Positions 1-64,000 of a DNA stretch of 64,000 nucleotides are shown piece after piece. Under the pieces are notes generated by a model. It saw only the letters and a list, made by a program, of their open reading frames with translations. It was not told the DNA's origin and did not search any database. Source of the stretch: Gracilaria domingensis (taxonomy: Eukaryota > Rhodophyta > Florideophyceae > Gracilariales > Gracilariaceae); NCBI GenBank assembly GCA_022539475.1, contig VCMS01000026.1:112530-176529 (forward strand). Reading direction: 5' to 3'. Each line of letters begins with the position of its first letter. Position 1 is the stretch's first letter. Both the position numbers and the translations under genes were made by a program.

Positions 1-725
1 CGAAGACGGAAGAATGCGTTGCTGCTTTCGCAGACCGTCACGCTTGTCGTTTCATGATCTATGGCAGGTCGACGAGCACGAGATCGTCGTGAATGATCGT
101 TCGCAGGCTCACTCAAGTAACCCTATATCAGGAGAGGATCGGTTTTATCACGAGATGGGTGTAGACCCGCGAACGGTGACAGTTCCGTATATACGCACTC
201 CAACGCAGTTGCCGGAAGACCCCCCTGATTGTTTCACGTGTTACAACCACGGTACATGCAGCTCGCGAACTGCAACCTCGTCGATGGAGGGAAATGCCAC
301 GGTTGTGCGAATTTTTGAAGCGTGTACCTGGCACCCCGCGGCGAACAGGGGGCGCATCAGTCTAGCCGCGTAAACCCGCAGTATTCTGCGATGCGAAGGG
401 CCTGAGTACCCCCGTTAGGGTGTTCTGCTGGCAGCACATGTGGCTGCGTTACTGCACTCTGGTTGGTCGACCCGGTCAAGTGTTTCACCGGCTCCAAGCC
501 AGTGGCGGGCAACCGCTGCTTGCGGTAGTTCTGTCGCTGTTCCACAGGAATCTGTGAAGATGCCTGCTGCACAGGACGCCGTTCCCGTTAGAACGGATGG
601 AACTCAGTTAAACTGAGTACGGGAGTCTCCAATGGAGAGGCGCCCGAGTCGAGGTCTACGGCGCCCGAGGCGTCACCGCCTCGCTCCCAGGTCAAAATCC
701 TTTCGAGGAAACAGACCGTCTAGAC
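1..725 (+). other. decayed gag-side region of gypsy element 1
   Basis: This stretch lies directly upstream of the retroviral-type protease of the first gypsy element, where gag and its nucleocapsid are expected. A short frame (14-373) contains C-F-T-C-Y-N-H-G-T-C, which has the look of a damaged CCHC zinc knuckle, and a neighbouring frame carries further Cys/His residues at about 260-295. No continuous gag frame is visible, so frameshifts are likely. The assignment rests mainly on position. The 5' LTR and the start of gag lie outside the window. Confidence 0.35.
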
Positions 726-2746
726 GTGGACTCTACCACCATCGGTGTGTTACGTCGCCCGTGGATACGGTTCAGGAACAACCGGATCCCGGATCGAGTC
801 ATGGTAATGGCCAAGCGAAACTACAAGATATTTGCTGACCTTGGCCTATCCACCCAGTATATGGTGCGTCATCTCTCTGTCTTGGATACAGGTGCTGGCC
901 CCAACTTCATTGTTGAGTCATTACTACCGCCGGAACTCCGTTGTCGAGTCCGCTCTGGACCCGTCATGGACGTGGCAGATGCTAACAATAACCCGTTACA
1001 AACGGCTGGAATGGTTTCACTGATTGTCAGGATTGGTAACTGCATCGAGCAGGTAGAATTCATCGTCTGCAAGACGCTCGCTGCCCTGTCATTCTAGGGT
1101 GTGACTTCTGCGACAGATATGTCGAAGCCATACGACCGCGTGCGCGTGAAGTGGAAATGGAAGATGGTTCGGTTGTACCAATTGTTCGTCGCTCATTACG
1201 CCGAGCGTCAGCTAAGCTGGTACCACTACCCGCTCCTCTACAGGATTCCTCACCTCCGAAGGAGTCGCCGAAGCTCCGCGTAGCGCGTGCAATTTCTATT
1301 CCGCCAGAATCCCAGGTTTGGGTTGATGTTACTGCCGCACCGCGTGGTTTGCGGTTGTTCAACCATGTCGTATATCGATCGAGAAGTATCAGGTCGCGTT
1401 GGCGAACGGAGTTGTTCAAATCAACAGCGAACACCCCTTTCGGGTTATGTTGGCCAACTTTGGCAAGAAGCCCCAGTATCTGGTGAAGAACCAAGTAATT
1501 GGTACTGTCTTACCGCACCCTACGGCGCTTATCCCTACAAAGGTGACTGCCGCCGAGATGCTCGGGCTTGCTGAAGAACGCACTGGTTTGCTTCACCCTA
1601 AGGAGGGGGAGGGAGAATCGTCGCGCTCGTCTGCGTCGGACCCGTCCCAGACGGTTGAACACACGAATGACTCGGAAGCTAGGACCGTTCCTACGAGTTA
1701 TGACAAGATTGACCCTATCAAGGAGTTAGAAGAATTGAATCTCGGTCATGTACCGGTTTCACACCGTGAGAAGTTGCGCAACATGTTGCGAGAGTTTACA
1801 CCAATTTGGGATGGTTCCCTCGGAGAGGTTTCAACTACGGAACACCGGATTGACCTCCTGCCGGAGACCAAGCCGATTGCTCAGCACCCTTACAGGGCAG
1901 GCCCGAAAGCACGGGAAGAGGAAGAGTTTCAGATCAACAAAATGCTCCGCGCTGGCGTGATAGAACCGGCTCAGTCGCCGTGGGCATCTCCAGTTGTACT
2001 GGCTCCGAAACCCGACGGGTCCTGGCGCTTTTGTATCGACTATCGTCGCTTGAACGATGTCACCGTCAAAGACGTGTACCCCATACCTCGTATGGACGAG
2101 TATATCGACTCGCTTGGCGATGCTACTGTGTTCTCCACTTTGGATGCAAACTGGGGTTACTGGCAAGTACCAGTTAGACCGGAAGACCGTGACAAGACCG
2201 CGTTTACCTGTCATTCAGGACTATACCGCTTTAAGCGTATGCCGTTCGGGTTAACGAACGCCCCCGCTACGTTTCAGCGTGCTCTGGACATTTTGTTAGC
2301 TCGCTTCAAATGGCGGAGTTGCTTGGTATACCTCGATGACATCATCGTGTTTTCCAACAGTTTGGACGATCACCTCGAACATGTTCGGGAGATAATGACC
2401 GCTTTGCGGGATGCTGGAATTACTCTCAAATTGAGGAAGTGTGAGTTTTTTCACTGACTCAGTGAAGTATCTGGGCCATGTCATACGTCCAGGACGGTTA
2501 CTGATCGAGGAAGCTCGCGTGAAGTCCCTCAAAGAGGCGAAGCACCCCACTACACAGACAGAGCTACGCTCCTTTCTGGGGCTATGCAACGTTTATAGAC
2601 GGTTCATTTCTCGCTTCGCGAAGATCGCGGGACCGCTCAACGAACTCCTGAAGAAGGGACAACCGCCCAAATTGGGACCACTTACCCCCACGCAAGTGGA
2701 GGCTTTCAACTCTCTTAAAGAGGCTGTTACCACGGCACCGTGTTAG
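726..2746 (+). pseudogene. gypsy element 1 protease and reverse transcriptase (frameshifted)
   Basis: This is the N-terminal half of pol. An aspartic protease active site (L-D-T-G-A-G) lies at about 885-905, and the frame then changes at about 1085-1095, where a VILGCD-type strand continues in another frame. A further frame change lies near 1380. Reverse transcriptase follows from about 1750 to 2740. It shows the first catalytic Asp in STLDANWGYW (about 2138-2168) and the YLDD active site with IIVFS at about 2326-2358. At 2447-2452 there are six T where element 2 has five (10676-10680), which ends the frame at 2457. At about 2739 one C is missing relative to element 2. Each break is a single-base change, so the copy looks recently inactivated or contains assembly errors. 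Confidence 0.85.
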
Positions 2747-5700
2747 CGTTACCGAAGAACGGGTTGCCGTACACCGTGGATACGGATTCGAGCGATTACC
2801 AAATTGGCTGCGCTCTCTTTCAGACTACACCCGAAGGGGAACGCAAACCAATTGGCTATTGGTCTCGTACACTCAACGTGCACGAGCGCAATTACTCGGT
2901 ATCCGAGAAGGAGTGTCTCGCCATGGTATGGGCTTTGCAGACTCTACGACCATATCTTATGGGTGTGCACTTTACCGTCAATACGGACCATTCCGCCTTG
3001 CGTTGGTTAATGTCAGTCACGGAGCCTTCCGGACGCTTAATGCGTTGGCGTCTTCGGCTTGCCGAGTTTGACTACGAGGTCACCTATAAGAAGGGTTGTT
3101 TAAACGCGCAAGCGGATGCTCTTTCACGTCTAGGAACTGAAGGTGAAGCTTTACCCGTCGATGACGAGGATGAAGATATCCCCTGTTTCCTCATGGAGGA
3201 GGGTGATGAAGACTACGACATCGTGTCGGACGACATCTGTGATGATTTGCTCGTCGCAGACGGTGAAGACCCGGAATCCGGTACATTCGTCCCCATTACT
3301 CCAGAAGAGCTGGTGCGGGAACAGCAATCTGACCCGTTCTGTACGAGGATACGCTCCCAAATTAATGGTGGTGCTAACATCCCGTTCGGGGTCAACACAC
3401 AAGGTTACCTCGTCAGAGTGGTTCGTTCTACCCCACAGATTGTGGTTCCTCACTCCTTACAAACAAGGGTATTGCATCTCTCGCATCACTCGCGGATGGC
3501 TTCCCATCCGGGTGCTAAGCGGTTATACACGACACTGCGTCGGGATTTCTACTGGCCCGCGTTAGCGTTGGACTGCTACACCACCGTGAAGGCGTGTACA
3601 CATTGTGCTCGAGAGCGAGTTAAACAGCGTCGCCATGCGAAGAAACTAACACTTTTCCCCGCAAGGGCGCCGTTGGAGTTTATTGCCATCGATATACTCG
3701 GCGAGTTCTTGCGTACTCCCCGAGGAAATCGGTTCTTACTCGTTATTACGGATAGATTCAGTAAGCTAGTCCGGACAGTTCCGTTGAAGTCGATTACAGC
3801 ACGCAGTGTTGCAGAGGCATTCGTTCGCCATTGGGTTATGGTCTACAGCCCCCCGGTCAATCTCCTCTCAGATAATGGTCCGCAGTTTACTGCACGTTTC
3901 TTCCAGGATGTCTGTCGGATACTCGACGTGAAGAATCTCTTCACGACGACGTATCATCCCCAATGCAATGGGCAAGTCGAACGGTTTAACCGGACGATGC
4001 TCTCCGCGTTGCGGGCTTATACTGTTGAACACCCGAAAACTTGGGATCTCTACACGGATACCGTGACGTATGCGTATAATACGCAAGTTCACAGAGTAAC
4101 TGGTTTATCGCCCTTTGAGCTCGTGCTCTCACGGACACCACCGCCAGTTGCGGTTGAACCATCAGCAAAGCTGGATACGTCACCGTCAATACGGGATCAC
4201 TACTTGCAATGGAAGCAGTGGTTATCCGCAATGGTACCTGTCGCCAGGTCGTCAATGGCGAAAGCACAACACGCTTACAAGCGGAACTTTGATGCCCGGG
4301 TACGGAGACCACTACCGCCACTGAAAGTGGGAAACCTCGCCTTTGTCAGAAAGGAGTACTACAACCCTGAAAAGGAGCGGCGCCACAAGCTTTCACCCAT
4401 CGCTGATGGTCCATACCGCGTTATTAGCGTGAATACGGACACAGTCGTACTGGAAGTTGGCGACGCTCATGAGCGTTTCTCCCGCGATCGCGTTGTGCAG
4501 GGCCCAACCGTGCACACGGAAATAGTTTCAGATTCACAGCAGGAAGCTGGACAGACACAGAACCGAGAATTCTCGTCGCAGAACACTACACCTACTGTGG
4601 GGCTTCGCAACCCTGCAAGGGGTCTCGCAGAGGTGCCGATTATATCGTCCCAAGCCGAGATATCGGAACATACACCGCTGGTGAAATCGCGTTTCACGGC
4701 GTCTATTACACCGTCAACAGACGTGATGACTGCTCCCCGTAACGCTCCACCTAAGGAGGGGGAGGAGGATTCACGCGTCGTCGCGGAGAGTGAGTCACCG
4801 GTGTCGCTACCGTCGCAGCACCGTGATTCACGGGAAGATAATGAAGAGGAGGCGGGGTCGCCTCAGGACACCGTCGAAGACGTAGTTGCTACGGACACCA
4901 CTGTCAGTGGGAAGGATCACCCGCTGTCGCGTGTTGAGGCCGCGAAGGACGCGCTCCAGTCGGCCGCTGTCGCGCAGAACTCCGCGGAGGATGCACAACC
5001 TTCTACGAAGGATCGCGACCTTTCTGAAGGATACCGCACGCAACGAACGGACTCGAGGTTGTCCCAGGATACTGGTATCGCTCATCCGCTGGGGGAATCG
5101 TCGCCAGAACACGCGCCCATCGCCTCGTCGGCGCAGGACGCGGAGCATGCTCTCGTTCGCGACGTTACCACGGCAAGGCCGGAAGTTGATCAAGAACACT
5201 CGACTTCTCGGCAGAGTGAGGCTACAGCGAAGCTGGATAGTGTATCACGGAGTATTCCGGACGCGCAGTCGCCGCAAACCGTCGCTGACGACCGCCACAT
5301 ACCGCCTTCGCGGGCGCGCACTAAGGAAGTCACGGCAGATCCCGGTACCTTAGACACTGCAGAGCAGGAAGAAGAGGAGACGCTCGCTGAAGCGAAGATC
5401 ACACACCCCGGTTCGGGTAATGGTAGTGTACCGTTGCACCCAGCCGTGGGGAAGTCGCAAGTCGCACGTCATGACGTTTCGCTAAGTCATGACGGCGCAC
5501 CGCTCTTTGGAGATACGGATTACAGCCCTGATTTAGGGAAAACGCACACTGCAGCTGCAGGAGCGCTTGCGCACCACAAATCTTGGGGCGCGCAGCGCGC
5601 CCCACACAATGGGCCAGTCACAGCTCGTGGCAGTGCCACCACCGCGAACCGTCGCGTGTCTTCACGTGAACCGGCACGTGCCGTGGTGAACAATCCGCCT

Positions 5701-6144
5701 CCGCGTCCGCCTTCACCGTCAAGACGGGAACTATCGCGTGAACTAGCCGTTCGCGGACCCGCCGAAGCGGCGAAGCTGCTTGAAGAAGCCCGGAAACGGG
5801 AAACGAACACTCAGCAGAGGGCAAATCCACCGCCGAAGGCGTCAGGAGAAACTCACAGCACCGCTGGTCACGAAGTTACGGCACCGCCGCAGCGCGCTGA
5901 CGACCCTTCGCAGGAAGAGCTCGAGCGGGGCGTATACTCGAAAGAGTTCGTCGTAGACCACATCGTGGGACACAGTTGGAATCCGAAGGGGTATGTTCAG
6001 TACCAGGTACGCTGGTATGGCTATCCGCCGTCGCGGGATTCGGACGAACCCGTGGAGCACTTACCCCGATCGAAGATCGTGCAGTACCATCGTCGAACTA
6101 ACACGGCGTTGCCGGCTAACCTACATCAAGCGATGGTCGGATAA
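2740..6144 (+). CDS. gypsy element 1 RNase H - integrase - chromodomain part of pol
   Basis: This is an open frame of 1134 codons that continues pol after the RT frameshift and has no start of its own. RNase H comes first, with D in VDTDSSDYQ, E in SEKECLA and D in NTDHSAL. The integrase follows: an HHCC zinc domain (HHSRMASHPG ... C-T-H-C at about 3484-3605), then the core triad D (IAIDILG, about 3685), D (SDNGPQFT, about 3872) and E (GQVERFNRT, about 3975). Residues from about 600 to 1060 form a very long, low-complexity, Ser/Thr/Glu/Ala-rich spacer. A chromodomain ends the protein (about 5940-6090, VRWYGY). In it the usual SWEP motif reads SDEP, so a conserved aromatic residue is missing; element 2 has the same change, so it is a family trait. 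Confidence 0.9.
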   Translation: MLALPKNGLPYTVDTDSSDYQIGCALFQTTPEGERKPIGYWSRTLNVHERNYSVSEKECLAMVWALQTLRPYLMGVHFTVNTDHSALRWLMSVTEPSGRLMRWRLRLAEFDYEVTYKKGCLNAQADALSRLGTEGEALPVDDEDEDIPCFLMEEGDEDYDIVSDDICDDLLVADGEDPESGTFVPITPEELVREQQSDPFCTRIRSQINGGANIPFGVNTQGYLVRVVRSTPQIVVPHSLQTRVLHLSHHSRMASHPGAKRLYTTLRRDFYWPALALDCYTTVKACTHCARERVKQRRHAKKLTLFPARAPLEFIAIDILGEFLRTPRGNRFLLVITDRFSKLVRTVPLKSITARSVAEAFVRHWVMVYSPPVNLLSDNGPQFTARFFQDVCRILDVKNLFTTTYHPQCNGQVERFNRTMLSALRAYTVEHPKTWDLYTDTVTYAYNTQVHRVTGLSPFELVLSRTPPPVAVEPSAKLDTSPSIRDHYLQWKQWLSAMVPVARSSMAKAQHAYKRNFDARVRRPLPPLKVGNLAFVRKEYYNPEKERRHKLSPIADGPYRVISVNTDTVVLEVGDAHERFSRDRVVQGPTVHTEIVSDSQQEAGQTQNREFSSQNTTPTVGLRNPARGLAEVPIISSQAEISEHTPLVKSRFTASITPSTDVMTAPRNAPPKEGEEDSRVVAESESPVSLPSQHRDSREDNEEEAGSPQDTVEDVVATDTTVSGKDHPLSRVEAAKDALQSAAVAQNSAEDAQPSTKDRDLSEGYRTQRTDSRLSQDTGIAHPLGESSPEHAPIASSAQDAEHALVRDVTTARPEVDQEHSTSRQSEATAKLDSVSRSIPDAQSPQTVADDRHIPPSRARTKEVTADPGTLDTAEQEEEETLAEAKITHPGSGNGSVPLHPAVGKSQVARHDVSLSHDGAPLFGDTDYSPDLGKTHTAAAGALAHHKSWGAQRAPHNGPVTARGSATTANRRVSSREPARAVVNNPPPRPPSPSRRELSRELAVRGPAEAAKLLEEARKRETNTQQRANPPPKASGETHSTAGHEVTAPPQRADDPSQEELERGVYSKEFVVDHIVGHSWNPKGYVQYQVRWYGYPPSRDSDEPVEHLPRSKIVQYHRRTNTALPANLHQAMVG

Positions 6145-8560
6145 CACACGTCGTTGGAGACGGAGGCGTATCGCGTACCGCGCACGAACGGTTCTACGAA
6201 CGACAACACTCAATCGAGGAACACTGCGACAACCTCCAGAGGAGTACTGTACCGCTACTCGCGTGGTGAGGAGACACTCTAGGAAGAAGAGAGTTGAGTT
6301 CAAGATCAGTTATGCCCTCAGGTGAGGAGAAGTTTAGTTGCACTCTGAAGAGGATGAAGTACACTCGGAAGAAGAATGAAGACTCTATGGAGAGGAATTG
6401 TCATTCAGATGCGAAGTTATGAAGAAGGAGTTTCACATGTGACTCTCACCCATGTGGGGTCACTTGGTTGCTCGCATTTTGCGGTTGGAATCCGACTCAT
6501 GTCGTGTCTAATCGCTATTCAATCGTTTTCGATGTTGTTTACCTGTTAGGTTTTTTGTCCAGCTTGCGGGTTCGCTACTACCATAGTGGACCGCAATCAC
6601 GGTTTTTCCCTAGCAGAAGGGTGTACAATTTCCGTGTACATCATGTGTATCTACCGGTTTGATCACCTTTTGCCATTTTCGAGGAGCACCGCTCGTTCGT
6701 TTGGCTTTCACGTTGAACAGGGTTCGTTCTCGTCAGTGACGGTCTTTGCACGTTTCACGGTTCTCACTGCACGCCACATGCGGCCGAGGTTCGAAACCGT
6801 CACGCATATTGCGGAAGAACCCCGATCTTCATCGGTTATCATCACCTTTGTAAGGGTTCGTCACTCTCGTGGTCGAGGATAGTTTCTGGTTAACCGATAT
6901 CTCTGGAGCTTCGTTTGCGCCCGCACTGCGGCCTATCATTCCATCTCACCGTTTGCACGGGTTTTCGAAAGCTTACCGAGACGTTCTCGTGAGTTCTGCA
7001 CGGTACGGGACCGGAAGATACACATCTTGTTGAAGGATCATTGTTGTTTTGCGACCCATTTTTATGGTGTCATTTGTTGTCTCAGCCTTGCTGGTGTGTT
7101 TGATTTTGGGTTTCACGAACCCTCTGTGAGGTCTAGTGACTGCCCTCGGTAGAGGTTGAACCTTGATTAAGGTCTAGTACGCCGTCATCCGGTTGAAAGT
7201 TTTCACGGATTACCGGTTTAATTGCTGCTGTCAACGACTTTCGACCACGTCTACTACTGTTCACTCCGTTGTGGAGGCCGTCTTTTACGCTTCTGCGGTC
7301 TCTGGTACAGCCGCACAAGGCGTTGGTATCGATTACCAGTCGTTTCTGGTCTTTTTCGCGGTTCTCCGATGTCGGGTGTATCACCTCTACAGTACCTTGC
7401 GAGGGTCATCTGCAAAAGACCCGTAACTCGGTGAATACTGGCTCGTTTCTTCAACGGTTTTGTACCAGTAGTCACTGGATGTATACAAACACTTTGGCGG
7501 AAACCGAACGCAATTGTTTTGAAGAACTTTGGAGCTACGGCACCGTTTCGGTTCAACAATCTATTTTTAGACCGCATTTTTGTCAACTGAAATGGGTCGG
7601 GCTTTCCCACTTAGTGGTGTTCAATCCCAACAGTTTTGATGTCAAATGAAAGCTCTGATTCTCAGGAGTTCTCCGATGTATCGGGTTTGTTCAGAGCGTA
7701 GCTGGTTCAAAAGTTATGGCGACTACAATTTTTCGGGTATGTCAAATTCCCAATTTCTTTGTGTGAAGTTTCCGAAACGTCGTCGGCAGCGTTGATTCGA
7801 CAATGTCGTAACTTCTGAACCCATCTAGAGACTACGTGCCGCTTGATTGCGTGATGTGAGCGACCGTATAACGGGACGGTGGACCTCGGAGAGGAAGGAA
7901 TTGGGCAGGAAAAGGTCGCTACTGTACTGGGTGACCTTGGATCGCGCTTGTCGATTCCACAGTGTGGCAACCGCCCCTGAAAGGGAAAATAGGCGCCTCA
8001 GAGAGGTATAGCACCGGAACCCCGGGACAGTGAACGAAGTTCAGGAGGACCGCTCCCGTTCGGGTGTGTCGAGCGTTGCTGCAGCACTGCTTGGCAGGAA
8101 GTCGGCTCGCCGTACTGCGGGCAAGGGCACCGTCAAGGACGTTGGTTGCGCACCCACTAGAGAAGCCCAAACGCATATTGCGCGGGCTCCAGGACCGTTA
8201 TTGGGCGTGAATGAAACGCAGTGAACCCCAATCTGGGCGTGCTGCAACCATTTTCACGACGATGTCGGGAACGTTATGGCACGTCGATAGACGGTGATCG
8301 CAACTTCATAGGAGGTACAGGACGACGCATATAGACCCAGAAACGGGTAAGATGGCGCAAATTCATCACGATCGCTCGCAGATACCGCTCTTGCGGTTGG
8401 ATGCACAACGTTGTTGGTTTGTCCGGTGCTTCAACCGTCATGAAGACGTAGTGTTCGCACCTCAGAAGGGGGATATGTAGAGCCACGCTTTATGCGGTAT
8501 TTGCTCGCTTTTGGTGTGAAATCACTGCCCCTGCAGTGCAGTGGAGGTCAAGGACTCTGG
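6145..8560 (+). other. non-coding 3' region of gypsy element 1
   Basis: About 2.4 kb between the pol stop and the LTR. The first 370 bases or so match element 2 (14374-14540) and contain purine-rich short repeats (GAAGAGG-type). After that the two elements diverge completely. I see no credible protein here on either strand; the longest frames are about 120 codons and look random. In element 2 the same position holds a large antisense gene, so this copy has either lost it or never had it. Confidence 0.6.
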
Positions 8561-9238
8561 TGAGGTTGGCACATCATTGCTGGATGGCTACACACGTGTA
8601 TGGACGGTTGGCAGCCAACTTTGGGATATTCTAGATATTTATTATTTATTTTAGTTAGCCCGGTTGCACACTTGACAGTGGCACTCTACACTACTTAGTA
8701 GGTTGAGCTGCACCCATTGTCGGGGAAGTAAACCGAACAACCGAGTGTTCGGCTCTGATGTTTCACCCTTGGTGACCGATATCCTCCTCCCGGAGAGTCG
8801 GCACCTTGTGCAGGGCTCATCATCCGCCTCGCGGCATCATTAACACCACTACCGCTTTCGCGTGTTTACTTTGTGTGTGTTTTCTTTATTTCTGTCCCTG
8901 TTATACAGGTAGCACTACTTGGTGTACCGGTGCATACCGTTCGTGGCTCGACACACTCGCGTGGGCTATTACCGCTCTCGCGTGTCATCGCCACACTCGT
9001 GGGTACCGCGTGCTACGCACGTGACGCTACTGCCGACTTGTGTCGTGTGTTCTCTACCGCTGGACGCTTCTTCTTCGCCGCTTCGCTCCCTCCATTACTT
9101 GGGAAGGGTCGACCCCGGTCTTACACCCGGCATTGCCGTGTCGTACCTGTGGGAGCGCTCTACTGCTGTGCTCGCCTCTTGAGAGAGGGTCTGAACCGCC
9201 TTTGCGTGTCTTTCCCCATCGCTGGGTTTTGCACAACA
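8561..9238 (+). repeat. LTR, copy 1 (3' LTR of element 1, possibly 5' LTR of element 2)
   Basis: The sequence recurs at 17095-17768. It begins TGAGGT and ends GCACAACA, i.e. TG...CA. From about 8690 to 9238 it is about 95% identical to 17220-17768, including the block TAGGTTGAGCTGCACCCATT. The first 130 bases are much less similar, with only short islands such as ACACACGTG in common, so the left boundary is uncertain by about 40 bases. The right boundary is sharp because similarity stops after ACAACA in both copies. Confidence 0.75.
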
Positions 9239-9318
9239 AAGGAAAGAAGTGTGAGGCGAAGAGAGCGGATGGTGATGAGGTGGAGAAGGGTGTAGAATTG
9301 GAGGTGGAGGGGGTCGCA

Positions 9319-10026
9319 ATGGCGAGAAGGGGTGCGGTGCATCTGAGTCATTTAGAGCTTGGAGACCAGATAGAGAGTGGGGGCGGAGGGGGTGACAGTG
9401 AGATGCGGTTTGTGAGGGAGATGAAGGCGAGGGTGGGGATGTTGGGGTTGGTGATGAAGGAGCAACTGGACAATGGCATTAGGAAAATTGTAACGGAAAT
9501 GGGCGGTGTGGTCCTGAGTGGGGGTGGTGGTGGTGTTTCGGTTGAGGCGATTTCGAGCCTGCGGAATTCGTTGTCGGTATTGGGAGTGGAGATGAGGAAT
9601 CATGTGTATGGGATAGTGGAGTGTGCGGGAAGGGAGGTTGGAGAGTTGCGGGAGGAGAATAGGGTTCTGAACGAGAGGTTGGACGTGCTGGAGAAGGAGG
9701 TGAATGAGCTGGGCAACAGGAAAAGATTGGTGGAGGTGGAGACGGTGAAAGGAGATGTGCAGGGAAAGACGGGGAACGGAAGTGCGGGAAGGGTGGCGGT
9801 GCAGAAGGGGTCCCCTGTGACACCGAAGACAAAGGGTGGTGGGATTGGGGATGGAAAGAGCTCTCTGAAGAAGAGGCGTAAGGAGATGAAGAAGGTGGTG
9901 GAGGAGGTGCCGCGGGAGGGAGTCGGAGCTCCGGTGGTGACTGGGTTTAGGAGTGCGGCGGAGGTAGCGCGGACTGCGAAGGGGATTCTGAGGGGACAGG
10001 AGGAGAGAAGTATGGGAGGGATGTGA
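9319..10026 (+). CDS. predicted coiled-coil, basic C-terminus protein, purine-rich gene
   Basis: I do not recognise a family. The frame is open from inside the LTR, and 9319 is the first ATG after it (MARRGAVHLSHLELG). The product would be 235 residues. The central part (about residues 75-140) has regular hydrophobic spacing typical of a coiled coil, for example LREENRVLNERLDVLEKEV. A Lys/Arg-rich stretch follows (SLKKRRKEMKKVVEE), so nucleic-acid binding is possible. The plus strand is strikingly purine-rich (G and A) throughout, unlike all neighbouring sequence. It sits immediately inside an LTR where gag is expected, so it may be a gag-like or ORF1-like protein of element 2 or captured host sequence. 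A long minus-strand frame (9352-10323) is the low-complexity shadow of this composition. Confidence 0.45.
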   Translation: MARRGAVHLSHLELGDQIESGGGGGDSEMRFVREMKARVGMLGLVMKEQLDNGIRKIVTEMGGVVLSGGGGGVSVEAISSLRNSLSVLGVEMRNHVYGIVECAGREVGELREENRVLNERLDVLEKEVNELGNRKRLVEVETVKGDVQGKTGNGSAGRVAVQKGSPVTPKTKGGGIGDGKSSLKKRRKEMKKVVEEVPREGVGAPVVTGFRSAAEVARTAKGILRGQEERSMGGM

Positions 10027-10493
10027 AGCCGTTTTGGGCGAGGCGGGTATACGAGTAGGGGGAGGGTTGTCCACCTTACTTCTACAAAATGACGTTTGCG
10101 GAGACGGAGAGAGAGGATGCGAACGCGTGATGGGCGAGAAATGGGTAAATAGCGGGGGTGGTGTGGACTGGGAAGAAGTGATGGGATGATTGAGGTGGGA
10201 TGAGTTGCGATTGGCATTGCAACATGGGAGAAAATGGAAAGGCAAACTAGCACGAGTGCAGTTTTGAGAGAGGGTCGCGGAAAAGAGTGAATGGGGTGGT
10301 GCGGCGAAGTAGAACCTCTGCAAAAACTAGGGGACCCAAGAACTAAACTGCGCGAGATGGAATTTAATATTCCAAAATTTCTTAATTTTTTGAGTGCCAG
10401 CCTCTGCTACCCCCTCGCGCGCCCCAAATAGCCCCAAAACTAGCTTAGTTTCCAAAGCGAACAGACTATATTCCACTTTGCAGAACACAGACG
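10027..10493 (+). other. non-coding junction before the truncated pol of element 2
   Basis: Purine-rich sequence continues to about 10330, then becomes mixed. Similarity to element 1 pol begins abruptly at about 10494, inside the RT domain (CGCTACGTTTCA against CGCTACGTTTCAG at about 2269). Everything of gag, protease and the first half of RT is absent. I see no gene in this stretch. Confidence 0.5.
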
Positions 10494-13400
10494 CCGCTAC
10501 GTTTCATCGTCCTCTGGACATTTTGTTAGCTCGCTCCAAATGGCGAAGTTGCTTGGTATACCTCGATGACATCATCGTGTTTTCCAACAGTTTGGACGAT
10601 CACCTCGATCATGTTCGGGAGATAACGACCGCTTTGTGGGATGCTGGAATTACTCTCAAATTGAGGAAGTGTGAGTTTTTCACTGACTCAGTGAAGTATC
10701 TGGGCCATGTAATACGTCCATGACGGTTACTGATCGAGGAAGCTCGCGTGAAGTCCCTCAAAGAGGCGAAGCACCCCACTACACAGACAGAGCTACGCTC
10801 CTTTCTGGGGCTATGCAACGTTTATAGACGGTTCATTTCCCGCTTCGCGAAGATCGCGGGACCGCTCAACGAACTCCTGAAGAAGGGACAACCGCCCAAA
10901 TTGGGACCACTTACCCCCACGCCAGTGGAGGCTTTCAAATGTCTTAAGAGGCTGTTACTACGGCACCCGTGTTAGCGTTACCGAAGAACGGTTTGCCGTA
11001 CACCGTGGATACGGATTCGAGCGATTACCAGATTGGCTGTGCTCTCTTTCAGACTACACCCGAAGGGGAACGCAAACCAATTGGCTATTGGTCTCGTACA
11101 CTCAACGTCCACGAGCGCAATTACTCGGTATCCGAGAAGGAGTGTCTCGCGATGGTATGGGCTTTGTAGACTCTACGACCATATCTCATGGGTGTCCACT
11201 TTACCGTCAATACGGATCATTCCGCCTTGCGTTCGTTAATATCAGTCACGGAGCCTTCCGGACGCCTAATGCGCTGGCGTCTTCGGCTTGCCGAGTTTGA
11301 CTACGAGGTCACCTATAAGAAGGGTTGTTTGAACGCGCAAGCGGATGCTCTTTCACGTTTAGGAACGAAAGGTGAAGCTTTACCCGTCGATGACGAGGAT
11401 GAAGATATCCCCTGTTTCCTCATGGAGGAGGGTGATGAAAACTACGACATCGTGTCGGACGACATCTGTGATGATTTGCTCGTCGCAGACGGTGAAGACC
11501 CGGAATCCGGTACATTAGTCCCCATTACTCCAGAAGAGCTGGTGCGGGAACAGCAATCTGACCCGTTCTGTACGAGGATACGCGCCCAAATTAATGGTGG
11601 TGCTAACATCCCGTTCGGGGTCAACACACAAGGTTACCTCGTCAGAGTGGTTCGTTCTACCCCACAGATTGTGGTTCCTCACTCCTTACAAACAAGGGTA
11701 TTGCATCTCTCGCATCACTCGCGGATGGCTTTCCATCCGGGTGCTAAGCGGTTGTACACGACACTGCGTCGGGATTTCTACTGGCCCGCGCTAGCGTTGG
11801 ACTGCTACACAACCGTGAAGGCGTGCACACATTGTGCTCGAGAGCGAGTTAAACAGCGTGGCCATGCGAAGAAACTAAAGCTTTTCCCCGCAAGGGCGCC
11901 GTTGGTGTTTATTGCCATCGATATTCTTGGTGAGTTCTTGCGTACTTCCGGAGGAAATCAGTTCTTACTCGTTATTACGAATAGATTCAGTAAGCTAGTC
12001 CGGACAGTTCCGTTGAAGTCGATTACAGCACGCAGTGTTGCGGAGGCATTCGTTCGCCATTGGGTTATGGTCTACGGTCCCCCGGTCAATCTCCTTTCGG
12101 ATAATGGTCCGCAGTTTACTGCGCGTTTCTTCCAGGATGTCCGTCGGATACTCGACGTGAAGAATCTCTTCACGACGACGTATCATTTCTAATGCAATGG
12201 GCAAGTCGAACGGTTTAACCGGACAATGCTCTCCGTGTTGCGGGCTTATACTGTTGAACACCCGAAAACTTGGAATCTCTACACGGATACCGTGACGTAT
12301 GCGTATAATACGCAAGTTCACAGAGTAACTGGTTTATCGCCCTTTGAGCTCGTGCTCTCACGGACACCACCGCCAGTTGCGGTTGAACCATCAGCAAAGC
12401 TGGATACGTCACCGTCAATACGGGATCACTACTTGCAATGGAAGCAGTGGTTATCCGCAATGGTACCTGTCGCCAGGTCGTCAATGGCGAAAGCACAACA
12501 CGCTTACAAGCGGAACTTTGATGCCCGGGTACGGAGACCACTACCGCAACTGAAAGTGGGAAATCTCGCCTTTGTCAGGAAGGAGTACTACAACCCTGAA
12601 AAGGAGAGGCGCCACAAGCTTTCACCCATCGCTGATGGTCCATACCGCGTTATTAGCGTGAATACGGACACAGTCGTACTGGAAGTTGGCGACGCTCATG
12701 AGCGTTTCTCCCGCGATCGCGTTGTGCAGGGCCCAACCGTGCACACGGAAGTAGTTTCGGATTCACAGCAAGAAGCTGGACAGACACAGAACCGAGAAAT
12801 CTCGTCGCAGAACACTAAACCTACTGTGGGGCTTCGCCAACCTGCAAAGGGTCTCGCAGAGGTACCGATTATATCGTCGCAAGCCGAGATATCGGAACAT
12901 ACACCGCTGGTGAAATCGCGTTTCACAGCGTCTACTACATCGTCAACAGACGTGATGACTGCTCCCCGTAACGCTCCACCTAAGGAGGGGGAGGAGGATT
13001 CACGCGTCGTCGCGGAGAGTGAGTCACCGGTGTCGCTACCGTCGCAGCACCGTGATTCACGGGAAGATAATGAAGAGGAGGCGGAGTCGCCTCAGGACAC
13101 CGTCGAAGACGTAGTTGCTACGGACACCACTGTCAGTGGGAAGGATCACCCGCTATCGCGTGTTGAGGCCGCGAAGGACGCGCTGCAGTCGGCCGCTGTC
13201 GCGCAGAACTCCGCAGAGGATGCACAACCTTCTACGAAGGATCGCGACCTTTCGGAAGGATACCGCACGCAACGAACGGAATCGAGGTTGTCCCAGGATA
13301 CTGGTATCGCTCACCCGCTTGGGGAATTGTCGCCGGAACACGTGCCCATCGCCTCGTCGGCGCAGGGTGCGGAGCATGCTCTCGTTCGCGACGTTACCAC

Positions 13401-14373
13401 GGCAAGGCCGGAAGTTGATCAAGAACACTCGACTTCTCGGCAGAGTGAGGCTACAGCAAAGCTGGATACTGTATCACAGAGTATTCCGGACGCGCAGTCG
13501 CCGCAAACCGTCGCTGACGACCGCCACATACCGCCTTCACGGGCGCGCGCTAAGGAAGTCACGGCAGATTTCGGTACCTTAGACACTGCGGAGCAGGAAG
13601 AAGAGAAGACGCTCGCTGAAGCGAAGATCACACACCCCGGTTCGGGTAATGGTAATGCACCGTTGCACCCAGCCGTGGGGAAGTCGCAAGTCGCACGTCA
13701 TGACGTTTCGATAAGTCATGACGGCGCACCGCTCGTTGGAGATAGGGATTACAGCCCTGATTTAGGGAAAACGCACACTGCAGCTGCAGGAGCGCTTGTG
13801 CACCACAAATCTTGGGGCGCGCAGCGCGCGCCACACAGTGGGCCAATCACAGCTCGTGGCAGTGCCACCACCGCGAACCGTCGCGTGTCGTCACGTGAAC
13901 CGGCACGTGCCGTGGTGAACAATCCGCCTCCGCGTCCGCCTTCACCGTCAAGACGGGAACTACCCCGTGAACTAGCCGTTCGCGGACCTGCCGAAACGGC
14001 GAAGCTGCTTGAAGAAGCCCGGAAACGGGAAGCGAACACTCAACAGAGGGCACGTTCACCGCCGAAGGCGTCAGTCGAGACTCACAGCACCGTTGATGAA
14101 GAAGTTACGGCACCGCCGCAGCGCGCTGACGACCCTTCGCAGGAAGAGCTCAAGCGGGGCGTATACTCGAAAGAGTTCGTCGTAGACCACATCGTGGGAC
14201 ACAGTTGGAACCCGAAGGGGTATGTTCAGTACCAGGTACGCTGGTATGGCTATCCGCCCTCACGGGATTCGGACGAACCCGTGGAGCACTTACCCCGATC
14301 GAAGATCGTGAAGTACCATCGTCGAACTAACACGGCGTTGCCGGCTAACCTACATCAAGCGATGGTCCGATAA
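10494..14373 (+). pseudogene. gypsy element 2 pol remnant (part RT, RNase H, integrase, chromodomain)
   Basis: Nearly identical to 2268-6144 of element 1. It keeps the RT active site YLDD with IIVFS (about 10558-10590), RNase H, the integrase zinc domain and core, and the chromodomain. Disabling changes relative to element 1 are a stop at 10722 (GGA to TGA), a missing A near 10946, a stop at 11167 (CAG to TAG) and a stop at 12190 (CAA to TAA). The last lies inside the integrase core, just before the catalytic Glu. The 3' part from 12226 to 14373 is still fully open (715 codons) and includes the long Ser/Thr/Glu/Ala-rich spacer and the chromodomain with SDEP in place of SWEP. Confidence 0.9.
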
Positions 14374-14847
14374 CACACGTCGTTGGAGACGGAGGCTTAT
14401 TGCGTACCGCGCACGAACGGTCCTACGAACGACAACACTCAATCGAGGAACACTGCGACAACCTCCAGAGGAGTACTGTACCGCTACTCTCGTGGTGAGG
14501 AGACAATCTATGGAGAGGACAGTTGAAGTTCGAACAGTCATGCCCTCAGAAAGAGGAGACGATAGATACACTCGAAAGAGGAAGAAGACTCTATGAAGAG
14601 GAAATGAAGCTCAGAAGAGAAAGAAGAACTCTATGAAGAGGAAATGGAAACTCGTAAGAGGAAGATTACCCCGAAAGGGAGAAGTTATGAAGTATGTACC
14701 GTGAGAAAGGAAAGAAGCCTTGAAGTTAAGAGAAGTCACAGTTTTACTGGTTATCGTAACTATGTTGCGGCTCGCTACTCGAGCCCGCAACTGCCTAGCT
14801 AATGGGTATTACTCAGGGGGGACTCCATGGAGGAGAAGTTGCACGAG
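14374..14847 (+). other. purine-rich repeats between pol and the antisense gene of element 2
   Basis: This stretch contains imperfect direct repeats of a GAAGAGGAAATG-type unit (for example CTATGAAGAGGAAATG at about 14590-14606 and 14631-14647) and ends with TACTCAGGGGGGACTCC at about 14809-14825, which is a candidate polypurine tract. The first 160 bases match element 1. No protein is visible. Confidence 0.5.
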
Positions 14848-16936
14848 TTACTCGGAACCAGGCTGATTGTTCGCGATCGCGAGCTGCGCGAGGAGAGCAT
14901 CGCGCATTTGCGAAACGTCTCCCGACGGCGCGTCGGAAGCACCAGCCTCGCTGAGGAACTGAGCAATCACGGCAGCCCGTACTTCATCAGAGATACCCGC
15001 GTTCGCGGCTTCGTTCGGCGCAGCCGACGCCGCCATCGCAGAATGGGCGGCACTCTCCTCTGGAGTCGAGACAACCACTGGTGTGGGTACAGGAACCGCT
15101 TGAGGCGCAGAAGGATCATTCACCGGGCTCGACAAGGCTGCGTTAGCACCCGCTTGGGGACCTGGCACTGCTGAGGCAGGTACTGTCCCCTCCACCGGAG
15201 CTGCCGCGAACTCGCCGTCGCCGTACTCGTCACCGTCATCGGGAGCGTCGTCAACCATGATGTTCTGGTCCCCAACAGGGTGGAAGAACTCATCAGTTAT
15301 GATGAAGCCCGTAGGGTGCCCCGGAGGGATGATTCGCTCGGCGTTCCGAAGGAGCTCTGCCTCGGCGTTGGTAATCGGCACCCGTGTCCAGGGGTCGTAA
15401 TAGATGTAATCACCCGACAGTGGGGACCGGCGACCCGGAGACCGATCAATAGCGGAATCGACTTGTCCCGCGCGCTCTGCGAAAGAGGAACCTGACTCCA
15501 GTCGACGCCATCGATCACTCGCAAGAGGCACATGACTTCCGAGAAGTTTCCATTACCGCCAAGCGGGATGGTGAGATCCAAGGCTCGGATGAGTTGCCGC
15601 AAGCGCCGGGGAATGAACCACAGTCGATACTTGTCATATATCTCGTTGAGGAGATACACCGCTGTTCGCGCTGCCCACTCCGTGAGGAAAACGCTCCACC
15701 ATCCCGTAAACGGGTTTTTCACGAGCCTACTACCCACATACGTGAGACAGGTTGGGAGTTTCACGTAACAGCCACGGCAGACCTCCACGGACGCCCACAC
15801 AAAGGGGAGAGGAACATATCTCCCCCGCATGTGGCGCGGACGAATCCGGTTTGACTCGTGTTTTGATACGGGATAAGGTAACCCCATCGGGAGCGGGCAC
15901 GTCGTTCGGGACGGATCATTGTTTGAAGGTAGTTCGACCGCGGCACGTGTGGGAGATATCGAAATTCTGCACGCAGAAGCGGACGGGTCCAGCACAGGAG
16001 ATCCTGGTGAACGGGGACGTTCTGGTAACGCTCCACCACACCGGCGAGCCGGGCAAGATTCTCTCCATATTGGATTTCGCCGAGTGTTCGGAAGAAGGCC
16101 ACGTCGAAACGGAACTTCGCCGGAATCGGGCGCTCTGAGTACGTGCGAAACATTCGCATGTGCGCTACGCGAACCATGGCCGCCCGGGCGGAGTTGTGCG
16201 ACTGACCACGATGGTGGACGAGCGCGTTGGTACGCACGGTAATCCGGTAATGCCAGTCGAACGTCACCGTCATCCAGACGTGCACGCCTCCTGGAAGGTG
16301 ACCACTGCCATCGGCATACGCCTCGACGAGGGAACGATTGGTCACGCCTTGCGGATGAAACCACGGAGCACGTAAGAACGGTGTGGGATTGCTGCGAGGG
16401 TCGACGTTGTCGAGTTTGTCATACGACGTCCACGCGCTCGCATGCGGGTTGACTACCGGTTGGACCGGGACAGCAGGAGCGATCCAGTTCCACTGCGGTA
16501 CAGACGCCGGGGGCGGAAGTTGATCACCCGTCTGGGGAAGAGGCGCCGTGTGAAATCCCGGATTGACCGGTTGCGGAAACGGAACGCCAGTGGAAGACGG
16601 CTGTGAGAGAGGCACTCCAGAGGAGGAAGAGTGTGAAGGCCCAGCGAAACCACCAACGTTTTGGTTCTGAGACGCACCAGGCGGTTGGTTGCTACCCTGA
16701 TTCGGGTTCGGCATCGCAGGAAGCGCGCGAGGAAGAGACGAAAGCGCTGGAAGCGAAAGAGAAGGGAGAGCGCGTCGAGGTATCGGAGGAGACCCTACCG
16801 CAGTACGCGTGGAGAGGGTTTGACCGGAGTCGCCGTTAGAAGAGACCGGGGAGGCCGGATTGGAGACCGTCATGCCAACGTGCTTAAATACACTCCAGAA
16901 GAGGAGAGCAAAACCGCTCGCGGGGTCGTCTCGCAC
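14848..16936 (-). pseudogene. antisense accessory gene of gypsy element 2 (frame broken twice), family of the 57.6-59.7 kb protein
   Basis: Three overlapping minus-strand frames read as one gene: 16936-15761, then a second frame from about 15830 to 15450, then 15531-14848. The first part starts with a Ser/Pro/Gln/Asn-rich tail and then a folded-looking region (WMTVTFDWHYRITVRTNALV, later RFDVAFFRTLGEIQYGENLA and RSRWGYLIPYQN). The second has TEWAARTAVYLLNEIYDK and a Trp-rich stretch. The third has GDYIYYDPWTRVP and DEFFHPVGDQN followed by an Ala-rich acidic tail. By eye the order and aromatic positions match the 706-residue protein at 57561-59681 (RCDMPFLRCVEEFDYQGRMR; AEWAICALMSFLQ; GYLWFDPRTEE; FYPLGYMN). 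The function is unknown. It lies antisense between pol and the 3' LTR, a position used by accessory or env-like frames in some gypsy elements. Two single-base frame changes make it a probable pseudogene. Confidence 0.6.
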
Positions 16937-17094
16937 CCTAAGGAGGGGGAATTGTGGTGCAACGCGATTGCGGGACTCCTTCGCTGATGCGATTCATAAC
17001 ATGCACGTCGATGCCCGGAGGTGGTGGCACACAGTATGAGTAACTGGTGAGATCAGCCAATTCTTGGGTATACTTAATATTAGAATTAGTGTTA

Positions 17095-17768
17095 TGAGGT
17101 GCACGGTCTAGCCGGTGAGTGACACACGTGTGGGAAGTTTGCACCCATTAGTTGCGGTATTTTAGATGTTTATTTTAGATATTTTCGCTACACCGCTTGA
17201 CAGTGGGTTGGCACTCTAAACTACTTAGTAGGTTGAGCTGCACCCATTGTCGGGGAAGTAAACGGACTAACCGAGTGTTCGGCTCTGATGTTTCACCCTT
17301 GGTGACCGATATCCTCCTCCCGGAGAGTCTACACTTTGTGCAGGGTTCATCATCCGCCTCGCGGCATCATTAACACCACTACCGCTTTGGCGTGTTTACT
17401 TTGTGTGTGTTTTCTTTATTTCTGTCCCTGTTATACAGGTAGCACTACTTGGTGTACCGGTGCATACCGTTCGTGGCTCGACACACTCGCGTGAACTATT
17501 ACCGCTCTCGCGTGTCATCGTCACCCTCGTGGGTACCGCGTGCTATATATGTAACGCTACTGCCGGCTTGTGTCGTGTGCTCTCCACCGCTGAACGATTC
17601 TTCTTCGCTGCTTCGCTCCCTCCATTACTTGGGAAGGGTCGACCCCGGTCTTAGACCCGGCATTGCCGTGTCGTACCTGTGGGAGCGCTCTACTGCTGTG
17701 CTTGCCTCTTGAGAGAAGATCTGAACCGCCTTTGCGTGTCTTTCCCCATCGCTGGGGTTTGCACAACA
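17095..17768 (+). repeat. LTR, copy 2 (3' LTR of element 2)
   Basis: Second copy of the LTR at 8561-9238. It begins TGAGGTGCAC and ends GCACAACA. Similarity to copy 1 is high from about 17220 to 17768 and poor in the first 125 bases. After 17768 the sequence changes to unrelated DNA, which fixes the right end of the element. Confidence 0.75.
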
Positions 17769-20687
17769 TATTTGGTCGGCTTTAAGGCGAGGTGTTTCGA
17801 GCTTATATAGAACTCTACCAAAAATTAAGCTATTACTAATTTCAACGGTAATCTGTACTTTTCGAGGGTTAAAGACGTTTACGACCCATTGTGAGGGTTC
17901 CCATGCACTACCCCGGCGGGCACACCTTCAGTCCCTATTTTACTAGTAGGCTACAAAGTCCAGTTTCCGCTCAAATTGGTGAGCCAATTACCAAATCTAC
18001 CTGTAAAGGTTGCTGCAGACATATTCCAAAAAAATTAGCCAAATACGGGGGTGCCAATTTTAGTATGCGCCACGTCACTCAAGGGGTTTAGTGCTCATTA
18101 TAAGATGCATACTGCGCCGGTTATCAAATTATGTTTGCTCTACAGATAGAAGAAGCCTATTTGTGCTTGTGTGTTGGAAATTATAGCGGTGGTGCTTTGA
18201 AGACCTTTTATTTTTTGGCAAAGATGTTTTTAGATATTTTGAAATCTTTCTTTCGTTTTGTTAAAGAATAAACAACCTTTGTCTGCTTAAAGGTGAAAAA
18301 GAGCAGCTTAATTGGAAAACGTTTTTGTATTAGGTACGATTAATTAATTTTGATTGTAAAAAGTATTTTTTTTGTCAACGGCAGGGAAAGATTAAGGATA
18401 TTCTTTGTGAAAGATGTAAGAACACAATACTACTCTGGCAAGGAGAGTTAGAGTCGAACTTAAATAAGTGTCTAGTTCGGTGTCAAAGTTATTGGCGTAA
18501 AAAGGCAACTAAAAGGACGACAAGATACCTATAGCTGGGTTATGAGCCAATATGTAGATCATAGGTTTTTGATTCAGCTATCCGTTGAGGTGCGTTTATT
18601 CAAAAGCATGTCGAAAACGTTTGAATTCATCATGATTTTTCGTGTGGATTTATTTGAAATGAAACGCTTTCATGTTTTGCACTGATACTGATTGCAATTT
18701 AAAGAAATTTTTGGAAACAACTATTTTGAGCTTAGTTGTTTATGTTTACAATGTGGTTGGCGTAGTTTAATAGATATCTTTTACAATTTGTGTAAAATTA
18801 TATGAACATATGATTTTTGTTATAAGTTCTCATCTTTATTATTTGCAATAAATAAGGCAATGCCTTTAATGAAAAACAGAGATAAAATGTTATTACTTTC
18901 TAACTTCTTACATAAAATTGTTTAAGTTTGTAGACAGTTACATAAAATTAGTTTTTAGCTCTTCGAAGTTTTTAAATTGTTATGTTGGATTTTTGTATGA
19001 TATATTATTGAGTTTTAACGTACTGTTTTGTATGTGCTGAAAAGGTTTCTTGTTTCCGAAACTCTTTTGTGTTGTGAGTAAAGAGCAAAACACTAACTCT
19101 GTATGACAGTCAGTGGATCTTTCTAGGGCAGGTTTGTACTTTCATTGTTTTTTTTTTGATGTCAAAATCCTGATGCCAAACCGTTGCAGAGACTCATTAG
19201 GAAAGAAAGTTGAAAAGTATTTATTTTGATAAACGTTTTTACTTTTTTGGGGCTAATTACTTACAGACGCTTTTGGGTACTACTGAGTTTGGGTATAGGG
19301 TACATTTCATATCCTATATCCGCGTAGTATTTGAGCGTCGTTTAGCACTAGCCCATAGCAATAACATTTTGCAATACGATTGCAGCCGGGCAATGCTATA
19401 TATGGTGTCGTAGCGATACAGATTCATGCAGCGCGAATGGCCCTTTTGTGGGTGAATAGTAATTGAATACGTTGGGACGGGTGAGCTTTCCTCGTTCCGA
19501 GGTGAAACATGGTTGCAATTTCAATCTGTCAAACGAAATACAAATCAGCAGCCCCGACAACATCGGGGTGTCCAAAGGGAATCTTTATGCTCAGAGATAA
19601 TGACTTGTAGTATTCACGTTGACATCAGTACGATGCGTTCTTTAGGGTTTCTGTTGTTTTATCCAAGAACGTGGATGAGGAGCCAGCAATCGGCAAGCTT
19701 TGGAATGCAAAACCGACAGGGATTGTATGCAAGCGGCAAAAGGTATGTTTGCAGATATGGTGTGGCTGAACTCCGCCTTGTTGCTTCAGAGTGCTCAAAT
19801 TGGCGCACAAGCGCCAGCGTGTGATGACGCATATGCGTGCATCGCAATTCGGCTGGCGTTCTTCATCGACGCAGTACGTGTGGAGTTATGCATTTGAAGC
19901 GCAGTGGTGTTGCGGCATGAGCTTTTGAGCTGGAAATGATGGAGGAAAGATGCGGATACAGCGGGGTAAGTATGCTGATGTCAGCGGCAGATTGGAACGA
20001 TCTGCGACGCGGCAGGTGCGTGGCGAACCGCTGGCAGCTGCGCTGAGCGGAATGAGTAAGAATGGTATGCTGTTCACGGTTATGGCTACGTTTTGGGTGC
20101 GCGAATGGCTTCACTGGCTCATGTGTCAGAATGGTGTAACTTTTACAGTGCGCTTTTGGGACAAGCAATCAAGGAAGCGTGCTGAAGATTCTGCGGTGAA
20201 GAAGGGGAAGACATGTGTACGATGCACGAATCGGCACGTCTCAGTGTGGCAGACGCACGGCATGCATGGGCTGAGACGATGGGGAGCGACGACACACGGT
20301 AGTGGAGCGTGAGTGCGAAAACAGCGACGCGTGCCGTCGACGGGAGGCTCGCGCTGGCGGCTGAGCTGCTGGCGCTGCGACTTTTGCAAGATGCGGGTGT
20401 GTATGCAGGCGAGCACGGCGACGACTGTATGACGTGCGGGGCGAAGGGGTTTTTTGATTGAGCTTGTTTTGGTCGGTACTGTTGTGAGAGAAACGGCACG
20501 TCTGACAACTGTAGGGTTGTGGTGTGGGGGCGCGTATTGTTGAGGTGTTTCGCTTTGGTTGGGGGCGAGATCGCGGTCGATGGGCGCGGTCGCAAAAGGG
20601 CGGCGCTGGCGCGCAAGGGCTGGGGCGATGGTTGAGTGGGTTGAGGCAGGGGCTGACAGATGAAGCAATTTACAACAAGGGATGCAG

Positions 20688-20690
<3 letters not shown>
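17769..20690. other. AT-rich gene-free region
   Basis: About 2.9 kb without any convincing gene. Up to about 19.5 kb it is markedly AT-rich with T-runs and no frame longer than about 70 codons. From 19.5 to 20.69 kb composition rises, but the frames present (60-220 codons on both strands) are mutually overlapping and lack any family signature. No mobile-element end, RNA gene or tandem array was recognised before the CA repeat at 20693. Confidence 0.6.
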
Positions 20691-20692
<2 letters not shown>

Positions 20693-20725
<33 letters not shown>

Positions 20726-20786
20726 ACATACAAGCAGTCCAGGCGTCCAGCAGTCCAGGCGTCCAGCAGTCCAGGCGTCCAGCAGT
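20693..20786. repeat. CA microsatellite followed by a 16-bp minisatellite
   Basis: An uninterrupted (CA)n tract occupies 20693-20721. After 11 bases a 16-bp unit AGCAGTCCAGGCGTCC is repeated three times (20733-20780) plus a 6-base partial unit. The pair marks the edge between the AT-rich spacer and a very GC-rich island. Confidence 0.95.
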
Positions 20787-20848
20787 CGGCGCGCAGCAAG
20801 CCGCGCCGCGGCGCGCCGCGGGCGGGGGGCCGGGGGGCCGGGCGCGCG

Positions 20849-21211
20849 TCAGTCGGCGTCGGGCGCGCGCGGCGGCTGCTTTTCGCTGCGGCGCGGCGCG
20901 TCGGCGCGGCCGCAGCGCTCGCCGCAGCACTTGTCGCAGTAGGCGCAGCACACGCGGAAGCCGGCCGACGAGTAGCCGAACAGAAACGAGCCGTCGCAGC
21001 TCTGGTTGAGCTGGTGCAGGTAGCGGTTGCACGGCTGGCGCTGGTGGTGCAGCTCGTGCCAGCCGCACTGCGTGCAGTTGCCGGCCGCGTCGAACAGCCG
21101 CGGCGGCGCGGCGGGCGCGGCGGGCGCGGCGGGCGCGGCGGGCGGCGCGGCGGGCGCGGCGGGCGCGGGCGCGGCGGGCGCGGCGGGCGCGGGCGCGGGC
21201 GCGGCGTGCAT
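20849..21211 (-). CDS. small Cys-rich protein with Ala/Pro-rich N-terminus
   Basis: Family not recognised. From the ATG at 21211 the product is 120 residues. The first 40 or so are an Ala/Pro repeat encoded by tandem GGCGGGCGC-type units (about 21100-21210 on the plus strand). The C-terminal part contains a dense pattern of Cys and His: C-x2-C (CTQCGWHELHH), two further single Cys, and then C-C-x2-C-x2-C-C-x3-C (CCAYCDKCCGERC). This suggests a zinc-binding or disulfide-rich small domain. The frame stays open upstream to 21388 without another ATG. Surrounding DNA is extremely GC-rich, so open frames on both strands are common here; I chose this one because the Cys pattern is not explained by composition. 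Confidence 0.55.
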   Translation of the reverse strand: MHAAPAPAPAAPAAPAPAAPAAPPAAPAAPAAPAAPPRLFDAAGNCTQCGWHELHHQRQPCNRYLHQLNQSCDGSFLFGYSSAGFRVCCAYCDKCCGERCGRADAPRRSEKQPPRAPDAD

Positions 21212-22069
21212 CGCGGCGGGGGGGGGCGGCGCGGGCGGGCGGCGCGGCGGGGCGTGGCTGCGGGGCGTGGCGCGGGCGCGCGCGCGCGCAGCGGCGTTTG
21301 CGGTGATATACGCGGCCGGCAACGTCGCGGCGGAGGCGCTTCGCGGCGCGCGCGGCGCGCGCGACGAGTCGTCGCGCTTTACGTACACGGCGCGCGCGCG
21401 GCGTTTTGATTCATGGCGCGCGCGGCGCGCTGCGTGGCCGCACGCGGCCGCGGCGGCGCGTCGCTGTTTCCAAAGCGCGCTGGCGGCGCGGCGCGCGCGC
21501 TATTCCGGGCGCGCGCCGCCAGACATTTGGCGCCGAAGGTGCGCCGAAGGTACCTTTCAAAAAAGGCTAAGTTTGGACAAATTTCACCAATCTTTGAATA
21601 TCTCAAAAACTGTTCTTTTTTGGCTCTCAACAGTTTGTGTACGACTACTAGTCTTGTTCCTAAACCAACGTCAGAGAAAACACAGGTTAATGGTGGACAA
21701 ACTTGAAAACGCAGTAAACGACACCAAGCGTTGGACTTGACACTTCGTAATGGGCATTAACAGAAACATAATAGCTATTCACTATGTTTGTCTGTTTTTG
21801 ATGACCTTTTTTGCGCGTTTCTTGCCGTAGATGGCGCACAAAACGCTACAAACGTATGGAAAAAGCACTTGAGCTAGTACTTTTTGTTTCTTTATTACGA
21901 GCTTATTGGCGTACTTTTCATGCTATTCCTTTGCAAATACTAGTTGCTGATGCTCTTCTACTGCTTCCTAGCTGCTGTTGTACGAACTTTGTTCCGTTTA
22001 TTTGCTATTCGTTGATATTCTGTCCGTTCTTCCATATCTCCAAGTGTTTCGGTAACTTTGCCATGTTCT
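21212..22069. other. GC-rich to AT-rich transition without a recognised gene
   Basis: The GC-rich island ends abruptly at about 21560. The rest, to the hAT insertion site, is ordinary AT-moderate sequence. Frames up to about 240 codons in the GC-rich part are composition artefacts (Ala/Arg/Gly repeats). I see no gene, though the 5' region of the Cys-rich gene must lie here. Confidence 0.5.
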
Positions 22070-22077
22070 CTTATTTT

Positions 22078-22104
22078 CAGGCCCGAACACATGACTGACT
22101 AACT
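22078..22104 (+). repeat. left terminal inverted repeat of the hAT element
   Basis: Begins CAGGCCCGAACACATGACTG and is mirrored at 27142-27168 with two mismatches. It is preceded by the 8-bp duplication CTTATTTT. Confidence 0.95.
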
Positions 22105-22255
22105 AATGAGCAAAAAGGGGTATATATGACTAACTAACTAATGAAAGAAAAAGGACTTAGTCATCAATACTGCAGCGTGTACACGACTGACACGTTAGAC
22201 AACTGTTCCACAAAGCCACGAAAAAGGCGCCAATACTCTCGAGATAGATCAACAA

Positions 22256-22292
22256 GATGTGTGGCGATTCATTTTGAAAACTCTAAATGGCA
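22256..22292 (+). repeat. internal inverted repeat of the hAT element, left arm
   Basis: A stretch of about 35 bases containing GCGATTCATTTTGAAAAC recurs in inverted orientation at about 24684-24720 with two differences. The two arms exactly bracket the minus-strand ORF. It could be the remains of terminal repeats of a nested insertion, or a duplicated regulatory or transposase-binding site. Confidence 0.85.
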
Positions 22293-22441
22293 ACTGGCCT
22301 GCCACCGAGATATCGTCAAAATGATTCAGGAAACGTTTTTGGACGCAAAAACCAAATTTGTAGAGCTCTCCAAGAGCGTCAGAACAAGACCAAGGCTATA
22401 GAAATCGGAGCTGTAACGCGTGAAATATGCATCAATCGTGT

Positions 22442-24436
22442 TTAGCTATCTTTATTCCAGTCAACACCGTCACCAAAGTAGTTCTCAGCGATGCTGGTGT
22501 TGCCGCTATAGTAGCGTTGTAAGACATTCTTCACCAGATATTGTCTACGAGTACCTTCCTGAGGAGACGACACATTCTCCAATGCAGTAATTGTTGCCCT
22601 AAACTTGTTCCCAGCGCACAATTCCGTAGTTTTCCGTCGAACAACAGAAACGTCTACATTTTTCTTGAATAGATTAAACTCCTGCCACGCACTATCAGTA
22701 GTAAACCGTTTGCACTTCAATTTTCCATGCTCTTGCTTATCAAATGAAAACACATGATACTTTGAAATCCGTAGAGACGATGGAATTGTAAAACAAGAAG
22801 ACAAAAAGTCTTTCCAAAGCAACCATCGAACAGTACATGAAGGAACAACAACGTTTGTGTTCGAACTTTCGTGAATAACTTTCATCATGTCCGCAGGCAC
22901 AACAGCGTCCCTTTGTTTCAGACAGCGCTTGATTAAACCAAATGCCCCGTCACATCTATTCTTGGTGTGGCCGGCAACCAAGAAAAACAACTCAATACAA
23001 TCCTCGTACTCCATTACTACCCGCCACGCAAAGTACCATATCATAAACCTATTTTTGTTCTGACCAGAACAATTATCGGCGGTAAAACATGCATGTCGCT
23101 GTCCAAAATTGTGCGGCGGGCTTTTGTGCTGTTCGAGCACAAAGTGCAGCATCGAGGCAACTTCGTTCGCTGTTTTGTTGTTTGGCCAATGGCCTTCAGG
23201 TAGTCCGAAGATAAAACACTTATTCATATTGCTGCTATAAACACCATTAATGTCAAACTTCAATCCTGTTACGAAGTGAAGCTGCCCAGGCTGCCGTAGT
23301 AAGTGGGGGAGAAGCACCTTCTCAGCAAAATCAAATATCAAATGCAAAGGTGCGGAGCGAGGATTCGTTTTCGACGTACTCTGTAAAGTGCAATAGTGCT
23401 CGTATTCGATTTTGGCCTCTTCCCTGTGCTGCTGTCGTGCATTCAAAACAGCTTGCTTGGCATTGATGTCTGTTAGAATGGATGCACTGTTTAAGAGTTG
23501 TGTGCATGTGTCACAAAAATCACTCCCACGCCTTAAAATCTTCAAAGTAGGGCAATGAGAGCGCCATATCGCGCAAAATGCCACACGAGACAACGGCGCG
23601 CTAGGTTTCTGTACTGCTGCCTGAACGACGAAACCCTCAATGAGGGCATTCCAAGAATCTTTGTAGGATTCATAAACAGTCTCTCTTCTCGTATCGCTCG
23701 GTAGCCACCGTACTGGAAGTTCACTTTCACTGCCTCGTCCTGTTGGACAGCTCATTGCGTTCAAGTATCCGTATCTGTCCAAGAAGGAAATCGCCAGTTT
23801 TGTCTGCGTTGTTAGTTTTCCTTTCCTGCTATTCGTGCGGTTGTTTGTACGCCATGCGAAGGAAGACGCTGATGAAACCTGACGGGCATAGTCGTTGATA
23901 GTCCGAGGATGCAACTGAACAACCGCGGCGAAAGCATTCATGCATACAAGTTTTCCTCGCATTGCGTACATGGTTGTTGTGTGTCCTTTCTCCGGAAACA
24001 GGCGTCGTTTTCGTTTTCGCGCATGAGCGTATTGAGTGTCCCATCGGTTGAGAAAATTACTCTGCTCGTTTGATGCTGTTAATGACAAAAGAATGCTTCG
24101 TACACTGTTGATTCGTTCTAGTTCAGACAATGCCGCAAATCCTAACGACGTCTCCCAAGCGTTGTTAAATACGCAACGAGGTGTGCAATGGCATTTCGCC
24201 ATTGTTTGTTCAAAGTGCTTTTTAGCGTTCTGTTCTTGTACTCCAGTCACACGGAGAGCAAGATGGTTTTGTTGTTGATCGAAGGATGAACAGGGACTCA
24301 ATGAATGCTGTTGATTTTCTTCGTCTGCTCCATTTTCTGTTGTCTGTAGTAGCGCTGTACTGAGCGGCAGCGTTTGCGTTTCAAGCAGGTCATGGCGTTG
24401 CACACTCTCTGGGTCGAATGGGTCGACAGGTTCCAT
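22442..24436 (-). CDS. RNase H-fold, transposase-like protein (DUF7869-like) inside the hAT element
   Basis: 664 residues from the ATG at 24436. The N-terminal third has a Cys-rich motif (C-H-C-T-P-R-C, about residues 83-89), and C-D-T-C follows near residue 300. The C-terminal half carries a series of acidic motifs of a DDE/RNase H-like nuclease: LIFDFAEKVLLP, then ACFTADNCSGQNKNRFM, then VAGHTKNRCDGAFGLIKR. The ADNCSGQNKN and GHTKNxxDGxFG motifs belong, to my knowledge, to a family widespread in transposon-rich eukaryotes (annotated DUF7869), usually of unknown function. It is not the hAT transposase, which is encoded divergently next door. Either the hAT element carries it as cargo, or a separate element inserted here; an inverted repeat around it (22256 and 24720) would fit the latter. 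Confidence 0.75.
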   Translation of the reverse strand: MEPVDPFDPESVQRHDLLETQTLPLSTALLQTTENGADEENQQHSLSPCSSFDQQQNHLALRVTGVQEQNAKKHFEQTMAKCHCTPRCVFNNAWETSLGFAALSELERINSVRSILLSLTASNEQSNFLNRWDTQYAHARKRKRRLFPEKGHTTTMYAMRGKLVCMNAFAAVVQLHPRTINDYARQVSSASSFAWRTNNRTNSRKGKLTTQTKLAISFLDRYGYLNAMSCPTGRGSESELPVRWLPSDTRRETVYESYKDSWNALIEGFVVQAAVQKPSAPLSRVAFCAIWRSHCPTLKILRRGSDFCDTCTQLLNSASILTDINAKQAVLNARQQHREEAKIEYEHYCTLQSTSKTNPRSAPLHLIFDFAEKVLLPHLLRQPGQLHFVTGLKFDINGVYSSNMNKCFIFGLPEGHWPNNKTANEVASMLHFVLEQHKSPPHNFGQRHACFTADNCSGQNKNRFMIWYFAWRVVMEYEDCIELFFLVAGHTKNRCDGAFGLIKRCLKQRDAVVPADMMKVIHESSNTNVVVPSCTVRWLLWKDFLSSCFTIPSSLRISKYHVFSFDKQEHGKLKCKRFTTDSAWQEFNLFKKNVDVSVVRRKTTELCAGNKFRATITALENVSSPQEGTRRQYLVKNVLQRYYSGNTSIAENYFGDGVDWNKDS

Positions 24437-24722
24437 TTGGAGCTAATGAGAAGAGATTGGTGGGATCGTTTGAGTGCGTGTGAGATAGAAACTACACCTC
24501 AGAAAAATGTTTTGGCGTGTATCTTGGCTTCTTGTGTGTTTTCGAAAACAAGCACTTGGTGCTTCTCTTGTACTGTTCTGCTCATATCTCCGGACTGACA
24601 TTGTTTTTTTCAAATCTGCTTCGTGCGGCAGAAAGCGGAGACTGTCGGCTTTCTATTGGTGTGTCTATCTTCGAACGGATAATTTTTGCCATTTGGAGTT
24701 TTCAAAATGAATCGCTACACAG
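24437..24722. promoter_or_regulatory. bidirectional promoter region between the two hAT-borne ORFs
   Basis: 286 bases separate the two divergent ATGs at 24436 (minus) and 24723 (plus). No long frame spans it. Its right end holds one arm of the internal inverted repeat, directly before the hAT transposase ATG. Control of both genes from here is inferred from layout only. Confidence 0.5.
24684..24720 (-). repeat. internal inverted repeat of the hAT element, right arm
   Basis: Inverted copy of 22256-22292. On the plus strand it reads GCCATTTGGAGTTTTCAAAA and onward to CTACACA. It ends two bases before the transposase ATG at 24723 and contains another in-frame-independent ATG at about 24707. Confidence 0.85.
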
Positions 24723-27086
24723 ATGTCGACATCAAGTGGCTCCAATACTTGCTTAAGCGCTACACCCACAAACATGACGACACCCTCAGACACTACGACA
24801 GCACCTACGACTCTCTCCGCCGCTTTGGTGATAAAAAAGCACTCTGACCAACAGCTCAAACGCCGTGGTCCTAGCAATGGAAAGGGATCCAGCACGAAAG
24901 TTTCAGCCTGGAGTACTATTGCCGCAACCATTATCAAACATGATCAAACACCACGATTTCAATGTGCTCTTTGCGGAGTAGTGCGCCGCATTAACAAATC
25001 TTATTCCAATAGCAACATTGTGTTGCACTATCGAACACATCACGTACTTGCTTTTGAGAAGCTTTGTAAATGTATAGCACAAAATGGAACCGAAACGGAG
25101 TTGAAGGCAGTCATTCAACGGTTCAAAAAGGCACGTGGCATGCACACACAGTCCTCTGCGTTTACTTCGTTTGGCTTCAAGCCCACAACAGTCATTGGTG
25201 ATAAGTCTGTACCTCCCAAAATTATTCAGAGCGTTGGAATACTTATGTTTGCATGTCACAGTGAAATTCCGCTAGGTGGAATAGGCACCCCAGTGTTTCA
25301 AGGTCTGGTAGATATTATGGGTGGGCGAGTCCAGTTTTCCTGCAAACGGTCGCTAGAAGCGCATCTCGTATCTACATACAAGGCTGTCTGCTCTCTATTG
25401 AAGACAAGAGTAGCAAGGGCAAAAGTTGGTTCCTTAACCTTTGATGGATGGAGTGCTGCACTTGGTGCCCCCATTATGGGTGTAACATGGCACTACATTG
25501 ACGAGCAGTGGAAATTGTGGTGTGTGCCGGTGACAACATTGAACTTAGGGAACCTTCCAAAAACCGCTCAGCAAATCAGAGACGTGTTGGAGGAAATTGT
25601 TTCTACAAATCTAATTGTTGGCACCGATGAAGTGTGTCTCTCTACTGTGACCACGGACAATGAAGCGGCTACTGCTAAAGCTGCTGATCTGCTCACCAAT
25701 CAATTCGGAAGTGTGCGATGCATTGTTCACACTTTGGCGTTAGTTGTTAATGATGTATTCAAGGAAGGTACCCCATGGCAGCAGTATATGGATCATGTGA
25801 ACAAGGTAACATCTTATTTCAGCTACCATCCTAAGGCCAACATGCTACTGCGTGAAAAGCAATTGAATGAGGGTGTAACGAATGACCGTTTGCAACGTTT
25901 AAAGCATGACATCCCTACTAGATGGCATTCTAGGCTTGCCGCAATGACAACATATCTTACCCGAGCGTCCAACATCCAAGCAGTTTCTGAAGAGCTCTTA
26001 ATTTCAACTGCCGAGCTACCGCATCTTTCAGTGGAGAGCATGGACTGCTTGGCTGAAATTATTACTGTGCTTAAAGAGGTTCGCCGCGTTGCCAGGCTGT
26101 TGGAAGCCGATCGTAAGGTAACAATGTCTCGCGCGCCACGATTGGTTCTTGAGCTGTATGAAACGCTGCAAGTTATGTCTGGTTCGCTGGTGCCAAACTC
26201 AGAACATTTTCACCAGAGTACGAATGACTCTGGTTTGCATTTATTTCCTGATCTGGAATCTACAGTAAGGCCGTCAGTGCGGAGCGCTGCGGTGGCTGAC
26301 AAAGCAAGGGACAGGGCTCGTGAGGCTCGTCTGATCAAACTTGTTGCTCGCAATTTATGTGACAGGTTGTGCGAACGTCTGGAAGATCGATTGGGTGATT
26401 TGTGGAAACCGGTTGATGTAAGTGCAGTCTTGTGGATTCCTTCTGAAGTACAAAGTGATGATGGCGGCACAACAGGACACTTGGAGCTAAAGCAAAGCCG
26501 TAGGGTTCTACTGTTTCACTTGGCCGCATTAGTTGATATCAATGAATGTGAACTAGACTTTTTGGTGTTCTCAGAGCACCAACGGGAGAATTACTTTTGT
26601 TTATTGCACTCTGCGCTCGTTAGGGAAGTACGGATGATAGATGAAACTATTTCGCTCTCAACGGAGACTTTAGAAACGCTATTCGGGATTGTTCATAATG
26701 ATATGCGGGAAATGCTGAAAACAAATGGCAGAAGAGAGCCGGAGGAAGCGCTCTTGTATTGGAAACGCGCAAACTCTTCTCTTGGAATGGTTAGTCCTGC
26801 TCCGTTTAACACGGTTGCTCGCGCGTTTCTTGCTGGTCAAGCGTCCTCAGCCGCCGCCGAACGGCTTTTCAGCAACTTCGGGCGGCGTGAGGGAAGGCAA
26901 TGTCAGTCGCTTTTGCCTAGTACTACAGAAATGTGCGAGGTGATCAGGTTGTTTGTTTCTAATGAACTGCAGACGGACACAGAAAGTCAATTAGGTTTAT
27001 TGCATCCTACGGGAGACTCGTTCAGACGTTTGGTACATAGAATCGCAACATTGGTATGGCAGGGGCAGCATGGTTCTGGGATGTGA
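24723..27086 (+). CDS. hAT family transposase (BED zinc finger, RNase H-like, dimerisation domain)
   Basis: 787 residues. A BED-type zinc finger lies at about residues 60-112 (FQCALCGVVRR ... LHYRTHH: C-x2-C ... H-x4-H). The catalytic domain shows the first Asp in LTFDGWSAALGAP, the second in TTDNEAATAKAADLL, and the conserved C-x2-H of CIVHTLALVVND, typical of hAT proteins. The hAT C-terminal dimerisation region lies near residues 695-745 (FLAGQASSAAAERLFSNFGR). The frame is unbroken and the length is normal, so the protein could be functional. It would bind the 27-bp terminal repeats of its element and excise and reinsert it with 8-bp duplications. The start at 24723 is the first ATG of this frame; an upstream ATG near 24707 opens a different, short frame. 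Confidence 0.95.
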   Translation: MSTSSGSNTCLSATPTNMTTPSDTTTAPTTLSAALVIKKHSDQQLKRRGPSNGKGSSTKVSAWSTIAATIIKHDQTPRFQCALCGVVRRINKSYSNSNIVLHYRTHHVLAFEKLCKCIAQNGTETELKAVIQRFKKARGMHTQSSAFTSFGFKPTTVIGDKSVPPKIIQSVGILMFACHSEIPLGGIGTPVFQGLVDIMGGRVQFSCKRSLEAHLVSTYKAVCSLLKTRVARAKVGSLTFDGWSAALGAPIMGVTWHYIDEQWKLWCVPVTTLNLGNLPKTAQQIRDVLEEIVSTNLIVGTDEVCLSTVTTDNEAATAKAADLLTNQFGSVRCIVHTLALVVNDVFKEGTPWQQYMDHVNKVTSYFSYHPKANMLLREKQLNEGVTNDRLQRLKHDIPTRWHSRLAAMTTYLTRASNIQAVSEELLISTAELPHLSVESMDCLAEIITVLKEVRRVARLLEADRKVTMSRAPRLVLELYETLQVMSGSLVPNSEHFHQSTNDSGLHLFPDLESTVRPSVRSAAVADKARDRAREARLIKLVARNLCDRLCERLEDRLGDLWKPVDVSAVLWIPSEVQSDDGGTTGHLELKQSRRVLLFHLAALVDINECELDFLVFSEHQRENYFCLLHSALVREVRMIDETISLSTETLETLFGIVHNDMREMLKTNGRREPEEALLYWKRANSSLGMVSPAPFNTVARAFLAGQASSAAAERLFSNFGRREGRQCQSLLPSTTEMCEVIRLFVSNELQTDTESQLGLLHPTGDSFRRLVHRIATLVWQGQHGSGM

Positions 27087-27141
27087 CTATGTTTGACTAA
27101 CTAGCGTGAATATGGGTGACTAATGACTATCAAAGAAGACA

Positions 27142-27168
27142 AGTTAGTTAGTCATGTATTCGGGCCTG
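27142..27168 (-). repeat. right terminal inverted repeat of the hAT element
   Basis: Read on the minus strand it begins CAGGCCCGAATACATGACTA. It is followed on the plus strand by the second copy of the 8-bp duplication CTTATTTT. Confidence 0.95.
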
Positions 27169-27176
27169 CTTATTTT

Positions 27177-27860
27177 CGTAAAGCTCTGAAATCAAACCCT
27201 AATGACTTTCACTGGCTTTTAATGTCCTCAGCGCTCTAAAGTTGGATCAGCTGCCTCACTAACCTTGAGCGTTTATCACAATTGTGAGTATTGTACGCGA
27301 ATTCTTTATATGTTTTGATACATCGATCGTTGCGAGGTGCCAATTGATGTCATACTTGTGAATAGAGGCCTCTGTCGTTGTGCTGATATGCTCTTTTCAC
27401 TTGTAGGTAGGTAAAATTCTGTATGGAAGACGTAAAGCTGATGTGCATCGAAGAGGGTTCAGATAATGAGAATGCACTGTGACTGCTTTTTGCTTTCATG
27501 TTGAGCGTTTGGTGGCGGTCGCGGCGCGCTTTTGAATACCTGACGCTTTGTAAAGGATCTAGAATACGTTGGCAGAGGTAAACGCATGCAAAGCAGACGC
27601 AATACGGATGATAAACTGGGAAGGTTTGATGAAGAAAGCTATCATCATGGTAGATTTACTCATTATAAACTCCATAATTAACCCGTTTCCAAAATTGACC
27701 TTTTTTGGACGGTACCGCGAAAAAGCGCGCGCTTTTTGCCAAAAGCGCTCAAAACTTTCAGCCCACCCAGAGGGTAAAAGGTTCGTAGGATACCCACGCG
27801 TGCGTCGCCGCGCGCGGCGCCGGCCGCGCGCCCGCGCCGCGCCACGCCGCCGCACCCACA
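27177..27860. other. intergenic region between the hAT element and the BMT2 gene
   Basis: AT-moderate until about 27780, where composition switches abruptly to extremely GC-rich, about 80 bases before the methyltransferase ATG. It probably contains the BMT2 promoter. No gene seen. Confidence 0.5.
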
Positions 27861-28769
27861 ATGAGCGCGCGCCCGCGCGCGCGCTCGCCGCCGCCGCCGC
27901 CGCCGCCGCGCGCGGCGCTGCTGCCCGACGCGCGCGCGCTGAGCCGGCGGCAGACCGTCGCGCTGTACCACACGCTCAACAAGCGCGAGGCGGCGGTGGC
28001 GCGCGACGCGGCGCTGCCCAACGCGGCGGCGCGCGCCGCGCAGCGCGCGCTGCTGCGCGCGCAGCGCTCGCTCATCGGCATGCGCGCCTACCAGGCGGCG
28101 TCGCGCGCGGGCGAGCGCGTGGCGCGCGGCGCCTCGTTCGACTGCTCCGCCTGCGTCACGGCGCACCTGCGCCGCCTCGCGTTCGCCGCCGACCACGTGC
28201 GCCTGCTGGACGTGGGCGCGCTCGCGCCGCGCTTCCCGCGCGCCGTCGCCACCGCCGCGGGCGCGCTGCCGCTGCGCGCCACCGCCATCGACCTGCACCC
28301 GCCCGCCGCCGCCGCCGCCGCCGCCGTGCTGCGCGCCGACCTCGTCGACTTTGCCGCCGACGCCGCGCGCCGCGCCTCCTTCGACGTCGTCTGCCTCTCG
28401 CTCTGCCTCAACTTCGAGCGCTGCGCGCGCCGCCGCGCCGCCATGCTGCGCGCCGCGCACGCGCTGGCCGCGCCGCGCGCCACGCTCTTCCTCACGCTGC
28501 CGGCGCCGTGCGTCGCCAACAGCCGCTTCCTGGACGCGCGCACGCTGGCGCGCGTGCTGCTGGCGTGCGGCTTCCGCGTCGCCGCCACGCGCTTCTCGCG
28601 CCGGCTGCTGCTGTGCGTCGCGACGCAGTGCCACCCCGTGCCGGACGCCCGCCTGGCGCGCCGCCGCGTCGTGCGCCCTGGCAAGGCGCGCAACAACTTT
28701 TGCATCTGCGTGCCCGCCATCCCCGACGCCGCGCCGCCGCCGTCCAGAGCCGTCGCCGCGCCGCCGCGG

Positions 28770-28830
<61 letters not shown>

Positions 28831-28940
28831 GCGCGGCACGCGGCCGCGGCGCGCAGCCGTCGACCAGCAACTCGCGGCGAAAGGCGCGCCGCCGCGCCGC
28901 GTTCAAGGCGCGCCGCGCAATTACAAAAGCGCCGTCATAA
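27861..28940 (+). CDS. BMT2: BMT2-like 25S rRNA adenine-N1 methyltransferase
   Basis: 359 residues from ATG at 27861. After a Pro/Arg-rich start, the protein has the features I associate with the Bmt2 family: YQAASRAGERVARGASFDCS, then a Rossmann-type SAM site LLDVGALAPRF, an acidic loop at AIDLHPP, then FDVVCLSLCLNFERC and LFLTLPAPCVANSRFLD, and LLACGFRVAATRFSRRLLL. In yeast this family methylates N1 of an adenine in 25S rRNA in the nucleolus; the wider family includes the SAM sensor SAMTOR, so a sensor role is an alternative. The C-terminus carries an uninterrupted run of 19 CCG codons (28773-28829) and a basic Arg-rich tail. GC content is extreme, so long shadow frames exist on both strands. 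Confidence 0.8.
28773..28829 (+). repeat. (CCG)19 trinucleotide run in BMT2
   Basis: Nineteen consecutive CCG codons encode a polyproline segment near the C-terminus of the methyltransferase. The run lies outside the conserved domain and is likely to vary in length between strains. Confidence 0.95.
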
Positions 28941-29112
28941 TTCGCGCCGCGCTCCGCGCCGCGCTCCGCGCCCTCTTCCAACGTAAATCTCTCCATCTAT
29001 CGCTCTACGCCCCACGTCCCTCCCCGTTGTCGGCGGCGGCGTCGTCGTCGCCCACTCTCGCGAGTTCGCCGTGCGCGCTCGCGCGCGCCCCCCCTGTGCG
29101 CGGCGCCTCGTC

Positions 29113-31134
29113 ATGACGTCTTCTCCCGCGGCGGGCGGCGCGCCGCCCGTCGCGCGGGAGGGCGACCACCCGCTGCGCGCCGACCCGCTCAACGTGCTGC
29201 CGGACGCCGTGCGCGTGCCGCGCCGCGCGCGCGCGCTGCCTGCCCGCCGTGCGCGCCGGAGCAGCGCGCCGCCGCCGCCGCCGGAGGCGGCGGCGACGGC
29301 GAGTGAGCGCCGTGCGGCGGCGGCGGCGGCCGGTGCGGATGGGTCGCCGCAGCAGCTGGCGGAAGATACCACCCGATTGCTGCAAGCTCATCAGCGCCCG
29401 CGCGATCCTCTGCTCATGCATCTGGCGCAGCGCGCGGAGCGCCCGCAGTCGCCGCCGGCGGGTGACGCGTATGCGGCTGACATTCACGCGGTGCTCGCGC
29501 GCTGGGAGGAGGGCGAGCGAGACACTTATTCGGACGGTGTCATCGATCGTTCTGATGTCACCTTGTTTCCGGCGGCTGCGCAGAGAAGCATGGCGGCTGG
29601 CGTGTTTGTGGTCAGATCGCGACGCAACTGGACCATTGTCTCGACGCCCACGCAGGAGGATTATTACCTGGTGCGACGATCGATTGCCGACTTTCTGTGG
29701 CTGCACGATTGTCTCAGCGCGCGCAATGAGGGCGTCATCGTGCCGTTGCTTCCGCCTTTGAGCTTTGCGGGTCGCGTCAAGCATGGGTACGCCTACGAGC
29801 ACGAGCGTTTGAGGGCACTAGAGACGTTTTTGAGAAGGGTTGCCACTCATGCTGTGCTTTCTACCAGCGAGGAGTTGCTGGCCTTTCTGGGTGCTCTGGG
29901 AGAGGATGAGTGGCTCAAGATTCGGAGAGAGGCCATTAGTCATGAGAGTTCCATCACGTCCGCCTTGTTTGGCAGCTCGGCGGATGAGAATGCATGGCAT
30001 CGACTGGCGCACTGGGGCGAGAAAATGCTATGGCAGACGGGTAGAAGATTCAACAAGGCCTTGGTGTGGTTTCTTGAACGGGATGGCTCCGAGACGCTTG
30101 CGGAAGACTCTGCGGAAGCGCGCGTAGAACGATTGCATACGTACGTCAAGCATCTCGGAGTCTCTCTGGCCTTCTTGCGACACGCCACTGAAAAAGTTCA
30201 CAAGCAAAGGGAGGCTGAGCGCAATTGCGCCGTCTCAATGCAGAACGCTCTGCGAGAGCTGGGTACGCGGGAGGGTGGTAAGCTGGGCTCTCAGTTAGAA
30301 CAGGTCAGGCTGGAGATTCCACCGGAGGGCGAACTCCATTTTGCTGCCATGTCGAGTGCGAACACGAGCGCCGATCCGAGCGGCGATGCGCGTGGTGGTG
30401 CGAGTCTGGTTCCTGCTAATCGCGTGTTTGGCCCTCATTTGGATCACGGCACTTCGACCCATAATTCTTTGGGTGCGCAGGAGAAGCTACGTCGCTCACC
30501 TCCAGGTTCGAAGGGGTACTCACGACGTGTCTCGTTTGCTCCTGCGGAAAGGCCTCCTTCGTCAGACGATGGGCCAGTGGCAGGGGGAGGAGGAGGGGGA
30601 GGAGGGGACCTGTCTCGCAACGGGGTTCAAATTGCTCTACCAGTCGCACGCGTGGTGGATGACGTTTTCAGGGATTATGAAGAAAGAGCTAAAGGAGCTC
30701 AACGCATAATGAACGCTAGAAGGGAAGAACAAGATGCGTATGAACACGCCGTCGCGGTGTACACAAAGCTCCGTGATCAGCTGGAAAGCCGCACAGGGAG
30801 TATGTGGGATGGCCGATCGGAGGCATCCAATGAAGGCTTGGAGGGCTTGAAAACGGAAGTGAACAGGGCTTCAAACCGGTTGAAGGAGATACGGGAGCGG
30901 TACAAGAAAGTGGCATTGTCCACGACTGATGAGTTGAGACGGTTGCGGAATGATATGCATGAGGACTTGTGTGAAGCGCTGCACGGCATGGCTGTTGAAT
31001 ACGCCCGACAACATGCTGCCCATGCCGAAGCATGGACATCCTTGGCACAGTGCGTGAACGAGTTTCGAAAAAGTTCGAAAACAACTGTGACTTCCAGTCC
31101 GCAAAGTGGATCAGCTTCACGTAGCAGAATTTGA
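29113..31134 (+). CDS. PX-domain sorting nexin-like protein with C-terminal coiled-coil/BAR-like region
   Basis: 673 residues from ATG at 29113; an upstream in-frame ATG at 29071 is possible. The first 100 residues are Ala/Arg-rich and GC-biased. A PX domain lies at about residues 155-270: VFVVRSRRNWTIVS, then YYLVRRSIADFLWLHDCLS, GVIVPLLPPL, and ERLRALETFLRRVATHAVLSTSEELLAFL. PX domains bind phosphatidylinositol phosphates on endosomes. A Gly/Ser-rich linker follows and then a long helical C-terminal part (about 520-660) rich in charged heptads, consistent with a BAR-like dimerising region of SNX-BAR proteins. The likely role is endosomal membrane sorting. It follows BMT2 by 172 bp in the same direction and converges on the AIF-like gene 286 bp downstream. 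The DNA falls from very GC-rich to average within the gene. Confidence 0.8.
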   Translation: MTSSPAAGGAPPVAREGDHPLRADPLNVLPDAVRVPRRARALPARRARRSSAPPPPPEAAATASERRAAAAAAGADGSPQQLAEDTTRLLQAHQRPRDPLLMHLAQRAERPQSPPAGDAYAADIHAVLARWEEGERDTYSDGVIDRSDVTLFPAAAQRSMAAGVFVVRSRRNWTIVSTPTQEDYYLVRRSIADFLWLHDCLSARNEGVIVPLLPPLSFAGRVKHGYAYEHERLRALETFLRRVATHAVLSTSEELLAFLGALGEDEWLKIRREAISHESSITSALFGSSADENAWHRLAHWGEKMLWQTGRRFNKALVWFLERDGSETLAEDSAEARVERLHTYVKHLGVSLAFLRHATEKVHKQREAERNCAVSMQNALRELGTREGGKLGSQLEQVRLEIPPEGELHFAAMSSANTSADPSGDARGGASLVPANRVFGPHLDHGTSTHNSLGAQEKLRRSPPGSKGYSRRVSFAPAERPPSSDDGPVAGGGGGGGGDLSRNGVQIALPVARVVDDVFRDYEERAKGAQRIMNARREEQDAYEHAVAVYTKLRDQLESRTGSMWDGRSEASNEGLEGLKTEVNRASNRLKEIRERYKKVALSTTDELRRLRNDMHEDLCEALHGMAVEYARQHAAHAEAWTSLAQCVNEFRKSSKTTVTSSPQSGSASRSRI

Positions 31135-31420
31135 AACTAACTTTGTCGTCTCGTTAGTATGATTAATGGTTTTGATGATGGTGTACTTCTACGACACAAA
31201 CTTTCTTTCACTTGGTTTCACCTAACTACAACATTACGGACAATGTAAATGTGTATCCCTGTATGTACATTAGCTGAAGAAACCCTTTATAGACTCCAAC
31301 GCTACACTTGATTAGAAGATTGGCGCACAAGAGTCTGTGTGTCTTACTTCATAGCTCACTCTCTTGGGCCCTCTGTCCTAGCAAAAATGTATTAGTATCC
31401 GCGGTTGGTCGAGCAAAATG

Positions 31421-33370
31421 TCAAGTCCGACCAGCACTTTTGCGTAACAGCTCCGAATAAGCTTGCGACATTCGATCCCCTTTTGTTTGAGGTGATACAG
31501 CACCAACTGTTTCATTTTCAACCCATAAAAGTTCATTCTCTCCTATTCTAATCGTCCGTGCCGGCTTATGCCGTCTCCACAGAATGCCGGAGGAACGCGC
31601 ATACACTGGAGAATGCTGAACCTTCGCAAGTGAGTCGCGTGCTTGTCGCTCTTCTTGACGCTCATCGGCTTCGTGATGAGCTTCACCTTCCTTAGTTCTA
31701 TGGCTAGCTTCTTCCCTCTTCTGCTCTTTTCCAGGCAAAGAGATACCTAGTTGATTCGCAGCAAAATTGTCCATAACTTGCTCCAGTTCCGGGCGGCTCA
31801 TCGGTTCTAAATTAAGAAGCTTCGTCGCCTCCATCTTGGCTGCTTCTACATCATTGATTTTGACTGACAAAGACCCCTCCCAAATAGCAATGCCAGTTAT
31901 GCGGAGTTTTTGGGTAGCCCCTCTGTGACTCAGTGGAGCGGGAGTAATGTAGATTACAGCCCCAATTTCCAACTGCCCTCCACATGTGTCTTCGCCCTTG
32001 TCCTTTGTTCGCCGAAAGTAGCCAAACGACTCATGTGACCCATCGACATTGGCAAGGACATGCACCTGAAGATTAACTAAACGCAGGTCTACAGTCGTAA
32101 CAGGTGATGGAGTAAAGGGCTCCCTTCCTCCCATCATATTCAAAGCAGCATGACGTCCAGTTAACCGTGCATAATCTGAGCTCCACCTCATGACATGTGA
32201 TTGTCTTGTCGAGGGACTGAGTTCAACCGCTGAGCCGGCGACATAAATGTCGCTAGCAACTGCTAGCTCAGCGTTAACTGTGAATCCTCCTGCTCCGCGC
32301 GACAAGTTTGGTGCTTCGATTGGTATGTTTGATGTCACTGTCGGAGCAAATATTACATGATCAGTGCGAAAGTCCACTATTGAGAATGAATCAAACACAG
32401 TCCCGACGTGCACTTCAGCTTCAATGCCATCAAATGCATTAGCAATAGCCTTCCTCGCTACAACGTATCTAACGGTTGAATATGACAAGGAATCTATTCC
32501 TCCATCGCTTTGCCAATTCAATCTCGCAAGAATGTCTTGCGATACATACCGAGGGAGATAGCGAGCTAGAAAGGAGGGCTCCGAGTATGAAAAAGTGACA
32601 TCGGCTCCCTGTTCTATCAAAAAGGCACCAACTATGGGAGACATCCAACCACCGCCGACTACGGTCATGTGGGCGCGATTGACTTCTCCAGTCCTTTGCA
32701 GGCGAGCATTCTGCTGAAACACTTGGTCAATTCGTCCCCAATCGCAAACGCTCTGGGCACCACTGACGAGGCCCTCCGCGTCACGAGCTACAACTTTGCC
32801 AACCGGAATGTCGGGCATCGTGCTGCCAACTGCAATAAGACATCGTCGGAACGCAATCTGATCACCGTTGTCAAGGATCGCGGTGCGATTCGTTGCATTT
32901 ATCGATTTGACGCTCGGTCCTATTAGGAGTTCTGGTTTCTTTGGCGTAGAGCTGATGAGCGCTATCCTTTTCAAAACCGCAGAGATAAGGTTATCTTCCA
33001 TGCTTGGTTCGTCTATCACTTCTGCGCATCCAGTAGTCGGTAAGACATGATGATTCCTCCACTCCGGTGCCACAAGAAGGAGATCATGTGCTTGTTTGTG
33101 ATTCACAAAGGTCTTGAGTGCTTCTTGGGCTGCAACGCCCCCTCCGCAAATGAGATATTCGTATTCAGTACGCGACGGATGTTCCATTTGTTGACCTTGC
33201 TTTACTTGCTCAGCTGCAGCGAGCGAGGTTCCAATTAGACCGAGAGATCCTCCCAAGACAGCCATGTAGGAAGACGCGAAGTCATGAAATGAAAACCTGG
33301 ATCTTGATCTTCCACACGGCTTATAAGGTAAAGACATTGTTGCACACCTCATTGTGTTACGTACGTACAT
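31421..33370 (-). CDS. AIF-like mitochondrial FAD/NAD(P) oxidoreductase
   Basis: 649 residues from ATG at 33370; ATGs at 33352 and 33337 are alternatives. The N-terminus is basic and Ser-rich and is followed by a hydrophobic stretch (MAVLGGSLGLIGTSLAAA), consistent with a mitochondrial targeting signal and inner-membrane anchor. An FAD-binding Rossmann motif lies at about residues 72-85 (YLICGGGVAAQEAL) and an NAD-binding one further on (VVGGGWMSPIVGAFLIEQGA). The FAD-closing motif is IYVAGSAVEL, where most family members have GD rather than GS. A VMRWSSDYARLTGRHAALNMMGG region and an AIF-type C-terminal domain follow. AIF proteins support respiratory-chain assembly. The C-terminal tail is Glu/Arg-rich. 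The changed GD motif suggests a divergent member. Confidence 0.75.
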   Translation of the reverse strand: MYVRNTMRCATMSLPYKPCGRSRSRFSFHDFASSYMAVLGGSLGLIGTSLAAAEQVKQGQQMEHPSRTEYEYLICGGGVAAQEALKTFVNHKQAHDLLLVAPEWRNHHVLPTTGCAEVIDEPSMEDNLISAVLKRIALISSTPKKPELLIGPSVKSINATNRTAILDNGDQIAFRRCLIAVGSTMPDIPVGKVVARDAEGLVSGAQSVCDWGRIDQVFQQNARLQRTGEVNRAHMTVVGGGWMSPIVGAFLIEQGADVTFSYSEPSFLARYLPRYVSQDILARLNWQSDGGIDSLSYSTVRYVVARKAIANAFDGIEAEVHVGTVFDSFSIVDFRTDHVIFAPTVTSNIPIEAPNLSRGAGGFTVNAELAVASDIYVAGSAVELSPSTRQSHVMRWSSDYARLTGRHAALNMMGGREPFTPSPVTTVDLRLVNLQVHVLANVDGSHESFGYFRRTKDKGEDTCGGQLEIGAVIYITPAPLSHRGATQKLRITGIAIWEGSLSVKINDVEAAKMEATKLLNLEPMSRPELEQVMDNFAANQLGISLPGKEQKREEASHRTKEGEAHHEADERQEERQARDSLAKVQHSPVYARSSGILWRRHKPARTIRIGENELLWVENETVGAVSPQTKGDRMSQAYSELLRKSAGRT

Positions 33371-33777
33371 TCTTCGGCACGGATTGTTAACGAGATATGG
33401 CGAAAGGGCCAGATCTTTAAGCGATATGCTGCGCTTTAAGGGCACATTGACAAACCGCTCTATATCCGCGAACTGTACGTGTTAGGTCTAACAAAACATC
33501 GAAGCATGGCCGCCTTCGAAGCCACGCTCTAGACCATTACGACATCTTGCATGTGGACATAGGAGATAACCTCTGCGATCAACCGGCGGCGATGCCTGAG
33601 ACACCGTATAGACGCAGAAGCCCGAGGTGGTGCGAAGGAGTTGTTTCTAACCAAGGTAATCAAAAAGCCGTCTCTCAAAAATTTCCAAACATGTGGAGCA
33701 AGCAGGGACACGAAGTTTTTGCCCAAGACGAGAATGGACCTTCGGCGATCGTCTCGAACGAACTATGGTACGCTGCA
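33371..33777. other. intergenic region upstream of the AIF-like gene
   Basis: 407 bases between the stop of the HEAT-type gene (minus strand) and the ATG of the AIF-like gene (minus strand). It probably holds the AIF-like promoter. Short frames here look random. Confidence 0.4.
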
Positions 33778-36480
33778 TCACAGTTCTCCAACACGTGCAG
33801 TTACCTCTTCACTCGCGAGAGATTGCGATTCTCCTCGTTCAGAAACGCCATGCTCAAAGGATGTGTTCAACAAGCTCGTTAAGTGAAGGATGATGCGCAT
33901 GACATCGCGCAGAGCAACCGGAGTGGATTCTATTACCATGTCGGAGTGACATTCACGTTCGTACTTAACGTACTTCGAGAGTGAGATATATGAAGATACG
34001 CATGCAATCAGAATATTTGGTTCCCATTCCTTCTCCCATTTGTTCTTCACTTCAGTTAGGAGGTTCGGGGATGCTCTGTGAAACACCGCGAAGATTAGTT
34101 CCCCAATCATGTTTAAGAGTGTGTTCAACTGAATTCGAAGCTTCGGCGTGACGCCAGCCCTTTTCATCTGAGAAGTTACCGCAAGAAAACAATTGATACT
34201 GTTATGGAGAATTGCGAAGTGAAAGTCTTCTACCTTCAAGGATTTCAAGATCTGGATCAATGAGCCTGCTGAGCATATCTGCAGACGAATATTGCTCGCT
34301 GGGCTCATGGATGCAACAATGTCCAGAAGTATACCGTCAAGCTGTTGACCCAGACTACTTGAGTGAAGTGTTACAACTCGCCCCAACGCTCGACAAGTGC
34401 AACAACGAAGATTCAGGGTTTCCGTATTGTTTTGGAGCAGCTGACGCAATATATGTATTTCCGCGCTTACCTCTACAGCAAACTCCTTTGATTGGAGCTT
34501 CTTTTCTTCTATACTCTTCTGGACACTTATGTGGCTCGCAATGAGACCGACTGCTGCAGTCTTGTTTGATTCTTCACTTGCCCGATCCGACGATGACTTT
34601 GTGACATAGTCCGCCTCAACATTGCCTAAGTTTCGCAGAGCGTCGACGGCAAATCTGTTTCCTTTGAATGTGATTTGAAGAACATTATTGGTGAGAAGGT
34701 ACGGGAATTGGTTTATCAGGTTTTCCATGACTCGCATCATCGAAGACATGCAGAATTTTGTGACCTGTGTCCCGCGGTCCCTAGAATGCTCCATTACATG
34801 ATAAATCATTCTCAACGTATCCTCGGCAAAGTTCGGCTCCAAGTCAAGACGTGTATAAGCGATAGCCCGTATACAGACTGCGAGCACTTGCGTATCCTCA
34901 AGCATGATAAGCTGCTTCATCATGTGAACCGCATCCCTAGCGAGAGCATCGATACCCTTATCGTAAGCGTGGCTTGATGCCGAAGTCACGGCTACACCAT
35001 GAAACTGAAGAAGCAATTGAACAACGGCTATTGCAGAGGTTCGCAACACTCGTTCGTTCGTCTCAATGCTGCCCTTAACAAGATTGTTATATACATCAAT
35101 CGCGAGCGGAATATACTGGTGAATGTCACACTCTTTCGCGTCTGATTGCCGTCCTTCTAAGCAGGAAGTAAGGAAAGCCGAAAATACGCGAACCGTATGC
35201 AAGGCGATATCAGAAGTTGTGCTCATATCTCGAAGATGTTCCTTGATTATGTACCAACCCCCGGAGAAAAGGTCGTATCGTGCGTGAACCACCGAGCGAA
35301 AGGCAACCAGTAATTCCGCAACGGGTTGATTAGGATGCAGGGACTCCGCAATTTGTGATGAAAGCCAGCTTAGGAAGTTCGATTCTAAGGTGACAACCGA
35401 GCATGAAAGCGCGTTTGCAAGAGCACTGGCGCAGGCGACGCGGGCTGTCAGGTCTGTTCCGGTTTGATCGAGGGCTCTTTGGAGTAACGATTCTAACAAG
35501 ACCTGTACCGAGAGTCCTTTCATTGCCGACGTGGGCATTGCAGAGAACAACTGGGCAGATAGACGAGCTAACTTCGCAACTATCACTCCATTCACTTCTT
35601 TTGGTATACAGCTCGACATCACGGAAAACAAAGACCTGCAGCAGTTCAGGATACGCGAACTGGAGGGCGTGAAAGCTGTCGAGGACTGCTTAGAAACGAT
35701 AAACGAGTTTCGAATAAATGTCTTGCTAGATGTGATAAGTGCCGTTATTGCAGTCACTGATAGGGATCTCACTTCTGTTTGCGAGTCGTATAGTATGATA
35801 GTTGCAAGGTTATCACGAGTAGATTTAGTATTCGGTACTCCTGGGCGTGAAGGTAATAACTGAATCCAATACTGAGCCATCGGCCTCGACACTATCTCGG
35901 CGAGGTAAACAAGGACGCGCAGTGCATGAGGACGAACAGAAAGCAGAGACGTCTTGACAGAAACCGTTTTCCCGGATGCATCGTCTGTTGTGGACGATGA
36001 TCCCAGCATAGACTGTCTCGGTTTAAATATGGAAGTTTGAAGAACAGGCATTAAAGTTGGTAACGCTCGCGAATACGCATCACGTGTGACTTCGTCGCGA
36101 CGGCTGCTTTGACCCAGATGTAAGATGGCACGTAGGGAGACAGATAAAGCTGTTCCATTTCTCGGATGAGAGGAGGAAGCTGTCTTCTCGGCGAGAATGC
36201 AGAGGAGCGGAAGGGTTTCCAACGAGGGAGCTAGAGCATGGAAGAAATTGGCGATGCAGATGTGAACATTTGGGTCGTTCTCCGTAGACAATGTGGTAAA
36301 GAAAGGTCGAAGAAGATCCGCTGTAGCTCGTTCCGCCTCGGCTACTGAGCAAATCCATGATGCGCCTGGTAAGCTCTCCTGTAGCTGTGCCAACGCAGTT
36401 GCCAGGTCCTCAGTCGGAGCACAAGAGGATGAGGAATTTGAACGCGTGTTTCCTCGACGGCGGGCGCGTGGCCGCGTCAT
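33778..36480 (-). CDS. large HEAT/ARM-repeat-like alpha-helical protein
   Basis: 900 residues from ATG at 36480 (MTRPRARRRG). The N-terminus is basic and Ser-rich. The rest is almost entirely alpha-helical in character, with repeating hydrophobic helix pairs such as RALPTLMPVLQ, LRVLVYLAEIV, LLQRALDQTGTDLTARVACASALANAL and LNLRCCTCRALGRVVTLHS. This is the pattern of HEAT/ARM scaffolds. By general feel it resembles the N-terminal part of HEATR5/Laa1-type trafficking proteins, but I cannot confirm this, and those proteins are usually about twice as long. No membrane segment or catalytic motif is seen. It is divergent from the BORCS8-like gene (379 bp apart) and lies upstream of the AIF-like gene in the same direction. 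Confidence 0.65.
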   Translation of the reverse strand: MTRPRARRRGNTRSNSSSSCAPTEDLATALAQLQESLPGASWICSVAEAERATADLLRPFFTTLSTENDPNVHICIANFFHALAPSLETLPLLCILAEKTASSSHPRNGTALSVSLRAILHLGQSSRRDEVTRDAYSRALPTLMPVLQTSIFKPRQSMLGSSSTTDDASGKTVSVKTSLLSVRPHALRVLVYLAEIVSRPMAQYWIQLLPSRPGVPNTKSTRDNLATIILYDSQTEVRSLSVTAITALITSSKTFIRNSFIVSKQSSTAFTPSSSRILNCCRSLFSVMSSCIPKEVNGVIVAKLARLSAQLFSAMPTSAMKGLSVQVLLESLLQRALDQTGTDLTARVACASALANALSCSVVTLESNFLSWLSSQIAESLHPNQPVAELLVAFRSVVHARYDLFSGGWYIIKEHLRDMSTTSDIALHTVRVFSAFLTSCLEGRQSDAKECDIHQYIPLAIDVYNNLVKGSIETNERVLRTSAIAVVQLLLQFHGVAVTSASSHAYDKGIDALARDAVHMMKQLIMLEDTQVLAVCIRAIAYTRLDLEPNFAEDTLRMIYHVMEHSRDRGTQVTKFCMSSMMRVMENLINQFPYLLTNNVLQITFKGNRFAVDALRNLGNVEADYVTKSSSDRASEESNKTAAVGLIASHISVQKSIEEKKLQSKEFAVEVSAEIHILRQLLQNNTETLNLRCCTCRALGRVVTLHSSSLGQQLDGILLDIVASMSPASNIRLQICSAGSLIQILKSLKVEDFHFAILHNSINCFLAVTSQMKRAGVTPKLRIQLNTLLNMIGELIFAVFHRASPNLLTEVKNKWEKEWEPNILIACVSSYISLSKYVKYERECHSDMVIESTPVALRDVMRIILHLTSLLNTSFEHGVSERGESQSLASEEVTARVGEL

Positions 36481-36859
36481 CTTGCCCGCTTTCAAACCGT
36501 CAGGATACCCTTACGAACTCATGATGATAGCACTCTTTCTTCCACCAACGACATATCGTGACCGCGACAAACGAACTGTAGGTTGGGACCTGAAATGGTG
36601 GCCCTGTTCCTTTCAAAGGTGTGCATACGTCGTTTCGGTGATTGATCCATAAAGTTTTTCGGCCAGATGCAGAAAAATAGCCAGGCCTTCCTGGCATCAA
36701 ATGTCGCATACCAAGGGTACAAGGGTATAAGGATAGCCTGGCTCTCAAACTCCCCTTCTCCTGCTAGCAACCTTCTGATATCTCCTCTGATATCTCCTCT
36801 AATACCAGGGATATCAGTCCTTATCTCTTAGACGGTCCTTTTGCCTCCCAACTCCCCAT
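36481..36859. promoter_or_regulatory. divergent promoter region between the HEAT-type and BORCS8-like genes
   Basis: 379 bases separate two divergent ATGs. The right half holds the repeated motif GATATCTCCTCT (about 36777-36802) and a further GATATCAG. The regulatory role is inferred from layout. Confidence 0.45.
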
Positions 36860-37177
36860 ATGCAGCCTCCAAACCCTACGCGGAGACCAACTCTTTCCTC
36901 GCGGCTTTCGCGAACTGTCCCTCAATACATTGTGCGTCTTGCGCATGAGCCTTCAAATGGCCTGCACTTCGTCGTGCGTCATGCTCAGTCTCGAACTGCA
37001 CCAGCGCTCACTGGGATATCGCAACTTCTAAGAAAGAGAACTCGCGAGATATCGATTGATGTCATTGACGCTACTGATGCTGCCGCCATTCTGGGGGAAG
37101 ATATGAAGAAGGCCTCGGATACGTTGCAGAGGATTGATGATATCCTGAAGGACGTATTGAGCGAAGAGGCAGTCTGA
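36860..37177 (+). CDS. small BORCS8-like protein
   Basis: 105 residues. The stretch YIVRLAHEPSNGLHFVVRHAQ at residues 22-42 resembles the conserved N-terminal helix region of BORCS8/MEF2BNB, a subunit of the BORC complex that positions lysosomes (family knowledge, compared by eye). The C-terminal half is helical with heptad-like spacing (ATDAAAILGEDMKKASDTL) and would suit a coiled-coil subunit. Length is close to that family. The match is short, so another small coiled-coil adaptor protein is possible. The start at 36860 is the first ATG after the divergent promoter. Confidence 0.5.
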   Translation: MQPPNPTRRPTLSSRLSRTVPQYIVRLAHEPSNGLHFVVRHAQSRTAPALTGISQLLRKRTREISIDVIDATDAAAILGEDMKKASDTLQRIDDILKDVLSEEAV

Positions 37178-37668
37178 GAGAAGGTGATGCTAGAGTTGTT
37201 TATTGGTCTGCGAGTCAAGTTAGCGAGGAGCAGTCGCAAAATGGACTGGCTAAAAGCCACATTGCTCACAGGAAGGGTTCACTGTCACTGGCATTCCGAA
37301 AGCATATAGATTAACATGTTAGGTACGACAATTTGAAGTCTGCGAAGATTCTCACGCGGCCGTCAACAACAGAAAGCGGAGGTCAGAAGCTGCTGTATGG
37401 ATTAGATCGAAAGCATCTCTCTGTTCCACCATGTGAAGATCGGATCTCGTGATTTCGAGAAAGCCCGCGCTCCCATGGGATGCGAGGTGTGCCTGTGGCC
37501 ATTAAAGAATCATAATCGCCCGTTGCAACTAATCCGTTGGCTTCCTAACAGATGATCCACATGCACTGCATCGCTTTCTAAGGTGTCATCTTGCCTTGAT
37601 CTTCGAGATCTAACGCCAAACGCATACTGCCTCATCACCACGACAAATACGAAGGTAGTTGGAACAGG
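37178..37668. other. intergenic region upstream of EamA copy 1
   Basis: About 490 bases with no gene. The last 80 bases resemble the 5' flanks of EamA copies 2 and 3 (short blocks such as CACCAC and AACTCAACC around the start), so they belong to the duplicated unit. Confidence 0.5.
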
Positions 37669-38616
37669 ATGGAAACTCAACCACTACTGCCGCATAGACC
37701 GACAGTCTCTCAGTCAAGCACTCTTTGTGCGCCACAATCGCACACTGCCTTCCACGGTTTGGCTTGGATAACACTCTCCGCGATTTTTGTTGCTGTTCCA
37801 ACAGTTACTGTCCGTCTTGCCATAACGCGTTATGACTTCACTGCTATTGCTGCAGCGTTTCTTCGATGCCTCGTACAACTTCTCCTTTCCAGTATCTCAC
37901 TTTTTGGTATTCTGAAAGTGTCCCCTCTCAACCTGACTCCTAACCAGAGGACAATATTGTTTCTCCGTGGTCTCTGCGGGTCGATTTCACTGATTCTGGT
38001 GTACGCGTCAGTATCACTTCTGCCAGCTGGGGTCGTCATTTCCATAACTTCGTTTAGTCCTGTGTTGACAATGGTGCTATCCTGGATGTTTCTCAAAGAA
38101 ACCTCAAGTGTTTGGGACATAATTTGTGCGCTCATCGGAATCTGCGGAGTTGTACTGATTGCAGGCCCAAATGCTAGCAAGCAAGATATACTCGGTGCAG
38201 TGTTTGCCTTTCTTTCAGCATGTTTTGCGGCAGCTGCTTACGTATGCGTCCGTGGCATGGGCACTCGCGTACATTTCATGCTCTCCGTATTTGCTCTTGG
38301 AGCCGTCGGTGTTCTCGTTACCGCTGTTTATGGTGGCAAGGACGTTTTTCGGCAAATCGTTCACAACCATGACGGTGTTGCTGTGGTACTGCTGGCCTCT
38401 TTGGCAGGGTTTCTCGCGCAATGTTGCTTGAACAGGGGGCTTCAGTTGTGCAAGTCTGGGGAAGGGACTATTGTCAAAAACGCTCAAGTGCCGTCGGCAT
38501 ACGTGTTGGGCATGATAGTTTTGCACGAAGAACCAAGCTTCGTGAGAATCATGGGATCTATGCTTGTGGTTTCTGCGGTGATCATGGTTGGCTTGCGGCG
38601 GCTGATAACGAACTAG
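37669..38616 (+). CDS. EamA/DMT family membrane transporter, copy 1
   Basis: 315 residues, starting METQPLLPH. Ten hydrophobic segments are visible in two sets of five, the EamA (drug/metabolite transporter) plan. Typical family sequence includes FLRGLCGSISLILVYASVSLLPAG, then FSPVLTMVLSWMFLKE at the end of repeat 1, and ICALIGICGVVLIAGP at the start of repeat 2. The C-terminal repeat ends VLHEEPSFVRIMGSMLVVSA. The N-terminal METQPLL contains a dileucine-like acidic sorting motif, which would suit an endosomal or vacuolar membrane. Substrate cannot be told from sequence; nucleotide-sugar, amino-acid or metabolite transport are possible. It is the most diverged of the three copies. Confidence 0.9.
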   Translation: METQPLLPHRPTVSQSSTLCAPQSHTAFHGLAWITLSAIFVAVPTVTVRLAITRYDFTAIAAAFLRCLVQLLLSSISLFGILKVSPLNLTPNQRTILFLRGLCGSISLILVYASVSLLPAGVVISITSFSPVLTMVLSWMFLKETSSVWDIICALIGICGVVLIAGPNASKQDILGAVFAFLSACFAAAAYVCVRGMGTRVHFMLSVFALGAVGVLVTAVYGGKDVFRQIVHNHDGVAVVLLASLAGFLAQCCLNRGLQLCKSGEGTIVKNAQVPSAYVLGMIVLHEEPSFVRIMGSMLVVSAVIMVGLRRLITN

Positions 38617-39335
38617 ATGCAAAGATACGGTGTCAGAGCAAATCCTGCGGTGGCCGCACATCGCTGTCGTTCCGCTTAGCTGACATAGTACGAAGACATG
38701 AGGGCTTACCTGTTAGTGATATGCTAACCATGTCACTGTGATGATGCTGGGGTCAAAGTTTTGGACTTCAATTTTGCGATGGTGTATTGCGTCTGTGGCT
38801 GCTCGCAGAGAGGACTCGCTGCTCCAGGCATCCGGAAACGAATAGATTGTAATGTTTCCTTTGGGCCTTTGAGAATATGAAGCGCGTATTTAGACTTGTA
38901 CGTTCTCATTGATATTGGAAAGTGGACTTTAGAAGTACATGTTTAGAGTAGTTTGTGAACAATGTCATTGTGATCACGAAAACCATGTAGTCCACAAGTC
39001 CGTTGTGATCCATGGCAGCGGTGATACACCAAAGTTGGCCGTCTCAAGAATATATGCCTCAAACATCTCCGTGGCAGCATCTCATGATCAGATCTCGTTA
39101 TTTACAGAATGACTACGCTCGCATGGAATGAAAGGTATATTTACTGCCAGGAAAAGCTTATAAGCGCCAGTTGCTGGCAACCCGTTTCCAGACAACCATT
39201 GTTTGCTACGGTTTCGAATGGACTGCCTCGCTAGTTATGTTGGTCATCGCACCGTGATTATATCCATTGACATCCACGTTCAAACGACTACCCTTGCATC
39301 TTCACCACTAAAAACGAGGAAGTTGCTAAAACACG
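38617..39335. other. spacer between EamA copies 1 and 2
   Basis: No gene. The first 125 bases are similar to those after copy 2 (40305-40420). The middle part (about 38930-39060) corresponds to the interrupted site after copy 2, and so shows the pre-insertion form of the LINE target. Confidence 0.6.
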
Positions 39336-40304
39336 ATGGAAACTCAACCGCTACTGTCATGCCGAACGAAAGTCTCTCAGTCAAGCACTCCTAGTGCCAC
39401 GCACTCGCACACTGCAGTCTACGGCTTGGCGTGGATTACACTTTCTGCAGTGTTAATTGCTGTTCCAACAGTTGCTGCCCGTCTTGCAGTAATTCGTTAC
39501 GACTTCCATGTTATTGCTATAGCGTTTCTTCGATGCTTTGTGCAACTTGCCCTTTCTAGTATCTCGCTCCTTGCCGTTATTAAGGTGTCCCCTGTTGATT
39601 TGAGTCTTACTCATAAGATAGTACTGTTTATGCGTGGCATTTGCGGATCGATGGCACTGGTATTGGTATACGTCTCGGTAGCATATCTGCCGGCTGGAGT
39701 AGTCAGCGCGATAACTGCCTTCAGTCCTGTACTGACCATGGTGCTATCCTGGATGTTTCTTAAAGAAACCTCAAGTGTGTGGGACATAATGTGTGCGCTC
39801 TTCGGAATCTGTGGCGTTCTACTGATTACAGGCCCAAATGCCAGCAAGCAAGATATACTCGGTGTGGTGCTAGCCTTTCTTTCAGCATGTTTTGCGGCAG
39901 CTGCTTACGTGTGCGTCCGTTATATGGGCACTCACGTACATTTCATGCTCTCCGTATTTGCAATCGGAGCAGTCTGCGTTCCGGCAACCGCTATCTATGG
40001 TGGGAAGGAAATGTTCCGGCAAATCGTTCACAACCATGAAGGCGTTGCTGTGGTACTGCTGGGCTCTTTGGCAGGGTTTCTCGCGCAATGCTGCTTAAAC
40101 AGGGGGCTTCAGTTGTGCAAGGCTGGGGAAGGTATCATTATGAAAAACGCTCAAGTGCCGTCGGCATACGTGTTGGGCATGATAGTTTTGCACGAAGAAC
40201 CAAGCTTCGTGAGAATCATGGGATCTATGCTTGTGGTTTCTGCGGTGATCATGGTTGGCTTGCGGCGGCTGATAACGAACAAGATGCGAAGATCCAGGGC
40301 CTGA
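39336..40304 (+). CDS. EamA/DMT family membrane transporter, copy 2
   Basis: 322 residues, beginning METQPLLSCRTKVSQSS. Same ten-segment EamA plan as copy 1, with FSPVLTMVLSWMFLKETSS and ICGVLLITGPNASKQ at the junction of the two repeats. The C-terminal tail is seven residues longer (NKMRRSRA) because the stop codon of copy 1 is AAG here. The last third is almost identical in DNA to the other copies, while the first half differs, which points to gene conversion. Confidence 0.9.
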   Translation: METQPLLSCRTKVSQSSTPSATHSHTAVYGLAWITLSAVLIAVPTVAARLAVIRYDFHVIAIAFLRCFVQLALSSISLLAVIKVSPVDLSLTHKIVLFMRGICGSMALVLVYVSVAYLPAGVVSAITAFSPVLTMVLSWMFLKETSSVWDIMCALFGICGVLLITGPNASKQDILGVVLAFLSACFAAAAYVCVRYMGTHVHFMLSVFAIGAVCVPATAIYGGKEMFRQIVHNHEGVAVVLLGSLAGFLAQCCLNRGLQLCKAGEGIIMKNAQVPSAYVLGMIVLHEEPSFVRIMGSMLVVSAVIMVGLRRLITNKMRRSRA

Positions 40305-40621
40305 GCAAATCCTGCGGTGGCCGCACATCGCTCTGTTTCGGCTTAGCTGACGTAGTACGAAAGTGAAAGGGCTTACCTGCGAGCGATAATCTAACCATGT
40401 CACTGTGATGACGCTGACGTCAGAGTTGAGGCTTAATGTGTGTGACGGTATATTGTATCGCAACTATTCGCAGAAAGGCCTCGCTGCTCTGAACATCCGG
40501 GAACGAGACTGTTTTGTTTCCCTTGAGGATTTGGAGCGCTTAGTAAGATCTGCATGTTCTCATTGATGATGGAAAGCGCACTTCGGAAGCGCCTGTATAG
40601 AGTAGTTTGCAAATAGAGTGA

Positions 40622-41344
40622 TGAATGAATGAAGGCCTTTATTTGTTGGAATTCAAATCGGCGCTGTCACAGCAGGGCCGCGTTTGCGCCCTGTGGGAGA
40701 GCAAGGCGCCGACGGTTGACAGCTATCGCTGTGAGCTGTAGAACCGTTCTCTCAAGGCGCAACATCAGTTTGTGGTACTCCGTGATGGGGTTTGAGCCCC
40801 GGATGCCACTGGTATATTCAGCTAGCCTACGACAGAAGTCTTTCGCCGAGGATCCCGCTCCGCCATGAACGTCAAAGCCAATGGGCAAAAAGTGCACGTT
40901 GTCAGTTGTTCAGATACTGCCGTACTTTCTCGTCTTTGCAGCTTCCGCCTTACTCGCGGCACCTCCTGCGATTTGGGACGCTACTGTGGTATAAATCGAG
41001 GTGCTGGGACTAACCACAGTAACATCTAGACCCACAGGCTTACTATGAAACCGAATATCATCAATCAGCAAATCCAATCTCCATTGCTGGTTTTCATCGA
41101 GATGTTCTTGCGATGGAAACTTCCACTCTCGTGCCACATAAAGGCAAAGAGGAGGTTGCTTCAAGATTGCCAGCAAAGCATCTCTAAGCGAGTTATGACG
41201 CCGTGTTGCCCCTAGTCCCACGGAGCAAACCATTGCATGGTACCCTAAAGCATCTAATGTGCTAACGTTCGTGTAGTTTGCACGAGCACAGGCAGGGCAA
41301 GGACTACCACAGAACATTTTCTCTCCAAACCGTAAATCGATCAA
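40622..41344 (-). mobile_element. 5'-truncated LINE (non-LTR retrotransposon) fragment
   Basis: The minus-strand frame from 41344 to 40667 reads as the C-terminal tail of a LINE polyprotein downstream of RT: a C-x2-C motif (SPCPACARANY), HAMVCSVG, RRHNSLRDALLAILKQPP, WRLDLLIDDI, VGLDVTVVSPST, then FLPIGFDVHGG. To my knowledge this HNxLRD ... DVTVV ... FDxHG pattern follows RT in several LINE clades. One in-frame TGA at 40910-40912 is the only break. The 3' end at the low-coordinate side has AATAAA and a short CATT repeat, like the simple-repeat tails of some LINEs. It splits the spacer after EamA copy 2, so it inserted after the triplication. Confidence 0.75.
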
Positions 41345-41719
41345 GGGAAACCACTAGTCCACACAAGTCTGTTGGGATCCAATACAGCCGTGATACACCT
41401 CGGTTGGCCTACCCTTGGTATCAAAGATAAATTCGACAAACATCTCTCTGTAGCAATATGTAATGATCAGATCTCGTGATTTCCATATTGACTTTAGTCG
41501 TATAGAATGAAAGGCATGTTCATGGCCAAGAAAAACTTCTCAACGCAAGGGTTTGTCGCAATCCCTTTTCAGATAACCATGGCTTCCCAAAAAAGACTTC
41601 GAATGGAATGCAAAGCCTTTGACTCAAAGGTGTGGCCATCTTACTGTGATTCTATTCATTGACATCTACGTCTAAACGAATACTTTCACCACTACAAACA
41701 CGGATGTAGCTAAAACATG
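41345..41719. other. spacer between the LINE fragment and EamA copy 3
   Basis: No gene. It continues the duplicated EamA unit and matches about 38970-39335 upstream of copy 2 (for example GTGATACACC and AGATCTCGT blocks). Confidence 0.6.
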
Positions 41720-42667
41720 ATGGAAACTCAACCGCTACTGTCATGCCGAAAGACAGTCTCTCAGTCAAGCACTACTTGTACCACGCACTCGCGCTCTGCC
41801 GTCTACGGCTTGGCGTGGATTACACTTTCAGCGGTGTTAGTTGCTGTTCCATCAGTTACCGCCCGTCTCGCCGTAATTCGTTATAACTTCCATGTTATTG
41901 CTATTGCATTTCTTCGATGCTTTGTGCAATTTATCCTTTCGAGTATTTCACTCCTTGGTGTTGTTAAGGTGTCTGCCGTCGCTTTGAGTCGAACTCATAC
42001 CACAATATTGTTTATCCGTGGGGTTTGCGGATCGATAGCAATTATATTGGTGTACGCCTCAGTAGCATATCTGCCGGCTGGTGTAGTCAGCGCCATATCT
42101 GCTTCCAGTCCTGTACTGACCATGATGCTATCCTGGGTGTTCCTGAAAGAAACGTCAAGTGTGTGGGACATAATTTGTGCGCTCATTGGAATCTGCGGCG
42201 TTCTACTAATTGCTGGTCCGAATGCAAGCAAGCAAGATATACTCGGAGTTGTGCTAGCCTTTCTTTCAGCATGTTTTGAGGCAGCTGGTTATGTATGCGT
42301 CCGCGGCATGGGCACTCACGTACATTTCATGCTCTCCGCATTTGCAATCGGGGCAGTCTGTGTTCCTGCAACCGCCATCTATGGTGGGAAGGAAATGCTC
42401 CGGCAAATCGTTCACAACCATGACGGTGTTGCTGTGGTACTGCTGGGCTCTTTGGCAGGGTTTCTCGCGCAATGTTGCTTAAACAGGGGGCTTCAGTTGT
42501 GCAAGGCTGGGGAAGGTATCATTATGAAAAACGCTCAAGTGCCGTCGGCATACGTGTTGGGCATGATAGTTTTGCACGAAGAACCAAGCTTCGTGAGAAT
42601 CATGGGATCTATGCTTGTGGTTTCTGCGGCGATCACGGTTGGCTTGCAGCGACTGATGGCAAATTAA
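41720..42667 (+). CDS. EamA/DMT family membrane transporter, copy 3
   Basis: 315 residues from the ATG at 41720, which aligns with the starts of copies 1 and 2; an ATG three bases upstream would add one Met. Same EamA architecture, with SSPVLTMMLSWVFLKETSS and ICGVLLIAGPNASKQ. The C-terminal end reads LQRLMAN and differs from the other two only after about base 42625. It lacks the similar 3' flank shared by copies 1 and 2, so it is the end of the array. Confidence 0.9.
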   Translation: METQPLLSCRKTVSQSSTTCTTHSRSAVYGLAWITLSAVLVAVPSVTARLAVIRYNFHVIAIAFLRCFVQFILSSISLLGVVKVSAVALSRTHTTILFIRGVCGSIAIILVYASVAYLPAGVVSAISASSPVLTMMLSWVFLKETSSVWDIICALIGICGVLLIAGPNASKQDILGVVLAFLSACFEAAGYVCVRGMGTHVHFMLSAFAIGAVCVPATAIYGGKEMLRQIVHNHDGVAVVLLGSLAGFLAQCCLNRGLQLCKAGEGIIMKNAQVPSAYVLGMIVLHEEPSFVRIMGSMLVVSAAITVGLQRLMAN

Positions 42668-43202
42668 TTGGATTCGAGGATGCTTGTGATGAAAAAAACT
42701 CAGGGGCCTAGTGTGCGGGTACTAATGTGCGTCGAATAAGGTAGATACCTTCGGTATGTCGTCAGCCATGACTCTTCCTCGTGCTGGGTTCCAAACTATG
42801 TGTTTTCCACAAGGACGAACTTGGTGCTTATAAAGCATAGTTGAGCCGCGAAATGTTTAGATAAGGGCTAGACATTTTAAGCCCTAAGAGCTAAAGGCTG
42901 GCACTGGGACATGGACAGCAAAGATAGATATCTACCAGAACGTTTGTCAATATTTGCTTTGCATCTCTTCTCACTGCCACGCTCTGAAGTGTATGCTGAT
43001 CGTGTACCTCAGTGACATTTTTGATTAGTCTTCTACTCATAACGAATGTAAGCACGTGCATCGTATGTTAAACATCGCCGTACGCTAGAAGGCGACACAA
43101 CAGAAATGCTAAGGCCTCCTATAAATAACAGTCACTCTTGCCCAACACAACCCGAACAGACGCTGGTCTTTTTCTCTGCGCAAGTTGCCCGTTTCCCCCT
43201 CC
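42668..43202. other. intergenic region between EamA copy 3 and the MYND gene
   Basis: About 535 bases without a gene. Contains a short stem-like stretch near 42850-42900 (TAAGGGCTAGACATTTTAAG). Nothing else recognised. Confidence 0.4.
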
Positions 43203-43967
43203 ATGACAGAACCTAATCTGGCACAACTGAGCGATCTGCCTGTCGAGGAAAAGGGGTCGATTGTTCTAAACTCGGCGCCGACAGGGAGCGTCGATCCCCG
43301 CTCTGAGTTGATTACGACTCTCAGGTTTCACACAACGCTTCCTTTAGATATTGAGACTAAGGCAAGGCAGCTGTATCCTTTTGTCAAGCACGCAAAGCTA
43401 ACCGGGCTGAGCCTGCAAGCTTGGGTTGATGGTTTCAAGTCCGACCTCGTTCCTCTTACAGAAGTGGTGTACTGGCGCAAGTTGTGCCTCGCTCTGTTTT
43501 ACGCCGTGTTCAAGCTATGCGATGAATCAACCGCGCCGCAATCCGAACAGAACAGACAGATCAAGGTTCCCACTGCAGACGTGTTTGGTGTTGATAGTAT
43601 GGTTGATCAATTCCAACAGCAACCCCGGGCCAAATGCGTCGCTATAGGCGCCGCCATTCTGGCGATCACCCACGGCATGAACGAAGTGGCCACGTCGAAA
43701 CTGCGCCACATCGACGTCAGCATGGACTACGTCGTCAGGTGTCTGTGTGTTGCAGCGCACGTTATGGAAGCAGAGGAAACTGATGCGCAACAGAAAAAAA
43801 ACCGTACGTATGGCACGACATTCACGCCTCACTGCGTATCGTGCAAGCAGGGTGGAGCTACCAAGTTTTGTGGACGTTGCCGTGACGTGGCGTACTGCAA
43901 CAAGGATTGTCAGAGAAGGCATTGGAAAACTCACAAGACATCTTGCGCAGCGAAAACGCAAGAGTGA
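43203..43967 (+). CDS. MYND-type zinc finger protein
   Basis: 254 residues from ATG at 43203 (MTEPNLAQLSDLPVEEKG). The C-terminus is a clear MYND finger (about residues 212-250): C-V-S-C, then C-G-R-C, then YCNKDCQRRHWKTHKTSC, with the full set of zinc ligands. MYND domains bind proline-rich peptides. The N-terminal 200 residues are a helical domain I do not recognise (VEEKGSIVLNSAPTGS, VDQFQQQPRAKCVAIGAAIL). No SET domain is present, so it is not a SMYD enzyme. A regulatory or adaptor role is likely. Confidence 0.85.
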   Translation: MTEPNLAQLSDLPVEEKGSIVLNSAPTGSVDPRSELITTLRFHTTLPLDIETKARQLYPFVKHAKLTGLSLQAWVDGFKSDLVPLTEVVYWRKLCLALFYAVFKLCDESTAPQSEQNRQIKVPTADVFGVDSMVDQFQQQPRAKCVAIGAAILAITHGMNEVATSKLRHIDVSMDYVVRCLCVAAHVMEAEETDAQQKKNRTYGTTFTPHCVSCKQGGATKFCGRCRDVAYCNKDCQRRHWKTHKTSCAAKTQE

Positions 43968-45718
43968 GCTGCTTCAGGAATTTCGTCGAGCGTGGGCGGC
44001 GAAGGATGCCACTCTTCTACTAGTCGCACCACGACTCAACTGGGAAATGCGGGAAAAGCGGGCCCGTGCGGGAATGCAGTGAACGTTAAAACTCATGTTA
44101 CCAACGGTAGAAAGTAAAGTACAAGTGGTTTCTTGCTTCGCTCAGATTCTCGTGCTTCGCCTTCACTCTGTGGATCATATCGCACAAATCACTATGCGGT
44201 TCTTCTCTTCGATGGAACTTGGGCAGTATCGTAGTAAGGCGCCTATCGCAGCCTCCTTCTTACTCCAAGCGAATGGAGGGCTCCGCTATGCTCAAGGAGT
44301 GTGCGTGGCGATGATCAAACGACCTGGGTACACAGTCTACATCGGTGTTGCGAGCTTTTGCACATGTTGGTAGCGCAATCGCACGCACATTTGCGTGCGA
44401 TGTACGCGTCATTCATTGGGAGTTCGTTACATAGCTTGGGGCTCTGCAGCCACATTGGTATCGCACTGGCTCTAAGAATCAATACTTTGCCACTTCTCTA
44501 TGTGTCTTGTATGGGTTTGGATGTGGCGTGTATTTCATTTCGTCCGTGCACGTGACGCAGAGCTGGGTTCACTGCAGGCCTTGGACTCGCATGTTCTTCA
44601 GCGGGTTCGATTCTAGGTACCATTGGGAAGCCCCATTCTGGCGATGGCGCTGATGGGCATCATCTCACAGTTGTGGCATTTGCGGCTTCGCATCTACTCC
44701 AAAAAGCGCCCGACGGATGGCGTCCAGATACCAACGGAAGGTTACTTGTTTGAGCGTGGAGGCAGTTCCTTCGAAGGTAGAACGCAGAAACCGGCAGCGT
44801 TCTGGACGGCAGATGGAAGGCTACCACGGCAGCAGTTGCATGAACCCAGTTTGATCTGTTGCACCAGGCTTAATGCTGGCGATTGAGTGGGCGATCGGTG
44901 CTGGCACAGCTGTAAGCGTACCTCGTGTATCACGCACGGGTCTACGACGTTATTGCTCGCGACCCACCGCCACGTGCGCGCAATGCTCGTTGGCGTCCAC
45001 GTGCGCCAGCAAAACGAGGCGTCCACGCGCGAGTGTCGGTTCGAAGCGCCCGTGCTCGGTGTCCTCGTGCTGGAGCTGAGGGGCGTTATATGACTTTGTT
45101 AATTTGTGAAAACGTAACGCTCAATCAAGCAATGATCATTGCACAGTGTGCAATGCACACGTTGCTGCTATCTCTTTTTTTGCGTACGTTTCCGTAGGCA
45201 GCGCACGTCGTTTCGCCTTCGTCGAAACGAACGACGTCTGCTTGTGAATACACTGTTGCAATGCAATCAGTTTCAGAGTTTGCACTTCGCTTACGACTTG
45301 ATAAGCAAAAGCGTTGCCCATGTCGTTCATAGTCGTTCCTAACTGGAAGGATTGCTTTTCTGTAATCCCGTTGAGCAGATTTGTAGATTGAATGGACTAA
45401 CAGAGCCGTTTTGTCAGATACAACTTAACAGCATAGTCAACCTGAAGCTCAGAAACAAAAAGCAGCTCCGTTTTGGAGATACTTTGTAAACGTTAACCAA
45501 TAATTCACCTCCATTGCATGCCTTTTTTTAATGTGGGCAGGCGCCATGAACAATGTATCTCTAGTTCCAGTCAGCCATTTTGTTTCATTCAAACGCATTT
45601 CGAAAGCTTTTCGTCTCTTCTCAAGAAAAGGTTTTAACTGTCAACAGAAGTTTTTACAATGTTTTTGTCAATTTGACTGTCATCCCTGGTGGACGACAGC
45701 AGTGTACGAGCTCAACTG
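43968..45718. other. gene-free interval
   Basis: About 1.75 kb with no convincing gene on either strand. Frames reach about 110 codons and have no family signature. The right end leads into the retroelement leader hairpin at 45719. Confidence 0.5.
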
Positions 45719-45751
45719 GGGAGCTCACAAACCTCAGGCTTGTGAGCTCCC
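45719..45751. repeat. perfect hairpin in the leader of the Copia-like element
   Basis: Arms of 12 bases (GGGAGCTCACAA and TTGTGAGCTCCC) with a 9-base loop. It lies about 40 bases before the first ATG of the gag frame (45788), so in RNA it would form a stable stem in the leader. It may be a packaging or dimerisation signal or a translation regulator. Confidence 0.85.
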
Positions 45752-46015
45752 AAAAGGACACACATATAGCGAACGCTTGGACGCTGCATGAGCAAGGAGA
45801 GAGAGAAAGGTAGTTTTTGGATTGAAGTTTACAACAAAGTTAGACTTCTTGGGGCTCGAAGAGACGCACCCCCCTCCGAACTACTCCCACTTTTCTTTGG
45901 TCTTGATTGTACAAGACACTCGCAGCAAAGTGCTTACGTGCGTTTAAACGACAATCCGGATTTGTACTCGCACTGTGCTTTGTTACAGCTTTTCATCACA
46001 AAATCTAGAGCTACA

Positions 46016-47834
46016 ATGTCCGCTTCTACTCGTTCCGAATTCCTCGCTAAGTACGATCGCCTAAAGCGTTCTATCTCTGTTATAGAGCCAGCTACTGAGG
46101 TTGGTCGTCATCTTCGTGACATTTTGGGCTATATTTTATCGATGTATCCCGTTGTTGATGCTTCTGGATTTCCTATTATGCTTACTCCATCTCGCAAGGA
46201 AGAGGTCGAGACTACGCTGAGAAGATTCCTTCCCACACCTGAGTCGACTCTTACGCCGACTTTCTTTAATGCACCGCTGTTTCCCGTTCACCTGGTTCGT
46301 GACGTGGCTGCTTTGTACGATTTGGATGAGATTCCTGCAGGAATAGTATCCTCTCTTCACTTGGAATCTCGTGAAACTTCCAACCGTTCTCTGATGACTC
46401 ATATCTGGTTCATGCACCTCATGGACGCATCCTTTGACACTATGAAGACTGGTGTGGAGCATTACCGTCGTTTTCGTTCCGCTTCTCGCCTCAACGAGAC
46501 TCAACTGGTTGCTCAGAACAATCAGGGATCTGGCGGAAACCTTACTGACATTTTGCCTCCCCTAGGATCCCATGCCGATGCATTTCCACAACGTCGTTCG
46601 GTTTATCCCCCTCCGGAGCAAGCTTTGCATGCACAAGCAGCGGAGGGTCATCTAATGCGTTCCAACAATGAAGCAGACGCAGTTGTAAACATTCCGTCAA
46701 GTGAGACAGGCCGCCACGGGTTTAATGTCGAAGACACTCGCAAGGCAAACTATGAGTCGCAACACTTTAAAGAAAACCGCTTCAATGGAGATCTGTCTCA
46801 ATCCATTGAGCTAACACTCCGTGACTACAATGTCTGCGCCCGCCAGCATCGTTTGAGCCTAGTGCAGAAAGCCGACTACTTTGTGAATGTGTTGGATGGT
46901 CCCGCTCGCACATTCTTTTTTCCAGAATGCGCGTGATGACATGACTTTTGATCAAATGGCTACCATGATGACCGCCGAGTATAATAGCAACGCCCGCCAG
47001 CTTCACGTATACAGCATTCTGAACACTCTTCGTATTGAGAAAGTCATGACGGAGAACGAGCTCACCACTCACTCCGAGGGTCTCACAAAATTGGTTACTA
47101 TGATTGAAGAACTCTCCCCACAGTGTCCCCCTCACTTCAGGTCAGAAGATCATAAGATTGGCTACCTTCGCAAGGCCGTGCTCGGCATTGACTGGTTGAA
47201 GCTTCCCATCAGCAACATTGTGACTTCCAAGTACACGTTCAATGGTTTCATCACTGCCCTCAGAGAGAATCTTCAACTAGAAGAAGAGATCAAGGAGATT
47301 GCTCGGAAGACAGAGACTCACCTCATTCATGAAGACACTTTATACCAACAGTATGGTAGAAACCCGAAGTTTGTGCGCAAGCATCCACCTCGTAATGACG
47401 CTAAGTCATATGGTCGTTTCCCTCGCTCACAATCTCTTCCACGAACCTTCGAGGAGAGTCGTCGTCGTAACGAATGCCATAAATGCCATGCCCCATGGCA
47501 TCCGGGACATCGTTGCAAGCCCGGTTCAATCCGTAATTACATCCGCCAACGCATCAAGAACGGAGAGCCCGCTGTACACATCGTTTCAGACCTCGTCTTA
47601 GCAATGGAGGGAGACAACGCAGAGCACGTAGAAGACGCACTGATTGCAAACGAGAACGATGAGCCTAGCGCCGAGGAGGTTCGGCTGTTCGACGAGTTAA
47701 CAGGTGGTGAAACACGATCGGCCTCTTCCGAAATTGAAGCCGTGGACAAGGCGTTATTCACTAATTACCTGTCTGCATCCATAACTAACAATGATGTGAA
47801 TTTTTCGGGAACACAGCCACAGGATTTTCAGTAG
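46016..47834 (+). pseudogene. gag of the Copia-like element (frameshifted)
   Basis: The frame is open from 45788, but the more likely start is the ATG at 46016 (MSASTRSEFLAKYDRLKRS). The first part ends at 46936 just after a T-run (about 46912-46921), where the sequence continues in another frame as NARDDMTFDQMATMM. It carries on through a gag-like region (LHVYSILNTLRIEKVM; DHKIGYLRKAVLGIDW) to a zinc knuckle C-H-K-C-H-A-P-W-H-P-G-H-R-C at about 47482-47520. The frame stops at 47834. A one-base indel or programmed frameshift at the T-run would join the two halves; decay is the simpler reading. Confidence 0.65.
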
Positions 47835-47837
47835 GGC

Positions 47838-49012
47838 GTCGTAGTATCCAGCCTCAGCTACGTCGCCCATGCCGATGGGTAGCTTCACACCGAAGTGCTC
47901 TACCGAGGCGCAAATCAGCAATGGACGCTGTTGAAGTTAACATAACCCACATTCATACAGCAAAGCTCTCTCAAGCTCGTAATCGCTCCCGATTGCATGG
48001 ATTTTGTGACGACATTGGTGCCCCTCGTTCGGTCGTAGGCATAAAGGAACTGAGACGAATCTTTGCTCGCAATCGTGTTCCTGTCCCGAAACTAGATCGC
48101 CTATCATCTCACACACGCTTCCGGTTTGCCGATGCTACATTCGAATCGATCGGGCAGATCACCTTACCACTCGATACGCCTCCCAACGTCCCCCCCATTT
48201 TCGTGACCATGGACGTTGTCCAGGCTGACATTCCAGCTCTTCTTGGCATGGACATATTAGATCGGGAGTCTTTAATCGCAGACACTGTGGCAAATCGTCT
48301 CACACGCCGTGAACGCATCACGAATGAAGACGGTGTCGACCGATATGTCGACAACTGGTCCATCCCACTCTACAGGGCAAAGAGTGGACATGTGTTCGTG
48401 GATATACGCTTTCCATCCAAGATATATTTCACTAGGGCACAACTCTACAAGCTGCATCGGCAATTCTTCCACCCTTCCGCCACGAAGCTTTTCAATCTCA
48501 TCAAGAAGGCGAGGCCAGAGGAAGCCACCCCCGAGACCTTGAATACGTTAAGGGACCTCACCAAAAGATGCGATCCTTGTCAAAGAATCCAAAACGCGCC
48601 AACACGATTCCGCGTTTCTTTCGGTGCCGAAAACGTACGCTTCAATGAGCGCGTTCTCATTGATATCATGTACATTGACGGCAAGCCAATCCTACACGTA
48701 GTTGATGAAGCAACCCACGTCTGTCTCTTGCAGATGCTAGTTTTTGGCGAGGGTCGTCCAGAAATTGGCAAGGGTCGTCCAGTAAATTTTTTGAAAAAAT
48801 ATCGAGATCAATTATTTCAAAATTTGGAGATAATTGCTTGGGTCGTCCAGAATCGCTGTGCAGTAAATACTGGTGGGTTTTCCACTCGTGCTAGTTCTTT
48901 AGTCGAGGGCTACCTGAACTGTATTTCGCGAAGTCTAGGTTCAGTTTCCATTAAGGTGCACATTACACGATACCTTCTGCGGAATGATACCCTGCAACGC
49001 ATAGAATACTAG
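47838..49012 (+). pseudogene. protease and truncated integrase of the Copia-like element
   Basis: The frame has its first ATG at 47921 but is open from before 47838. A protease signature DDIGAPRSVVG lies at about 48010-48042 (D-x-G-A), followed by the second protease strand around LLGMDILDRESLI. The integrase zinc domain follows: LYKLHRQFFHPSATKLFNLI with CDPCQR, and then the first core strand RVLIDIMYIDGKPILHVVDE. After about 48750 the frame runs on into foreign sequence with three GGGTCGTCCAG repeats and no integrase similarity. The remaining catalytic residues of integrase and all of RT are absent. Confidence 0.65.
48751..48850 (+). repeat. three GGGTCGTCCAG direct repeats at the truncation point
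   Basis: The 11-mer GGGTCGTCCAG occurs at 48751-48761, 48772-48782 and 48840-48850. The first copy sits exactly where integrase similarity stops. Between copies 2 and 3 is AT-rich sequence with AAATTTTTTGAAAAAAT. This looks like the end of another, unidentified mobile element that truncated the Copia-like copy. Confidence 0.7.
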
Positions 49013-49144
49013 TGCTAGTACAGATGATGCCCATTATGAAATCATACCGTTTTATTCGTATCTATTCTTCTATCGACCGCTTTTGCTAACCATTACTTCG
49101 CTATATTACATGTACCATATCCCCATGATGGAGCGAGTGTAGGC

Positions 49145-49172
49145 GCAATCTGCGGCAGATGCCGCAGATTGC
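49145..49172. repeat. hairpin 1
   Basis: Perfect 13-bp arms (GCAATCTGCGGCA / TGCCGCAGATTGC) with a 2-base centre. Weaker complementarity continues outward (GATGG ... CCATC). Confidence 0.95.
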
Positions 49173-49214
49173 ACCTCCACCATCGGCTGTATCGGTAGAA
49201 CAAATACGCACTCC

Positions 49215-49247
49215 GAGAGGATGAGGCGCAAAGCGCCTCATCCTCTC
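49215..49247. repeat. hairpin 2
   Basis: Perfect 15-bp arms (GAGAGGATGAGGCGC / GCGCCTCATCCTCTC) with an AAA loop. Confidence 0.95.
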
Positions 49248-49248
49248 C

Positions 49249-49300
49249 GTTCCTCATGTAGGGAACCATGCCCAGATGCATGGTTCCCTACTTGAGGAAC
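49249..49300. repeat. hairpin 3
   Basis: Arms of 23 bases with one mismatch (T opposite T), inner perfect part GTAGGGAACCATGC / GCATGGTTCCCTAC, and a 6-base loop. It starts one base after hairpin 2 ends. Confidence 0.95.
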
Positions 49301-49345
49301 CTGCACCTGCAACTCGTGAGCTACGTCCGCATCAAAAGTCATTTA

Positions 49346-49859
49346 CCTGTATACGCAAGCAGAAAGTATCCATAGGTTAGTCAATGATCCGTTGGATACA
49401 TTTGAAATGCGATGGAACGTACCATTGATAAAGCAAAACAGAAACGATGCGCTAGAAAAGTCGAGGGACCTAGTAACTCGCAAAATGAAAAAGAAGAAGG
49501 AAAGGGATCGGTTAGATTACCAGCCCACCATCATCGTAAAGCGCGAAAGGTGTCGAAGCGAGAACTCACAACCAAGGACACCAAGAATGCCCATGCAGCA
49601 AACATACCTCAAGATGCGATAAACGAAAGAGCAGCCTATGTCCCAACCAAGTACCAGAATCGCCTATCTCGAACAGCCAGAGATCGATCTTGAGAGACGA
49701 AATGAAATTGGTCGTTTTCCTGTATACGCAAGCAGAAAGTATCCATAAGTTAGTCAATGCTCCGTTGGATACAGTTGAAATGCGATAGAACGTACCATTG
49801 ATAAGAGCAAAACAGAAACGTTGCACTAGAAAAGTCGAGGGACCTAGTAACTCGCAAAA
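49346..49859 (+). repeat. 140-bp direct repeat pair
   Basis: 49346-49485 and 49719-49859 are about 93% identical. Both start CCTGTATACGCAAGCAGAAA and end TAGTAACTCGCAAAA. The 233 bases between are unrelated and A-rich. The spacing and single-base differences suggest an old local duplication or two copies of a short element end. Confidence 0.9.
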
Positions 49860-50120
49860 GTAACCCAAAGCCTTTTTCCTGCCGTTTACATGTCGCAGAG
49901 CCCGAAGAGACGTGGTGAGGATTGGTTAGTTTAGAACAAAGATACGTAGAAGGAAATGGAATCACGTACGAAAAGACTGCACGGAAAGACTGCACGGAAT
50001 ACATCCGTGAGATACGGATGCTGTCCGCCTTATGGAGGCGTCCGACGAGGGCGGAGAAAGAGAATGAGGTACGCTTCATGTCCGCTTAATGGAATCCATT
50101 CTCAGCACGCTACTTCGTAA

Positions 50121-50186
50121 TCCGTCGTACTTTTTTCCGCCCTCGCACTTCGTAGCGAGTGCGAGGGCGGAAAAACGTACGACGGA
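50121..50186. repeat. long hairpin 4, upstream of the TNP2-like gene
   Basis: Arms of 29 bases with a single mismatch. The left arm begins TCCGTCGTAC, then six T, then CCGCCCTCGCACT; the loop is eight bases (TCGTAGCG). It is much longer than expected by chance and lies 365 bases before the ATG of the TNP2-like gene. Confidence 0.95.
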
Positions 50187-50550
50187 GCGGAGTAGAACGC
50201 GAGGATGGCACGGATCACGACGGTAACAAAAGGTCGGACGTCGGACGGGCGGGGGCGGCGGCGGAGGGAAGAGATTTATTTTTCTGTGCGAGATTGGACA
50301 AGTATACAGCGTACAACGTTAGGAAACCAGAGGTTTATAACCAGTGGTAGATAATACGAGAAGTACACCCTTGTGTTGAGGTCGACGTGTACCTACGTTC
50401 CTTTTTGAACGAAAGCACGTGATTTAAACTCAAAATATATTCTCCGTTCTGAGCAAGACGTCGATATTGACTGTCGCTCGACCTCCTTCTCCGTTCGGAC
50501 GCCCTTCCCTTGCAGTCTTTGTCGTCGTTTCTCGTTCATTTCTTCTTCCC

Positions 50551-53487
50551 ATGGTCTACTACTGTACACATAAGAAGCGTGGGTGCCCCTTTGTTACTCG
50601 CCGAGGAGTCTTATCTCTTCAACAGCATGTCAACCATTGCCCGTTTCGTCTGAAAGCAGCGCTGGAAGACGACAATAGCCGGGCCATTCGGAGAAGCAAG
50701 CGTCTCAACCTTTCCGCGCCCGCGCCCGCATCTTCCGAAACGGTCACTGCCCCTTGTCGCCTTCCCGAGCCTCCAGTGTCCGAGGACATCGTCGACCCCA
50801 CTCCGTGCGCCCCTCCCATTCCGGACACTTCGCATTGTGTTTCTCCTTCCCCGGGTCCCGCGTCATTAGAGCGAGAACACGGAAGCAGTTCCCGCCCAGT
50901 GCCTTCTGAGGAGGCCCTTGGTGATTTGCATATGGATTATCTCACGGTTTGTCTGGCTTCAGTAGCTTCCAACCTTGGTCATCGTGAGGCGGACGAGCTA
51001 ATTGGGCTACTTCGGGACCCGCGATTCTCGCAAAAGCGATTCAACGAGACTATAACAAGTTCCAAGCGCTGTACAGAACTGAAGAACGCCATTTTCGAAC
51101 GATACGCCTCAAAGGACGGTTTCAATCGCAGAACTGTCTCGCCAGAAGGATGTAAGTTCAGCGCCACCCTCTACACGAGAGACCCCGTTCAGACACTTGT
51201 GAAACAGCTCCAGTTGGCTAACAACGAAAACACATTCTTCCACCCTATACCTCAGACCCACTCCACGAAAATTTCTCACCCCATGTCCGGCTCTCTCGCA
51301 AGAGACGCCACCTCAAAACTTAAGGAAATGGTCATGGGCTCTTTGGATAGTAGAATAGTGTGGTACTCCCAAGAAATAAGTTACAGTGAATCTTTCGTAG
51401 GTCTTCTGCAGGTATACACCGATAAGTCTTCAACAACTCTAAAGCAAACATCGGTTACCGCCTATCCTCTTCACCTCATATTTCTCAACTTCTCCGACGA
51501 GCTTCGCCGTAAGTGTATCCGTGACGACCTCACAGTAGTGGCATACTTCCCTACCACACTGATCGAGGTTTCCGCATCTGAAGCAGACGCAATGCCATTT
51601 GTTTCTAGCAAGTCTCTACGCGAGTCCAGGATGCAAATCCTTCAAGAATCTCTTCGTCAAGTCCTGGAGCCCATTCTAAATCTCACGCAGAAAGGTTTTC
51701 AGTTCATCGGGGAAGACAAACTAAGTCGAGTGTGCCATCCTCTGCTTGCAAGTTATTGTGCGGATATTCCTGAGGCTAAGGACATTCTGTCCATTCTTCA
51801 TGGGACCAAAACGGAAAGCCCGTGTCATAGATGCAAAGCCCCTCGCTCATCTTTATGCAGTCCTATTCCCACCTCATTCAACGGACGTTCTCAAGAGCAC
51901 ACGAAAAGCATCCGAAAGACATACACAGCTATCTTGCAACATGCACAAAAAGACGAGGCGGAAAGACGTCCACGTCGTGCGAGGGAGAGGAGATCTCAAG
52001 CGGATACTCTGATGTGTTCAAATTCCATATCTCTCATTCCTTCGTTCCTCGAAACTTCCGTAAGCCTTGGAATGATCCCGGGATTGTCTCCATACAGTCT
52101 GTTCTCATTCGAACCATTACACAACTTGCATCTCGGCATCTCAAAGTTGATAAAAACGGCCACAATCGAGAGACTGCAGTCAGACACCCTGTGCACCACA
52201 ATAGGAACATCTGCATCGCGTTCATTTCGAACGATACGCACCCAACTCCTCAACCATGCAAACGCAATTCTAGCTGCCATAGAACGCGATTCTCCTGCCA
52301 AAGGTTTACATATCGATTTCTCCACGCAGGAGAAAGGCAAATCTTTGAATGGTATCTTCACGAAAGACGGTCTCCGTGGAATGCTGGAGGCCAAAAACTA
52401 CAAAGCACTTGACATGGTCTTTATCTTCATAGGAGCATTCTTTGACATATGCTGTGGAGAACAGGACGTTGCCCCAATCACAACCGTTTTCTCTCAGTAT
52501 TCGGACTTGCTCTCGACCTTATTCAGATACAATCGTGACCCGTATTGGACTGAAAGCTGTCTCCTGTGTCTTAGTTCGGAGATTGAAGCCTTCAAGCGTT
52601 CCGCAACAAAGACTCTGGCGGATTTTCATCCCTCCAGATTGGGAACTCTGAAGTTTCATCTTCTCGATCATCTCGTGGACGATATTCGCCGTCTGGGAAG
52701 TATCAAGTACTACGACGCAGGCATATACGAACATGCACACCTGCTATTTAAGAGACACTACAAAAAGACGTCCAGAAGAACAGCAACGGCTGTGGAGGAG
52801 ACGATTCGCTCCATTGAGCACGGACATGTTAGAAAGCAATGGAATGGCAATACTCCTTACCAGCGTAATCCTGGTTTACCAGGAACTTCCACACAGCTTC
52901 CTCGGTTTGCAATGAGAGGGCTTTCTTTCACTTTACGAGCTCTTCAACATTGTGTTTCAAGTATGTCCAGTTCAAAAACATGGACTGCTGTTAGAGAGAT
53001 GTTCTCAAGTACGGACACAAGGTCGATTCTTGATCAAATTGGTGAACAGGCCCTTCCTCCTTTCCTCAGTCTCGTGAAAGAAACACTGGATGAGCACTCT
53101 ATTACATACTTCCCAGAAAAGACAAGGATAACTCTGGTGAATTCGGCCCTCGTGAAAGGCGGTTTCGTTCCGACTCTTGAACACTTCGATTCGTCTTCTA
53201 AGGCACTTAAGCTGGGACGACCCAAATACCCCATCATCCAACGTGTCTTCGCTTCTCCAGCATTTGGTCCCAGTAGAAAGCCAAAGTTTTCCACTGTATT
53301 GGTAAGCGGAGAAGATTCAGAGACTTGGGTTGCCCAGGTAGTCGCTCTGATTCGAATATCTCTCCTTGATTCTGCACTTACCGCACCAGAGGTGGCATTC
53401 GTCCGGTATTTCGAGGTTTTACCCCCCCGCAACAAACATCGACCACATATTGAAATGCATATCTTTACGGTGGGCTACAAACGATGA
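50551..53487 (+). CDS. TNP2/Plavaka-like (CACTA-related) transposase, probable C-terminal frameshift
   Basis: 978 residues from ATG at 50551 (MVYYCTHKKRGCPFVTRRG). The N-terminus has a C2H2-like finger (C ... C ... H-V-N-H-C). A Pro/Ser-rich linker follows. The core shows the pattern of TNP2/Plavaka transposases: HLIFLNFSDELRRK, then DIPEAKDILSILHG directly before a C-x2-C motif (CHRCKAP), and LSPYSLFSFEPLHNLHLGISKLI, where a D/E-P-x-H-N-L motif is diagnostic. The frame ends at 53487, but coding-like sequence continues in another frame to 53731 (TIVELTPWYGMVPASALQG). A run of seven C at about 53422-53428 is the likely slip site. The full protein would be about 1055 residues. Its end would overlap the end of the convergent coiled-coil gene by four bases. 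Confidence 0.7.
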   Translation: MVYYCTHKKRGCPFVTRRGVLSLQQHVNHCPFRLKAALEDDNSRAIRRSKRLNLSAPAPASSETVTAPCRLPEPPVSEDIVDPTPCAPPIPDTSHCVSPSPGPASLEREHGSSSRPVPSEEALGDLHMDYLTVCLASVASNLGHREADELIGLLRDPRFSQKRFNETITSSKRCTELKNAIFERYASKDGFNRRTVSPEGCKFSATLYTRDPVQTLVKQLQLANNENTFFHPIPQTHSTKISHPMSGSLARDATSKLKEMVMGSLDSRIVWYSQEISYSESFVGLLQVYTDKSSTTLKQTSVTAYPLHLIFLNFSDELRRKCIRDDLTVVAYFPTTLIEVSASEADAMPFVSSKSLRESRMQILQESLRQVLEPILNLTQKGFQFIGEDKLSRVCHPLLASYCADIPEAKDILSILHGTKTESPCHRCKAPRSSLCSPIPTSFNGRSQEHTKSIRKTYTAILQHAQKDEAERRPRRARERRSQADTLMCSNSISLIPSFLETSVSLGMIPGLSPYSLFSFEPLHNLHLGISKLIKTATIERLQSDTLCTTIGTSASRSFRTIRTQLLNHANAILAAIERDSPAKGLHIDFSTQEKGKSLNGIFTKDGLRGMLEAKNYKALDMVFIFIGAFFDICCGEQDVAPITTVFSQYSDLLSTLFRYNRDPYWTESCLLCLSSEIEAFKRSATKTLADFHPSRLGTLKFHLLDHLVDDIRRLGSIKYYDAGIYEHAHLLFKRHYKKTSRRTATAVEETIRSIEHGHVRKQWNGNTPYQRNPGLPGTSTQLPRFAMRGLSFTLRALQHCVSSMSSSKTWTAVREMFSSTDTRSILDQIGEQALPPFLSLVKETLDEHSITYFPEKTRITLVNSALVKGGFVPTLEHFDSSSKALKLGRPKYPIIQRVFASPAFGPSRKPKFSTVLVSGEDSETWVAQVVALIRISLLDSALTAPEVAFVRYFEVLPPRNKHRPHIEMHIFTVGYKR

Positions 53488-53727
53488 AAAGAACCACACT
53501 CTTCCGTTCCCTCGTCATTCCAAAGCGGAGACTATCGTAGAGTTAACTCCTTGGTACGGGATGGTTCCGGCTTCTGCACTACAGGGAACTGTCCATGTTG
53601 TTCGATCAAACTACCCTGCTCCACCTTTTTGTCCTCCACTTCAATGGTTTCAACACCGATTCTACATCAATCGATTCTATCATGATTCAGATGAAGGACC
53701 AACTGAGCACGTTGATCTTGTACAGCC

Positions 53728-55158
53728 TTAAACATTAAGGGCTCCATCCTCTACATGTTCACCTTGTGGTGCCTTTTCTTGTGATCCTGTGTTACTTCCG
53801 AAATCGTTCATGTCCATTTCCTTGAACTGCATATCCCCTTCCTCGCATTCACCAACGAAGCAATCGCTAATAGACCCCAATCTTCGGCTCACACTGTCAA
53901 TAAAAAATTGTTCTTTCACAGTGAGGTAAAGTCTTCCGTTCGACGGCATTCGATATCCAAATGTAGCCTCTCTCATGTCATTACCAAGAACCTTAGTCCA
54001 ATCTTCCGTTGTCGTTCCAAAATTATGAAACTCGGTGGAATTGGTCCTCAAGACACGTTGCCTAACATCCCCCAGAACATTCTTTAAACACAGAGGTAGC
54101 AGTTCGGCAAACTTCTTTGTAAACAGTTTCTGTCTCTGGCCACCCCTTGACACATCCGTACTTAGAAGGCTCACAACCGTCAACACCCAAGCGTCCAAAC
54201 GTGCGAGCAACAGTATTGTGCCATCTAAAAAGGTGCCCGTATCCTTGTCTTCCACATCATACCCAATAAACTCCTTCAGCACTTGTACCCCGACACGGTT
54301 TCGGAAGAACAAGTCTAGATCTTCCGTCGGCATATCCTCGACATTGTCCGCATTGGAGTACTTTAGACGAACAAATGGGGCTTTTCTCCACCATGAAGTG
54401 TTCGGTACACCATTTTCGTCAAGACGCAGTATGTTCTCCTGCGCTTCCTTCAACTGCATTGTGAGTTCGTCAGCATTCTCTTCTACCAGCTTTGTTCTTC
54501 TCCAAATCAGATCGTACCCCAGGAGCAGAAATAGCTTATCCCTCGTATTTCTCTTACGAACGCCCACGACGTCACTCATGGTCTGCCGCATTCTCTGCCT
54601 AAGGCACATATCTGCACAAAGTTCCAGTATACACCTGTCGGTAAGAGATGCTTTTCTAATACCTTCCCAGCTCAACTCCTTCAACTCGCTTTCAACCATT
54701 TTCTTCAGCAAAGCATCTGGCCCCCCCTCTACCGACGGTGTGAACATGCCAAAACTGCCCAAGAGCTCCACGGGGTTTTTAGGAACCATGTATGAACCAC
54801 CTTCCTCCGGCTCAATAAGCCCTTCCCCACTCTCAGTTGCGTCTTCCACCTTCTCGGCACGGTTACCCCAATTTCGGGTGAGCGACTCACCTTCGAGCCA
54901 TAGCTCACTTGTTTCTCTCCTTGCCCGCGTCAGCATGTTGTGATACACTGCTCGAGCAACCCCTCGAAACTCGTCGCACACCTCAATTTTATGCTTCTTT
55001 CGACCTGTCTGCCCAGGTTCACCAGCACGTGTACTCCTATCTCCCTCCTGTTTCAGTGCCCCTCTTAGCCCTTCAATGACTAGATCCTTCTCTTCAAGCC
55101 TCTTTTTCAAAGCCGTACTCTGCTCTTGGGCGACCTTCACTAGAACTCCCCGAACCAT
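53728..55158 (-). CDS. coiled-coil protein of unknown function
   Basis: 476 residues from the ATG at 55158 (MVRGVLVKVAQEQS). The first 40 residues form a charged coiled coil (TALKKRLEEKDLVIEGLRGAL). A basic segment follows (TGRKKHKIEVCDEFRG), then an acidic linker and a helical domain with several Trp residues (MVESELKELSWEGIRKASL; DLIWRRTKLVEENADELT). The C-terminus is acidic. I recognise no family. Its ATG overlaps the stop of the upstream basic ORF as TGATG, so the two may be one protein interrupted by a frameshift or may be translated in a coupled way. Its stop overlaps the extended transposase frame on the other strand, so the genes are packed without spacer. Confidence 0.55.
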   Translation of the reverse strand: MVRGVLVKVAQEQSTALKKRLEEKDLVIEGLRGALKQEGDRSTRAGEPGQTGRKKHKIEVCDEFRGVARAVYHNMLTRARRETSELWLEGESLTRNWGNRAEKVEDATESGEGLIEPEEGGSYMVPKNPVELLGSFGMFTPSVEGGPDALLKKMVESELKELSWEGIRKASLTDRCILELCADMCLRQRMRQTMSDVVGVRKRNTRDKLFLLLGYDLIWRRTKLVEENADELTMQLKEAQENILRLDENGVPNTSWWRKAPFVRLKYSNADNVEDMPTEDLDLFFRNRVGVQVLKEFIGYDVEDKDTGTFLDGTILLLARLDAWVLTVVSLLSTDVSRGGQRQKLFTKKFAELLPLCLKNVLGDVRQRVLRTNSTEFHNFGTTTEDWTKVLGNDMREATFGYRMPSNGRLYLTVKEQFFIDSVSRRLGSISDCFVGECEEGDMQFKEMDMNDFGSNTGSQEKAPQGEHVEDGALNV

Positions 55159-55463
55159 CAAGTCCTCTTGTAGCGTTCTTGAGGAGCAGAGACAGATGCA
55201 CGATTTGCATTATCGGCAGTTGACGGCACGACATCGTTCGCTGATCCACGAATTCTTGACGCAATCCCGGAAGACGCTCCGCTGCGAGATGGGCGAGAGA
55301 GTCCTGTAGAAGGACGCCCACTGACTCTCTCCTTCGTCGAGGACGACTTCCGTTTAGGAAGTGCGGTGCTTGTAGCCTGATTTGTATCATCCGATGCTCT
55401 TCTCTTCTTCTGTCCACTCTTGTTCCGCTGCGTACTATTTCGCTTTCTCGGCGTTATACCCAT
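55158..55463 (-). CDS. small basic Ser/Lys/Arg-rich protein, or N-terminus of the coiled-coil protein
   Basis: 101 residues from ATG at 55463 (MGITPRKRNSTQRNKSG). It is highly basic, with nuclear-localisation-like runs (KRNSTQRNKSGQKKRRASDD; PKRKSSSTKERV), then Ser/Ala-rich. The frame is open further upstream to 55670 but passes through Pro-rich sequence that looks non-coding. The stop TGA overlaps the next ATG (TGATG). A histone-tail-like or DNA-binding role is conceivable from charge alone; nothing more can be said. Confidence 0.45.
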   Translation of the reverse strand: MGITPRKRNSTQRNKSGQKKRRASDDTNQATSTALPKRKSSSTKERVSGRPSTGLSRPSRSGASSGIASRIRGSANDVVPSTADNANRASVSAPQERYKRT

Positions 55464-55709
55464 GTTGTGGAGATAAACGGGGTAATGAAACGAAATTGTT
55501 GGGGAGGGGGGAGGGGATGGGGGGGGTGCATGGTTCAGATATTCCGGGAGACTCCGCAGTTGCTGCTTTTTAGGAATTTGAGGTTCCCAATGGGTCGCAA
55601 ATATCGCCGTTACAGATGAAGAGCTCCAGTGTACATGTACAACAACGCGTATTGCAGGCAGCTGCAACACTCACAAGCATATTTACTTTCTATTTGGTAC
55701 TGAACTCAT

Positions 55710-57413
55710 CTATTGCTCCAATGTCAGAGCCCAGTCCCAGGCGTAATGCTCTCCGTAGTTGAAATACAACTCTTCGCCCCTCTCAATATTTCTTACTGCT
55801 CTACAACGAAGTAGAGCATAGTTAGAAAGGTCTGACTTGAACTGTATCACGGACTTCGCTTCCACCACCTGCACATTGGCACTGCGAGTCCTGTTTGACC
55901 GGGGCTCCGATAAATCGGGATCCCCGGCATGATATCCGGCGTCGTTAATGTAGCCCCCGATACAAAAAGGCGCCGGGACAATGTAGACTTCGCTCTCCTT
56001 TCTATCTTGAGCCTGTCCTGGTCTGTTCTTCAGGTGCAGAAACTCCGTACCAGTCACAGTGACCATCATAGAAAACAACTTGTACCGCACTGGAGTTGCT
56101 CCGAGACAGCCACTTCCATACGTTAAGTGTCTTTCCTTCCGGTTCGTCAGATCCGTGTATACCAAAGTTCCATAGAAATGACAGATAGTTTCCCCAGCCA
56201 ATATCTTATGTTCCGTGAACACCCCCATACCAGCACGGGGATGTCGAATCTTAGAAGATGCTATATGTAAGCGATAGCGATTGGCTTCAACAGTCAACAG
56301 CATATGCATATCCATAAGATTCAGAGCTCCTCGGTACTTCCCCTCCCAAAGATCTACAGTACGCTGTCCACACTTCTCGACAAAGTCCCAGTCCTTCCAG
56401 TATCTTCCTAGGAACTGAGTAATATGTCCAGGCATCACTTGGTACTGGGGGTAACCAAATGGAGCCTCCCATTCAAGCCGACCTCGGTCCCGATGTGGAA
56501 CCCGTTCATAGGTCGTTGAAGCCGCATCCACCACCTCCTGTTCAACCAGGATGTCATTCTTCCCCCCGCGAATAACTTCGGCCATAAGAGTCGTTAGATG
56601 GTGCTTCGCATGGCTGAAACATGGCCTATTCTTCTCGCACCCCAAGAACTTCCTATGCTTTGTCAGCGATAGGCACGCCATACCCGTAGAAAAAGTTCCC
56701 GCGAACATGTCCATGACAAGATCACCCGGTCTTGTGAAGCGACATATCAACTCCTTCATCAACTCCCTCGATTTCTGCTCCGGTCTTATGTACTGCCCAC
56801 CTGGTACTGAACTACCTGGCTCATGTACCTTCCATGTCAACCACTCCCCCGCTCTCGGTTTGGGCACCCGGTCAATTACATTCCTGTTAGCCGGGAAAGT
56901 GGAAGGAATGAAATTGTTCTCCTCAAATGGAGTAAGACTGGCTTCCTCCGATGGTCGCAATCCACGCTTCACCCCATGAAAGGCGTACTCCGTTACGGGC
57001 TGTATCCCAAACTTCCGTGGATTCCCTCCAACATTACTGCGATCCCGGATGAACACCAGTGGATTCGCATCCACTTTAAACGAAGGCATGAGTTCTGGTT
57101 TACCTTCGCTTCCAGCTTCATCTTTCGTACTCGCCGTTTCCGAAAGTATCCTGTGCCACACATGAAACTGTGCCATAGCACAGAATATAATGAAGTGCCC
57201 ACCTGACCGAAGCGCGGAACTTATTAAGTCAGCCGTACGGATCATGTCTTCCTCACTGAAGACATCGTGACCACTATTCCGTTTGTTCCTCTTCCTTCGA
57301 GTGTTAAAGGGAGGGTCTGTTACGACAAGCTGTGCCTCACCCCCGGGGTCCCGCACACGTGGGACACCTTGCGCTTCCTGCCAGTCTCTAGTATACCCCT
57401 TCTTACCTGCCAT
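55710..57413 (-). CDS. fusion of a beta-class DNA amino-methyltransferase and a SET domain
   Basis: 567 residues from ATG at 57413 (MAGKKGYTRDWQEAQG). Near the N-terminus is motif IV, VVTDPPFNTRRKR (about residue 33). The SAM-binding part follows later: RPEQKSRELMKEL and then PGDLVMDMFAGTFSTGMACL (about residues 210-245). DPPF before FAGxxST is the order of beta-class N6-adenine/N4-cytosine methyltransferases; DPPF favours N6-adenine. The C-terminal third (about 375-560) is a SET domain: AGMGVFTEHKILAGETICHF, GGYINDAGYHAGDP, and RAVRNIERGEELYFNYGEHY. SET domains methylate protein lysines, mostly histones. I know of no standard family with this fusion. The frame is intact. The gene is divergent from the 706-residue gene (147 bp apart). 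Confidence 0.8.
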   Translation of the reverse strand: MAGKKGYTRDWQEAQGVPRVRDPGGEAQLVVTDPPFNTRRKRNKRNSGHDVFSEEDMIRTADLISSALRSGGHFIIFCAMAQFHVWHRILSETASTKDEAGSEGKPELMPSFKVDANPLVFIRDRSNVGGNPRKFGIQPVTEYAFHGVKRGLRPSEEASLTPFEENNFIPSTFPANRNVIDRVPKPRAGEWLTWKVHEPGSSVPGGQYIRPEQKSRELMKELICRFTRPGDLVMDMFAGTFSTGMACLSLTKHRKFLGCEKNRPCFSHAKHHLTTLMAEVIRGGKNDILVEQEVVDAASTTYERVPHRDRGRLEWEAPFGYPQYQVMPGHITQFLGRYWKDWDFVEKCGQRTVDLWEGKYRGALNLMDMHMLLTVEANRYRLHIASSKIRHPRAGMGVFTEHKILAGETICHFYGTLVYTDLTNRKERHLTYGSGCLGATPVRYKLFSMMVTVTGTEFLHLKNRPGQAQDRKESEVYIVPAPFCIGGYINDAGYHAGDPDLSEPRSNRTRSANVQVVEAKSVIQFKSDLSNYALLRCRAVRNIERGEELYFNYGEHYAWDWALTLEQ

Positions 57414-57560
57414 ACATATCGGATCCACTATACTACAGACCCCCCTCCTAGAGTGCGCGACGCCCACGACGCGCCACCAGTCCAGCCTTCACGCGACACG
57501 CTGCCCTTTCGCTCCGTGGCTCCGTCCGTGACGGTGCATATTTCATCCCATCAAGCTCAG
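57414..57560. promoter_or_regulatory. divergent promoter region between the methyltransferase-SET gene and the 706-residue gene
   Basis: Only 147 bases lie between the two divergent ATGs (57413 minus, 57561 plus). Both frames stay open across it, so the true starts could be further upstream and overlapping. Shared regulation is inferred from layout. Confidence 0.45.
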
Positions 57561-59681
57561 ATGTCAGTGCCATCACAACCTTCACGCCCGGTCATGCCGA
57601 CAGATCTCGACGACATCCCCGTCCCACAGCGTCGACCTCTTTTTGGCTCGCGAGGAGTTCCGAACGGCGAAATGGCCGGGGATAATCCCAGCGGCGTCAG
57701 AATACCCCGTACGTTCGAAACACCATTACCGGGTCAGAGATTTGATCACCGCAATCGTCGCGGTTGCCCGCCACCAGACACTGAGAGTCGTTTTCGAGAA
57801 CCACAGAATGGGCCGCCATTCTCAGTTGAGGAATTTGTCACAGACGAGTTTCTGGTTGAATACCTAGACTCGCAACGGTTTGCTGCTATCCCCGAGAGGC
57901 GAACGGTGCGTCAGAGAACCGGACGGAACACGAAACGCAGTCGAAAAGAGGCGTGGGAACAGCGCTGGAGGCATTTGTCAGGTGTAAGAGGCGATGCGAA
58001 CGATGAGACTGTCGGACGTTGCGATATGCCTTTTCTCCGATGCGTTGAGGAATTCGACTACCAAGGTAGAATGCGAGATATGGTCCGTCGTATGCTAGAG
58101 GAACCGGAATTTCCCCGTTCGGGAAGTAACCTACTGCAGCTCGTGATGTTTTCGCCACCCTACGACACGCTGTACTGGCTAAATCGTCAACGTTGGGGGG
58201 ATAATGTAGCCACGGAGGCACGAATACGGGGGAAGCAAGATGGATACATGATCGGCTGGCATAATATTGAGTTCTTCGACATTCAATCGTCCGAACGGAA
58301 GTCATTCTATGTCAAACGTCCACCAAAATGGGACGAGCTAGACGTTTCCCGCGACCTTTCCGTAACGACGCCTCCAGTATTGGCGTACTATTCTCACGAC
58401 ATTCTTTGGGAAAGCCCCATAGCCGATCGGATCATGAGTACGGCTTATGCGGAGTGGGCAATTTGCGCATTGATGTCCTTTCTACAAGCGGCGACGGAAG
58501 GAGTGAAGGTATTCACACGTTCAGAGAATCCTAGGCTTAACCCGTTCTCTGGTTTTCCTGGAAAGCCAGAGTCGAGGGAACCAGCAGGGCTTGGACGCCT
58601 CTTTCCACTTCCGTACGCTTTGGTGTCGCTAGTTATGAAGATGGGGCTCCAAAACGTCCTGCGAGGTACCAAGCTTAGGGCCATGAAAGTTGAGCGATGG
58701 TTGCACCTCTCTGTCATGACGGATTGGACCGTTACATCCGGGTACTTGTGGTTCGATCCCCGCACGGAGGAGTTTCCAGATATGCCAAAGATGCCCAGTG
58801 ACCCATATCTTCTAACGCATCGCTACCTTCTTGCTCACGCACGCCCATCATGGTCCTTTCCTGACGTGCCTGACTTCTATCCGCTCGGCTACATGAATGC
58901 AAACCAGGAGCGGAGCCCAACACACGCCCGCGTCGACTGCATGGACATTGATAATCCTCAACAGCCGCCAGAGTGCCAGCCCGAATCATTCAGAGAACAA
59001 GCACATCAGATGTCCGAAGCCGGTGGGAGAGACGAAGGCCGAGAGCGAGCAGCGCTCCGTTCTCTTCAGCAGGCTTGCGGCTTGGCCGGTGAGACGCCAC
59101 CAGCTTCTGTTCTAGACGCATTGTTACGCTCCCGAACGTGGGTTGAGCAGCTTCACTGGGCGGAACGAGTGGTGCGCGGTGATACGCTGGGTGTCATAGA
59201 CCTCCTTCTGTTCATGAGCGATCTCGCCAGCGACATTGCAGAGCAACATATCGATACTTTCGGCGACGCAGTGATCGATCAGCAGGCAGAACCACCGACA
59301 ACGGTATTGAGTCGCGCAGGGAGTGCGAGAAGAAGCCTCATTACTGCTCGGAACCGAGCTACAGCATGGTTTGGCGCCGTTCGGTCTGCAATTCGCTCTC
59401 GCGGGGTTCCCCCAACCACGAGCGCATTAGTTGGGTCCATAGCGCCGGTGTTGAGAACGCGTCTTCGACGCAGTGCCTCTGATACAGAGCGGCTCGTGGA
59501 CATGGCAGACAGTGTGATGGGAGCCGTGAGGAGCGGAACAGTTCCAGTACTTCAACCGGACGGTACCATACAGCAACTTGACCCATATGCACCCGAAGTG
59601 CAGCCCGTAGGCGGAGCTTCGTCGCCTGAAAACGGTAGCGTGAGACCTGCAGAGACGTTGAACAGGCCAGCGACGCCTTGA
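57561..59681 (+). CDS. 706-residue protein of unknown function, relative of the gypsy antisense gene
   Basis: Start chosen at the ATG at 57561 (MSVPSQPSRPVMPTDLDD); the frame is open back to 57267 without another ATG. The N-terminus is Pro/Arg-rich and disordered. The central region (about residues 110-440) is rich in aromatic residues: PFLRCVEEFDYQGRMRDMVR, PPYDTLYWLNRQRW, AYAEWAICALMSFLQAATEG, and TSGYLWFDPRTEE. The last 200 residues are helical and Ala/Arg-rich. No catalytic motif or membrane segment is obvious. By eye the central region parallels the broken antisense gene at 14848-16936 in order, spacing and aromatic positions, so this seems an intact member of the same family. A third gypsy element runs antisense to it on the right, interrupted by a Tigger element. 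Confidence 0.7.
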   Translation: MSVPSQPSRPVMPTDLDDIPVPQRRPLFGSRGVPNGEMAGDNPSGVRIPRTFETPLPGQRFDHRNRRGCPPPDTESRFREPQNGPPFSVEEFVTDEFLVEYLDSQRFAAIPERRTVRQRTGRNTKRSRKEAWEQRWRHLSGVRGDANDETVGRCDMPFLRCVEEFDYQGRMRDMVRRMLEEPEFPRSGSNLLQLVMFSPPYDTLYWLNRQRWGDNVATEARIRGKQDGYMIGWHNIEFFDIQSSERKSFYVKRPPKWDELDVSRDLSVTTPPVLAYYSHDILWESPIADRIMSTAYAEWAICALMSFLQAATEGVKVFTRSENPRLNPFSGFPGKPESREPAGLGRLFPLPYALVSLVMKMGLQNVLRGTKLRAMKVERWLHLSVMTDWTVTSGYLWFDPRTEEFPDMPKMPSDPYLLTHRYLLAHARPSWSFPDVPDFYPLGYMNANQERSPTHARVDCMDIDNPQQPPECQPESFREQAHQMSEAGGRDEGRERAALRSLQQACGLAGETPPASVLDALLRSRTWVEQLHWAERVVRGDTLGVIDLLLFMSDLASDIAEQHIDTFGDAVIDQQAEPPTTVLSRAGSARRSLITARNRATAWFGAVRSAIRSRGVPPTTSALVGSIAPVLRTRLRRSASDTERLVDMADSVMGAVRSGTVPVLQPDGTIQQLDPYAPEVQPVGGASSPENGSVRPAETLNRPATP

Positions 59682-59709
59682 TCAACCATTTTCTACTACC
59701 ACTAGCATC

Positions 59710-59790
59710 TGGATAGCCCGGTCGGTTTAGTGGTTAAGCATAGATGTCTTTGGGTGCGGCGCCAGCCGCAGCGCAGAATTCGCGCTCAAA
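59710..59790 (+). other. possible tRNA-derived SINE head
   Basis: The stretch GGTCGGTTTAGTGGTTAAGC resembles a tRNA D-arm and internal A box. About 45 bases later GAATTCGCGCTC is a poor match to a B box. A short A-run follows. It does not fold as an intact tRNA by eye because the acceptor ends do not pair. It lies directly beside the Tigger insertion. Confidence 0.25.
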
Positions 59791-59818
59791 AAATCGTAAA
59801 TATTCTTGCATTGAGGTA

Positions 59819-59844
59819 CAGGTGACTACTGTTATTAGTGTGGG
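59819..59844 (+). repeat. left terminal inverted repeat of the Tigger element
   Basis: 26 bases starting CAGGTGACTACTG, identical to the reverse complement of 61836-61861, with TA just outside. Confidence 0.95.
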
Positions 59845-60037
59845 TTCCAAATTAGTGTGGGAACACAATATAGTGTGGCCCACACTAATTCAGGTACAGT
59901 CGGCTGACGACAAAACTTAATTAGTGTGGGTCAGCAAGAGATATAAACCACTTTGCGCGGCAAAACGTAGAACGATATGCTCACAGAGCAGACAACGTTC
60001 CGAATCACTCGTTCTTCAGTCGTAGACACTCAAGACT

Positions 60038-61681
60038 ATGTCACTCATCGCCTCTCCTTTACTGAGCGCTTTCCAGCGCATGAATGAAACCTCACAAGAC
60101 ACAGCGCAATCCGTTCCCAGTCCCAGCAAAAACGTTGCTGCTGAGAATTCCACAAACAAGAGCACACAAATCAACACAGACACAAGCAATAAGTCCACTC
60201 GAAAGCCCCAAGTTGTGCTCACAAACACAAACAAAGCACAAATAGCTAAATGGATGATTGAAACAGCTGATACTGATGGTCCAAAACACATAGTATCAAG
60301 AGCTGTCGCACACTTTCCGCAATTCTTTCGCTCTAATCCAAAAGGCTAATATACAGCGTGCAAGTAGATACTGGAAATGTCGACTGATCATCACGCATGG
60401 ACACAACCGCAAAGAAAAGAATAATAACTATTCCTTCGTCAAACACTCCAAAAATGGGCTTAAAGGCATTGGTGCAAGTCGGAGAAAGGGCGTGGCCGTA
60501 AAGTGACCCCATGGGTCGCTGCCTTACACATGGATCTCTGCGAAGAATTCAACCGCTTGCGTAAATCGGGAGTGAAGTTTAACTCAAAACTTCTCAAACG
60601 CCTGGCTCTAACGCTTATCCGAAAAGCTCAGAGTGGGCCATATCATGCCACAATGCGAGATCAAAGAACCAACGATCTCATTGAATCTCGGATAACCTGT
60701 CGATGGATACAGTCCTTCATGCAACGTCACAACATTGTCAACAGATCACAGTGTGGGAAGTTGATGGTTTCGCCCACCAAACAAGAGCACATTGAGCGAG
60801 AGGTAGCCTACCACCTAGGCCAACTTGCCAGAGATTTTCGTTCCAATTCGTTGCAAGAAGAAGATGTCTATAACGCCGATGAGACTCATTTTGTGATGAA
60901 CATGGACAATCATAAAACGCTTGCGATTGTAGGAGAAAGCAGCGTTCGTTATGCTGATGTGGTCTCGGGCGATGACGGTATCACGATGATGGTGTTGATT
61001 GCTGGAGGTCCGAATGCGAGATTGGAAACACCGATGTTAATATTCAAGAACGCTGATAAGAACTACCCTATACGAGGACTGCCAGATGACGTGCCAGGAG
61101 TGGTGTACCGTACGGGGCCAAAAGCGTGGATGAACAAGAGGGTTTTCCTAGAATGGGTGAAAGAAAGTCGCGTTTTTGAACCACTACCGAACAACCGAAA
61201 GCGTGTTCTCTACATAGACAATGTCAATACGCACCACCTAACAGCGGATGTTCGCGCGGCTTTGGAGAGAAGCAACACCGAGATCCGTTTCTTTCCGTGT
61301 AACGACACGCATCTAGTTCAGCCTGCAGACAGTTTTGTCATTCAGAAGTTGAAAACGTATTGGCGTCATGAATGGGATGATCACAAAATGGGTCTGTTAG
61401 AGAACGGTATGTGGTCTGATGGTGCAAGAGGCTCTGGAAAACTTACCAATCCGGGCAAGCGCCACTTTCAAAAGCTTGCCGCAAAGTCGGTTCGCATGGT
61501 GAGCGCTCAGAGGGACAAAGATGGGGTGACGTATGCGCGGAAGGCCATGATTCGTTGCGGCATGGCAAAGAATTTGAATGGGCAATGGGAAGAGCGCCAG
61601 CTCTTCCCAGAGCTGCAAGCGATTATACAGAAGTACAGGGAGAACTTTGAGGGGCAAGTAGTTGGAACTCAATCGTCATAA
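60038..61681 (+). pseudogene. pogo/Tigger transposase (frameshifted)
   Basis: The N-terminal frame 60038-60349 (MSLIASPLLSAFQRMNE) contains a helix-turn-helix-like region, NKAQIAKWMIETADTDGPK. It stops at 60349, where coding-like sequence continues in another frame (NIQRASRYWK). The frame changes again near 60486 into the main frame, which runs to 61681. That frame has a CENP-B-like second helix-turn-helix (ESRITCRWIQSFMQRHNI) and the DDE catalytic motifs: YNADETHF (first D), VLYIDNVNTHH (second D) and CNDTHLVQPADSFVIQ (third D), giving the DDD triad typical of pogo/Tigger. The main frame has no ATG at its open start, consistent with its being the continuation of a longer protein. Confidence 0.9.
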
Positions 61682-61835
61682 AGGTGTGCTTTTCACCCAC
61701 ACTATTTGTGTGAGTCATGATTAGTGTGGGCCACACTATTTTACCCGTAACCAAATTAGTGTGGGTTCAGAAATAGTGTGGCCCACACTATTTGTTGTGA
61801 GATGCTTCAGAATTGAGCTTACAAAAATAGTGTGG

Positions 61836-61861
61836 CCCACACTAATAACAGTAGTCACCTG
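61836..61861 (-). repeat. right terminal inverted repeat of the Tigger element
   Basis: Reverse complement begins CAGGTGACTACTG and matches the left end for 26 bases without a mismatch. TA follows at 61862-61863. Confidence 0.95.
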
Positions 61862-61863
61862 TA

Positions 61864-63032
61864 CCGCGCGCGTTGCAGGACTGGGTAGCCGATTAAGTAT
61901 ATAGTATTGCATGTAGCGCGAGTGCGGCACATTCCAAAAAATCGCAAAGTATTTGAATGGTGCCAGGAGTCCAAATCGGCTATTGCGAGGCGCTGAAACT
62001 CCCCCGTTCCCGAGATATCGCCAAAACAAATAATCGCCGTTTTCAGCACGGTCTCGAGGGGTAATTTCCGCCTGCAAATTTTTGATCATCCTTGCAAGTA
62101 GCCGCGCGCCCGCGCGGCCGATTTGGGAGCATGCGCTTCAAAAGCGGTATGCAATGCGCGCTCCTCAAGCACTTGGCACACTGCTCGTCATTGCTGGCAG
62201 CGCAGAGTGAGTTGCGGGCACTTAAATCGTTGCCATTCTGGAACAACGTACTCATAAGCATTTGAAGCCGATGTGAGCCCGTGCCTGAGGGCAGCAAAGT
62301 ACGTTGGGAAGAGGAGATGACTCTGAGATTACCATTGTGCTGCACGCGGGATGTGGTGGTTTGTCTCAGAACTTTCTCCGTTCGGTAGGCGGTAATGTAG
62401 AGAACGTTTCCACAGTGACATGCGCCTCCTGATTTCGCGAGTTAGAGCAGGTACCGGGTAGTTCGTTATTCAAATTCACGGAGTCAAAGGGTTCCAGAGC
62501 TGTATGATTTTAGGACGAGTGCCTGGCGGACGTTTCTATTCACAGAACAGAAAGTCAAGTAAGACTGAAACCAGATGATTACCAGTTATGAAATAAGCCG
62601 TACGGTTCTCCTCTTGTGGTGCGAGAACATCGAGAAAAGGAGGGAGAGCTCGATGGTAACCGTTTTCGCGCATCGATGGAAGGCAAGGGTAAAACTTGAT
62701 GGATCCCAAATCTGTCTTCAGTACTGGACAGAGCATTTCTCACACTAGGTCATGACGTATGATCCAGGCTAAAGTACAAGTAATTATGACAGATTCTGAC
62801 AATCGGCAGGAAACGTACTCCAACCTTGTAACGCGAGATGATAAGGGTGAAACGCGTCAGAACTGAATTCCGTTTGCTGTACTGGACTCAGCCCGTCCGG
62901 TACTACCATATCTCGTATGCGTTAAGATTTGAGGCCAGTAGTTAGTGCGTAATAATTGTTAGAATGTTAAGAGTTAGTAGAAACTCCGTTTCTTTCAGAG
63001 CACCATTCGAAGGCCGTTCGGGGCGATAAAAG
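61864..63032. other. non-coding region between the Tigger element and the third gypsy element
   Basis: About 1.17 kb with no convincing gene. It lies downstream (in element orientation) of the minus-strand gypsy pol, so it may be its 3' region. No LTR could be recognised without a second copy. Confidence 0.5.
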
Positions 63033-63080
63033 GGAGAAAAGGGGAGTGAGAAAAGGGGAGTGATCGAAAAGGGGAGTGAT
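63033..63080. repeat. short tandem repeat AAAAGGGGAGTGA
   Basis: The unit AAAAGGGGAGTGA appears three times, separated by G or TCG, followed by TCCCCCCCTCCTAG. On the minus strand the sequence after the pol stop is TAGGAGGGGGGGATCACTCC, a purine run that could be the polypurine tract of the gypsy element. Confidence 0.85.
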
Positions 63081-63094
63081 CCCCCCCTCCTAGA

Positions 63095-64000
63095 TTAAGA
63101 CGACTCCGTTCGGCTTATGCGCTTCCAGCAGCGCGCGAGGAAGTGCTGCGGGGTGTTCTCCGGGGGTTCCCAGGAGTCACCCGCAGCACCATATCCATAC
63201 CACCGTACACGGTAAACCATTCCATGAGGAGGGTCGTCGGAGACTCCGTGAGTCAGGATCTTCTCCACGACTCCGGTGGTATCCGAGCGGTGTTCTGCAG
63301 CATCAGATGGTCCAGTTGAGGTGTTAGCGGGTTCCAAAACGGGTTCATCGGCGAAGGGGCCGTCCGGGTCGGCAGATATGTTACGTTGCCCTTCGGAAGT
63401 CACTGGATGTGATGTTTTCCGAGCGGGGGCGCGTGTGACGCGGTCGACGCTGACGGTATCGTTGATGCCGTCAACGTCGATAGTGACCGTAGTGTCCGTG
63501 GCGGAAACGACCTTGTACGGTCCTGTTGTCTTCGGTAACAGTTTCCGTGAGGTCCTTTCGTGTTCGTCCAGAACACCACCGGTCGGAGTAGTTTTCGGGC
63601 GGTCGAGGAATACTTCCTCACCGGCCGTAAACGTTGGCGTCACCCGTACGGATTTATCGAAGTCCTCCTTATAACGCCGTTGCGCGTTCGTGAGTCGGTT
63701 CCGAGCGGATTGAAGCGTTGCCTTCAGTAGGCGTAATGTGTAACGCTTCATCTGCGCCGGCGTAGGTTGTGTCGGCGTAGTTGGATCCGTAGCGGAACTA
63801 GGTTCATTTAGAACGACATTCGGCGGTACACGGGTTAACGCCAAGTCAAATGGCGTGGTGCCCGTGCTTCGGTGAACCTGCAGATTGTATCCGTACGTAA
63901 GCGGCTGTACGTATGCGTGCCAGTTTGACTGGTGATCCGCAACGTAGTGTCGCAAGCGCTGTAGCAGCGTACGATTGAACCGCTCGGCCTGGACATTCGT
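63095..64000 (-). CDS. gypsy element 3 pol C-terminus: end of integrase and chromodomain (partial)
   Basis: The frame is open to the right edge. At the edge it reads NVQAERFNRTLLQRL, the region with the catalytic Glu of integrase. Then come YGYNLQVHRSTGTTPFDLAL and an integrase C-terminal SH3-like part (RKLLPKTTGPYKVVSATDT). A linker of about 60 residues follows, and a chromodomain (VVEKILTHGVSDDPPHG; YRVRWYGYGAAGDSWEPPEN) with the normal SWEP motif. It is clearly a different lineage from elements 1 and 2, which have a spacer of several hundred residues and SDEP. The rest of the element lies outside the window. Confidence 0.9.
   Translation of the reverse strand, partial: TNVQAERFNRTLLQRLRHYVADHQSNWHAYVQPLTYGYNLQVHRSTGTTPFDLALTRVPPNVVLNEPSSATDPTTPTQPTPAQMKRYTLRLLKATLQSARNRLTNAQRRYKEDFDKSVRVTPTFTAGEEVFLDRPKTTPTGGVLDEHERTSRKLLPKTTGPYKVVSATDTTVTIDVDGINDTVSVDRVTRAPARKTSHPVTSEGQRNISADPDGPFADEPVLEPANTSTGPSDAAEHRSDTTGVVEKILTHGVSDDPPHGMVYRVRWYGYGAAGDSWEPPENTPQHFLARCWKRISRTESS

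Follow-up and report, generated by a model that had tools for sequence, protein, structure and literature searches.

The window analysed here, a stretch of 64,000 nucleotides from the red alga Gracilaria domingensis, raises the question of whether a DNA amino-methyltransferase and a SET domain are truly carried by a single protein and, if so, by what kind of genetic element. The first-pass annotation had read a beta-class DNA amino-methyltransferase and a C-terminal SET domain in one frame (55710-57413), and this reading was borne out by Pfam searches with the ORF 55710-57467 (-), in which both domains scored over their cut-offs: N6_N4_Mtase (PF01555; E 4e-16, 60.1 bits versus a cut-off of 26.7) at 56619-57332 (-), corresponding to residues 46-283 of the window frame, and SET (PF00856; E 2.5e-7, 31.5 bits versus a cut-off of 22.4) at 55752-56231 (-), corresponding to residues 413-572.

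Relatives of this methyltransferase-SET (MTase-SET) protein were searched among 5.8 billion proteins (E <= 0.001), which returned 17 homologs. Of these, 13 measure 958-1,015 aa, and one bears the name of Chondrus crispus. All 18 aligned members (the 17 homologs and the window protein) matched N6_N4_Mtase and 16 of the 18 matched SET (Pfam, E <= 0.01), and both domains were present in one protein in 15 of the 17 homologs from other sources (the window not being counted). The objection that the annotation had itself raised, namely that an assembly or gene-model artefact had joined two genes, is left with a negligible probability: because homologs elsewhere and many copies in the alga's own genome carry both domains in one protein, the fusion is not an assembly join, and its recurrence in other sources and at dozens of places in the genome rules the artefact out. 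The fusion is confirmed as genuine and is shared with other sources. No record of a DNA-MTase/SET fusion was found in the open-licence literature searched.

Copies in the genome of origin (77.9 Mb, 680 contigs) were counted after scoring 75 of 792 candidates, so that all counts are lower bounds. At least 76 MTase-SET matches were obtained, the window's included and one copy being in two pieces; among those listed, 36 of 76 are without internal stop and 40 contain internal stops. The copy in the window is itself incomplete. Its C-terminal 543 codons (55710-57341 (-), residues 43-585 of the window frame) are matched by other genomic copies and show 45-48% identity to the homolog P0001, and the 42 codons that precede them (57342-57467 (-)) form a foreign leader joined by truncation, the junction departing from the copy C171 and the break of the surrounding repeat lying at about 57341-57344. 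In the 75 other matches, the alignment starts at residue 42-44 in 64 cases, later in 8, and at residue 20 or 37 in 3, and none of those listed matches the window frame from residue 1. The frame runs upstream to an ATG in the six copies inspected (C465, C164, C257, C171, C419 and C328), giving 1,045 codons, and an in-frame stop precedes this ATG in all five of them whose upstream sequence was printed; a stop-free frame of 1,055 codons is found in at least 9 matches. Since its first 42 codons are foreign while the frame of the six inspected copies spans 1,045 codons, the window copy is considered as a 5'-truncated fragment that is unlikely to make the full MTase-SET protein. What it has lost is modelled in P0001 as an N-terminal domain made of helices. 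The earlier description of one intact frame is thus right for the fused frame, which is real, and wrong for this particular copy.

Selection on the frame was estimated from 19 copies, namely the window's and those of loci L002-L020 apart from L012, which was left out. They were drawn from the best protein matches, a choice that biases dN downward. These copies gave a dS of 0.029, a dN of 0.0085 and a dN/dS of 0.29, with similar values by part (0.27 in the MTase, 0.32 in the middle and 0.30 in the SET domain). Changes common to two or more copies comprise 17 synonymous and 9 non-synonymous ones, for 367 and 1,262 sites respectively (binomial 3.6e-6), and singleton changes comprise 48 synonymous and 77 non-synonymous ones (4.7e-5), plus 4 singleton stops. 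This comparison shows apparent purifying selection on the MTase-SET frame, and the changes found in more than one copy indicate that selection was acting as the family expanded.

The gene belongs to a giant repeat, of which the window holds a 5'-truncated copy at 48718-57342 (-), with its right end at 48718 and 97.7-99.1% identity, in two pieces, to the copies C171, C218 and C465. On the strand opposite to the MTase-SET gene, this repeat carries a Plavaka transposase (50467-53487 (+); PF18759, E 4.8e-19), whose frame in the window departs from the other listed copies after residue 989. An accessory ORF region inside the colinear repeat (53728-55670 (-), with frames 53728-55161 and 55158-55670) has no Pfam match at E <= 1 in either frame and lacks about 660 bp in the window relative to C218 (+2167 to +2827). 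The right arm (48718-50466 (-)) has no long frame of its own and ends in ...CTAGCATCTGCAAGAGACAGACG on the - strand. Scoring of 46 among 1,916 candidates from the genome gave at least 46 Plavaka matches, 40 of them stop-free, and a protein search with the transposase, in which only the candidates sharing most words were scored, gave one relative (P0020).

Ten MTase-SET copies of 16.6-20 kb each were compared using C171 as reference, and eight of them (the reference included) are colinear through the MTase-SET and Plavaka genes, in one or more pieces, at 94-98% identity; the exceptions are C465, which departs at +3,466, and C164, which is without the stretch up to +5,747. A listed MTase is found 1-9 kb away in the right orientation at 8 of the 46 listed Plavaka places (window included), with a spacing of 4,558-4,561 bases in 6 of the 8, 3,848 in the window and 1,935 at one C28 place. 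Likewise, a listed MTase lies upstream of 13 of the 40 right arms listed, the window's among them, the spacing being 7,579-7,601 bases in 11 of the 13, for a chance expectation of about 0.008 partner per place. As these counts rest on listed matches, a place without a partner cannot be read as one where the gene is absent, and many copies of the repeat may be without the MTase-SET gene. The MTase-SET gene is nevertheless shown to sit inside a high-copy repeat holding a Plavaka transposase. The link with a mobile element is therefore stronger than the first-pass annotation had claimed, the gene lying inside the Plavaka repeat with a spacing kept within a few bases in those six places. A further transposase frame of the window, of pogo/Tc5-like type (60503-61681 (+); DDE_1, E 5.4e-17), is located beyond the break of the repeat.

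The right end of the repeat is sharp: 38 of 40 long matches stop within 5 bases of one another, and only the window's own match and a shorter one do not. Twelve copies, window included, end in ...GACAGACG with 12 different flanks, the right-end sequence in these 12 being ...GAGACAGACG or a near variant. In the window, this end interrupts an open frame (47921-49012) for which Pfam gave no match. CMCT/Plavaka termini are described as 5'-TGT..ACA-3' or CATCA..TGATG (PMC12730594). The same end motif was met in other families: a stretch of the window (9483-10493 (+)) matches at 78% another repeat family (end of the L041 stretch, left flank of C218), whose right end also reads ...ACACAGACG, and a third repeat-family end with this motif lies at C171 -5688.

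Two candidates for the left end were rejected. Groups of copies do not share the flank found at C171 -5683 (C171 and C61 having one flank, and C164, C218 and C328 another, which continues). At C218 -9467, the end looked sharp as most aligned copies began there; all 10 newly read copies and C257 continue leftwards with one sequence, and only C218 differs, at a point where another repeat family ends. In these 10 copies and C257, common sequence continues to the left of a point whose distance from the right end, in the four copies where both were located (C139, C46, C120 and C359), is 18.7 to 20.6 kb, a listed MTase being present between the two in two of the four (C46 and C359); full copies are therefore at least about 19-20 kb long, with nested insertions possible. 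When a terminal inverted repeat was sought in the sequence up to the left limit reached, the right-end sequence gave against C218, besides itself, only matches of at most 28 bases, and a CGTCTGT/ACAGACG scan of sequence short of the left end found no clear partner of the right end. As neither a left end nor a terminal inverted repeat or target-site duplication (2-3 bp in CMCT/Plavaka elements) turned up in the sequence read, mobility by the Plavaka transposase is putative. In C257, the left part of the repeat is present twice, at 10468-15467 and 19000-23999, the two copies being 99% identical and oriented head-on as an inverted pair.

The left side of the repeat holds other genes. In C257 an 836-codon gene (L025:4966-7476 (-); 677 codons in C465) gave weak ParB-like matches (phrog_3264, E 8e-4; phrog_4715, E 3e-3) and no Pfam match below E 0.6, and a protein search in which only the candidates sharing most words were scored returned two relatives from Gracilaria domingensis, with 90-91% identity and misleading names. 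Farther left, HAD-type hydrolase frames (L025:3003-3953, PF08282, E 1e-12; and 4006-4743, E 0.08, below cut-off) may be cargo or a nested insertion.

Other features of the window were noted. They include two Ty3/Gypsy-type frames, one with RNase H, integrase and a C-terminal Chromo domain (2740-6144 (+)) and one with a C-terminal Chromo domain alone (12226-14373 (+)), a frame with a sub-threshold chromodomain (63095-63955 (-)), a hAT-type transposase frame (24723-27086 (+); Dimer_Tnp_hAT, E 1e-3, 19.3 bits versus a cut-off of 21.4) and a 664-codon frame matching DUF7869 (22442-24436 (-); E 6.2e-18). The G + C content reaches 74% at 28001-30000, versus about 50% in the adjoining 2-kb steps, and this region overlaps two frames (27569-29116 and 27861-28940) as well as the beginning of a third, which has a PX domain (29071-31134). 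A search of the window with Rfam at gathering thresholds gave no match.

The motifs of the protein were examined across the family alignment. In the window protein, DPPF (57306-57317 (-), residues 51-54) is followed by FAGTF (residues 255-259), i.e. motif IV (D/N/S-P-P-Y/F) comes before motif I, as in beta-class DNA amino-MTases. The DPP triplet is kept in all 16 rows covering it (the fourth position being F in 12 and Y in 4), and motif I has the form D-x-F-x-G in all 18 aligned members; it reads FxGxF in 18 of 18 rows, in place of the classical FxGxG of the beta class, and PvuII-type enzymes likewise vary at motif I. In the SET domain, GxG is kept in 17 of 18 members, Asn-Asp and Glu566 are each kept in all 17 rows, and 16 of 17 have Tyr571. 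Its active-site motif, usually written NHSC, is ND-x-x-Y across the family, with the Asn retained and the His/Cys replaced. When searched with the family profile, chains of EZH2, KMT5A and KMT2C score by whole-sequence E, with no single stretch passing alone, and one member also matches the PRDM2 PR model. Comparison of the predicted structure with known folds indicates a CcrM-like MTase, the matches of the whole model being all but filled by MTase chains, so that the SET fold is not among them and the N-terminal domain is barely probed. The motif DPPY is given for bacterial N6-adenine enzymes and SPPY for most bacterial N4-cytosine enzymes (PMC8885841). Because DPPF resembles the former, the product is predicted to be N6-methyladenine; the motif points to N6-adenine over N4-cytosine, motif and product not being strictly tied. 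The N6A/N4C assignment made earlier is thereby kept as regards the beta-class profile and motif order, and narrowed towards adenine.

We give about even weight to the proposal that a giant Plavaka-type transposon of a red alga has in MTase-SET an accessory enzyme, which would write the element's own chromatin state. Full copies would encode a protein of 1,045 residues comprising the helical N-terminal domain, a predicted N6-adenine beta-class MTase and the C-terminal SET domain. The MTase, perhaps together with the ParB-like protein of the repeat, would methylate adenines on element DNA, the tethered SET domain would methylate a lysine of a nearby chromatin protein, and element copies so marked would stay expressible and movable despite host silencing. 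The direction of the effect, anti-silencing versus self-restraint, is the least certain step, with a slight leaning to the former. A more complete statement is put forward only tentatively and is doubtful as a whole: a bifunctional enzyme of a giant Plavaka-type transposon would set N6-methyladenine and a lysine methyl mark on its own copies, with the ParB-like protein as a possible DNA-binding partner, and form a self-propagating epigenetic system that has multiplied to dozens of copies here and is related to others, those of Chondrus crispus at least.

That the protein instead restrains the element, by placing silencing marks on its own copies and so limiting damage to the host, is an unlikely reading that deserves serious attention. 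It agrees with the internal stops in 40 of the 76 listed matches and with the outcome of the profile search, where the SET chains include EZH2 and KMT5A besides KMT2, EZH2 being repressive and KMT2 activating. The TET/JBP enzymes of transposons are read as anti-silencing in the account available (PMC12730594), which argues the other way, and the present data do not separate the two directions. Somewhat less probable is the loss of enzymatic activity in one or both halves, the MTase and SET folds then serving a complex for transposition or partition as modules that bind DNA and histones; as the FxGxF of motif I (in all 18 rows) and the ND-x-x-Y of the SET active site depart from the textbook motifs, either half could be such a binding module.

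Lower still is the probability given to a virus-like giant repeat to which the MTase-SET gene would belong and which a Plavaka transposon would carry or flank, as in Amoebidium. Plavaka-flanked giant repeats of up to 50 kb are described there, with genes whose only database matches include red algae (PMC11244446), and the window MTase matches the phage family phrog_67 (E 1.4e-24). Searches of IMG/VR with patterns from the MTase-SET alignment and with the Plavaka protein gave 21 and 1 pattern matches, respectively, none of which was confirmed as a relative, and no viral hallmark was found among the few repeat ORFs scanned against Pfam, all from the part of the repeat that was read. The Amoebidium repeats are also described as having many tyrosine recombinase genes (PMC11244446), none of which was matched by Pfam among the same ORFs.

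The family can be compared with known systems. Its MTase has its best sequence and fold matches in CcrM and M1.HpyAVI (6pbd, 5hfj), beta-class N6-adenine MTases that are bacterial, whereas a SET domain, a helical N-terminal domain and a motif I of the form FxGxF characterise the MTase-SET family. Eukaryotic mobile elements encoding an N6A-type MTase are known in the DIRS retrotransposons, which have a Dam-like MT domain; these are of another element class than the Plavaka-type repeat and are without a SET domain. The N4CMT of bdelloid rotifers is described with an SPPY motif, N4C activity and a chromodomain (PMC8885841); here, in contrast, the motif is DPPF, a SET domain is present, no chromodomain was matched by Pfam in the window MTase-SET protein, and the gene is part of a high-copy repeat that also encodes a transposase. 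SET genes are reported in HarbingerS and MuDR elements of Phytophthora, and TET/JBP genes in Plavaka, KDZ and others (PMC12730594). The repeat resembles these in being a putative DNA transposon with a predicted chromatin- or DNA-modifying enzyme, Plavaka being among the TET/JBP carriers, and differs in that the elements named in that account carry SET or TET/JBP, with neither a DNA amino-methyltransferase nor a DNA-MTase/SET fusion among those named.

The MTase-SET fusion is an unusual protein on a mobile-looking repeat, and extends the transposon-borne epigenetic enzymes already known. Mobile elements were already known to capture single epigenetic enzymes, and here one polypeptide could couple adenine and lysine methylation. 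At least 150 N6_N4_Mtase matches were obtained in the genome (150 of 328 candidates scored), some short and some with a different profile span (1-220), and these differing lengths and spans suggest that several MTase subfamilies may be present. In another red alga, Asparagopsis, a published figure of the locus of the bromoform genes marks an 'adenine-specific DNA methyltransferase' (PMC12115072), and the repeat family described here can confound the annotation of red-algal genes of that name. MTase-SET provides a concrete candidate with which to ask if 6mA in red algae is made by bacterial-type MTases and if transposons act as writers of their own chromatin.
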